Shown piece after piece: positions 1-41,129 of a stretch of DNA of 41,129 nt (its first letter is position 1; every line of letters begins with the position of its first letter). The notes beneath the pieces are model-generated. The model was not told where the DNA came from. It saw nothing but the letters and a program-made list of their open reading frames with translations, and searched no databases. The position numbers and the translations under genes were made by a program. The stretch comes from an uncultured Oscillospiraceae bacterium (GTDB taxonomy: Bacteria; Bacillota; Clostridia; Oscillospirales; Oscillospiraceae): contig CANQKA010000011.1 of NCBI GenBank assembly GCA_947624395.1, positions 1-41,129 of the forward strand, given 5' to 3'.

Positions 1-141
1 TAATGGATAGAAGGTCAGAGCATGACCGACTTTATATTGTCACCGTATAGCGGCAGCAATGAGCAGAAATGCTTTTTTCCGCATTGATTTGATTCATTAA
101 CACATCCGGTACAGCTACCGGCTGGAATACTATAAAGAGCA

Positions 142-165
142 CGGCGGCACCAGATGGTGCCGCCG
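142..165 (-). terminator. Hairpin, likely terminator of the relaxase operon
   Basis: Two 10-base arms (142-151 and 156-165) pair perfectly around an AGAT loop. On the minus strand the stem is followed by a modest T-rich stretch (TGCTCTTTAT). It lies just beyond the stop of the 60-residue minus-strand gene, the expected place for a terminator. The T tract is weak, so termination efficiency is uncertain. Confidence 0.5.
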
Positions 166-174
166 CTGGCGTTG

Positions 175-357
175 TTACGCCTTGGTGTCTTGGAGGTGTC
201 TTTCCTTCTCCCGCTGGGCTTTCCATGCCGCGAACTCCCGCTGACCTTCCTCGCTCTCGTAAAACGCGAGAATGTCCGGCAGGAAGCAACGGGCGAGCTT
301 TTCGATCTCGTACTGCGGGATGTTGGTGTCGTTTATGAGCTTCTTCCTACGACCCAA
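175..357 (-). CDS. Small conserved mobile-element protein, 60 aa, function unknown
   Basis: A 60-residue charged protein with no membrane segment and no Cys cluster. Its middle reads as a short helical domain (EIEKLARCFLPDILAF) followed by a highly charged tail. The start is TTG at 357, chosen because a good AGGAGG (about 363-370) sits at proper distance and no ATG fits. I believe similar short proteins are common at the distal end of relaxase operons in Firmicutes mobilizable elements; this is from memory, not a search. It is the last gene of the minus-strand mob cluster. No function can be assigned. Confidence 0.6.
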   Translation of the reverse strand: MGRRKKLINDTNIPQYEIEKLARCFLPDILAFYESEEGQREFAAWKAQREKERHLQDTKA

Positions 358-511
358 TTCTTACCTCCTATGTGACGCTATGCTAATAGTGACGGATGAA
401 CAGTGTCATGCTGTGATTCCTCCTTTCTGCCATGGTCTAAAGCCTGGATCTGCGGTCAGTGGTGTAAGGATACCACCCCTCCGGGTTTTACGCCCGGAAA
501 GCCTTGCAAAT

Positions 512-949
512 TCAGGGGCTTTGCTGGTCTATCGTTCTACTATTCGCCCTGCATCGTTTGGCGTACTCCGCCTTTTGCCGACGCTGGGCTATGACCCTGC
601 AATCGTTACAATATTTCGCCCGGTTGGAGCCGGGGAGAAACGCTTTGCCGCAAATCGCGCACCGCTTCATGGTGTCCTTGCCGAATATCTCCATTTCAAG
701 AGCTTGTCCTTCTATGTCTCTCAGCAACACCCAGCGGAAGACCTTGCAGCAGACGGAATAAGAGAGTGTCTGCGGGCACGGGACTTCCTCGCCATCGTCC
801 AGGTAAAGGCAATTGCCATTGTCACAGGCACTGCACAGCTTCCGAATGAGCGAGACGGTCCGCTGCCGCTGCCTGCCGTTCATGCGCGGGAGAGACCCGT
901 CCGGCTGTCTCTCAATCGGCGGGAGCAGTTCAAGATGGAATAAGCTCAT
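512..949 (-). CDS. Cysteine-rich VLP-family protein
   Basis: A 145-residue protein with two Cys clusters. The first half has CSACDNGNC followed by a CP..SVCC run; the second half has a zinc-ribbon-like C-x2-C...C-x2-C motif (CAICGKAF...YCNDC) and ends in a basic segment (RRQKAEYAKRCR). This pattern fits the Cys_rich_VLP family, small proteins usually encoded next to relaxases in Firmicutes elements; their role is unknown. The start at 949 overlaps the relaxase end by 20 bases, indicating translational coupling. An alternative start, Met at 883 (MNGRQRQR), would give 123 residues and fits the family's usual beginning about as well. Confidence 0.75.
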   Translation of the reverse strand: MSLFHLELLPPIERQPDGSLPRMNGRQRQRTVSLIRKLCSACDNGNCLYLDDGEEVPCPQTLSYSVCCKVFRWVLLRDIEGQALEMEIFGKDTMKRCAICGKAFLPGSNRAKYCNDCRVIAQRRQKAEYAKRCRANSRTIDQQSP

Positions 950-2468
950 GGCGCTTCTCTTTCGTGTGGCCCAGTATGCTCTCCAGATTGTTCTTCACAG
1001 TCTCCAGTTCCTTCACCCTGCGCTGCTTTTCCCTGTAGTCTTTGTACAGCGTGTTCTTCTCCGATGTAAGCTGTTGGATCTCCGCTTGCAGGGCCTTGGT
1101 GCTGGGCAGCTTGGTGATCCCGTGGTCCTTGAAATACTTGGCGGCGGCGGTAGACAGCATGAACTCCCGCTCGTGTGCCTGGGCGTATTCAGCCCTGGCC
1201 TTGGCTGTTTTCAGTGCCTTGTATTCTTGCCGGACATCCTTCGTTTCCCAATAAGTCAAAAGTTGCTTTTGCAGTTCTTTCTTCCCGGTGAGGACAGTTT
1301 CAATGGATTTGAGTTTTTCCCGGCTCTCTTGCAATTCGCTCTGGGCGGCGGCCAGTAGTTCGTTCAACTCGTCCATAGAAGCAAAGCCGTAATCGGTATA
1401 TGCGTTCAAGGTGTTGACCATCTGCTGGAGATTGAATCTCTGCGCCCACTTTTCATAGCCGATGCCCTTGCCCTCGGCGCGCTTGGCTTCGATGTCCACA
1501 AGCCGCTGGACATTTCCCGCCTCCCGGAGCTTGTCCAGAACGCTGTGACGGGCGGGCTGCTTCAGCGCGTTTTGTGCCAATGCCTCATGCACCGCCGCTA
1601 GGTCGTAAGCATCGCCCAGCTTTCGTGCCGTGATGGGTTTTGCTCTGTCCGGCGAGAGATAGGACAGTCGCCCTCGGTTTTCCTTGACCATGACACCCTC
1701 ACGGAGAAGCAGATCGGCAAACTCATCAAATGTGGTAGCTGTCTCCAACGCCTTTCGGATGGTCCGGCGCAGCTTTTCTTTGTCCGTTTCAAACTTGGTG
1801 GGCTTGTCGGACTTATCCAGTTTGGCCTGTCCTTTTTTCTGTGCCCAATACTCCCGGTCATTGATTCGATCCTCGCTGCCATTGAGCAAGTCGGTCTGGT
1901 ATAGACCTTCCCGGTGGCACATCTCCATGACCTCGGCCTTGAAGTAATCCATTGCCGCGTTGGTGCAGCGGTGCTTCATCCCGGCTTTCACGTCGGCGGG
2001 GCGGTCCATATATGGAAGCATAGGGACATCCTCGATCCGCAGACTGTTGATGACGATATGTACATGGATATTTCCGGTGTGATTGTGCCCGTCCGGGTGA
2101 GTGCAGACCAGCGCTTGGTGGCCGGGGAAATGCTCGCGGCAAAACTGCTCTCCAAGCTCCTGCGCCCGGTCCACGGTCAGGCCGTTGTCTGCACCGTCCC
2201 GTGGGTCAAAGCTGATGATGTAGTGATGGCTTTTCACGTCGTCCCGGCTTTGATTTTTGCCATATTGCAGATTCGCTCTCATACAGGCGACAGCAAAATC
2301 CTGGCCGTCGCAGTTGAGCGCAGCGAGGCGGTAATCCTGGCGCGGAATGAGCCGTCCGTTGTCGTCCAGAATTGGCTTCATGGTGAACTCGTCGTGCTCG
2401 AAAAGCAGATATTTCTCCGCGTCGCTGTACCGGGCGTTTTTAGAGCTTATGTGTTTGAATGTTGCCAA
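930..2468 (-). CDS. Relaxase / mobilization nuclease (MOB-P type)
   Basis: A 512-residue conjugative relaxase that would nick oriT and lead the strand into a recipient. The N-terminal third carries the relaxase fold: an early Tyr-containing segment (NARYSDAEKYLLF) for the likely nicking Tyr, a GKNQSRDDVKSHHYIISF strand, and the metal-binding three-His motif HNHTGNIHVHIVINS near residue 140. The C-terminal half is charged and coiled-coil-like (about residues 360-505). No primase or helicase domain is visible and no coupling protein is in the window, so the element is mobilizable rather than self-transmissible on what is seen. It overlaps mobC upstream by 29 bases and the Cys-rich gene downstream by 20, so the three form one operon. 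Confidence 0.9.
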   Translation of the reverse strand: MATFKHISSKNARYSDAEKYLLFEHDEFTMKPILDDNGRLIPRQDYRLAALNCDGQDFAVACMRANLQYGKNQSRDDVKSHHYIISFDPRDGADNGLTVDRAQELGEQFCREHFPGHQALVCTHPDGHNHTGNIHVHIVINSLRIEDVPMLPYMDRPADVKAGMKHRCTNAAMDYFKAEVMEMCHREGLYQTDLLNGSEDRINDREYWAQKKGQAKLDKSDKPTKFETDKEKLRRTIRKALETATTFDEFADLLLREGVMVKENRGRLSYLSPDRAKPITARKLGDAYDLAAVHEALAQNALKQPARHSVLDKLREAGNVQRLVDIEAKRAEGKGIGYEKWAQRFNLQQMVNTLNAYTDYGFASMDELNELLAAAQSELQESREKLKSIETVLTGKKELQKQLLTYWETKDVRQEYKALKTAKARAEYAQAHEREFMLSTAAAKYFKDHGITKLPSTKALQAEIQQLTSEKNTLYKDYREKQRRVKELETVKNNLESILGHTKEKRHELIPS

Positions 2469-2838
2469 CGATCGCCGCCACCTTTTCCAAGACTTCGTAT
2501 TTCAACATAGTAAGGTCAACGACTGCATTACGGACCTCCTTTTCCAAGTCAGCATAAGGTGTCCCGTATTCATTCAGGTGCCGTGCGATCTGATTGAGAT
2601 TGCCGCCGATCTTTCCATACTGCGCGATGAGGTCATCCAGCTTTTTCAGCAGTTCATCATTCACCGCCGTGATCACGATAGTGGGCTTGAGCGTCACGCC
2701 GGTGATGGCCTTGCGGATATACGCCGCTTTGCTGACGCCGCATAGAGCTGCGACTTCTTCAAAGGCGGCATATTCCTCTTTGGTCAGCCGTGTTTTCACG
2801 GTCATGCTCCGATGGGGCGTGTTGTACTTTTTCGGCAT
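2440..2838 (-). CDS. mobC: MobC-like plasmid mobilization relaxosome protein
   Basis: A 132-residue accessory protein for oriT nicking. The N-terminal part resembles a ribbon-helix-helix DNA-binding segment (KTRLTKEEYAAFEEVAALCGVSKAAYIRKA) and the C-terminal part has the MobC signature GGNLNQIARHLNEYG. ATG at 2838 (MPKKYNTPHR) is preferred over an upstream ATG at 2886 because an AAAGGAG lies 12 bases upstream and the longer version adds an unlikely hydrophobic leader. It is the first gene of the mob operon, immediately downstream of the candidate oriT, and overlaps the relaxase start. It probably binds that region and recruits the relaxase. Confidence 0.88.
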   Translation of the reverse strand: MPKKYNTPHRSMTVKTRLTKEEYAAFEEVAALCGVSKAAYIRKAITGVTLKPTIVITAVNDELLKKLDDLIAQYGKIGGNLNQIARHLNEYGTPYADLEKEVRNAVVDLTMLKYEVLEKVAAIVGNIQTHKL

Positions 2839-2879
2839 GGGTGAAATGATCTCCTTTGGGAACAAGCGAATTTGAAAAA

Positions 2880-3130
2880 TGAGCAAACAGGCCCCTGTGG
2901 GGCCCCCAGCGCAAACCAGCGGAGCGTTTGCGATGGGGAGAGGAGGAGCAGCGAAACGGATGAGCTTTGCCGCTTACGGCGAAGCGAGGGATGTGGAGCT
3001 TGCGACGACGACATGCAGGGTTTGGGGAAGGCACTCCCCAACAAGATTCCGTGGGGCAAAAATGAGCTTGGAGCGAATTTTGGGCCCATGGTAGAATCTT
3101 GCTCTGACGACTCACACCCCGGCAGGGGCA
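2880..3130. other. Candidate oriT region (cluster of inverted repeats upstream of mobC)
   Basis: The gap between mobC and the DUF6061-like gene (2839-3521) has no credible gene. Its mobC-proximal part is dense in short inverted repeats: GGCCCC/GGGGCC (2890-2904), CGCAAAC/GTTTGCG (2910-2932), TTGGGGA/TCCCCAA (3022-3041) with an extra TGGGG at 3052-3056, and a CCCC/GGGG pair near 3117-3128. Relaxase operons usually sit beside their oriT, so this is the best candidate. The rest of the gap (3130-3521) is AT-rich and includes an 18-base perfect palindrome at 3295-3312. No nic site can be named from sequence alone. Confidence 0.4.
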
Positions 3131-3521
3131 TTCCCTCGCGCAAAACCATTTTAGTTTTTTCTCTCTGCGAAATTTGTCGAAAAGCGTCGAGGAAATAAGA
3201 AAAACTGACACAGTTTGACGAGACTTGCAAACGCCGACGATAGATGCTTCTCTACTATCTATTGGAACTGAAATGCCGTTTTGAACGAAAACTTTTCAAA
3301 AAATTTTTTGAAGATGCTTCCGCAGCTCATAAAACAAACGTGCGGACAACCCGGAAACGCAGATTTCCCTAAGGAAAATGCCGCTCACACGAAAAGTTTT
3401 TGGCCGACCAAATTAAAATATCAAAGACAGGGGGGTGCAAGCATTTATCCCTAAAACGCTCCACGCAAAAAGCAGCAGAGGCAGGAAGAATCCTGCCTCT
3501 GCAAGTGTGAATTTTGGATCG

Positions 3522-3767
3522 TTAGTCCAGCGGTTCGTACCGTGTGACCGCTTTCAGATACCGGGCTGGGTCGCCGTTCAGGATAAGCTCGGCGTAGCTG
3601 AGCGGGTCGTTGTAGATGAGATAGTCCAACTCAGACCGCTGAAACAGGTTATCCGCGACTTCACGCTCCACGGCGGTGCAGTCGATGGCGATCATGCCGC
3701 CGTCTGCGTACCGCAGTTCCACGCAGCCCGTGTCCATGTTGAACTCACAGGAGATCAGCTTTTTCAT
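3522..3767 (-). CDS. DUF6061-like small protein
   Basis: An 81-residue acidic protein with alternating strands and helices (MKKLISCEFNMDTGCVELRY start; NDPLSYAELILNGDP near residues 53-67). It matches my memory of the DUF6061 group, small proteins carried by Clostridia mobile elements and having no known function. It has a purine-rich ribosome site (AAAGGGG) upstream of the ATG at 3767. It lies downstream of the broken SLOG gene, and the undamaged SLOG frame would have run about 20 bases into it, so the pair were probably translationally coupled. Confidence 0.7.
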   Translation of the reverse strand: MKKLISCEFNMDTGCVELRYADGGMIAIDCTAVEREVADNLFQRSELDYLIYNDPLSYAELILNGDPARYLKAVTRYEPLD

Positions 3768-4110
3768 TTTTCGGCACCCCTTTCAAAGTAAAAACTGTTA
3801 GCGGCTTCCCATATCTTTTGCAGCGGTCAATGGTGTACTTCGTTCCTCTGGACGCGCCATCCCAGATGGCAACGATGTGGTCAGCTTAGTCAATTATTTG
3901 GTCATTTCGTTTCAACGGTGCAACCCTGCCGTACCTTTCGTAATCTGGACGGAACTCTGTCAATTTGATTTTGGCTGACAACGCATACTGTCTGGCACAG
4001 GTGTCGATGCCACGCGCTCCACCGGACACGATCTCTGTCACGCCCTCCGGCAGATAGTCATTTAGGTCATCTACTGTCAGTCCTCTTGAGCCAATGATCG
4101 CCACCTTCAT
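3745..4110 (-). pseudogene. SLOG (DprA/YAcAr-like nucleotide-binding) gene, interrupted by an in-frame stop
   Basis: From ATG 4110 the frame encodes 74 residues beginning MKVAIIGSRGLT with the SLOG nucleotide-binding loop SGGARGIDTCA, then meets TAA at 3888-3886. Beyond that stop the same frame continues (ADHIVAIWDGASRGTKYTI, then RCKRYGKP) for 46 more codons to a TGA at 3747-3745. That continuation is the expected second half of the small SLOG/DUF2493-type protein. A single change of a Tyr codon to TAA explains it. SLOG proteins bind nucleotide-derived ligands, and some act in defence or element maintenance. A -35/-10 promoter at 4180-4208 points into it. Confidence 0.75.
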
Positions 4111-4179
4111 CTGCGCTCATCTCCAAGCTCAACTTCTTAAAATCGGGATTGACCAGTATCGCGGTCAATATCCAACGCC

Positions 4180-4208
4180 AATATACCATAAACTAGCCTC
4201 AGTTGCAA
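4180..4208 (-). promoter_or_regulatory. Minus-strand promoter for the SLOG/DUF6061 genes
   Basis: Read on the minus strand, TTGCAA (4203-4208) and TATATT (4180-4185) are separated by exactly 17 bases, a good housekeeping promoter. It lies in the divergent gap between the SLOG gene and the plus-strand XRE gene. It is bracketed by the inverted repeat GACCAGTAT (4151-4159) / ATACTGGTC (4212-4220), which suggests regulation by the neighbouring XRE protein. Confidence 0.6.
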
Positions 4209-4238
4209 CCAATACTGGTCAGAACTGAGGTAAGAGTT

Positions 4239-4481
4239 ATGGAGCAAAAGATCAGACGTGACCGTTGCATGGGGGACAATCTGCGGCGGCTTCGCAAAGA
4301 CAGCGGCTACTCGCAAGAGAAACTCTGCGCGGAACTCCAGCGCCGGGGGTGCGACATTGGCCGGACCACATACGAAAAGTATGAACGCGGCGAGCTGAAT
4401 ATCCGGGCAAGCGTCATCATAGAGCTGCGGAAAATCTACCACTGCGACTATGATGAATTTTTCTGGGGACTGGATGAGTGA
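4239..4481 (+). CDS. XRE-family helix-turn-helix regulator
   Basis: An 80-residue single-domain Cro/C1-type regulator. The helix-turn-helix occupies about residues 10-65 (NLRRLRKDSGYSQEKLCAEL, then TTYEKYERGELN). ATG 4239 is used rather than a start at 4203 because GAGG (4227-4230) sits 8 bases upstream and the HTH begins soon after. It faces the SLOG gene divergently and is followed after 61 bases by the reverse transcriptase gene, so it may regulate either side. An 8-base inverted repeat includes its ribosome site. It could be the RT module's own regulator or simply an element maintenance repressor. Confidence 0.85.
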   Translation: MEQKIRRDRCMGDNLRRLRKDSGYSQEKLCAELQRRGCDIGRTTYEKYERGELNIRASVIIELRKIYHCDYDEFFWGLDE

Positions 4482-4542
4482 AGAATGCGGTTATTATTGG
4501 CGCCCGCCCCTCTTGTCAGAATAGAAAGGAAGGCAGATCGCA

Positions 4543-6066
4543 GTGGAAATAGACAACAGTCAGTTTTGCAGAACAGTAACATTATCCGGCTTTTACTCTG
4601 AGTATCTCCCCCCTTGCTTCTCTCTGGATGACAAGGTTTTATATTGTCCGCCAGTTAGTGACTGTGACTTGATCCCGCCTTATAACTTTACCATGAGCAG
4701 ATTTAACGGGAATGATGCAAGGCGAACGCTTTTTATTCCTGAGATCGGGGCATATCTTGCCGCGCAAAATTTTATGGCGGAGAACGGAATAATAAGCGAA
4801 CTTATAGATTTTTCACAGTCTGACAAACATTCCTTTTCGCATATACTTGGCGAAGATAAAACAATTGTCCGCCACGAACAGGTCTACGACCAAAATCCGG
4901 CTTTGGATGAGGAACCGTCTTCCTATGCGTCCGTTTATATGCAAAATATAGGCGAGAAACTTATTCGTTCTGCTGGCGCAAAGAAAATTCTGAAGCTTGA
5001 TATTTCCAATTGCTATTCCAGCGTCTATATGCACATGATGCCCGCTATTTTGCTGGGCGTGGAACAGGCGGAGGCAGAGTATAAAAAATATGTGCGCCAC
5101 GTCGACGATCCGAGCATATCGCCAATCTATCGAAAATACAGAAAGCTGGATGAGGCGATCAGAAGGCAAAATCTGAATCGAACGAACGGATTGCTACCCG
5201 GCATCTTATCTTCCCGCTTGATTGCGGAAGCAATTCTTGCGCGCGTTGACCAGGAACTGGAAGAACGTGGGCTTCACTTCGTCCGGTACGTTGATGACTA
5301 TGAGGTGTTTCTTTATGATGATAATGAGAAAGAGGCCGTGAGCATCTTCTCTCAGGTGATCAATAGATATGGGTTTTCTTTGAACTACGAAAAAATGATT
5401 ATAGTGGATTTTCCGTTTTATGTCGTGGAAAACTTCGAGAGCATCCTGGGGGACAAGCTGAAGTATGTTTTACCCGTTGATGATATGATCGATGTTTTCA
5501 ACACATTCTTCAAGTTGGAACAGAACGGGACAAAAGGCGCTATACGCTATCTTGTGAAACGCTTTGAACTGCAACCGATGCAAACAGATATGCCAAAATT
5601 ATATACTTCTTATCTGTTGACGATTATGGCAAATAATGAGCGTTCCTTATCCAAGTGCTGTTCAATACTTGTCGCGCAAAAAAACACTTATCCCCTCACG
5701 CAAGCGGAAAAAGACAGAATTCAGAAAATGCTGGAGAAACACCTCAAAGCTGGCCATGATCTGGAAGTGGCATGGCTGTTGTTCCTTCTAACCGAAACCG
5801 GCAGCATGAAAAAGGGCGATCCGATCATTCAGGATGTTTTAACACAGGGCCAGGAACTAAGTCATGTCATTTTGCTCAGGCGAGACCTTTTGACAGAGGA
5901 AGAGATCTCTGCTGTGAAAGAACACGCGACTTCGTGGTTGCTCCTATACGAGTTGTACGCAGATGATATTATTACAGAAGGGGATTTTGTAAGCAGATTA
6001 AATTTGAACAAGAACTTGCCCATGTACCAGAAATTCAAACATCATAAGATCCACTTTGTCTCTTAA
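4543..6066 (+). CDS. Reverse transcriptase of the UG/Abi (defence-associated) type
   Basis: A 507-residue RNA-directed DNA polymerase-like protein. Visible RT motifs: motif A LKLDISNCYSSVYMH with catalytic Asp153; a motif B-like LPGILSSRLIAEAIL (about 218-232); motif C RYVDDYEVF with the YVDD box at 249-252; and a motif D-like GFSLNYEKM with Lys284. There is no group II intron maturase/HNH domain, no retron signature and no DGR-type SQ motif. About 200 C-terminal residues are predicted helical, like the alpha-repeat regions of Abi-type RTs. Start is GTG 4543 with AAAGGAAGG upstream. The gene is visibly more AT-rich than its neighbours, marking it as recently acquired cargo. Known relatives (AbiA/AbiK, DRT systems) stop phage infection, so anti-phage defence is inferred; the exact class is not assignable by eye. 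Confidence 0.85.
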   Translation: MEIDNSQFCRTVTLSGFYSEYLPPCFSLDDKVLYCPPVSDCDLIPPYNFTMSRFNGNDARRTLFIPEIGAYLAAQNFMAENGIISELIDFSQSDKHSFSHILGEDKTIVRHEQVYDQNPALDEEPSSYASVYMQNIGEKLIRSAGAKKILKLDISNCYSSVYMHMMPAILLGVEQAEAEYKKYVRHVDDPSISPIYRKYRKLDEAIRRQNLNRTNGLLPGILSSRLIAEAILARVDQELEERGLHFVRYVDDYEVFLYDDNEKEAVSIFSQVINRYGFSLNYEKMIIVDFPFYVVENFESILGDKLKYVLPVDDMIDVFNTFFKLEQNGTKGAIRYLVKRFELQPMQTDMPKLYTSYLLTIMANNERSLSKCCSILVAQKNTYPLTQAEKDRIQKMLEKHLKAGHDLEVAWLLFLLTETGSMKKGDPIIQDVLTQGQELSHVILLRRDLLTEEEISAVKEHATSWLLLYELYADDIITEGDFVSRLNLNKNLPMYQKFKHHKIHFVS

Positions 6067-6203
6067 AAACAAGTCTACACCAAATTGAGTTCCAAATCTA
6101 AAAGAACCTTTTAAAACCCCAGTTTCGAAATGATTATTCCGGCCATTTTAAGAGGCAATTATACTTCGTTGTGTTGCATTATAGAGATTATGCAAACTAG
6201 ATG

Positions 6204-6232
6204 TTGATTTATATGCCGTGATATGCTATGAT
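6204..6232 (+). promoter_or_regulatory. Promoter of the XRE-BRO-recombinase operon
   Basis: TTGATT (6204-6209) and TATGAT (6227-6232) are 17 bases apart, about 30 bases before the XRE start at 6261, with GGGAGGG as ribosome site. The gap 6067-6203 after the RT is AT-rich and shows no further feature. This promoter would drive the regulator, the BRO-like protein and the recombinase as one unit. Confidence 0.6.
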
Positions 6233-6260
6233 ATAGAAAACCAACAAGGGAGGGTCCATC

Positions 6261-6617
6261 ATGCAGATCATGGCAGATAGGCTGCGGGCGCTGCGGCTGT
6301 CTATCAACGTGTCCCAAAATAAGCTGGCCCCGATCCTGGGCCTGCGGCAGTCCGGCGTTAACCGCTATGAGAATAACCAGTGTGAGCCATCCGCCAAGGT
6401 GCTGCTCCGCTATGCGGATTATTTTGACGTGTCGCTGGACTATCTTTATGGCCGCACTGACGATCCCAAAGGAAAGGTATATTCCAACGAGCCGGACCTG
6501 GGAAAGCTGCACCCGGAGATGAACGAGTTCATTGAGATGTGCTTTGACCCCAAATCTCCCATGAACAAGCGGCTGAAAAAGACGCTGGTGCAGATGCTGG
6601 AGGAGGAAACGAAATGA
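6261..6617 (+). CDS. XRE-family transcriptional regulator
   Basis: A 118-residue regulator with an N-terminal Cro/C1 helix-turn-helix (about residues 5-60: RLRALRLSINVSQNKLAPIL, GVNRYENNQCEPS, and the closing DYFDVSLDYLYGRTD typical of HTH_3 proteins). A charged C-terminal helix of about 45 residues follows, possibly for dimerization. It is the first gene of a three-gene unit and its stop overlaps the next start by four bases (ATGA). By analogy with other integrative elements it probably represses its own promoter and therefore recombinase expression. Confidence 0.88.
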   Translation: MQIMADRLRALRLSINVSQNKLAPILGLRQSGVNRYENNQCEPSAKVLLRYADYFDVSLDYLYGRTDDPKGKVYSNEPDLGKLHPEMNEFIEMCFDPKSPMNKRLKKTLVQMLEEETK

Positions 6618-7486
6618 AGGAGGACAAGCTTCAGCTTTTCGAGGACCAGCCTATCCGAACGGCATGGGACGAGGAAAACGAGGAATGGTACTTCTCCGTT
6701 GTGGATGTAGTCCGTGTCCTTACTAACCAGCCGGACACCCGCCACGCAGCGAAATATTGGAGCGTCCTGAAAACGCGCATGAAAAAAGAGGGCAGTCAGT
6801 TGCCTACACTTTGTAGTCAACTGAGAATGCTCTCCGCTGATGGCAAACGATATAAAACTGACGTGGCAGACACAGCCGGACTTCTCCGCATCATCCAGTC
6901 CATTCCCTCTCCCAAGGCGGAGCCATTCAAGATGTGGCTGGCCCAAGTGGGCAAGGAGAGAATCGAAGAGACGATAGACCCTGAGCTTTCTATCGACCGG
7001 GCGCTGGGTACATACGCGCGGCTGGGCTACTCGCCGGAGTGGATCAACCAGCGCATCCGCACCATTCAAGCCCGGAAAGAGCTAACAGATGCATGGAAAG
7101 AGCACGGCGTAGAGGAGGGGCGGGAATATGCCATCCTTACCGACGAAGTTACCCGCGCGTGGTCCGGTATGAGCACAAGACAGTATAAGCGGCTGAAGGG
7201 CCTGAAAAAGCAGAGTCTGCGAGATAACATGAGTACGCTGGAATTGGCTCTGAACATGCTGGCCGAGGCCACGACAACGGAGTTGACCAAGACGGAAAAT
7301 CCGCAGGGTCTGGCCGAAAACATTGTCGTCGCTCAAGCGGGTGGCGAAGTTGCCGGAGGCGCCCGGCGCAGCATCGAGGCCCGCACTGGCCGCCCGGTCA
7401 TCACCAGCGAGAATGCCGCGCAGCTCAATGCTGTGGTGACAAATCTGATCGAAGGTGTGGCAGAAGATGAGGAGGAGACGAAATGA
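6614..7486 (+). CDS. BRO-family / phage antirepressor-like protein
   Basis: A 290-residue protein with an N-terminal BRO-type domain (about residues 12-115: the WYFSVVDVVRVLTN segment, then ARKYWS-type and KMWLAQVGKERIEE segments). A long helical C-terminal part has a KRLKGLKKQSLRDNMS stretch and an acidic end. BRO-N domains occur in phage antirepressors and in DinD-like DNA-damage proteins. It lies between an XRE repressor and the recombinase, with 4-base overlaps on both sides, so an antirepressor that relieves the XRE protein and links induction to excision is a reasonable inference. It could also be a DinD-like effector. Confidence 0.75.
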   Translation: MKEDKLQLFEDQPIRTAWDEENEEWYFSVVDVVRVLTNQPDTRHAAKYWSVLKTRMKKEGSQLPTLCSQLRMLSADGKRYKTDVADTAGLLRIIQSIPSPKAEPFKMWLAQVGKERIEETIDPELSIDRALGTYARLGYSPEWINQRIRTIQARKELTDAWKEHGVEEGREYAILTDEVTRAWSGMSTRQYKRLKGLKKQSLRDNMSTLELALNMLAEATTTELTKTENPQGLAENIVVAQAGGEVAGGARRSIEARTGRPVITSENAAQLNAVVTNLIEGVAEDEEETK

Positions 7487-9072
7487 CTGCTGTGATTTAT
7501 GCCCGGTATTCCTCGGACAGCCAGCGGGAGGAGAGCATAGAGGGGCAAATTCGTGAGTGCACCGCCTTTGCAGAGAAAAACGGCATCACTGTTCTGCGTC
7601 ACTACATAGACCGGGCGTTCTCCGCAAAAACGGATAACCGCCCGGAATTTCAGGCCATGATTAAGGACAGCGGCAAAAAGCTGTTTGATATGATCATCGT
7701 CTGGAAACTGGACCGCTTTGCCAGAAACCGCTATGACAGCGCCCGGTATAAGGCTGCGCTCAAGAAGAACGGCGTCAAGGTGGTGTCGGCCACCGAGGTC
7801 ATTTCCGAGGGCGCTGAGGGCATTATTCTGGAATCGGTCCTTGAAGGCTACGCCGAGTATTATTCCGCCGACTTGTCCGAGAAGGTCATCCGGGGTATGA
7901 CGGACAACGCCCTCAAGTGCAAATTCAACGGCGGCACTTTGCCCACGGGATACGTCATCGACAGCGAGCAGCACTTCCAAATCGACCCGCTGACGGCACC
8001 CTATGTGCTGGAGGCGTTCAAGAAATACGATGCCGGGTACACCATGACGCAGATATGCAGCTGGCTGAATGAAAAAGGCGTGAAGAACACCCGCGGACAG
8101 GCGTTCTCTTACAACAGCATCCAGCATCTGTTGAACAATCGTCGGTATATGGGAGAGTTCCGTTATCGTGATACGGTCATCCCCGATGGCATCCCGGCCA
8201 TCGTACCCAAAGATTTGTTTGAGAGAGTTCAGGAAAAGCTGGCGAAGAACAAAAAAGCTCCAGCCCGACACAAGGCTGAAGACGACTATCTGTTGACTAC
8301 AAAACTGTTCTGCGGCTACTGCGGCAGCTATATGTGCGGGGAGAGCGGCACCAGCCACACGGGAAAAGTACACCACTATTACAAGTGTGCCACGGTGAAG
8401 AAGAAACGTGGGGACTGCCACAAGAAGCCTGTCAACAAGCAATTCATCGAGGATTTCATCGTTCATGAGACGATGAAGGAGATACGGGACGACAAGGTAA
8501 TCGCGGCCATCGTCTCCACGGTAATGGACCTGCAGGAACAAGAGAACACCCAGCTCCCCTTGTACGAGCAGCAGCTAAAAGAGGCGGAGACCGGCATCAA
8601 TAACCTGCTCAACGCCATCCAGCAAGGAATACTTACGCCATCCACCAAGAGCCGCCTGGAGGAACTGGAGGCTGCGAAAGAGGACCTGGAGATCAGGATC
8701 GCCAACGAGAAGCTGGCAAAACCGAAGCTGACGGCGGAGTTCGTTACCATGTGGCTGGAGCGGTTCCGCAAGCTGGATATGACGAAGAAGGAACACCGGC
8801 TTCAGCTCATAGACACATTCGTCAATTCGATCTATCTATTCGACGACAAGCTGACGCTCCACATCAACTATAAAGACGGGACAAAGACCGTCACCTTTGA
8901 CGAGATGAAAGCGGCCCTGGACGTACAGGCCGCGGGTTCGGATTTGGATTGCCGTGGTGCACCAAACGAAAAGGACACGCGAGGGCGTGTCCTTTTCGTT
9001 TGGTCCCGCTATTTTTATGTGTCAAGATGCAATTCAGGTCGTGATTTTGTCGATTCAGGACAGAAATATTGA
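7483..9072 (+). CDS. Large serine recombinase (integrase/excisionase) of the element
   Basis: A 529-residue site-specific recombinase that would integrate and excise the element. The resolvase domain (about 1-150) has the catalytic Ser in YARYSSDSQ (Ser10 or 11) and the VWKLDRFARNRYD motif. A Recombinase domain (about 160-270) and a zinc ribbon follow (CGYCG ... YYKCATVKKKRGDC, about residues 280-310), then a coiled coil (about 350-410). Start overlaps the BRO-like stop by 4 bases. The last ~30 codons run through a perfect 44-base hairpin and into what may be flanking DNA, so the C-terminal tail may be partly host-encoded. Recombinases of this type usually lie next to one attachment site. Confidence 0.93.
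   Translation: MTAVIYARYSSDSQREESIEGQIRECTAFAEKNGITVLRHYIDRAFSAKTDNRPEFQAMIKDSGKKLFDMIIVWKLDRFARNRYDSARYKAALKKNGVKVVSATEVISEGAEGIILESVLEGYAEYYSADLSEKVIRGMTDNALKCKFNGGTLPTGYVIDSEQHFQIDPLTAPYVLEAFKKYDAGYTMTQICSWLNEKGVKNTRGQAFSYNSIQHLLNNRRYMGEFRYRDTVIPDGIPAIVPKDLFERVQEKLAKNKKAPARHKAEDDYLLTTKLFCGYCGSYMCGESGTSHTGKVHHYYKCATVKKKRGDCHKKPVNKQFIEDFIVHETMKEIRDDKVIAAIVSTVMDLQEQENTQLPLYEQQLKEAETGINNLLNAIQQGILTPSTKSRLEELEAAKEDLEIRIANEKLAKPKLTAEFVTMWLERFRKLDMTKKEHRLQLIDTFVNSIYLFDDKLTLHINYKDGTKTVTFDEMKAALDVQAAGSDLDCRGAPNEKDTRGRVLFVWSRYFYVSRCNSGRDFVDSGQKY
8961..9004. terminator. Perfect 20-bp hairpin inside the recombinase 3' end
   Basis: Arms 8961-8980 and 8985-9004 are exact reverse complements around a GAGG loop. 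The arms contain AAAAGG/CCTTTT, so there is a T-rich stretch within the stem but no clear U tract after it. The hairpin is inside the recombinase reading frame (residues GAPNEKDTRGRVLFV). It may be a bidirectional terminator insulating the element from the host gene downstream, or part of the element end. Confidence 0.55.
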
Positions 9073-9098
9073 CTTTTGGCCCGGTGGTTTGCTATGTT
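9069..9098 (+). promoter_or_regulatory. Promoter of the first giant surface-protein gene
   Basis: TTGACT (9069-9074) and TATGTT (9093-9098) are 18 bases apart, and the start codon with AGGAGG follows about 55 bases later. The promoter begins within the last codons of the recombinase, so it is at or just outside the element boundary. Confidence 0.45.
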
Positions 9099-9154
9099 GC
9101 TTCCAGAATTGGTGGTATTTTACCCTTTCAACCTGGCGCAAGGAGGAAACTGGA

Positions 9155-9505
9155 ATGAGTATGGCAAAGCGGATCATCGCGGTGCTTCTGGCGATCGTGC
9201 TGGCCTTTGGCACGCTGGCGACGACGGCGTTCGCAGCGGAGGAGCCGGAGGTCACGACCGAACCGGAAGCGACGGTCGAGCCGGAGGTCACGGTCGAACC
9301 CGAACCCACGGCGGAGCCCGAGCCCACGGCGGAACCCGAGGTCACGGCGGAGCCCGAGGTCACGGCGGAACCCGAGGCGACGGAGGAACCGGCGGCCACG
9401 GAGGAGCCTGAGGCCACGGCGGAGCCGGAGGAGGCCGCGGACAAGACTGTGGACTACTACGACCCCGGCACCGGGACGACGAAGAGGTCAGCACCCACGT
9501 TCTGA
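9155..9505 (+). CDS. N-terminal fragment of giant secreted beta-helix protein (signal peptide and Glu-Pro-Thr stalk)
   Basis: 117 codons from ATG 9155, with AGGAGG (9141-9146) 8 bases upstream. Residues 1-29 are a signal peptide (KRIIAVLLAIVLAFG..., cleavage near AFA-AEE). Then come about 65 residues of Glu-Pro-x-x-Thr repeats encoded by 15-18 base units, and the module header DYYDPGTGTTK. The frame then leaves homology and stops. Restoring one A in the AAG of 9481-9483 would give GTTKEVSTHVL and join the frame that continues to 10014. As read here, this piece would be secreted as a short acidic peptide. Confidence 0.7.
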   Translation: MSMAKRIIAVLLAIVLAFGTLATTAFAAEEPEVTTEPEATVEPEVTVEPEPTAEPEPTAEPEVTAEPEVTAEPEATEEPAATEEPEATAEPEEAADKTVDYYDPGTGTTKRSAPTF

Positions 9506-9540
9506 CGGGCAACGACGGGACCTGGACCGCCGGCTGGTAC

Positions 9541-10014
9541 GTGGTGCAGGGCGCGGTGACTATTGAACATGCGGATGTGGCGGAGGACGCCGAGGTGAAT
9601 CTTATCCTGCCCATGGGTTCGGGCCTGACGGTCAGCACCGGCATTCGTCTCTATCCCAACTCGACCCTGACCATCTGGGGCAGCGAGGCGGACTATCACA
9701 ACGACGGCGAGCTGAACGTCCTCGGCGCCGATTATCGTTGCGCGGGCATTGGACGCGGGTGGAATGACCGCAGCTACTGGATGACGTTGGTCGTCAACGG
9801 CGGCCGTATCCGGTCTCAGGGCGGCGCAGGCGCCGCGGGCATCGGCAGCGGGTACGTCGGCGCGGGCATGGGCGTGATCATCAACGCCGGCCTCGTCGTC
9901 GGCACCGGCAGCACGGACGCCGCAGGCATCGGCGGCGGGAGTGGCTCCGGCGGCCAGGTGACCATCAACGGCGGCACGGTCGTCGGCTACGGCCGGGGGG
10001 GACTATGGCGTTAA
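9541..10014 (+). CDS. Middle fragment of the giant beta-helix protein (other frame)
   Basis: This frame is homologous to the beta-helix modules downstream: GSGLTVSTGIRLYPNSTLTIWG, then AGIGSGYVGAGMG and VTINGGTVVGYGRG, the same order as in later modules. Homology begins before its first ATG, at about 9484, where TGNDGTWTAGWYV continues the header that starts in the preceding frame. It ends at 10014 only because a run of seven G (9995-10001) shifts the reading. With six G it reads GRGDYGVNGVWDGLVT and joins the 2301-codon frame exactly. It is therefore part of one gene, not an independent one. Confidence 0.65.
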   Translation: MVQGAVTIEHADVAEDAEVNLILPMGSGLTVSTGIRLYPNSTLTIWGSEADYHNDGELNVLGADYRCAGIGRGWNDRSYWMTLVVNGGRIRSQGGAGAAGIGSGYVGAGMGVIINAGLVVGTGSTDAAGIGGGSGSGGQVTINGGTVVGYGRGGLWR

Positions 10015-10018
10015 CGGC

Positions 10019-13000
10019 GTGTGGGACGGCTTGGTGACCATCAACGGCGGCTCGGTGAAGGGCACTGTGCGCGACCCCCGTGACGCGAACGGGAACACGC
10101 TCTATTTGGCGCAGGTACACAACCCCAACGGCCTGCCCGTCACCGTGAACGGCCGGCGCTGGAACATCAACAACAGCTATGACGCGCTCCGCGAGGAGAC
10201 GACGGACACGGACCTTTATATGTATCTGCCCGAGACGGAACCCATCGCGGACGTGGTGGTGGGCAACGGGCCGATCCAGCGGTATGTGCTGGACAAGGAG
10301 CAGGGCCGGTTCGTGAACATGGGCGTCTACTACCCCGGCCAGGTGGGCGTTGGCACGGCGACGTATTATGACCCCGCGGCCGGGACGAAGAAGCAGGCGG
10401 AGAACGTCATCACCGTGAGGGACGGCCTGACCACCTGGGGCTATGGATGGTACAAGGTGGAGGGCTATGTAACGCTGGACCATGTGGACGTGACGGGCGA
10501 CGTGAACCTGATCCTGTCCGCCAGGTCGAGCCTGACGGTCACGAACAGCGTCCGGGTCGCGGACGAGCGGAGCCTGACCATCTGGGGCAGCGAGGAAAAC
10601 TTCTACAGCGACGGTATGCTGACGGTCCGAGGTTCAGGCCAGGAAAGTGACTATGCGGCGGGCATCGGCAGCGCCGGGGGTGGCGGCAACAGCCAGATAA
10701 CGATCCACGGCGGCAATATCAACGCCCGGGGCGGGAATGGAGCCGCGGGCATCGGTTCCGGCGGCTCCGGCTCCAGCGCCACGGTGAACATCACCGGCGG
10801 CGTTATCCGCGCCACCGGCGGCTGGGGCGGCGCGGGCATCGGCGCCGGGGACTCCGGCTCCAGCGCCACGGTGAACATCAGCGGCGGCGTGGTCAACGCC
10901 AACGGCAGTTACCAAAGCGCGGGCATCGGCGGCGGTTCCAACAGCAACTCCAACGCCACGGTGAACATCAACGGCGGCGTGGTCAACGCCACCGGCGGCA
11001 CATACGGCGCGGGCATTGGCGTCGGGAATGAAAATTCCAGGGCCTCGGTGACCATCAACGGCGGTACCGTGACGGCCAGCGGCGGCGTTGCCGCGGGCAA
11101 CAGAGGCTCGGTGACCATCACCGGCGGCTCCATAAAAACCGACGGCGGCGTCAGCCCCCAGCCCACGAACAGCAGGGGCACCTGGGTATTTCCGCTGCAG
11201 GTCGATAACCCCAGCGGCGGGACCGTCACCGTGAACGGCACGGCCTGGAATGTGAATAACCACGCCGCGGCGGGCGACGACGACACGAACCTTTATATGT
11301 ATCTGCCCGATTCCAGCCCCACGGTGGACGTGGTCGTGAGCGGCGGCCCGGTGCAGCGCTATACGCTGGACCGGGATGCGGGCCGGTATGAGCCGGCCAC
11401 GGACAACATCTACTACGACCCGGCCACCGGGACCATGCAGTCGTGCGAGGCCACGGCGGTGGCGGCGGACACGACGGACTGGACGGGCGGCTGGTACATA
11501 GCCAGGGACACCCAGAGCATAGGAACTGTTACCGTCAGCGGCGATGTAAATCTGGTTTTGGTCAACAGCAGGACCCTGACGGTGGAGGGTATCCAGATAC
11601 AAAACGGCGGCAGCCTAACCATCTGGGGCCAGAGCGCGGACTATACGCAGGACGGCGCGCTGGTGGCCCAGAGCGGCGTCGTCTCGGGTGACAGCGGCGC
11701 GGTGACCGTCCGGGGCGGTAAGATAACGTCCGCCGGCAGCGAGGGCGGCGCGGCCATCGGCGCGACCACGATCACCATCGACAGAGGCGTGGTGGAGGCC
11801 ACCAGCGGCGGCTCGGCCATCGTGGGCACCACGGTGACGATCAACGACGGCTCGGTGACGGCCACCGCCGGCACGGGCTCGGCCATCGTGGGCGGCGAAG
11901 TGACGGTCAACAACGGCACGGTGACGGCCACCAGCGGCGACAGCGCGGCCATCGGCGCGGCCACGATCGCCGTCAACAACGGCACGGTGACGGCCAACGG
12001 CGGCGTCGCCGCCGGCAGCGGCGGCACGGTGACCATCGCCAGCGGCACGGTGACGGCCCAGGGCGATATCAAAGCGGACAATGGCGCGATCACCATCAAC
12101 AGTGGCACGGTAACGGCCAGCGGTGCCATCACCGGCGGCACGGTGACCGTCGCGGGCGGCTCGGTGACGGCCGACGGGGCCATCACCGGCAGCGGCGCGG
12201 TGACCATCACGAGCGGCACGGTGGCAGCCGGCGGGGCCATCACGGGCAGCGAGGTAACTATCAATAGCGGCACGGTAACGGCCAGCGGGGCCATCACGGG
12301 CAGCGCGGTGACCGTCAACAACGGCACGGTGACGGCCAACGGCGGCATCGCCGCCGGCAGTGGCGGCGCGGTGACCATCGCCAACGGCACGGTAACGGCC
12401 CAGGGCGATATCAAAGCGGACAATGGCACGGTGACCGTCAATAACGGTACGGTAACGGCCAGCGGGGCCATCACCGGCGGCACGGTGACCATCGCGGGCG
12501 GCACGGTGAAGCCTCAGGGCGATATCAAAGCGGACAATGGCCCGGTGACCATCAACGGCGGTGTGGTGGTGGCCGGCGGGGCTATCACCGGCAGCAGCGC
12601 GGTGACCGTCAGCGGCGGCACGGTGACGGCCGGCGGGGCCATCAGCGGCGGCACGGTGACCATCACCGGCGGCTCGGTGAAGGGCGGCATCACGCCCCAG
12701 CCGGTGAACGCCGAGGGTCAGCCGCTGTACCTGCTGCAGCTGGCCAACCCCAACGGCGAAGGGGTCATCATAAACGGCGCGGCCTGGAACATCAACAACC
12801 ACGGGGCGACGGGCGAGGGCGACACGGACCTCTATGCGTATATCGCCCTGTCGGAGGTAGTGGCGAAGGTCGGAGGCGGAACGCCCATCCGGTACATACT
12901 GAACAAGGATACGGGCCTGTACGAGACGGCCTCGGCCGTGAACTACTATGACCCGGCGAGCGGGCAGGTCCAGACACGCGACTCAGCGGAGCCGCTCGTG

Positions 13001-16000
13001 AATGGCACGACGAGCTGGAGCCCGGACAACGGTACGGGCGGCTGGTATATAGCGCTCGGCACTGTGACCACGAGGCAGGTCACCGTCAGCGGCGATGTGA
13101 ACCTGGTCCTGGCCAACGGCGCGGCACTGACGGTGAGCAACGGCATCCAAGTCCAGGAGGGCTCGCACCTGACCATATGGGGCCAGAACGCGGACTATAC
13201 AAAGGACGGCGCTCTGACAGCCCCGGACGCGTCCAGTGATTACCCGGGCATCGGCGGCGCGTCCAGCTGGATCACCATCAACGGCGGCGTGGTGACGGCC
13301 GCCGGCGGCTTTAATGCCGCGGGCATCGGCACCGGGCCTTCCACCAGCGCAACGGTGGAGATCAACGGCGGCCTGGTGCGGGCCGAGGGCGGATGGCGCG
13401 AAGATAACGCGGGCATTGGCGGCGGACGAGATTCCACCTCCACGGTGACCATCAACGGCGGCACGGTGCAGGCCAACGGCTACGAATATGCCGCGGGCAT
13501 CGGCGGCGGGCGTGGCTCCACCGCGACCGTGACCATCAACGGCGGGTTCGTGACGGCCAACGGCCGTGAAGGCGCCGCAGGCATCGGCGGCGGCTCTTAT
13601 CATTCCACTGCCTATGTGACCATCACCGGCGGCACCGTGACGGCGACGACCACCGGCTACTATGACACGGGTCCCGGTATCGGCTCCGGGCTTTGGACCT
13701 CTGCCGCCAGTGTGACCATCACCGGCGGGTCGGTGAAGGGCAGCGTGAACCCCCAGCCGGTGGACGCCAACGGGGACCCGGCCTGGCTGGTGACCGTCCC
13801 TAACTCCGACGGTCTGGCCGTGACCATCGGCGATAAAAGCTGGCAGCCCCGGAACCACGCGGCTTTGGACAACGACACGAGCCTGTACGCCTACGTGTCC
13901 AAGGCCCGGGCGGACGAGAACGGCGTGATCCGGGTCAGGATCGACGGCGGGGAGAGGCTGTTCGTCATCCATAACGACGCGCTCCTGGAGCTGACCGAAT
14001 TTGACCAGGACAGAGCGAGCTGGACGTGGAACGCCGATGGGTCCGCCACCCTGACCCTGCCCATGCGGGACGGGAGCGAGCCTGTGACGCTGAACGGAAA
14101 GATGACCCTGGTGAGCGAGATACCGCCCAAGTGTACGGAGGAAGGCAGCCGGACCTACAAGGCCACCGCGACGATAAACGGCAAGGAGTTCTCCGACACC
14201 AGACCCATCCCGGTGGCGCCCCTGGGCCACGCTTGGCGCGGCTCGGCAACCTGGTCGGAGGACTATTCCCAGGCCACGGTGACCTTCACCTGCGCCCATG
14301 ACGAGTCCCACCAGCAGTCGGTGACAGTGGATACCACGTCGGAAATGACCATGAAGCCCACCTGCGGCTCTATTGGCTACATGACCTGCACGGCGGACGC
14401 CTCGGAAAAGGCCGCGGAGCTGGGCTGCGAGACCGGTGTGTTCACCGCCAGGAAGTTCCTCCCGACGACGGCGCACCGCTGGGACCCGGAGGGCACGGTC
14501 GTTCCCCTGGAACCCGGCGTGTCGGGGGATGATGTCACCCTGACCATTTTCTGCCGTAACGAGCACCGGCACCGCAAGATAATATACCCCACGTTGGAGA
14601 AGATAAGCGCCACGCCCGCCACCTGCTCGTCCGAGGGCAGCGAGACGTACCGCATGAGCTACGAGGTGGACGGCAAGAGCTATGTCCTGGCCGACACCGA
14701 GACCTATACCCTGCCCAAACTGCCCCACACCTGGACCGATTGGAAACAGGTGGGCAATAACCTGGAACGCGAGTGCACCGTGTGTCATGAGAAGGAACGC
14801 TCGGACCACGCCCATGCTTTCGTCCTCCCCAACGAGGCGGATTGGAACGTGGTGAACGGCCAGGTCATGAGCGTGTCGGTGCCTGTGAAATGCTCGGCGT
14901 GCGACCTGAGCGCCACGCTGACCTACTCCGGCGACCAGATCAAGTCCAATACCGTTACGAAAGCCACCTGCACCACGGATGGCTGGACGGCTTGGTCCGT
15001 GACCGTGGAGTTGGACGGCAAGACGAGAACCTACACGAAGCAGACGATGGACCCGGCGGAGGGTCATGTCTGGATGGTAGACGAGGACGATATTGTCTGG
15101 GCGGAGGACTACAGCGCCGCCACGTTCACCTTCCGGTGCCTGACATGTGAAGAAACAGCCGTGTCCCGCGTCGCCAGCACCGTTCTGGACAGCACACCCG
15201 CCACCTGCGAGCAGAAGGGCTATGCCGTCTACAGCGCCTCTACGGAGTACGGCAGCACCACGGTGTCGTCTTCCGTGAGCGCGGAGCTGCCCGCCCTGGG
15301 CCACGATTGGGACGCGGAGGGCAACCAGTACCCCCTGCAGGCCGGCATTGACGGCGATTTCGTCACCCTGACCATCACCTGCAAGAACGACACCGCCCAC
15401 ACCCGGAAGGTGTACGCCGAGCTGGGTCTGGTGAAGAATGAACCGGCCACCTGTACGGAGAGCGGCGTCACCGGGTACAAGATGGAGTATGAGCTGGACG
15501 GTCAGACCTACGCCATCGGCGAGGAAGAGGACTACGAGATACCGGCTCTGGGCCACCGGTACACCACGGCCCACGTGTGCGCGGTGTGCGGCGCGAAGGA
15601 GCCCACCGTGTCGCCCAACGTGACCTACACCTGGGACCTCCCGACGGCGGACGACACGAGCCGGGTGCAGTGGACCCAGCCGGCCACCGGCGCCGCACCT
15701 TACGTGACGGTTACAGCCGTCCGCAGAGGCAGCGACGGCAGCCGCTTTGAGCAGCCGGTGACGGTGATAGCCGCCGCCACGGCCAGCACGGTGGCGTGCG
15801 ACAAGGCGGGTACCACGTCCTATTCCGCCAAAGTTGAGATTGGCGGCAAGAGCGCCACCTACACCAAAGACTACGCGGACGTGGCCCCCGCGGGACATCA
15901 GTGGAGCGAGCCGGAGGTCAAGTGGTCGGATGACCTGACCAGTGCCACCCTCACGGTGACCTGCGCCCGGGACGAGACGCATACGCAGACCCTGACGGCC

Positions 16001-16924
16001 CAGGTCACCAAGACGGGCACGGCGGCCACATGCGAGAGCGGCGGCCAGCTCCTTTACACGGCGACAGCCCAGCTGCCGGACGGCGTGACTGTAAAGGCGG
16101 AGAAGACGCAGAGCGTTGACCCCCTGGGCCACGCCTGGGCCCTCACGGAAGATGACGCCAACCCGCCCAAGCTGGAACGGGTGGACGGCGTGCTCACGGC
16201 CACGCTGACCTGCCGCAACGACCCGACCCACACCATGACCGTGCCCGCCCAGGAGACCTTTGTGACCCACGTCCAGGCGGCCACCGGCGTGGCGGACGGC
16301 GGCGACCTGTACCGCATCACCGTGACGGTGGACGGCAAGACCTACGTGCTGGCCGAGGAACTGCGCACCATCCCCACCACAGCCCCCACGGTAACGGTGG
16401 CGAACACCGCCGACGGCATCAAGCTGACCTGGACCAAAGTCGAGGAAGCTGACACCTACCGCGTTTACTACCGGGAGCACGGTGGCGCGTGGCACGCCAT
16501 AGGCCACACGGCGAACCTGGCCTATACCTGGAAGCACGGCAAGGACGGGACGAAATACGAGTTCACCGTTCGCGGCTGCGCAGTCAGCGGCAAGACAAAG
16601 ACCTTGCTCCCCGGTAAGTACAACACCAGCGCGACGATACAGTTCGTGAAGGCCCCCACCGTAACGGTCAAAGCCCAGCAAGGCGGCATAAAGATAAGCT
16701 GGACCAAGGTCGCCGGCGCGGACACCTATCGTGTCTACTACAAGACCGCCGGCGGCAGCTGGCGCGCCATAGGCCACAACGCCAACCTGACCTACACCTG
16801 GAAGCACGGCGTAGCCGGCCGGACCTACCAGTTCACCGTCCGCCCCTGCACCGTGAGCGGCGCCACCAAGACCCTGTTGGGCAGCGGCTACAATACCAGC
16901 AAGAGCGTGAAATTCATCGAGTGA
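10019..16924 (+). CDS. Main part of giant secreted modular protein: beta-helix modules, LGH repeats, FN3-like repeats
   Basis: 2301 codons open from a GTG at 10019, which is only the first start codon after the frame change; there is no signal peptide or ribosome site here. Residues 1 to about 1285 hold beta-helix/carbohydrate-binding-like modules built from VTINGGxVxAxGG and AGIGxG repeats. Modules start with YYDPAxGT...WY and end with VKGxxxPQP...NPxGxxVTVNGxxWNINN. About 1340-2110 hold six or more Cys-containing repeats ending in LGHxW. About 2125-2301 hold two FN3-like repeats (WTKVxxADTYRVYY). No LPXTG or membrane anchor is seen at the end. Likely an adhesin or glycan-binding exoprotein; function is inferred only from architecture. 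Confidence 0.8.
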   Translation: MWDGLVTINGGSVKGTVRDPRDANGNTLYLAQVHNPNGLPVTVNGRRWNINNSYDALREETTDTDLYMYLPETEPIADVVVGNGPIQRYVLDKEQGRFVNMGVYYPGQVGVGTATYYDPAAGTKKQAENVITVRDGLTTWGYGWYKVEGYVTLDHVDVTGDVNLILSARSSLTVTNSVRVADERSLTIWGSEENFYSDGMLTVRGSGQESDYAAGIGSAGGGGNSQITIHGGNINARGGNGAAGIGSGGSGSSATVNITGGVIRATGGWGGAGIGAGDSGSSATVNISGGVVNANGSYQSAGIGGGSNSNSNATVNINGGVVNATGGTYGAGIGVGNENSRASVTINGGTVTASGGVAAGNRGSVTITGGSIKTDGGVSPQPTNSRGTWVFPLQVDNPSGGTVTVNGTAWNVNNHAAAGDDDTNLYMYLPDSSPTVDVVVSGGPVQRYTLDRDAGRYEPATDNIYYDPATGTMQSCEATAVAADTTDWTGGWYIARDTQSIGTVTVSGDVNLVLVNSRTLTVEGIQIQNGGSLTIWGQSADYTQDGALVAQSGVVSGDSGAVTVRGGKITSAGSEGGAAIGATTITIDRGVVEATSGGSAIVGTTVTINDGSVTATAGTGSAIVGGEVTVNNGTVTATSGDSAAIGAATIAVNNGTVTANGGVAAGSGGTVTIASGTVTAQGDIKADNGAITINSGTVTASGAITGGTVTVAGGSVTADGAITGSGAVTITSGTVAAGGAITGSEVTINSGTVTASGAITGSAVTVNNGTVTANGGIAAGSGGAVTIANGTVTAQGDIKADNGTVTVNNGTVTASGAITGGTVTIAGGTVKPQGDIKADNGPVTINGGVVVAGGAITGSSAVTVSGGTVTAGGAISGGTVTITGGSVKGGITPQPVNAEGQPLYLLQLANPNGEGVIINGAAWNINNHGATGEGDTDLYAYIALSEVVAKVGGGTPIRYILNKDTGLYETASAVNYYDPASGQVQTRDSAEPLVNGTTSWSPDNGTGGWYIALGTVTTRQVTVSGDVNLVLANGAALTVSNGIQVQEGSHLTIWGQNADYTKDGALTAPDASSDYPGIGGASSWITINGGVVTAAGGFNAAGIGTGPSTSATVEINGGLVRAEGGWREDNAGIGGGRDSTSTVTINGGTVQANGYEYAAGIGGGRGSTATVTINGGFVTANGREGAAGIGGGSYHSTAYVTITGGTVTATTTGYYDTGPGIGSGLWTSAASVTITGGSVKGSVNPQPVDANGDPAWLVTVPNSDGLAVTIGDKSWQPRNHAALDNDTSLYAYVSKARADENGVIRVRIDGGERLFVIHNDALLELTEFDQDRASWTWNADGSATLTLPMRDGSEPVTLNGKMTLVSEIPPKCTEEGSRTYKATATINGKEFSDTRPIPVAPLGHAWRGSATWSEDYSQATVTFTCAHDESHQQSVTVDTTSEMTMKPTCGSIGYMTCTADASEKAAELGCETGVFTARKFLPTTAHRWDPEGTVVPLEPGVSGDDVTLTIFCRNEHRHRKIIYPTLEKISATPATCSSEGSETYRMSYEVDGKSYVLADTETYTLPKLPHTWTDWKQVGNNLERECTVCHEKERSDHAHAFVLPNEADWNVVNGQVMSVSVPVKCSACDLSATLTYSGDQIKSNTVTKATCTTDGWTAWSVTVELDGKTRTYTKQTMDPAEGHVWMVDEDDIVWAEDYSAATFTFRCLTCEETAVSRVASTVLDSTPATCEQKGYAVYSASTEYGSTTVSSSVSAELPALGHDWDAEGNQYPLQAGIDGDFVTLTITCKNDTAHTRKVYAELGLVKNEPATCTESGVTGYKMEYELDGQTYAIGEEEDYEIPALGHRYTTAHVCAVCGAKEPTVSPNVTYTWDLPTADDTSRVQWTQPATGAAPYVTVTAVRRGSDGSRFEQPVTVIAAATASTVACDKAGTTSYSAKVEIGGKSATYTKDYADVAPAGHQWSEPEVKWSDDLTSATLTVTCARDETHTQTLTAQVTKTGTAATCESGGQLLYTATAQLPDGVTVKAEKTQSVDPLGHAWALTEDDANPPKLERVDGVLTATLTCRNDPTHTMTVPAQETFVTHVQAATGVADGGDLYRITVTVDGKTYVLAEELRTIPTTAPTVTVANTADGIKLTWTKVEEADTYRVYYREHGGAWHAIGHTANLAYTWKHGKDGTKYEFTVRGCAVSGKTKTLLPGKYNTSATIQFVKAPTVTVKAQQGGIKISWTKVAGADTYRVYYKTAGGSWRAIGHNANLTYTWKHGVAGRTYQFTVRPCTVSGATKTLLGSGYNTSKSVKFIE
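11972..12560 (+). repeat. Internal DNA repeats in the beta-helix region
   Basis: A segment of about 150 bases starting at 11972 (GTCAACAACGGCACGG) recurs almost unchanged at 12314, exactly 342 bases (114 codons) later. The GGGCGATATCAAAGCGGACA core occurs at 12061, 12403 and 12517, the last spaced 114 bases. These multiples of 3 preserve the frame and could allow expansion or contraction of the beta-helix by recombination. Confidence 0.85.
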
Positions 16925-16959
16925 ACGATTCAAAGCATAAACCGTTTTCCCGAAGCCGA

Positions 16960-16988
16960 TTGACACTTTCATCGATTCGGTGTATGTT
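16960..16988 (+). promoter_or_regulatory. Promoter of the small membrane protein, inside an inverted repeat
   Basis: TTGACA (16960-16965, consensus) and TATGTT (16983-16988) are 17 bases apart. The inverted repeat CCGAA-GC-CGAT / ATCG-A-TTCGG (about 16950-16980) flanks the -35 box and reaches the spacer, so it could be an operator or a weak hairpin after the giant gene. Confidence 0.65.
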
Positions 16989-17020
16989 TATAAGGTAAAC
17001 CGCGAGAAAGGAAACGGGCA

Positions 17021-17209
17021 ATGCACGAGTATTTTCACACGAAATTTGGTTTCTGCGTATGGGACGCGGGCGCGCTGCTCCTGCTGGCGGCGGTCATCAT
17101 CGTGCTGGCCGTGCACGTGGTCCGGCAGAGGAAGCGTGAGCGCGAGTTTGAGGCCGAGCTGGCCGACAAGATGGCCCGCTCCGCCACAGAGCACGACGAC
17201 AAAAACTGA
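17021..17209 (+). CDS. Small single-pass membrane protein, 62 aa
   Basis: A 62-residue protein: a short N-terminal part (MHEYFHTKFGFCVWDAG), one membrane helix (about residues 17-35, ALLLLAAVIIVLAVHVV), then a charged helical tail (RKREREFEAELADKMARS) predicted to be cytoplasmic. It has a good ribosome site (GAAAGGAAAC) and its own strong promoter and terminator, so it is a real monocistronic gene between the two giant surface-protein genes. I do not recognise a family. A role in export or anchoring of the neighbours is possible but is only inferred from position. Confidence 0.7.
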   Translation: MHEYFHTKFGFCVWDAGALLLLAAVIIVLAVHVVRQRKREREFEAELADKMARSATEHDDKN

Positions 17210-17225
17210 TCAGACCCAAACCAGA

Positions 17226-17256
17226 CTGCCCGACGGAAACGTCGGGCAGCTTTTTT
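17226..17256 (+). terminator. Rho-independent terminator after the small membrane protein
   Basis: A perfect 10-bp stem (17226-17235 / 17240-17249) with a GAAA tetraloop is followed by C and six T (17251-17256), a canonical intrinsic terminator. Confidence 0.92.
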
Positions 17257-17309
17257 GTCTCCGCCTGCGCAAAATGACGAAAATAACGGCACAGTCCGGA
17301 AAATAATTA

Positions 17310-17386
17310 TTGATTTTCCCAATTTAAAGAGTTATAATCACAGTGTTTGGATAAATTTATCTAAATAAATTCCAGTTTCTGGAATT
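17310..17386 (+). promoter_or_regulatory. Promoter and palindromes ahead of the second giant surface-protein gene
   Basis: TTGATT (17310-17315) and the perfect TATAAT (17333-17338) are 17 bases apart. Downstream of the likely start site are GATAAATTTATC (17350-17361, a perfect 12-base palindrome) and AATTCCAG-TTT-CTGGAATT (17368-17386). Both could be operators or 5' UTR hairpins. The gene starts at 17418 behind GGGAAAGGAG. Confidence 0.7.
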
Positions 17387-17417
17387 GTTGCAGCCATTTA
17401 CGGGAAAGGAGACACCC

Positions 17418-20400
17418 ATGCGCAAGAGTTTTCATTACGGACCTGGCAAGAGGCTGATGGCGGCGGCGCTGGCGCTGCTGATGATACTGTCCCTGGGCGG
17501 CTTTGCCCTGCGGGACGAGGCGCAGCCCGAGCCCGAGCCAATGCCCGTGGAAGAAGGAGCGCCGAATATCCAGGTCACGCTGGAGCGCGTTGATGGCGAG
17601 GTGGCCGAGGGCAACACCCTCAAGTATAAGTTGACAGTGAAAAACATTGGCACAGCGCCACTCAAAGGCAAAAAGGACACTGCAAACCTGAAGATCACGA
17701 TCGCATCCAACATAGGTAGCAGGAAGCTTGAGAATTGGCGTGGTGAGGGTGGCGCTGACGTGGCTCAGGACGCAAAGAATGTCCAAGTAAAGGCTACCGG
17801 CGCTGACTGGGTGATCCTGCCTGTCAATGCGTCCGCGATCGGTGAGTATTCCATACCGTGTAAGACGCTTCCAATGGATATTGATGTTAAATTTGAAGCC
17901 TCCGGTTCCGGTACAGAGATCGACTATACTTTCCCTTCGGATATCCAGTTTACCCAGACCACGACCGGTCTCACATCGACCGGCGGCGTGGTCGGCCCCG
18001 GAGGCTCCGGCACCAACGGTCCCACGGAGACCGACGCGCCCACGCCGAAGTATACCCTTGTCTACCACCTGAATCCGCCGAGTGGGACGGAAACAGACGC
18101 TGATATCGTCACCGAGACCAGCGACGATTCCGGGACCTTTTCGCTGAAAAGCGCGAGCGCGGTTTTCTCCAACTGCACAGGCGGCCAGTACAAGGTCGGC
18201 GGCGACTGGTATTTCGCCGGCTGGAGCACGACGAAAACCGGTTTCACCAGCTACGCCGATATCACCTATCCCGTGTCCAAATTGGACGATGACCGGGGAT
18301 TCTATGCGCCGCCCACGCTGACGGTCGGGGAGAACGAGAGCGCGGACCTGTACGCCGTGTGGGCGCCGGAGACCAGCGCCGGTCTGTTCGGCTATGTGCT
18401 GACGGACCCGCAGGCTGACTTCTCTGCCTACAACTACGCCGGTCCGGCGAGCAACGGCGCGAAAAAATACCTGGTCTATGACAGCGGCTACAGCGAGCAT
18501 AATATCGGCTCCTTCACCGTGACGAACGTTGAGCCGACGACGACTTCAGGCAATCGGTTCATCGGCTGGTTTGAAAAGGACGCCACCGGCCACATCGTCC
18601 TTGGCGGCGACAAGATCTCCTACGGCGGCGCGCACGGCGTGTACAGCCTGGACGCCGTCTGGGGCGCGGTGTCCTACAGCGGCAAGGAACTGACCGTCAA
18701 CGCGGACAACGATTTTCACAGCATTGACATCAGCACCCTGACCACGACGTTTACCGGCGGCGGCGTGGGCACGTTGGCTTCGCTGAACGCCGACACCCAG
18801 GCCAGCCGCAATTCCAGCGTCGAATATACCTACGCGGTCACAAAAGATGGCAAGGCCGTCACGGCAAGCAGCTTCACAACGGCTGGCGTGCCTCAGTTCA
18901 AGGACGTTGGCGTGTACGAGTACACCATCACCGCCACGCTCAAAGACCCGGACCACATGCGCAATAGTACCGCCAAGACCAGCGGCATCAAGGTCGGCGA
19001 GGTCACCGCCAAGATGACCATCGTCAACGAGGCGGAGCTCACCTACCACCTGAACCTCCCCGGCGGCTCGGACGCCACCGTGGTGGACGCCTCTCCGGCT
19101 AAGAGCGGCAGCAGTTATACATACACCGTCAAGCAGCTTGACGCGTTCCGCACCGCGGCGCCAGCCGGGGTGGACTTTGGTACCAGCCACTTCACATCCG
19201 GCGGCACGACGTATTATTTCGCGGGCTGGTCCACGAACCGGGCTGCCAAGTCCTACGCCGACCTCCAATACCGGGTCACGGATCTCACGACGGGCGGGCC
19301 CCGGCTTCTGGCCAGCGGGCTGACGTATACCACGGACAAGACCCGGGACGACCTGTACGCCATCTGGCTGGAGAAACCGGCCCTGCTGTGCTATATCATG
19401 ACCGTGCCCAATGCGTCCTTTGGCACGAACGGGATGATCGGCTCGGAAAAACTGGGCGACAACGGCAACAATAAATATGTGGTCCTGAACGGCGGCTACG
19501 CCAAGGACGATCCCGTTACCGTGACCACGGTCGAGCCCGTGGACAACGGCACGGGGTATACCTTCATCGCCTGGTACGACGGCCACGACACGCCCACCAT
19601 CCGCTTCCCCGGCGACACGTTCACCTTTGGCAGCTCCCAGAGCTTCTACTCCCTGCACGCCTTCTGGGGCACGCTGGTCAATGAGCACAAGTCTGAGCGT
19701 GCGCCCTGGACGGGCAAGGACCAGACGCCGAGCGATGTCCATCTCATGGTGCACATGCCCACCGATATGAGCACAAACCTTGCCAGTACCACGGGCATGA
19801 CGGCGACCTATACCATCACCGTGACCAGGGACGGCAAGCAGATCGCGAAGACCGACCCGGCTCCTGCCACCGGCGAGCACATCGCCCTGCCCCCACAGAA
19901 GGACGTGGGCGAATATACATATACCGTCGAGGTGACGTTCACCGGCACCAGCGGCGCGTCTAAGACCCTGACCGCCACACAGACGTTCATCATCGACCCG
20001 GTGCTGCACGTGCAGGTGAACGCCAAGCTCACGGACAACGGCACGGAGATGACGGACTGGGGCGACCGTACGTTCCGCTTCACCATGGGCGACGGGGTCA
20101 TGGACCTGGACAACAGCAAGAGGACCGGCACGTTTGACGCTGTCCCGTTCGACAAGGCCGGGACCTATACCTTCACCGTCCATGAGACAAAGGGCGCGGA
20201 CCCGGCCGTGGTGTACGACGCCGCTGCCCGGGACTTTACCGTTACGGTGACGGACGCGGGCGCGTACAGTCTGACGGGCGACGGTGTGACAAAGGACGCC
20301 GACGGCAACTACACCAAGACCCTGGCCTTTGAAAACAAGATGGCCTACGGCACGCTTGATTTCACCCACACCATCACCCACGAAAATGCCGGCGCCCACG

Positions 20401-22604
20401 AGTACCCCACGGATGAGGCGTTCACCTTCCGCCTGACCACGAAACCGGCAGTTAAGGCGGGCGCGTCGTTTAACGTGAAGATCGACGGCAGGGCGGCGGA
20501 CCCGGGGCAATTCGCCCAGGACGGCAGCTATACTTTCAAGCTTGACGAGTATAGGTACGACACGATCCCTGGGAAGATGATCGCCCAAAGGACCGTGGCT
20601 TTCGAGGGTCTGCCTGCGGGCGTGACCTATACGATCGAGACGATCTCCGGCGGGGCGAACTATACCGTTCCCGGCCCGAAGTCGGCGACGCTCACCAGCG
20701 ACAAGCCCGCGGGCAGTATAGCCATTGCCCACAGCCACTTCCCCGGCGGCCTGGTGGTCACCAACACGGTCTCCGACCCCTATCTGAGCAGCATCGGAGC
20801 GGGGGAGAGCCCATTCGGCGCTTCCTTCCAATTCCAGATCGAGGCCACCAGAGACGGCAAGCCGGTGGCCCTGGAGGGGCTGACGCCCAACAGTGAGGGC
20901 GTCTATACGTTCACGCTGGAAGACGGCGGCATGGCGGCCATCTCCGGCCTGCAGGACGGCGACGCCTACACGATCACCGAGACGCCCTCGGTCTACTACA
21001 GCCCCTCCAACGACAAGGGGACCGGCGCTACCGCCAGCGGCGTCATTGATTTCAACGGCGGCACCGCGACGGTCGAGGTCCAGTTCACCAACACCCTCCG
21101 CGCCGGCGACCTGTCCATCACCAAGCATGTGTCCGGCGCTGGCGCGCCCAACCGGTCGTTCCAGGTAGTCCTGACCCTGACGGCTGGCGACTACGAGGAC
21201 GAGGCGGCGGATTGGGCGACGATCGCGGAGCTGATAACGAAAGACAACCTGGTCCGGGAACTGGGCGAGGGCGCTGTGGCCGCCGTGGAGGACGTGAAAG
21301 AGGGCGATACCGTCACCGCCAAGAAGCTCACCCTCAACATCACCGACGGCCATACCCTGACCATGCACGATCTGCCTGCGGGCCTTGCCTACGATGTGAC
21401 GGAGGACGCCCCCGGCGGCTTTACCGCCACCATTGACGGCGGCAAGGGCCAGATCAAAGAAAATACCGACAATTCTGTCACGATAACCAACGCCTATAAT
21501 ACCTCCGGCCTGACCGTCAGAAACGTGCTGGGGGAGGGCGGCAGCGCCTACCGGGCTTTCGGTATCCGCGTCACCCTGTCCGGCGACGGGTATGCCGGTT
21601 ACCTGAACGGCGCCTATACGGCCAGCCTTTCCAGGAGCAGCACCGGTCCCCGCCCCCGCGCCGCGGACGACATCACGTCTGTGACCTTCCGCAACGGCGC
21701 CGCCACCTTCTCCCTGTACGGCGGCGAGGCGTTGACGATCGCCGGCCTGCCCCTGGGCGTGAGCTATGCGGTGGAGGAGACGGACGACGTGGCACGCCTG
21801 GGCTACATGGTCAGCTATCCGGACGGCCAGACCGGTACCATGACCGCGGCCGGCAGCACCGTCACCGTGCGCAACGATTACGGCGCCGGGTCCCTGGCCG
21901 TCACGAACCGGGTCACCGGCACAGGCGATAAGAGCAAGCAGTTCCACTTCACCGTCACGGTGAACGCAACCCCGGCGGTCACCGGCCCCCGCGGCGATGT
22001 CACCTTCACCGACGGCAAGGCCACGATCGCCCTGACCGACGGCCAGACCATCGTCATCCCCGGCCTTCCGGCGAACGCGTCCTACACCGTGCAGGAGGAC
22101 CCGGCTGACAGCGCGGGCTATACCGTCACCTACGCCGGCGGCGCCAGCGGGACCATCGTCCTGGCCGAGACGGCGGCCGTCACGGTCACGAACTACCGCG
22201 CTGCCCCTGTGGAACCGGGACCCTCGGCCACCGCCGAACCTACGGCCACGCCGGAACCCACGGCTACCGCCGAACCCACAGCCACGCCGGAGCCCACGGC
22301 CACCGCCGGACCCACGGCCACGCCGGAGCCCACGGCCACCGCCGCGCCCGACGCCACACAGGCGCCCACGGCCACGCCGTCTGAGGACCTTCCGGCCACG
22401 TCGGAGCCCTTCGTCACCCCGACGCCTGACCCGGAGGCCACCGCCGAACCCACGGCCAGTCCTGTTCCCGTGCCCACGGCCACCGGTGACCCCTCGGCCC
22501 CCGCCACCGGCGACAGGACGAATGTCGCCCTCTGGGCGGCCATGCTGGGCCTGTGCGCCCTGGGCCTTGCGGCTGTGCTGGTGCTCCGCCGCCGTCACAG
22601 CTGA
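17418..22604 (+). CDS. Giant cell-surface protein with InlB-like and SpaA-like modules and a sorting-signal-like tail
   Basis: 1728 residues from ATG 17418, preceded by GGGAAAGGAG. Residues 1-32 are a signal peptide (KRLMAAALALLMILSLGGFA). Two long tandem modules (about 215-440 and 545-765) start YHLNxPxG and contain the AGWSTxxxxxSYAD and DLYAxW signatures of InlB/Listeria-Bacteroides repeats. From about 860 to 1600 come Ig-like and SpaA/DUF5979-like domains (FENKM, VTNTV and TVRNDY strand ends), typical of pilin- or adhesin-like proteins with isopeptide bonds. About 1605-1690 is a Thr-Pro-Glu stalk with a 36-base DNA repeat. The end reads APATGD, a hydrophobic helix, then RRRHS, like a sortase signal but with APATG instead of LPXTG. 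Probably wall-anchored or membrane-held. Confidence 0.88.
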   Translation: MRKSFHYGPGKRLMAAALALLMILSLGGFALRDEAQPEPEPMPVEEGAPNIQVTLERVDGEVAEGNTLKYKLTVKNIGTAPLKGKKDTANLKITIASNIGSRKLENWRGEGGADVAQDAKNVQVKATGADWVILPVNASAIGEYSIPCKTLPMDIDVKFEASGSGTEIDYTFPSDIQFTQTTTGLTSTGGVVGPGGSGTNGPTETDAPTPKYTLVYHLNPPSGTETDADIVTETSDDSGTFSLKSASAVFSNCTGGQYKVGGDWYFAGWSTTKTGFTSYADITYPVSKLDDDRGFYAPPTLTVGENESADLYAVWAPETSAGLFGYVLTDPQADFSAYNYAGPASNGAKKYLVYDSGYSEHNIGSFTVTNVEPTTTSGNRFIGWFEKDATGHIVLGGDKISYGGAHGVYSLDAVWGAVSYSGKELTVNADNDFHSIDISTLTTTFTGGGVGTLASLNADTQASRNSSVEYTYAVTKDGKAVTASSFTTAGVPQFKDVGVYEYTITATLKDPDHMRNSTAKTSGIKVGEVTAKMTIVNEAELTYHLNLPGGSDATVVDASPAKSGSSYTYTVKQLDAFRTAAPAGVDFGTSHFTSGGTTYYFAGWSTNRAAKSYADLQYRVTDLTTGGPRLLASGLTYTTDKTRDDLYAIWLEKPALLCYIMTVPNASFGTNGMIGSEKLGDNGNNKYVVLNGGYAKDDPVTVTTVEPVDNGTGYTFIAWYDGHDTPTIRFPGDTFTFGSSQSFYSLHAFWGTLVNEHKSERAPWTGKDQTPSDVHLMVHMPTDMSTNLASTTGMTATYTITVTRDGKQIAKTDPAPATGEHIALPPQKDVGEYTYTVEVTFTGTSGASKTLTATQTFIIDPVLHVQVNAKLTDNGTEMTDWGDRTFRFTMGDGVMDLDNSKRTGTFDAVPFDKAGTYTFTVHETKGADPAVVYDAAARDFTVTVTDAGAYSLTGDGVTKDADGNYTKTLAFENKMAYGTLDFTHTITHENAGAHEYPTDEAFTFRLTTKPAVKAGASFNVKIDGRAADPGQFAQDGSYTFKLDEYRYDTIPGKMIAQRTVAFEGLPAGVTYTIETISGGANYTVPGPKSATLTSDKPAGSIAIAHSHFPGGLVVTNTVSDPYLSSIGAGESPFGASFQFQIEATRDGKPVALEGLTPNSEGVYTFTLEDGGMAAISGLQDGDAYTITETPSVYYSPSNDKGTGATASGVIDFNGGTATVEVQFTNTLRAGDLSITKHVSGAGAPNRSFQVVLTLTAGDYEDEAADWATIAELITKDNLVRELGEGAVAAVEDVKEGDTVTAKKLTLNITDGHTLTMHDLPAGLAYDVTEDAPGGFTATIDGGKGQIKENTDNSVTITNAYNTSGLTVRNVLGEGGSAYRAFGIRVTLSGDGYAGYLNGAYTASLSRSSTGPRPRAADDITSVTFRNGAATFSLYGGEALTIAGLPLGVSYAVEETDDVARLGYMVSYPDGQTGTMTAAGSTVTVRNDYGAGSLAVTNRVTGTGDKSKQFHFTVTVNATPAVTGPRGDVTFTDGKATIALTDGQTIVIPGLPANASYTVQEDPADSAGYTVTYAGGASGTIVLAETAAVTVTNYRAAPVEPGPSATAEPTATPEPTATAEPTATPEPTATAGPTATPEPTATAAPDATQAPTATPSEDLPATSEPFVTPTPDPEATAEPTASPVPVPTATGDPSAPATGDRTNVALWAAMLGLCALGLAAVLVLRRRHS
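22230..22345 (+). repeat. 36-base tandem repeat coding the Thr/Pro/Glu stalk
   Basis: About three copies of a 36-base unit encode TAEPTATPEPTA or close variants, in frame with the surface protein. Such stalks hold the folded part away from the envelope. Copy number may vary between strains. Confidence 0.75.
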
Positions 22605-22611
22605 TACTTCC

Positions 22612-22650
22612 AAACAAAAATCGCTCCCCGAGGCTGTTGCCTCGGGGAGC
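22612..22650. terminator. Shared terminator between convergent genes
   Basis: A perfect 11-bp stem (22623-22633 / 22640-22650) with loop CTGTTG lies between the convergent surface-protein gene and sahH. On the minus strand it is followed by GATTTTTGTTT, a good T tract. On the plus strand the following TCTCTTATTG is weaker. Confidence 0.85.
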
Positions 22651-22676
22651 TCTCTTATTGTCGTTTTATGCGGCGC

Positions 22677-23912
22677 TCACACGCCCAGATACTCTTTTTG
22701 TTCCTGCGTCAGCGTGTCGATCTGGACGCCCAGGGTGTCCAGCTTCCGGCGGGCCACGGCCTGGTCGATCTCGGCGGGTACCGGATATGTCCCCGGTTTC
22801 AGCTTGCCCCGGTGCTGGGCCAGGTATCTGGCGCACATGGCCTGGATGGCAAAGCTCATATCCATGATCTCCGCCGGGTGGCCGTCCCCGGAGGCCAGGT
22901 TCACCAGCCGCCCCTGGGCCAGCAGGAACACGGTCCGGCCATTGGGCAGCTTATACCCCTCGATGTTGTTCCGGGCCTCATAGCGGCTCTCGGCGTACTT
23001 TTCCAGCGCGGCCGCGTCCACCTCCACGTCGAAATGACCGGCGTTGGTCAGGATGGCTCCGTCCTTCAAAAGGGGGAAGTGTTCTTTCGTAATGACATGC
23101 TCGCAGCCGGTGACGGTGCAGAAGATGTCGCCTGTTTTGGCGGCCTCTTTCATGGGCAGCACCCGAAAGCCGTCCATGACGGCCTCGATGGCTCGGACCG
23201 GATCGACCTCCGTGACGGTGACGCGAGCGCCCAGGCCCTTGGCCCGCATGGCAACGCCCTTGCCGCACCAGCCGTAACCGGCCACCACCACGTCCTTGCC
23301 CGCCACGATCAGGTTCGTGGTGCGCATGATGCCGTCCCAGACGGACTGGCCGGTACCGTAGCGGTTGTCGAACAGGTGCTTGCAGTCGGCGTCGTTGACC
23401 AGCAGGGCGGGGAAGGGCAGCTGTCCCGCCCGGTCCAAGGCCCGCAGCCGGTGCACGCCGGTAGTCGTTTCCTCGCACAGGCCCAGCACGCCGGGTATTG
23501 CCTGGGGAAACCGCTCCCGCAGCCCCTGCATCAGGTCGCCGCCGTCGTCGATGATGATATTGGGCCCGCAGGCCAGGACCTGGTCGATGCAAGCGTCGTA
23601 CTCCTCCGGCGTGCAGCCGTGAAAGGCGTGGACATCCAGCCCGCCGGCGGCCAGCGCCGCGGCCACGTCGTCCTGGGTGGACAGGGGGTTGGAGCCGGTG
23701 ATGTGCATCTCGGCCCCGCCCAGCGCCATCACCCGGCACAGGTAGGCCGTCTTGGCCTCCAAATGCACCGACAGGGCTATTTTCAACCCCGCCAGGGGCT
23801 TTTCTTTTGCAAATTCCTCGCCGATGGAGCGGCACAGGGGCATGTTGCGCGCCGCCCAGGCAATCTTTTTCTCCCCGGACGGCGCCAGGGCCATATCCCG
23901 TATCGTGCTCAT
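22677..23912 (-). CDS. ahcY: Adenosylhomocysteinase (S-adenosylhomocysteine hydrolase)
   Basis: A 411-residue NAD-dependent enzyme that splits S-adenosylhomocysteine to adenosine and homocysteine, removing the inhibitor left by methyltransferases. Visible features: substrate region with LSVHLEAKTA (about 49-58), the CEETTTGVHRL segment, the catalytic NDADCKHLFDN containing the conserved Lys and Asp-Asn, the NAD loop AGYGWCGKG (about residues 211-219) and the C-terminal SGDGHPAEIMD. It is the short (about 410 aa) form seen in Thermotoga and archaea, some of which prefer the inosyl substrate, so substrate choice is open. It starts 10 bases after metK, with the ribosome site GGAGGAATAAGG overlapping the metK stop; both answer to the SAM-I riboswitch. 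Confidence 0.95.
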   Translation of the reverse strand: MSTIRDMALAPSGEKKIAWAARNMPLCRSIGEEFAKEKPLAGLKIALSVHLEAKTAYLCRVMALGGAEMHITGSNPLSTQDDVAAALAAGGLDVHAFHGCTPEEYDACIDQVLACGPNIIIDDGGDLMQGLRERFPQAIPGVLGLCEETTTGVHRLRALDRAGQLPFPALLVNDADCKHLFDNRYGTGQSVWDGIMRTTNLIVAGKDVVVAGYGWCGKGVAMRAKGLGARVTVTEVDPVRAIEAVMDGFRVLPMKEAAKTGDIFCTVTGCEHVITKEHFPLLKDGAILTNAGHFDVEVDAAALEKYAESRYEARNNIEGYKLPNGRTVFLLAQGRLVNLASGDGHPAEIMDMSFAIQAMCARYLAQHRGKLKPGTYPVPAEIDQAVARRKLDTLGVQIDTLTQEQKEYLGV

Positions 23913-23922
23913 AAGCGTTACC

Positions 23923-25338
23923 TTATTCCTCCGCCTTGGCTTCCGGCGCGGCGGGAGCCTCAGCCTCGGTTGCGGGAGCCGCGGGTTCCACGGGCGTCTC
24001 AGGCGCAGGCGCGGGCGCGGGGGTCACCGGGGCAACAGGCGGCACGGGGGCGGCGGGCTTTTCCTCCTGTTTGGGCTGCTTCTTCCACCGGAGCCAGAAC
24101 TTCCACCAGGGGCGCTTGGCCGTGCCCTCCGAGGGGATGAGGGCCTCTTTGGGCTCGGGGATGGCGGCGATCAGGGCCTGGGCCTTGTCGGTCTTCTCCC
24201 ATGGCACGTCCAGATCCTCCCGGCCCATGTGACCGTAAGCGGCCAGCTGCCTGTAAATGGGCCGGCGCAGGTCCAGGTCCCGGATGATGGCCGACGGCCG
24301 CAGGTCGAACACCTGCATCACGGCCTTTTGCAGCACTTCATCGGACTGCTTGCCGGTGCCGAAGGTGGTGATGTTCACGCTCACGGGATTGGCCACGCCG
24401 ATGGCGTAGGCGATCTGGACCTGGCAGCGGGTGGCAAGCCCTGCGGCCACCACGTTTTTCGCCACCCAGCGGGCGGCGTAAGCGGCGCTGCGGTCAACTT
24501 TTGTGGGGTCCTTGCCGGAAAAAGACCCGCCCCCGTGGGGCGCGCTGCCGCCGTAGGTGTCCACGATGATCTTCCGGCCCGTGAGGCCCGAGTCCCCCTG
24601 AGGCCCGCCCACCACAAAGCGGCCGGTTGGGTTTACATAACATTTCACGTCCCCGTGATTGAGCCGCTCGGGCAGGATGGGGGTGATGACCTCCCGGATG
24701 ATGTCGTCCCGTATCTGCTCGTTGGCCACGTCCGGGGCGTGCTGGGCGGAGACGACCACCGTGTCTATCCGCACGGGCCGGTTATCCTCGTCGTACTCCA
24801 CGGTGACCTGGGTCTTGCCGTCGGGCCGCAGATAGGGCAGGGTGCCGTCCTTGCGCACCTGGGCAAGCCGCCGGGCCATCTTATGGGCCAGACTGATGGG
24901 CAGGGGCATGAGCTCCGGCGTCTCGTCGCAGGCGTAGCCGAACATCATGCCCTGGTCTCCGGCGCCGTTTTCCAGCTCCGCGGCCTCGCCGCCGGATTTC
25001 TGTTCCAGGCTGGCGTTGACGCCCAGGGCGATGTCCGGGCTCTGCTCGTCGATGGAGGTGAGCACGGCGCAGGTGTCGCAGTCCATGCCGTACTTGGCCC
25101 GGTCATAGCCTATTTCCCGCAGCACGTTCCGGGCCACCTGCGGGATGTCCACATAGCAGCTGGTGGATATCTCGCCCATGACAAACAGCATGCCCGTGGT
25201 GGCCACGCACTCGCAGGCCACGTGGCCCTGGGAGTCTTTGGAGAGAATGTCGTCCAGAATGGCGTCCGCGATTTGATCGCAGACCTTGTCGGGATGGCCC
25301 TCCGTGACGGATTCGGAGGTGAAAAGATAGTGTCCCAT
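23923..25338 (-). CDS. metK: S-adenosylmethionine synthetase with unusual C-terminal tail
   Basis: A 471-residue protein; the family is normally about 380-400. Residues 1 to about 390 are a complete MetK that makes S-adenosylmethionine from ATP and methionine: [30 protein letters not shown], the [13 protein letters not shown] loop, and the [19 protein letters not shown] signature with the P-loop-like glycines. From about 390 an extra 82 residues follow: a linker, a Trp/Lys-rich segment near 408-420 ([13 protein letters not shown]), then about 55 residues of Pro/Ala/Glu. The segment looks like an amphipathic membrane-binding helix. ATG 25338 has AAAGGAGAA upstream. First gene of the metK-ahcY operon. 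Confidence 0.97.
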
Positions 25339-25386
25339 ATATGTTCTCCTTTGTAGAAATATGCAGAAATATGTCGCAAAGCCAAC

Positions 25387-25412
25387 AAAAAAGCTCGCCG
25401 GGACCGGCGGGC
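25387..25412 (-). terminator. Attenuator of the SAM-I riboswitch
   Basis: Minus-strand stem GCCCGCCGG / CCGGCGAGC (25404-25412 with 25393-25401, one mismatch) is followed by six T. It lies directly after the aptamer and before the metK ribosome site, so SAM binding should favour this terminator. Confidence 0.85.
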
Positions 25413-25429
25413 ACAGAACAGAGCATGTT

Positions 25430-25527
25430 CCTTATCTTTCGATTCTTCACCGCCGGATTTGGCACCTTGCGCTTGCCGCAGGTTGCCGGGCTTCACAGGG
25501 CCGGTCCCTCCGCCACTCTTGATAAGG
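25430..25527 (-). promoter_or_regulatory. SAM-I (S-box) riboswitch aptamer
   Basis: The minus strand reads CTTATCAAGAG, GGCGGAGGGACCGGCCCTG, TGAAGCCCGGCAACC, GCAAGGTGCCAAATCC and closes with GATAAGG. These are the conserved S-box elements in order: P1 closing stem, kink-turn GGA...GA, CCGGCAACC and GGTGC-AA-TCC. It represses metK-ahcY when SAM is plentiful. Confidence 0.96.
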
Positions 25528-25546
25528 CTATGTGATTGTCAGCCAT

Positions 25547-25574
25547 ATTGTAGCATCTTTTCGTGCAAAGTCAA
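25547..25574 (-). promoter_or_regulatory. metK operon promoter
   Basis: On the minus strand TTGACT (25569-25574) and TACAAT (25547-25552) are 16 bases apart, about 20 bases ahead of the S-box aptamer. It is the expected promoter for the riboswitch transcript. The stretch 25575-25702 shows no other feature. Confidence 0.8.
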
Positions 25575-25702
25575 GCCCGTCCGGCAAAAATCCGCCTGTT
25601 TGGCAGTGCGGAGCAGACAGGACAATTTTCACAATTCGCGCCCAAAACTGCGGTCCTGTGACAGTGAAAACGGAGAAATCCGCCCTTTCCGGTCGTTGGA
25701 GG

Positions 25703-25731
25703 TTGCAATTTTATTGAATCTACTTTATTAT
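25703..25731 (+). promoter_or_regulatory. opp operon promoter
   Basis: TTGCAA (25703-25708) and TATTAT (25726-25731) are 17 bases apart. The 5' leader (about 25740-25857) holds two palindromes: an 18-base perfect palindrome at 25783-25800 and a 10-bp stem at 25801-25810 / 25816-25825, with no T tract after either. Confidence 0.65.
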
Positions 25732-25857
25732 GATAAATCAGTAAATCAAAAATCAGCCGCCGAGCCGGTAAGGCGCGGCGGCGTAAGGGCCGGCCCTTAC
25801 GTGTCGTTTGCTCCGCAAACGACACATGATAAAGCTTTATGAAAGGAGGCGGCGTGC

Positions 25858-26784
25858 GTGAACACAAAGACGCTGATGTATATTCTCAAGCGGTTTCTGA
25901 TGGCGCTGCTGACGATCTTTCTGGTGATCGCCATCACGTTTTTCGTGATGCATGCGATCCCCGCAAGCCCGTTCAGCTCAGAAAAGGCGAAGTCCGACGC
26001 CGTTATCGCCGCGCTGGAGGCCAAGTACGGCTTTGATAAGCCCGTACCTGTGCAGTTCGTCAACTATTTGAAGAACATCCTCCGGGGTGACTTTGGCCTG
26101 TCCACCAAGTGGGTGGGCTCTACGGTCATCGACCTGATCAAGGACGGCTTCTCCTACTCGGCCAAGCTGGGTCTGGGCGCCGCGGCGCTGGCCATTGTGC
26201 TGGGCGTGGTGCTGGGCGCTGTCGCGGCCCTCAACCGTGGCAAGCTGATCGACAAGATCGTGCAGGTGGTCACCACGGCTCTGGTGTCCATGCCCTCCTT
26301 TGTCATCGCCACGCTGCTGCTGATCATCTTTGCGCTGAAGCTGGGCTGGCTGCCCACCATGGCGAACCAGTCGGGGGGTATGATCCTGCCCACGCTGTCT
26401 TTGAGCCTGTACCCCATGGCCTATATCACCCGTTTGGAGCGCTCCAGTATGCTGGATGTGCTGGGTCAGGATTACATACGCACCGCCCGGGCCAAGGGCG
26501 TCCGAAACGGCAAGGTCATCTTCAAGCACGCGCTGAAAAACGCCCTGGGCCCCGTGGTGACCTACGCCGGACCCATGATCGCCAGCATCCTGACCGGCTC
26601 CATGGTGGTGGAGAACATCTTCTCCGTGCCGGGGCTGGGCCGTCTGTTCGTCAACAGCATGCTGCGCACGGACTACATGATGATCATGGGCGTGACCATC
26701 TTCCTGGCGGTGCTCATCGTGACGATGAACTTCATCGCCGACATCGTCTATAAGCTGCTCGATCCCCGGATCGATCTGTCCTGA
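25858..26784 (+). CDS. oppB: Oligopeptide ABC transporter permease, OppB type
   Basis: A 308-residue inner-membrane permease. The N-terminal membrane helix (ILKRFLMALLTIFLVIAITFFVMH) precedes an extracellular loop, and five more hydrophobic segments follow. The BPD_transp_1 EAA loop is near residues 208-220 (DYIRTARAKGVRNGKV), where it docks on the ATPases. Start is GTG 25858, 8 bases after AAAGGAGG. First gene of oppB-C-D-F-A. It would form the channel with OppC for import of peptides or similar ligands; nickel or other solutes are possible for this family. Confidence 0.95.
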   Translation: MNTKTLMYILKRFLMALLTIFLVIAITFFVMHAIPASPFSSEKAKSDAVIAALEAKYGFDKPVPVQFVNYLKNILRGDFGLSTKWVGSTVIDLIKDGFSYSAKLGLGAAALAIVLGVVLGAVAALNRGKLIDKIVQVVTTALVSMPSFVIATLLLIIFALKLGWLPTMANQSGGMILPTLSLSLYPMAYITRLERSSMLDVLGQDYIRTARAKGVRNGKVIFKHALKNALGPVVTYAGPMIASILTGSMVVENIFSVPGLGRLFVNSMLRTDYMMIMGVTIFLAVLIVTMNFIADIVYKLLDPRIDLS

Positions 26785-26794
26785 GGTGCTTCAT

Positions 26795-27835
26795 ATGGAA
26801 AAAACGGTCAAGAAAAATCCGCTCAGCTTTCAGATCGACCCCAATCTGTTCCAGCGGGCCAGCGACGAGGAAAAGGCTCAGATCGTCACCCAGCGGGAGT
26901 CCGTCTCCTTCATGCGGGACGCCATGCGCCGGCTGGTCCACAACCGGATGGCGATGGTGTGTCTGGTGATATTGGTGGTCATCACCCTTGTGGCCATCAT
27001 CGTCCCCATGGTCTACCCCTATACGTACACCCAGCAGGACGTGACGGCCAAATACCTGAGCCCCTTTGAGTACTCCGCCAAGGAGCAGGCCCGCATCGCC
27101 GCCGGCCAGAAGGTGTTCCCCCACATCATGGGCACGGATAACCTGGGCCGGGACTATGCCATTCGCGTCATCTACGGCACCCGCATCTCCCTGATGGTGG
27201 GCTTCATCTCCGCGCTTATCGTGGTGTTCATCGGCATCCTGTACGGCGCCGTGTCCGGCTATTTCGGCGGAAAAGTGGACCTGATCATGATGCGCATCGT
27301 GGATATCATCTACTCTTTGCCGGACGTGCTCATCGTGATACTGCTGTCCGTGGCCATCAAGGACGTGATCAGCACCTCGAAGAGCGACCTGATCGTCCGC
27401 CTGGGGGCGGGCATGATCTCCATCTTCATCGTGTTCGGTCTGCTCTACTGGGTGGGCATGGCCCGCCAGGTGCGCGGCCAGATCCTCTCCATCAAGGAGC
27501 AGGAGTACGTGCTGGCCTCCAAAGCGGCCGGCGCCTCCGCCATGCACATCATCCTCAAGCATATGATCCCCAACTGCATCTCCGTCATCATCATCACGGC
27601 GGCTATGCAGATCCCCAGCGCCATCTTCACCGAGTCGTTTTTGTCCTTTGTGGGCATGGGCGTTTCCATCCCGATGCCCTCCCTGGGCTCTCTGGCGTCC
27701 GACGCCAGAAGCGGCCTGGTGTCCTATCCCTACATGCTGCTGTTCCCGGCGCTGACGATCTTCCTGATCGTGCTGTCTTTCAATCTGCTTGGCAACGGTC
27801 TGCGCGACGCGTTTGACCCCAAGCTCCGGTCCTGA
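26795..27835 (+). CDS. oppC: Oligopeptide ABC transporter permease, OppC type
   Basis: A 346-residue permease. The cytoplasmic N-terminal part (about 1-50) includes the OppC_N-like MRRLVHNRMAMVCLVIL entry into the first helix. A periplasm-facing loop contains the usual HIMGTDNLGRDYAIRVIYGTR-type segment (about 115-135), then five helices. The EAA loop is near SIKEQEYVLASKAAGASAMH. ATG 26795 is preferred over a GTG 9 bases earlier because GAGGTG lies just upstream. It begins 10 bases after oppB and pairs with it. Confidence 0.95.
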   Translation: MEKTVKKNPLSFQIDPNLFQRASDEEKAQIVTQRESVSFMRDAMRRLVHNRMAMVCLVILVVITLVAIIVPMVYPYTYTQQDVTAKYLSPFEYSAKEQARIAAGQKVFPHIMGTDNLGRDYAIRVIYGTRISLMVGFISALIVVFIGILYGAVSGYFGGKVDLIMMRIVDIIYSLPDVLIVILLSVAIKDVISTSKSDLIVRLGAGMISIFIVFGLLYWVGMARQVRGQILSIKEQEYVLASKAAGASAMHIILKHMIPNCISVIIITAAMQIPSAIFTESFLSFVGMGVSIPMPSLGSLASDARSGLVSYPYMLLFPALTIFLIVLSFNLLGNGLRDAFDPKLRS

Positions 27836-27850
27836 AAGGGGGGCGCTGCT

Positions 27851-28917
27851 ATGGCAATGCTGGAAGTAAGAGACCTGCATACCTCCTTTTTCACGCCGGC
27901 CGGCGAGGTGAAGGCGGTCAACGGCGTCTCCTTCAACCTGGACAGCGGCAAGGTGCTGGGCATCGTGGGCGAATCCGGCTCCGGCAAGAGCGTCACCGCC
28001 TACTCCGTTTTGCAGATATTGACCCACCCCGGCCGCATCGTCAGCGGCAGCATCAAGTTCAACGGCCAGGAGCTGGTGGACGCGGGGGAGAGCGTCATGC
28101 GCACCATCCGGGGCAACAAGATATCCATCATCTTCCAGGACCCCATGACCAGCCTCAACCCCGTCTACACCATCGGCAACCAGTTGACGGAGGCCATATT
28201 GCTGCACACCGACCGGAACAAGGAGCAGGCGAAGCAGCGGGCCGTGGAGATGCTGGAGCTGGTGGGCATCAACGAGCCGGAAAAGCGTCTGCGCCAGTAT
28301 CCCTATGAGCTGTCGGGCGGCATGCGCCAGCGGGTCATGATCGCCATGGCCCTGGCCTGCGAGCCGGACATTCTGATCGCCGACGAGCCCACCACCGCCC
28401 TGGACGTGACCATTCAGGCCCAGATATTGGAGCTGATGCAGGACCTGCAGAAAAAGCTGGGCATGGCGATCATCATGATAACCCACGACCTGGGCGTCAT
28501 CGCCAGCCTGTGCGACGAGGTCATCGTCATGTACGCCGGCAGCGTCTGCGAGCGAGGCACGGCGGACGCGATATTCTACCACCCGGCCCACGAGTACACC
28601 AAGGGCCTGATGCGCTCCATCCCCTCCATCGACGATGACGAGCGGGAGCGGCTGGTGCCCATCACCGGTACGCCCATCGACCTTTTGAATATGCCGGCCG
28701 GCTGCCCCTTTGCGCCCCGGTGCGACAACGCGATGAAGGTCTGCCTCACGGGCAGGGCAAAGGAGGTGCGGGTCGGCCGCGACCACCTGAGCGCCTGCTG
28801 GATGAATGTGAAGGAGGGCTCTGAGCGCGGTGTGATCCGGACGGACGAGGAAGGCCAGATCACCGCCATCGACCTGGAAGGAAACATGGACGTGACCGCC
28901 GAAGGAGGGAGTGCGCA

Positions 28918-28921
<4 letters not shown>
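27851..28921 (+). CDS. oppD: Oligopeptide ABC transporter ATP-binding protein, OppD type
   Basis: A 356-residue ATPase powering import. Walker A GESGSGKS (about residues 39-46), Q-loop [15 protein letters not shown] signature LSGGMRQRV, Walker [15 protein letters not shown] and the H-loop THD are all present. The C-terminal OppD/F domain has the Cys pattern [15 protein letters not shown]...C, expected in peptide importers, where it can hold an iron-sulfur cluster. The start ATG 27851 follows a G-rich ribosome site. The stop overlaps the next start by 4 bases. Confidence 0.96.
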
Positions 28922-29877
<956 letters not shown>

Positions 29878-29932
29878 TTGTATCGCGCTCACGCGCTGCA
29901 ATACATATTTTTACTAGGAGGAAGAAAACACA

Positions 29933-31696
29933 ATGAAGAAACTGCTTGCACTGGTGCTGGCGTTTGCCATGGTGCTGAGCCTGGGCTCCTTTGCTCTGGC
30001 CGACGGGGCTGAGCCCGTTGTCAGCGTCATGTACGGCGGCGGCACGCCTGAGACCATGGACCCGGCCCTGAACTCCGCGTCCACCGGTTCCAACCTGATC
30101 CGTCTGGCCTTCTGCGGCCTGACCATCAAGACCGAGGAAGGCGTACAGCCCGAGCTGGCTGAGAGCTGGGAAGTCTCCGATGACGGCCTGACCTACACCT
30201 TCCAGCTCCGCGAGGGCCTGAAGTGGTCCGACGATTCCGACTTTGTGGCCAGCGATGTGGTCAACAGCTGGAACCGCGCTGCCAGCCCCGACCTGGGCGC
30301 CGACTACGGCTACCTGTTCGACGTTATCGCCAAGAATGACGACGGCACTCTGGCCGTGGTCGCCGACGACGAGGCCCGCACCGTGACCGTCACCCTGGCC
30401 GGCCCCTGCGCCTACTTCCTGGAGCTGACCGCGTTCACCACCTTCTATCCCGTGAAGGTCGATCTCGCCGATAACGATGGCGCCTGGGCCACCAACCCCG
30501 AGACCTATGTTGGCATGGGCCCCTTCCGCATGACCAAGTACGCCGTGGACGACGTGGCTTCCTTTGAGAAGAACCCCAACTACTGGAATGCTGAGAACGT
30601 GAAGCTGGGCGGCATCGACGCCTACCTGTCCGAGGACAACGTGGCCATCCTGTCCGCCTATGAGTCCGACACGGTCTCCGTCATCCAGTCCATCGACCCC
30701 ACCGAGTTCGAGCGTATCGACGCCACCTATCCCGGCGAGCGCATCGTGTTCCCGCAGATCGGTACCTACTACATCCTGTTCAACGTCCACAAGGATATGT
30801 CCCCCGAGGGCAAGACCTTCACCGCTGCTGAGAACGCGCAGGCCCGTTACGCGCTGGGCCTGATGCCCAACCGGCAGGAGCTGGTGGACTACGTGACCAT
30901 GGGCGGCCAGCTGCCCGCTACCGGCTTCTTCCCTGACGGCCTGGGCGACGGCGCCGAGGGCGTTGTCCGCGGCGAGGGCGAGCGCTACAACCAGTGGTAC
31001 ACCGGCACCAACACCTACTCCGAGGAGTATCCCGCTTACACCGAGGACCAGGTGGAGGGCATCCAGATCCTCATGGACCTGGGCTATAACTACACCGGCA
31101 GCCTGGAGACCGGCGACATCAAGTTCACCGACGTGCCCAACGTCGAGTTCTCCTTCAACAACTCCGGCGCTAACGCCGCCATCATCCAGTATGTTCAGGC
31201 CGTCTGGGAGAACATCGGCGTGACCGCCACCATCAACCAGGAGGCTTGGGCCACCCTGCAGGACAAGCTGGGCAAGGGTGACGCTGAGGCCGCTCGTATG
31301 GGCTGGGTCGCCGACTTTGACGACGTGGTCAACTTCCTGGAGATCTTCATCAGCGCTTCCGGCAACAACTATCCTCGTCTTGGCCAGGACATCGGCGATT
31401 ACACCCGTAACACCGAGGCCACCGCTACCGCCGGCCTGGACGCTGTCTACGGCGAGAACGGCGACCAGACCTGGGCCGACGCCTATGACGCGCTGGTCAG
31501 CGAGATCAAGGCCGAGTCCGACATGGAGGCCCGTGCCGACATGGCTGCCGAGGCTGAGAACATCCTGATGGCCACCGGCGCTGTGGCTCCTCTGTACTAC
31601 TACACCAACCCGACGATGGTCAAGCCCAACATCAAGGGCCTGCAGGTCCTGGTGACCGGCGACATCGTTTGGAACTACGCTTACGTCGAGGACTGA
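29933..31696 (+). CDS. oppA: Oligopeptide-binding protein (SBP family 5), without lipobox
   Basis: A 587-residue extracellular solute-binding protein. Residues 1-23 form a signal peptide (MKKLLALVLAFAMVLSLGSF) that ends ALADG, a signal peptidase I site; there is no Cys where a lipobox would be. The SBP_bac_5 start GGGTPETMDPALNSAS and the LAESWEVSDDGLTYTFQLREGLKWSD motif are clear. It captures ligand for OppBCDF. AGGAGG precedes the ATG. It is last in the operon behind a 55-base gap with a small hairpin, compatible with higher expression of the binding protein. In Gram-positives OppA is normally a lipoprotein, so how it stays at the cell is unclear. Confidence 0.94.
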   Translation: MKKLLALVLAFAMVLSLGSFALADGAEPVVSVMYGGGTPETMDPALNSASTGSNLIRLAFCGLTIKTEEGVQPELAESWEVSDDGLTYTFQLREGLKWSDDSDFVASDVVNSWNRAASPDLGADYGYLFDVIAKNDDGTLAVVADDEARTVTVTLAGPCAYFLELTAFTTFYPVKVDLADNDGAWATNPETYVGMGPFRMTKYAVDDVASFEKNPNYWNAENVKLGGIDAYLSEDNVAILSAYESDTVSVIQSIDPTEFERIDATYPGERIVFPQIGTYYILFNVHKDMSPEGKTFTAAENAQARYALGLMPNRQELVDYVTMGGQLPATGFFPDGLGDGAEGVVRGEGERYNQWYTGTNTYSEEYPAYTEDQVEGIQILMDLGYNYTGSLETGDIKFTDVPNVEFSFNNSGANAAIIQYVQAVWENIGVTATINQEAWATLQDKLGKGDAEAARMGWVADFDDVVNFLEIFISASGNNYPRLGQDIGDYTRNTEATATAGLDAVYGENGDQTWADAYDALVSEIKAESDMEARADMAAEAENILMATGAVAPLYYYTNPTMVKPNIKGLQVLVTGDIVWNYAYVED

Positions 31697-31716
31697 TCCC
31701 GACCCGCATTTCCGGG

Positions 31717-31745
31717 ACCGCCAAGCCTTTGGCTTGGCGGTCTTT
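31717..31745 (+). terminator. Terminator of the opp operon
   Basis: A perfect 11-bp stem (31717-31727 / 31731-31741) with a TTT loop is followed by CTTTCTC, a moderate T-rich tail. Confidence 0.8.
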
Positions 31746-31767
31746 CTCATGCGGCACAAAGTCCCAC

Positions 31768-31796
31768 TTGCGAAATACACGCCTGTGGCGTATAAT
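31768..31796 (+). promoter_or_regulatory. SRP RNA promoter
   Basis: TTGCGA (31768-31773) and a perfect TATAAT (31791-31796) are 17 bases apart. Transcription would begin at about 31801-31804, at the first paired base of the SRP RNA. Confidence 0.85.
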
Positions 31797-31800
31797 AACA

Positions 31801-32076
31801 CCGGAGTTGTACTAGTCGGGGAGCCAGCGGTGCCCTGTACCCGCAATCCGCTATAGCGGGGACGAACTCCTGCCCCCGGACATTTGACGTATCGTCTGCC
31901 CGCGGTAAGTAGCGTTGAAGGCCTGGTCTTGCGCAACGGATGCCCGTGAACCATGTCAGGCGGGGAACCGAGCAGCATTAAGCGGAAACATGCGTGTGCC
32001 GCGAGGTCGCTGGGTCTGAGCCAACTGCCGCGGTAACGGATGGGTCAGGTGTACAAAGGCAGGTGTACAACTCTTA
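31801..32076 (+). ncRNA. ffs: Signal recognition particle RNA, large (scRNA) type with Alu domain
   Basis: About 275 nt. The 5' Alu part reads CGGGGAGCCAGCGGTGCCC and TGTACCCGCAATCCGC, close to Bacillus scRNA. The S domain includes TCTTGCGCAACGGATGCCC, TGAACCATGTCAGG and GGGGAACCGAGCAGCA, which is the Ffh-binding loop region. The ends pair: GAGTTGTAC (31804-31812) with GTACAACTC (32065-32073). It works with Ffh to target membrane proteins. It ends about 25 bases before dnaX, the same order as in Bacillus. Confidence 0.95.
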
Positions 32077-32099
32077 TTTCGTTTGAAAGCCGAGGTCGT

Positions 32100-33737
32100 A
32101 TGTACCAGGCACTGTATCGCAAATACCGGCCGATGACGTTTGACGATGTGGTCGGCCAGGAACATATCACCTCCACCCTGAAGCGCCAGGTGGAGACGGG
32201 CAGGCTCTCCCATGCCTATCTTTTCAGCGGCACTCGCGGCACCGGCAAGACCACCTGCGCCCGCATTCTGGCTCGCGCCGTGAACTGCGAGCACCCGGTG
32301 AACGGCAACCCCTGCAACGCGTGCGACCCCTGCCGGGGCATTTTGGACGAGAGCGTGCTGGACGTGGTGGAGCTGGACGCCGCCTCTCACAACGGCGTGG
32401 ACGATGTGCGCGCTTTGCGGGACGAGGCCATATTTTCCCCCGCCACGGTGAAAAAGCGCGTGTACATCATCGACGAGGCCCACTCTCTGTCATCCATGGC
32501 GTTCAACGCCCTTTTGAAAATTCTGGAAGAACCGCCGGAGCACGTAATGTTCATTTTGTGCACCACGGAGCCCCAGAAAGTATTGCCCACCATCGTCTCC
32601 CGCTGCCAGCGGCACAGCTTCACCCGCATCGAGCCCCAGGCCATCGCGGCGCAGTTATCCCACGTGGCGGCCCGGGAGCACATGACCCTGGACCCGGACG
32701 CGGCCGAGCTTCTGGCCCGGATGGCGGACGGGGGCATGCGGGACGCGCTGAGCCTTTTGGATCAGTGCGCCGCCAGCGAGCATATCGGCACTACAGAAGT
32801 CCTCTCCGCCCTGGGTCTGGCGGGCAGCCGCCGGACGGTGGAATTGCTGGACGCCATATGCGCGGGCAATACGGAAAAGGCCCTGACGCTGTTCGCCAAG
32901 CTCTGGCAGGACGGCAAGGAGCCGGCCGGCATACTGGACGAACTGGGCGGGCTCATGCGGGACGTGCTGCTGTTGCAGGTGGCCCCCAGGGGCGGCGAGG
33001 CGCTTTTGTCCGGCGTCTATGAGCCGGAGGTCCTGCGCCGGTTCGCTGCTATGCGCACCGGGTCGCAGCTCATGGACGGCATGAACGCCATTCGATCCGC
33101 GGACCTGGGCGGCACGGACCCCCGCCGTGCGGCGGAGATGTGTCTGGTGAGCCTGTGCGTACCCGAGACGGGGGACACGCTGGCGGGCCTGAAAAACCGT
33201 GTGTCCCGGCTGGAAGCGGCGCTGCAAAACGGCGTGGCTCTTCCGGTGGCCAAACCGGCGCCTGAGCCTGAACCTGAACCGATACCGGAACCGGAGCCTG
33301 ACGTGCCCTGGTACACGGACGACGACGCGCCCCCGCCTGAACCGGGACCCGCGCCCGAACCCGAACCGGAGCCTGAACCGGAACCGGCCCCTGCGCCAAC
33401 GCCAACGCCCGCGCCGGAAAGCGGCGGGGTGTTTGACGCGGTGGTCCGGGCCCTGAACGGGAAGATGGACATGGGGGCCTACGCGATTTTGATGACCCCC
33501 ACCCAGGTGTCCGGCGCTTACGATGGGGACACCCTGACCGTCTCTTTCGCCACGCCCATCGCCAAGATGATGCTGGACACCCCGGCCAACCAGGGCCTTT
33601 TCCGGCAGGAGCTGATGGCCGTGACCGGCAAGGACGGGCAAGTGGTCTTCACCGACAAGCCCGTGGGGACCGCGCCAAAGCCGGACATGGGCAAGCTGGA
33701 CGCCCTGAGCCGGTTCGGCAATATCAAGTTTGAATAA
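32100..33737 (+). CDS. dnaX: DNA polymerase III subunits gamma/tau
   Basis: A 545-residue clamp-loader subunit. The classic start MYQALYRKYRPMTFDDVVGQ fixes ATG 32100; a frame extension to 32040 would lie in the SRP RNA. Walker A GTRGTGKT (about residues 43-50), the zinc-binding Cys cluster (CEHP...CNACDPC), Walker B IDEAHSL, LEEPPEH sensor region and the SRC motif are all present. After domain III comes a Pro/Glu-rich linker (about 385-440) and a conserved tail (KMDMGAYAILMTP...), so it is a tau-like full product. The ribosome site (GAGGT) is weak. It heads dnaX-ybaB and loads the sliding clamp during replication. Confidence 0.97.
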   Translation: MYQALYRKYRPMTFDDVVGQEHITSTLKRQVETGRLSHAYLFSGTRGTGKTTCARILARAVNCEHPVNGNPCNACDPCRGILDESVLDVVELDAASHNGVDDVRALRDEAIFSPATVKKRVYIIDEAHSLSSMAFNALLKILEEPPEHVMFILCTTEPQKVLPTIVSRCQRHSFTRIEPQAIAAQLSHVAAREHMTLDPDAAELLARMADGGMRDALSLLDQCAASEHIGTTEVLSALGLAGSRRTVELLDAICAGNTEKALTLFAKLWQDGKEPAGILDELGGLMRDVLLLQVAPRGGEALLSGVYEPEVLRRFAAMRTGSQLMDGMNAIRSADLGGTDPRRAAEMCLVSLCVPETGDTLAGLKNRVSRLEAALQNGVALPVAKPAPEPEPEPIPEPEPDVPWYTDDDAPPPEPGPAPEPEPEPEPEPAPAPTPTPAPESGGVFDAVVRALNGKMDMGAYAILMTPTQVSGAYDGDTLTVSFATPIAKMMLDTPANQGLFRQELMAVTGKDGQVVFTDKPVGTAPKPDMGKLDALSRFGNIKFE

Positions 33738-33765
33738 AAATCCATTGATATAGGAGAGTAGTACT

Positions 33766-34119
33766 ATGGGCAGAGGTGGCTCTTACCGCGGCGGCGGTTT
33801 CGGCGGCATGAATCAGGCCGCCATGATGAAGCAGGCGCAGAAGATGCAGCGGGACCTGATGCAGATGCAGGAGGACTTGGAGCAGCAGACCTATACGGCC
33901 TCTGCCGGCGGCGGGGTGGTGAAGGCCACCGTGTCCGGCAAGCGGGAGGTGACGGAGATCGTCATTGACCCGGAAGCCGTGGACCCGGAGGACGTGGAGA
34001 TGCTCCAGGACATGGTGGTCGCCGCGGTCAACGAGGCCCTGCGTCAGGCGGAGGAGGCCTCCGCTCAGTCCATGAGCCGGCTCACCGGCGGTCTTGGCGG
34101 TCTGGGGAATCTTTTCTGA
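33766..34119 (+). CDS. ybaB: YbaB/EbfC family nucleoid-associated protein
   Basis: A 117-residue DNA-binding protein. A Gly-rich start (GRGGSYRGGGFGG) precedes the typical MKQAQKMQRDLMQMQEDLEQQT helix, the GGGVVKATVSGKREVTEIVID beta segment and the DVEMLQDMVVAAVNEAL helix. YbaB dimers bind DNA and are found next to dnaX and recR in most bacteria. AGGAGA lies upstream of ATG 33766, 28 bases after dnaX. The Gly/Arg-rich N-terminal 15 residues are longer than usual. recR does not follow. Confidence 0.95.
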   Translation: MGRGGSYRGGGFGGMNQAAMMKQAQKMQRDLMQMQEDLEQQTYTASAGGGVVKATVSGKREVTEIVIDPEAVDPEDVEMLQDMVVAAVNEALRQAEEASAQSMSRLTGGLGGLGNLF

Positions 34120-34157
34120 CGTTCCCCACTTTTCCATAAAAATAGGAGGTTTGACAG

Positions 34158-34838
34158 ATGGTTTGTCCCAATTGCAAGCATGAACTGAACCCACAGGCGC
34201 GGGTCTGCCCCACCTGCGGCACACCTGTCCCCGGCGCACGGGTCCCCACCGTGGTGATAGCGCCCCCTGTGCAGGGCGAGCCTGCCCCTGTGAAGAAAAA
34301 GAACCGGCCCACCGCCGCAAGGGTGTTCACGGTGCTGTTCTGCCTGGTGGCGATGGCCGCCAGCGCCGCGCTGGTCGCCTTCTGGTTCCTGCCGTCCATC
34401 CTGGTGACCGCCGATTACAGCAGCGCCTCCATCACCCTCTACTCCATGTTCGACATCACCCGTAAGCCGGCGCCGTACCTTACATACGCGCTGATCGCCG
34501 AGTGCATCGTGTCCATCGTGTTCTGCATGATACCCATGTTCAAGAAGTTTGCCGACCGTCGGCAGACGCTTATTATCCCCAAGCTCATGTGCCTGCTGAA
34601 CGCGGCGTGCTACGCCGTCCCTTACGTGGTGTCCAAGATCGTGCTGCAGGTCAACGCCTTTTTGAAAGGCGGCACGGTGGACCACCGCAACCCCTTCACG
34701 GCCATATGCCTGGGGCTTTTCCTGCTGCTGTGGCTCACCAGCGAGCTGACCATCCGCAACCGCAACCTGGTCCAGCGTCGCAAGATCGAGGCTCTCCAGG
34801 ACCAGCTCAACTCCTACGGCATCAAGCCCAACGTTTAA
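34158..34838 (+). CDS. Zinc-ribbon membrane protein, function unknown
   Basis: A 226-residue protein. An N-terminal zinc ribbon (CPNCKHELNPQARVCPTCG, residues 3-21) is followed by a Pro-rich linker and four likely membrane segments (about 53-78, 98-120, 138-160 and 175-190), then a basic cytoplasmic tail (RNRNLVQRRKIEALQDQL). AGGAGG lies upstream of ATG 34158. It is 38 bases after ybaB with no promoter seen, so it is in the dnaX-ybaB operon at the position recR normally holds. Such zinc-ribbon membrane proteins are common in Clostridia; no role can be given. Confidence 0.75.
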   Translation: MVCPNCKHELNPQARVCPTCGTPVPGARVPTVVIAPPVQGEPAPVKKKNRPTAARVFTVLFCLVAMAASAALVAFWFLPSILVTADYSSASITLYSMFDITRKPAPYLTYALIAECIVSIVFCMIPMFKKFADRRQTLIIPKLMCLLNAACYAVPYVVSKIVLQVNAFLKGGTVDHRNPFTAICLGLFLLLWLTSELTIRNRNLVQRRKIEALQDQLNSYGIKPNV

Positions 34839-34861
34839 AATCGAATATTTCCTTATGGACG

Positions 34862-34992
34862 GCCCCCTTGTGTAAAGGGGGCTGTCAGCGCCTTTGGCGC
34901 TGACTGGGGGATTGTTACCATGCTTTCAGTCTGGTAACAACCCCTCCGCCTCGCTGTCGCTCGGCACCTCCCCTTACACAGGGGAGGCTTTA
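34862..34992. repeat. MITE-like palindromic repeat, also acting as terminator
   Basis: About 127 bases with four consecutive hairpins: GCCCCCTT/AAGGGGGC (34862-34882), TCAGCGCC/GGCGCTGA (34885-34903), TTGTTACCA/TGGTAACAA (34912-34940) and CCTCCCC/GGGGAGG (34967-34987). The two ends are related inverted repeats (CCCCTTGTGTAAAGGGG and its mirror CCCCTTACACAGGGG), as in a miniature mobile element. The right hairpin is followed by TTTATTTTTTT, so it terminates the preceding operon. I recall very similar intergenic repeats in Oscillospirales genomes, but could not search. Confidence 0.75.
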
Positions 34993-35000
34993 TTTTTTTC

Positions 35001-35040
35001 TTGACAACGCATTATCTATATGATATCATTTTGATATCAT
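35001..35040 (+). promoter_or_regulatory. Promoter with palindromic operator for the SPFH operon
   Basis: Consensus TTGACA (35001-35006), 17-base spacer, TATCAT (35024-35029). The perfect inverted repeat ATGATATCA-TTT-TGATATCAT (35020-35040) covers the -10 and the likely start. It is well placed to be a repressor site, perhaps for the small RHH-like protein of the same operon. Confidence 0.7.
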
Positions 35041-35061
35041 ATAACAAGGGAGGCACTGAGC

Positions 35062-36099
35062 ATGGAAAAGAAATATACGGAAGAAGTACTTTTGACGAAA
35101 AAAAAGCACGGCATGCTGATGTTGCTGCTGGTGCTGGCGCTGTACGCGGCGGCCATCGCGGGCATCATCGCGGGCGCGTTGCATGAGCTCGTGGCGCTGG
35201 TAGTCGTCTGCGCGGTCTGGCTGGCGCTGGGCTGGATACTGCTGTGCGGCCTGCGGGTCCTGAAGCCCCAGGAGGCGCTGGTGCTGACGCTTTTCGGCAA
35301 GTACATCGGCACCCTGAAAGGCGAGGGCTTTTACTGGGTCAACCCCTTCTGCTCGGCCGTGAATCCCGCCGCGGGCACCAAGCCCAGCACCGGCAGCACC
35401 AGCTCCGCCGGCCGGCGCAAGCTCGCCGGCGAGGGCGGCGTCAGCATCAATCTGGGCGACGAGAGCATGGCCATGGCCATGGCCAGCAAGAAGCTGAGCA
35501 TGAAGGTCATGACCCTGGACAACAACAAGCAGAAGATCAACGACTGCCTGGGCAATCCCGTGGAGATCGGCATCGTGGTCATCTGGCGCATCGTGAACAC
35601 CGCCAAGGCCGTGTTCAACGTGGACAACTACGTGGAGTTTCTCTCCATCCAGACGGACAGCGCCCTGCGCAACGTGGTGCGGCTGTACCCCTACGACGTG
35701 TCCCCCAACGTGGACACCACCGGCGACGGCGTCGCGGACGAGGGCAGCCTGCGCGGGTCCAGCGAGGTCGTTGCCGAGCGGATACGCAAGGAGATACAGG
35801 AAAAGGTGGACATGGCCGGCCTGGAGATCTTGGAGGCCCGGATAACGTACCTGGCCTACGCGCCGGAGATCGCCGCCGTCATGCTCCAGCGGCAGCAGGC
35901 CAGCGCCATCATCGACGCCCGCAAAATGATCGTGGACGGGGCCGTGGGCATGGTGGAGATGGCTCTGGACCGGCTGAACAAGGGCGGCATGGTGGACCTG
36001 GACGAGGAGCGCAAGGCGGCGATGGTGTCCAATCTGCTGGTGGTCCTGTGCGGCAACAAGGACGCCCAGCCCATCGTCAACTCCGGGAGCCTCTACTGA
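35062..36099 (+). CDS. SPFH/Band-7 domain membrane protein (stomatin/flotillin-like)
   Basis: A 345-residue protein: short cytoplasmic start, two membrane segments (about residues 18-42 and 44-66), then an SPFH domain. That domain starts [30 protein letters not shown] and continues with [38 protein letters not shown], and a helical [22 protein letters not shown] segment. A low-complexity insert (about residues 98-120) interrupts the SPFH fold. SPFH proteins oligomerize and organize membranes and proteases. AGGGAGG lies upstream of ATG 35062. It is followed 3 bases later by the small RHH-like gene, a recurring pair. Confidence 0.92.
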
Positions 36100-36102
36100 G
36101 CC

Positions 36103-36288
36103 GTGGCCGCCAACAACGAGAAAAAACAGCTCCTGCTGCGCATATCCGGTAAGCTCTACGACCAGCTTGCCGCCTGGGCGGAGGACGATTTTCGCTCCGT
36201 CAACGGCCAGATCGAGTACCTGCTGACCCAGTGCGTCCGTGAGCATCAAAAGTCCGGCCGCTACACGCCCCAGGACGGACAGGAATAA
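36103..36288 (+). CDS. Small Arc/ribbon-helix-helix-like protein
   Basis: A 61-residue basic-to-acidic protein. A beta strand (KQLLLRIS) is followed by a helix (KLYDQLAAWAEDDF) and a second helix (SVNGQIEYLLTQCVREH), matching the Arc-type RHH plan where the strand reads DNA. Start is GTG, 3 bases after the SPFH stop, with a weak GGGAG further up, so translation is probably coupled. It may bind the TGATATCA palindromes at the operon promoter; that is inference from position and fold only. Confidence 0.8.
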   Translation: MAANNEKKQLLLRISGKLYDQLAAWAEDDFRSVNGQIEYLLTQCVREHQKSGRYTPQDGQE

Positions 36289-36307
36289 ACACATACCATA
36301 TTGAGAA

Positions 36308-36333
36308 GGCCGGGGAACAGACGTTCCCCGGCC
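36308..36333. terminator. Terminator between convergent SPFH and SHOCT operons
   Basis: A perfect 11-bp stem (36308-36318 / 36323-36333) with an AGAC loop, followed by ATTTCTTA on the plus strand. It lies between convergent operons and probably serves both. Confidence 0.75.
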
Positions 36334-36338
36334 ATTTC

Positions 36339-36647
36339 TTACCGCTCAAGAAGTTGCTTTTTCTTTGTGTCAAATTCCTCCTGGGTGATCGCGCCCATGT
36401 CCAGCAGTTCTTTGTATCCCTTCAATTCATCCGCCGAACTGACCTGCGGCGCGGCGGGACCTGCGGCGGATGCGTTTTTGTCGGGGATCAAGGCGACGTG
36501 GATGATGGCGACGATGAACAGCAGCCAACCGTAAAGCCACCAGAGGCCAAAGCTGTAGCCCTTGTTCCGGGCGATGTTGGCGGGGATGAGGGCAAGCCCT
36601 GCAGCAACTGCGAGCGTGGTCAGAGAATAGATCAGTATATAGTCCAC
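36339..36647 (-). CDS. Membrane protein with SHOCT domain, 102 aa
   Basis: Two hydrophobic helices (about residues 5-23 and 33-53, the second within GLWWLYGWLLFIVAIIHVALI) are followed by a linker and a C-terminal SHOCT domain (ELKGYKELLDMGAITQEEF). SHOCT is a short oligomerization motif found at ends of membrane and phage proteins. Start is GTG 36647 with GAGGT upstream, 10 bases after the preceding gene, which has the same C-terminal domain. The two proteins may assemble through their SHOCT ends. Confidence 0.82.
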   Translation of the reverse strand: MDYILIYSLTTLAVAAGLALIPANIARNKGYSFGLWWLYGWLLFIVAIIHVALIPDKNASAAGPAAPQVSSADELKGYKELLDMGAITQEEFDTKKKQLLER

Positions 36648-36657
36648 TGTATGTACC

Positions 36658-37323
36658 TCACAGTCCTAAAAGTTGGTTTTTCTTTGCGTCGAATTCGTCC
36701 TGGGATATAACGCCGGAGTCCAAAAGCTCTTTGTATTTTTTCAGTTCCTCCACTGCCTGTAAAGATTCCATCCTCTTTGCGGCCGGGATCGGCTGTGTGA
36801 CCGTTTTCTCCGGCTTTGCCAGGGCGAGGCCGCCGAGAACGGTCCCGGCCGCGATGAGGCACGGCGGCATCATCTGCCCTATCAAATCTACCGGTGATAT
36901 ATGGTTCCAAAACTCGGGGATTCGGATGCAAAACAAGACAGCATAGGCGGCCATGACCAGTCCGGGTATAAACCAGGTCTTGCCCAGCAGCTGCAGCCCG
37001 CCGTTCGACATGGCGAGAATGGCCGCCACAGCCAAGAGAAGAAACCCAAAACAGGCAATCATATAATAGCCAGCTTGGACGTTGAAGAAGGGGTAGACCG
37101 CCCTGACGATACTTCCTACCAGAACGAGTATTTTCCCCGCCTTTGTCTGGCTCCGGAAAAGGCCGGCGGCTATGCAGATCAAAGTTCCCAAATTGAGCAA
37201 TCCTATGATTGTGAGCGGCCACGACGACCACTGCATATAGTTCCACACATAGTACGCGATTGCAACGATGAAAAGCACCCCGGCGATGATGCCAAAGGGC
37301 GTTTTCTTCCTGACAGTTTCCAT
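36658..37323 (-). CDS. Multi-pass membrane protein with SHOCT domain, 221 aa
   Basis: Five or six hydrophobic helices (first at about 10-30, GIIAGVLFIVAIAYYVW; others at about 36-55, 65-80, 86-105, 115-130 and 145-165) are followed by a C-terminal SHOCT domain (ELKKYKELLDSGVISQDEF). ATG 37323 has GGGAGGAAAG upstream. The gene follows a folded 175-base leader ending in an intrinsic terminator, so expression is probably attenuated. The family is unknown to me. Confidence 0.82.
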   Translation of the reverse strand: METVRKKTPFGIIAGVLFIVAIAYYVWNYMQWSSWPLTIIGLLNLGTLICIAAGLFRSQTKAGKILVLVGSIVRAVYPFFNVQAGYYMIACFGFLLLAVAAILAMSNGGLQLLGKTWFIPGLVMAAYAVLFCIRIPEFWNHISPVDLIGQMMPPCLIAAGTVLGGLALAKPEKTVTQPIPAAKRMESLQAVEELKKYKELLDSGVISQDEFDAKKNQLLGL

Positions 37324-37340
37324 TTCTTTCCTCCCTTAAA

Positions 37341-37370
37341 AATAAAAAGTGCGCAGCCGGAGCCGCGCAC
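37341..37370 (-). terminator. Attenuator-like terminator in the SHOCT operon leader
   Basis: On the minus strand a 6-bp GTGCGC/GCGCAC stem, extended by two pairs past a mismatch, is followed by TTTTTATTTTT. It ends only a few bases before the ribosome site of the 221-residue gene, so it would stop transcripts before the gene unless an alternative fold forms. Confidence 0.7.
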
Positions 37371-37393
37371 GAAAAACGCGTCTCCATTTGCTG

Positions 37394-37498
37394 CCACACA
37401 AATCTCTTTGCTGCCCACAGGGGTACAAAGTGGGAGATACGTTTTTACCAAGGTAAAAACATACCCACTGTGGAACAGCATTATTCGATTTGTGTGGC
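37394..37498 (-). ncRNA. Highly folded leader RNA or small RNA
   Basis: On the minus strand an 11-bp closing stem (CCACACAAATC / GATTTGTGTGG, 37487-37497 with 37394-37404) encloses a loop. Inside it CCACAG/CTGTGG (37468-37473 with 37415-37420) leads to GTGGG/CCCAC and the hairpin GTTTTTACC-TT-GGTAAAAAC (37441-37460). The promoter below starts transcription right at the closing stem. It may be a regulatory leader, a small RNA ending at the terminator, or a palindromic repeat; no known riboswitch family is recognised. Confidence 0.55.
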
Positions 37499-37504
37499 GC
37501 TTTT

Positions 37505-37533
37505 AGTATACCACGGGGCAGAGAGTTTTACAA
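37505..37533 (-). promoter_or_regulatory. Promoter of the folded leader and SHOCT operon
   Basis: On the minus strand TTGTAA (37528-37533) and TATACT (37505-37510) are exactly 17 bases apart. The predicted start at about 37498 coincides with the first base of the closing stem of the leader. Confidence 0.65.
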
Positions 37534-37579
37534 GCTGCGTTTCCTGTGTTAAGACAGGAAAAAACACAGGAGGCGGGCT

Positions 37580-37684
37580 GTGCTCATCGACCCGGAGCAG
37601 ATTGCCTCCGTTACCGTCACGGTCTGCACCGGCTGGGACGAAAACGGTCAGCCCGTCCGGGCCACGGAGACCATCGAATTCTGA
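37580..37684 (+). CDS. Small ORF, 34 codons, unknown
   Basis: GTG 37580 follows a strong AGGAGG (37568-37573) and encodes 34 residues (MLIDPEQIASVTVTVCTGWD, then ENGQPVRATETIEF). The codon use and third-position GC match real genes here. Two alternative hairpins precede it, one of which covers the ribosome site. A GC-rich stem (GGCGCGCC, 37708-37715 / 37731-37738) follows but without a T tract. I do not recognise the peptide; it looks like a single beta-hairpin with no membrane segment. Confidence 0.5.
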   Translation: MLIDPEQIASVTVTVCTGWDENGQPVRATETIEF

Positions 37685-37743
37685 CACTACCAACATAATA
37701 CGGGTCCGGCGCGCCGCGGGAGCAGTCCCCGGCGCGCCGACGG

Positions 37744-37773
37744 TTGCAAACCCGCCCGGTCATGTGTTACAAT
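37744..37773 (+). promoter_or_regulatory. Promoter of the hybrid sensor kinase
   Basis: TTGCAA (37744-37749) and TACAAT (37768-37773) are 18 bases apart. The 130-base leader that follows folds into three hairpins: AATGGCCG/CGGCCATT (37771-37791), GTTTTGC/GCAAAAC (37809-37842, enclosing CCGGC/GCCGG) and an AT-rich stem at about 37850-37873. The gene starts at 37909 with GGAGGG upstream. Confidence 0.55.
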
Positions 37774-37908
37774 GGCCGCAAAACGGCCATTATATATAAT
37801 TTCAGGCAGTTTTGCTCCCGGCTTGCGCCGGAACCGCAAAACATGCCGCAATATAGCACGTTCGTGTTATATTGAAACAATACTATGCCCTTGCTATGGA
37901 GGGAATAT

Positions 37909-40900
37909 ATGAACGCTTGGACTAAGAGGATATTGGCCCTGGCGCTGTGTCTGGCGCTGACCGCGGCGTGTGTGGCGGGCCTGGGCGCGGCCGGGTATGC
38001 CGCGGAAGAGGAGCCGGAGGTGCTGCGAGTGGGCTTTTTCGCCTTCCCGGGCTATCACATCGTGGGCGCGGACGGCCGCCGGAGCGGCTATGGCTACGAG
38101 TTTTTGCAGCGCTTGGCCATCCACGCCGGGTGGACCTATGAATATGTGGGCTATGACCAGTCCTACGCCCAATGCCTGGACATGCTGCGGGACGGGCACG
38201 TGGATATCGTCACGTCCGTGTCGAAGACCCCGGACCGGGAGAAGGAATTTCTCTTCTCCGAGCAGAACATCGGCTATAACTCCACCATCCTGACCGTGAA
38301 GGCGGACAGCGAGACGATCCTGGCGGGGGACTACGACACCTACGACGGCATGACCGTGGGCATGCTGGAGGGCAACTCCAAAAACGACAACTTTGCGCGG
38401 TACGCCGCCGAACGTGGGTTTTCCTATGAGCCGGTCTATTTCGCCGGACAGGACGAGCTGTTGGCCGCGCTGCAGGAGGGCTCTGTGGACGCCGCGGTCA
38501 CCGGCAGTCTGCGGGCGCTGGAGGACGAGTGGCTGATCGACTCCTTTGACGCCAGCCCCTTTTATATCTGCTGTCGGAAGGACCGGCCGGACCTGATGGC
38601 GCGTATCAACGAGGCCATCGACGAGCTGGATATGCACGACCCCAACTGGCGCAACACCCTGCACGACACATATTATTCCGCCGACCAGGGCGGTTCCGTC
38701 GTCCTGAACGCCGGGGAGCGGGCCTATCTTGCCCAGCAGCGGGCCTCGGGCGAAAAGCTGCGGGTGCTTTTCAACCCGGACCGGGCCCCGTACTGCTACT
38801 TTGAGGACGGCGAGGCCAAAGGCATCCTGCCCGCGGTGTTTGAACTGCTGGCCGGACGGCTGGGCCTGAACTACGAATACATGCCGGTGTCCAGCCGGGA
38901 CGAGTACTATAAGATGCGCGCCCAGGATGCGCCGGACGTGGTGCTGGACTTCATCGGCGACTATTACCTGGCGGAGCAGGAGGGGTACAAGATCACCGTG
39001 CCCTACTTCCAGACCAACCTGTCCCGCCTGACCCTGGCGGACTTCACAGGGCCGGTCAAGCGGATGGCCATGATGGAGCAGGCCGAGGGCATCAACAACT
39101 ACCTGGCCCTGCGCTATCCGGACGCGGAGCGGGTCTGGTGCGCCGACGCCAGCCAGTGCGTCCAGGCCGTGCTGGACGGCGAGGCGGACGCCACGTTCCT
39201 CTACTCCTATGCCGCCGAGCGGTTTGTGCAGCAGGACGTGCGCAACCGGCTGGTCTCCACCGTCTTCGGGGAAACGTCCCTATCCTACGCCGTGGGGACC
39301 GGCGTGCAGGGGGGACGGTATCTTCTGTCCATCCTGGACAAGGTGTCCAGCCAATTGCCCGCGGCGGAGATAGACGCCATCATCGCCGGCCAGATCGACG
39401 CCGGCGAGGACGACGGGGTGAGCCTTGTGGCCGTCCTATACCGGCACCCGGCGTACGTGCTGGTGGGCGTGACGTTTTTGCTGCTGTTCCTGTTCGCCCT
39501 GGCGATGCTGACGGCCCGGACCAAAAACCAGCGGCACCTGCAGCAGAAGATCGCCCAGGCCACGGCGGAGCTGGAGGCCAAGACCGAAGAGCTGTCCCTG
39601 GCGCTGCAGGCGGCGGACGCCGCCAACCGGGCCAAGACCACCTTCCTCAATAACATGTCCCACGATATCCGCACGCCCATGAACGCCGTCATAGGCTATA
39701 CGGCCCTGGCCGCCGCCCACCTGGACGACCGGGCGCGGACCCAGGACTACCTTGCCAAGATCGCCCAGGCGTCCAACCATCTTCTCAGCCTTATCAACGA
39801 CGTTCTGGACATGAGCCGCATCGAGTCGGGCAAGGTGACCATCAACGAGCGGCCCGAGAGCCTGATGGAGATATTGCAGGAGCTGCGCAATATCATCCAG
39901 GCCGATATCCACGCCAAGAACATGGACCTGTTCATCGACACGGTGGACGTGACGGACGAAAAAGTGTACTGCGACAAGCTGCGGCTCGACCAGATCCTGC
40001 TGAACCTCAGCTCCAACGCCGTCAAGTTCACCCCCGTCGGCGGCAGGGTATCCATCCTGGTCACCCAAAAGCCGTCCCGGTCACCGGAGCGGGGGCTGTA
40101 TGAGTTCCGGGTGAGCGACAGCGGCATCGGCATGAGCCAGGAGTTTGCCAAGAGCGTGTTCGAGCCCTTCGCCAGGGAGCAGACCTCCACCGTCAGCGGT
40201 ATCCAGGGCACCGGTCTGGGTATGGCCATCACCAAGAACATCGTGGACATGATGGGCGGGACCATCCGGGTCCAGAGCGAGCAAGGCAAGGGCACCGTGT
40301 TCACCGTGGAGCTGGAGCTGCGCTTTGCCGCCCAGCACCGGGACATGCCCCCCATCGCGGAGCTGAAGGGCTTCCGGGCCCTTGTGGTGGACGACGACAT
40401 GGTCTGCTGCCAGAGCGTGTCCAAGATGCTGCGGGAGATAGGCATGCGGGCCCAGTGGGCCACCTCCGGCCGGGAGGCCGTGGCGCGCACCACGGAGGCG
40501 GAGGAAATGGCCGACCCCTTTGAGGTGTACATCGTGGACTGGTCCATGCCGGAGATGAGCGGCGTGGAGACGGTGCGCCGGATACGCTCTCTCGTAGGGG
40601 ACGAATCCCCCATCATCCTCATGTCCGCCTACGACTGGTCGGACATCGAGCGCGAGGCCCGGCAGGCCGGCGTCACCGGCTTCATCAGCAAGCCCCTTTT
40701 CGCCTCGGACCTGCACGAGACGCTGGAGCGCAGTCTGGGCCTGACCGCGGACAAAGCGCCCGCGCCGGACGAGCCGCGCCAACAGGAAAACAGCTTCGCG
40801 GGCAAGCGCATATTGCTGACCGAGGACAACGAGCTCAACCGGGAGATCGCTGTGGAGCTTCTCACCGAGGCCGGGTTCGCCATGGAATGTGCCGAGAACG

Positions 40901-41129
40901 GCCGCCAGGCCGTGGACATGGTCGCCGCTGCCCAGCCGGGGTACTACGACCTGGTCCTCATGGACATCCAGATGCCCATCATGGACGGCTACGAGGCCAC
41001 CCGGGCTATCCGGGCCATGCCGGACCCGGGCCGGGCCGGCGTTCCCATCGTCGCCATGACCGCCAACGCCTTTGGGGAGGACCGGGCCAGGGCGCTGGAG
41101 GCGGGCATGAACGCCCACCTGGCCAAGCC
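37909..41129 (+). CDS. Hybrid sensor histidine kinase with two solute-binding sensor domains and two receiver domains (3' end outside window)
   Basis: At least 1073 codons, open to the window edge. ATG 37909 has GGAGGG upstream. A signal/membrane helix (about 6-32) precedes two SBP_bac_3-type sensor domains (about 40-265: LRVGFFAFPGYH...GYGYEFLQRLA; about 285-500: LRVLFNPDRAPYC...). Then come a membrane helix (about 513-540), a coiled coil, HisKA with H585 in NNMSHDIRTPMN, and HATPase (NLSSNAVKF, DSGIGM, GTGLGMAI). REC1 has Asp877 in VDWSMP; REC2 has Asp1019 in MDIQMP and runs to HLAK at the edge. It would sense an amino-acid-like ligand outside and pass phosphate to its receivers. A C-terminal Hpt domain may lie outside. 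Confidence 0.95.
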   Translation, partial: MNAWTKRILALALCLALTAACVAGLGAAGYAAEEEPEVLRVGFFAFPGYHIVGADGRRSGYGYEFLQRLAIHAGWTYEYVGYDQSYAQCLDMLRDGHVDIVTSVSKTPDREKEFLFSEQNIGYNSTILTVKADSETILAGDYDTYDGMTVGMLEGNSKNDNFARYAAERGFSYEPVYFAGQDELLAALQEGSVDAAVTGSLRALEDEWLIDSFDASPFYICCRKDRPDLMARINEAIDELDMHDPNWRNTLHDTYYSADQGGSVVLNAGERAYLAQQRASGEKLRVLFNPDRAPYCYFEDGEAKGILPAVFELLAGRLGLNYEYMPVSSRDEYYKMRAQDAPDVVLDFIGDYYLAEQEGYKITVPYFQTNLSRLTLADFTGPVKRMAMMEQAEGINNYLALRYPDAERVWCADASQCVQAVLDGEADATFLYSYAAERFVQQDVRNRLVSTVFGETSLSYAVGTGVQGGRYLLSILDKVSSQLPAAEIDAIIAGQIDAGEDDGVSLVAVLYRHPAYVLVGVTFLLLFLFALAMLTARTKNQRHLQQKIAQATAELEAKTEELSLALQAADAANRAKTTFLNNMSHDIRTPMNAVIGYTALAAAHLDDRARTQDYLAKIAQASNHLLSLINDVLDMSRIESGKVTINERPESLMEILQELRNIIQADIHAKNMDLFIDTVDVTDEKVYCDKLRLDQILLNLSSNAVKFTPVGGRVSILVTQKPSRSPERGLYEFRVSDSGIGMSQEFAKSVFEPFAREQTSTVSGIQGTGLGMAITKNIVDMMGGTIRVQSEQGKGTVFTVELELRFAAQHRDMPPIAELKGFRALVVDDDMVCCQSVSKMLREIGMRAQWATSGREAVARTTEAEEMADPFEVYIVDWSMPEMSGVETVRRIRSLVGDESPIILMSAYDWSDIEREARQAGVTGFISKPLFASDLHETLERSLGLTADKAPAPDEPRQQENSFAGKRILLTEDNELNREIAVELLTEAGFAMECAENGRQAVDMVAAAQPGYYDLVLMDIQMPIMDGYEATRAIRAMPDPGRAGVPIVAMTANAFGEDRARALEAGMNAHLAK

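Follow-up and report, generated by a model that had tools for sequence, protein, structure and literature searches.

Class 1 enzymes of the UG/Abi reverse transcriptases (RTs), as far as they have been studied, synthesise DNA without a nucleic-acid template, and some of them are primed by a tyrosine (excerpts of PMC9508834, PMC11077055, PMC13174585 and PMC13213688). In AbiK the priming residue is Tyr44 (excerpt of PMC9508834), and the random single-stranded DNA made by DRT4 turns toxic once a phage protein protects it (excerpt of PMC13213688). DRT3b, also of class 1, writes poly(CA), again without a nucleic-acid template and probably primed by Y666 (excerpt of PMC13174585), a residue taken here to be C-terminal.

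The RT gene described here lies in the window, i.e. the whole analysed stretch of 41,129 nucleotides from an uncultured Oscillospiraceae bacterium, among the genes of a predicted mobilizable element. The features of the element and of the RT protein are the following.

158..3785: left arm of the element, with relaxase, an ORF presumed to be MobC-like, and DUF6061
930-2468, minus strand: relaxase, left arm
2440-2886, minus strand: ORF that we take to be MobC-like, left arm
3522-3767, minus strand: DUF6061, left arm
3786..4477: an ORF fragment, presumably SLOG-like, and most of the XRE ORF; common to the sister element L063 and not RT-specific
4478..6187, plus strand: exchangeable segment, comprising the RT gene and its flanks; other DNA in L063
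4543..6066, plus strand: RT gene; its product of 507 aa is a reverse transcriptase-like polymerase of class 1 UG/Abi, group UG31
Residues about 130-300 of the RT protein: RT core
Residues about 300-500 of the RT protein: C-terminal part, aligning to the UG15 helical part
6187..8964, plus strand: right arm, with XRE repressor, BRO-N gene and large serine recombinase
6261-6617, plus strand: XRE repressor, right arm
6614..7486, plus strand: BRO-N gene product, matched with 436 bits by PDC-S13 of PADLOC, a candidate defence model
7483-9072, plus strand: large serine recombinase, its last codons beyond the end of homology

The RT frame (4543-6066, plus strand) has a GTG start and 507 codons without an internal stop, and is preceded by a purine-rich stretch that could be a ribosome binding site. 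Pfam RVT_1 matched the protein with 39.3 bits against a cut-off of 29.6. The RT motifs are represented by D153 and by YVDD at 249-252, and D153, D251 and D252 are invariant in all 13 aligned sequences of the UG31 clade described below; judged from the alignment, the catalytic residues are intact, in line with what had been read from the sequence alone. In four of the five RT gene pairs computed dN/dS was 0.16-0.20, the pair of window and L026 being saturated. The GC content of the RT gene is 43.2%, compared to 53.8% and 54.2% in the element arms and 63.2% in the chromosomal part of the window, which agrees with the AT-richness previously claimed for the gene.

The best PADLOC model for the window protein was RT_UG31, with 424.9 bits over residues 12-506, twice the score of the next group, UG30 (213.6 bits). 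Drt6 (173.2 bits, and thus not the best model), Drt4 (142.4) and AbiK (101.4) followed. RT_UG31 was also best in all seven clade members covered by the PADLOC scan, i.e. the window protein and six of its 12 relatives, the six relatives scoring 395-462 bits. By the NCBIfam models for Drt4, Drt3b, Drt3a, Drt5, group II RT and retron St85 the window protein scored far below the cut-offs, with 123.8 bits against 450 for Drt4 (NF041749), 34.8 against 300 for the group II intron RT/maturase model, and 22.5 against 235 for the St85 retron RT model. Profile alignment of residues 145-475 gave E 1.3e-26 to solved UG15 chains and E 7.5e-18 to AbiK, and the protein appears to consist of an RT domain followed by a helical alpha-repeat domain, as class 1 UG/Abi requires.

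The sequence-only reading had described a UG/Abi-type RT lacking maturase and retron signatures, and the model scores given above and the tree described below bear this out. Its further suggestion, that the enzyme is unassigned and may be a new class, was rejected on account of the near full-length RT_UG31 match: the window RT belongs to an already named group and is not new in kind. No experiment on UG31 was found in the literature searched; outside it, the 2022 UG/Abi survey or the DRT4 paper may discuss the group. "UG31" is absent from the main texts of PMC12632851, PMC8934634, PMC13174585 and PMC11077055.

Twelve loci were collected by a pattern scan of genome_contigs with a three-member alignment. 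L023 among them is broken, L026 lies on the same contig as L002, and a further relative, L012, came from a separate genome search with the UG31 model. Thirteen sequences were aligned, namely the window protein, L012 and the 11 loci of the scan that remain without L023; identity to the window protein is 37-52% among the 12 relatives. The 13 UG31 sequences form one clade, with a support of 100/99, in a tree of 33 RTs that covers UG/Abi, group II intron and retron rows. The rows named UG30 (L009, L029, L030), Drt6 (L010) and Drt4 (L011, L075), their names taken from model scans, form a starred set (97/94), which the UG31 clade joins at 86/70. AbiK (L073) lies just outside these groups, and the set that includes it is starred as well (95/91). 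Abi-P2 (L074) is not part of this set but pairs with L004, both having long branches. Both the group II rows (L066 and L067 by model, L005 and L006 by tree position) and the retron rows (L070-L072) are apart from the UG31 clade; L069 is only Drt3a-like, with 124.8 bits, below the cut-off of the Drt3a model. The RT phylogeny thus places the window protein outside the group II intron and retron clades and within UG/Abi relatives, and it is from this tree position that the assignment to class 1 is made. Y162 and H164, which follow the first catalytic Asp, occur in each of the 12 class 1 rows compared and in none of the Drt3a-like, retron and group II rows compared with them.

The RT_UG31 model also matched L004 and L013-L015 (329-352 bits), whose identity to the window protein, over parts of the length, is only 22-24% and which lie outside the 13-member clade. 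One clade of all RT_UG31-labelled sequences was not rejected (p-AU 0.269, or 0.358 without L004). Since these very divergent sequences are also caught, and L013-L015 have FSDD where the window protein has YVDD, two or more groups may share the label.

The clade is rare in the genomes searched. The RT protein found matches at E <= 0.001 in six of 199 related genomes, its own included, of which only G104 was close (52%); the rest of the genus gave no match. At 1e-40 the UG31 model matched four of 394 genomes of the order and five of 391 of the class, in both cases including the own genome; the other matches in the order are UG30, Drt6 and Drt4 examples, and those in the class are L012 and the distant UG31 branch. 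Scans of IMG/VR, both with the single sequence and with an alignment, and of phage records gave no match, a single-sequence scan of genome_contigs gave no result, and plasmid records gave distant RTs only, none covering 80% of the query.

Of the described systems, UG30 has the next best HMM score and is in the neighbouring tree set (86/70), its example L009 being 27% identical to the window protein; DRT6 (UG12), also among the next scores and in the same set, is represented by L010 with 23% identity. DRT4 (UG15) resembles the window protein over the RT and helical parts and is likewise a single gene, but the window protein stays under the NCBIfam Drt4 cut-off. AbiK and Abi-P2 have the RT core and the Y162 and H164 positions in common with UG31; on the other hand, the AbiK loop with the priming Tyr44 is a gap in UG31, and both are on separate branches.

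Because the window RT is placed in class 1 UG/Abi and is similar to UG15 chains over both its RT and helical parts, a mechanism like that of DRT4 and AbiK is the best available model. What we infer for oligomerisation, priming, product, trigger and defence is the following. The UG31 enzyme would form an oligomer, aided by the helical domain, and would polymerise DNA without a nucleic-acid template, primed by the hydroxyl of a tyrosine within the enzyme itself. Phage infection would raise or stabilise this DNA, which in turn would stop the growth of the phage or the cell. Against this model count the lack of the AbiK Tyr44 loop in UG31 and the defined repeat made by the class 1 enzyme DRT3b.

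The leading candidate for the primer would be Y21 in the N-terminal GFFSEYLPP motif, followed by Y495 near the C-terminus. Y21 is found in 13 of 13 clade members, and a tyrosine at this position is absent from the 10 other class 1 rows compared (two of them gaps); one group II row has a Tyr there, at the alignment end and of doubtful meaning. Y495 occurs wherever the C-terminus of a clade member is complete (12 members); most of the remaining class 1 rows examined have it too, the alignment of that end being unsure. Tyrosines 71, 115, 162, 196, 199, 249, 253, 276 and 469 are invariant as well and are possible primers, several of them being widely shared or located in RT motifs. A mechanism of its own within class 1, with Y21 as primer and a product unlike the random DNA of DRT4 and AbiK, seems unlikely for UG31, the more so with Y495 as a further candidate, if worth bearing in mind.

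DRT3b suggests another course, in which the product would be defined and protein-templated, possibly with the help of a second component encoded elsewhere. This agrees with the poly(CA) synthesis by that class 1 enzyme (excerpt of PMC13174585) and with the weak match of the Drt3b PADLOC models to the window protein (77.7 bits). However, the own assembly G000 contains one RVT_1 match, so no second RT was seen in an assembly that is 83% complete, and the ORF tables list no neighbour common to the clade members; we regard a DRT3b-like working as distinctly unlikely.

A single-gene boundary is indicated by the surroundings of the relatives. Neighbours change from locus to locus, and no conserved partner gene was seen for the UG31 RT in the ORF tables, the exceptions to the changing neighbours being the near-twins L022 and L023 and an upstream stretch common to L016 and L021. 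In the broken locus L023 (7992-9509) the UG31 gene is split into two frames in the same setting as L022, where the copy is intact.

This boundary also bears on whether the RT might copy a cis-encoded or host RNA by a class 2 or retron-like working, for which speak the intact RT motifs and the example of DRT2, DRT9 and DRT10. Relative to L063, 65 nt upstream and 121 nt downstream travel with the window RT gene, and shuffled sequences fold at least as well as these two stretches do (z 0.57 and 1.57); Rfam at gathering scores gave no match in window 1-12000. The RT gene of L025 is separated from the neighbouring ORFs by only 14 and 20 nt, and that of L022 has a 13 nt gap upstream. The 100-nt flanks of four gene pairs that are 78-88% identical were also compared, with shuffles (0.52-0.55) for the upstream flank only: L016/L019 and L019/L021 were near shuffle level (0.51-0.59), whereas two of the four pairs, L017/L027 (0.62 and 0.67) and L016/L021 (0.69 and 0.68), were above it, which speaks for RNA copying. 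With the pair flanks mixed and the Rfam and folding searches null, a flanking structured RNA is not supported for the window RT, and taken together with the class 1 place in the tree this makes RNA copying very improbable.

Neighbours were scanned in part at eight of the 11 loci L016-L022 and L024-L027, the loci left out being L018, L020 and L021. In L024 the RT is followed by BREX pglZ and brxL (1101 and 1162 bits) and preceded by an Abi_C protein, and L019 has PDC-S11 (386 bits) and a methyltransferase (157 bits). L025 has an N6-methylase of the Eco57I kind, and beside its RT a serine recombinase 57.5% identical to that of the window. In L022 one neighbour has modest restriction-type matches (<=67 bits) and another no match, and these two ORFs we take to be McrB and McrC. 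L027 has an ATPase of the AriA/OLD type (85 bits, a match of generic nature) and an ORF without match, and L017 has GAP1 and double-GTPase Pfam families, with no PADLOC match for the one scanned. No clear defence neighbours were found in L016 (endonuclease/exonuclease/phosphatase) and L026 (DUF4143 ATPase).

The element around the window RT has a relaxase, a recombinase and definable ends, as would be expected of an integrative mobilizable element. The recombinase ORF crosses the right end, and its closest relatives match to residue about 495-504 of 529; as the DNA homology also stops there (near 8964), the last recombinase codons would derive from the insertion site. Right ends were folded and compared with shuffles in 12 cases (window 8964, L051-L055, L057-L060, L062 and L064), and a hairpin with z -3 or lower was present in 10 of them, the exceptions being L052 (z -0.3) and L062 (z -1.5); T residues often follow the hairpin. 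Such right ends would fit a recombinase that inserts the element at transcription terminators in many places. At the left end, window about 143-164, there is a GC-rich inverted repeat (GGCGGCACC..GGTGCCGCC), which occurs with variations in the seven sister elements printed. An 18-base tandem repeat (9201-9441) adjoins the element, and downstream follow two very large surface-type ORFs, 10019-16924 (2301 aa, beta-helix and fn3 matches) and 17385-22604 (1739 aa, DUF7601 and isopeptide domain).

Of 35 genomes of the genus to which window 1-9300 was compared, 31 had some match. Fifteen regions were chosen from the visible matches, of which 14 were new and were aligned to the window, and six more were added later. 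The match of L063 to the window stops at 4477 and resumes at 6188, other genes lying between. Right homology starts at 6187/6188 in seven of the 14 (L051, L052, L053, L055, L059, L063, L064) and in three of the six later regions (L076, L077, L080), and left homology stops at 3784/3785 in seven of the 14 (L051-L054, L056, L060, L061) and at 4477 in L063. L054 and L060 have a right arm that starts only at 7470/7482, so that their slot includes the XRE/BRO-N position. BRO-N marks a second variable position, as L051-L053 and L055 lack it between XRE and recombinase; DNA homologous to it is present in G030:C9 and G018:C73. The RT gene is thus exchangeable cargo of the element, as had been claimed, with other cargo at matching borders in the sister elements.

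Parts of both arms were found on one contig in seven other elements (L051-L055, L060, L063), and with part of the slot ORFs scanned, four of the seven had a PADLOC match of >=150 bits in the slot, a threshold set after the scores had been seen. These are a type II methyltransferase in L051 (156 bits, beside a helicase-like gene with 102), RmrA and RmrT in L054 (476 and 196), AbiLi and AbiLii in L060 (298 and 69), and HEC-04 in L063 (175). The L053 slot holds a 375-aa ORF without match. A type III restriction-modification pair of L053 (569 and 501 bits; 5441-9671 when turned to the window orientation) lies outside the slot, left of DUF6061 and between the equivalents of 3182 and 3609, so sister elements have more than one cargo position. 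The scanned slot ORFs of L052 and L055 gave no strong defence match; by Pfam they include a NERD nuclease and an HTH in L052 and a RES domain in L055, with 54 bits to "cll". As a control, none of 10 chromosomal genes of the window reached 150 bits (best 101), and three of the 10 had some match at E <= 1e-5, judged to be of transporter type.

An XRE ORF (4203-4481, plus strand, HTH_3 by Pfam) is present 61 bases upstream of the RT gene, as stated earlier, but the role of dedicated RT regulator proposed for it was rejected. In L063 the XRE, which differs from that of the window at seven of 92 residues, stands beside DUF3800 and an ATPase in place of the RT, with the DNA homology stopping within the last XRE codons. 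A related SLOG-XRE pair is found in L065; both loci are from G031, which has no match to the RT protein.

The carriage of the RT by such an element, and the related recombinase adjoining the RT in L025, could also mean that the enzyme serves the element, in its maintenance or in the exclusion of other elements, and not phage defence. This we consider improbable: the other genomes of the genus have no RT match, yet many have sister elements, and clade members also adjoin BREX and other genes. For a defence function we have counted the BREX genes of L024, PDC-S11 of L019 and the slot contents of the sister elements; against the preferred reading as a whole stand the several scanned neighbours that are not clear defence genes and the two of seven sister elements without a strong match, together with the 86/70 join, the position of Abi-P2 outside the set and the two of four pair flanks above shuffle level. 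On balance, the window RT, swappable cargo of an integrative mobilizable element, is probably an anti-phage polymerase of the DRT type that acts as a single gene and belongs to group UG31 of class 1 UG/Abi.

The chemistries by which class 1 DRT enzymes write DNA are unexpected, and many of these enzymes are functionally uncharacterised (excerpt of PMC13174585). The intact UG31 gene offers a 13-member alignment, candidate primer residues and a clear single-gene boundary, and the slot in which it lies swaps cargo, often of defence type, between genomes of one genus and could be mined for further systems.
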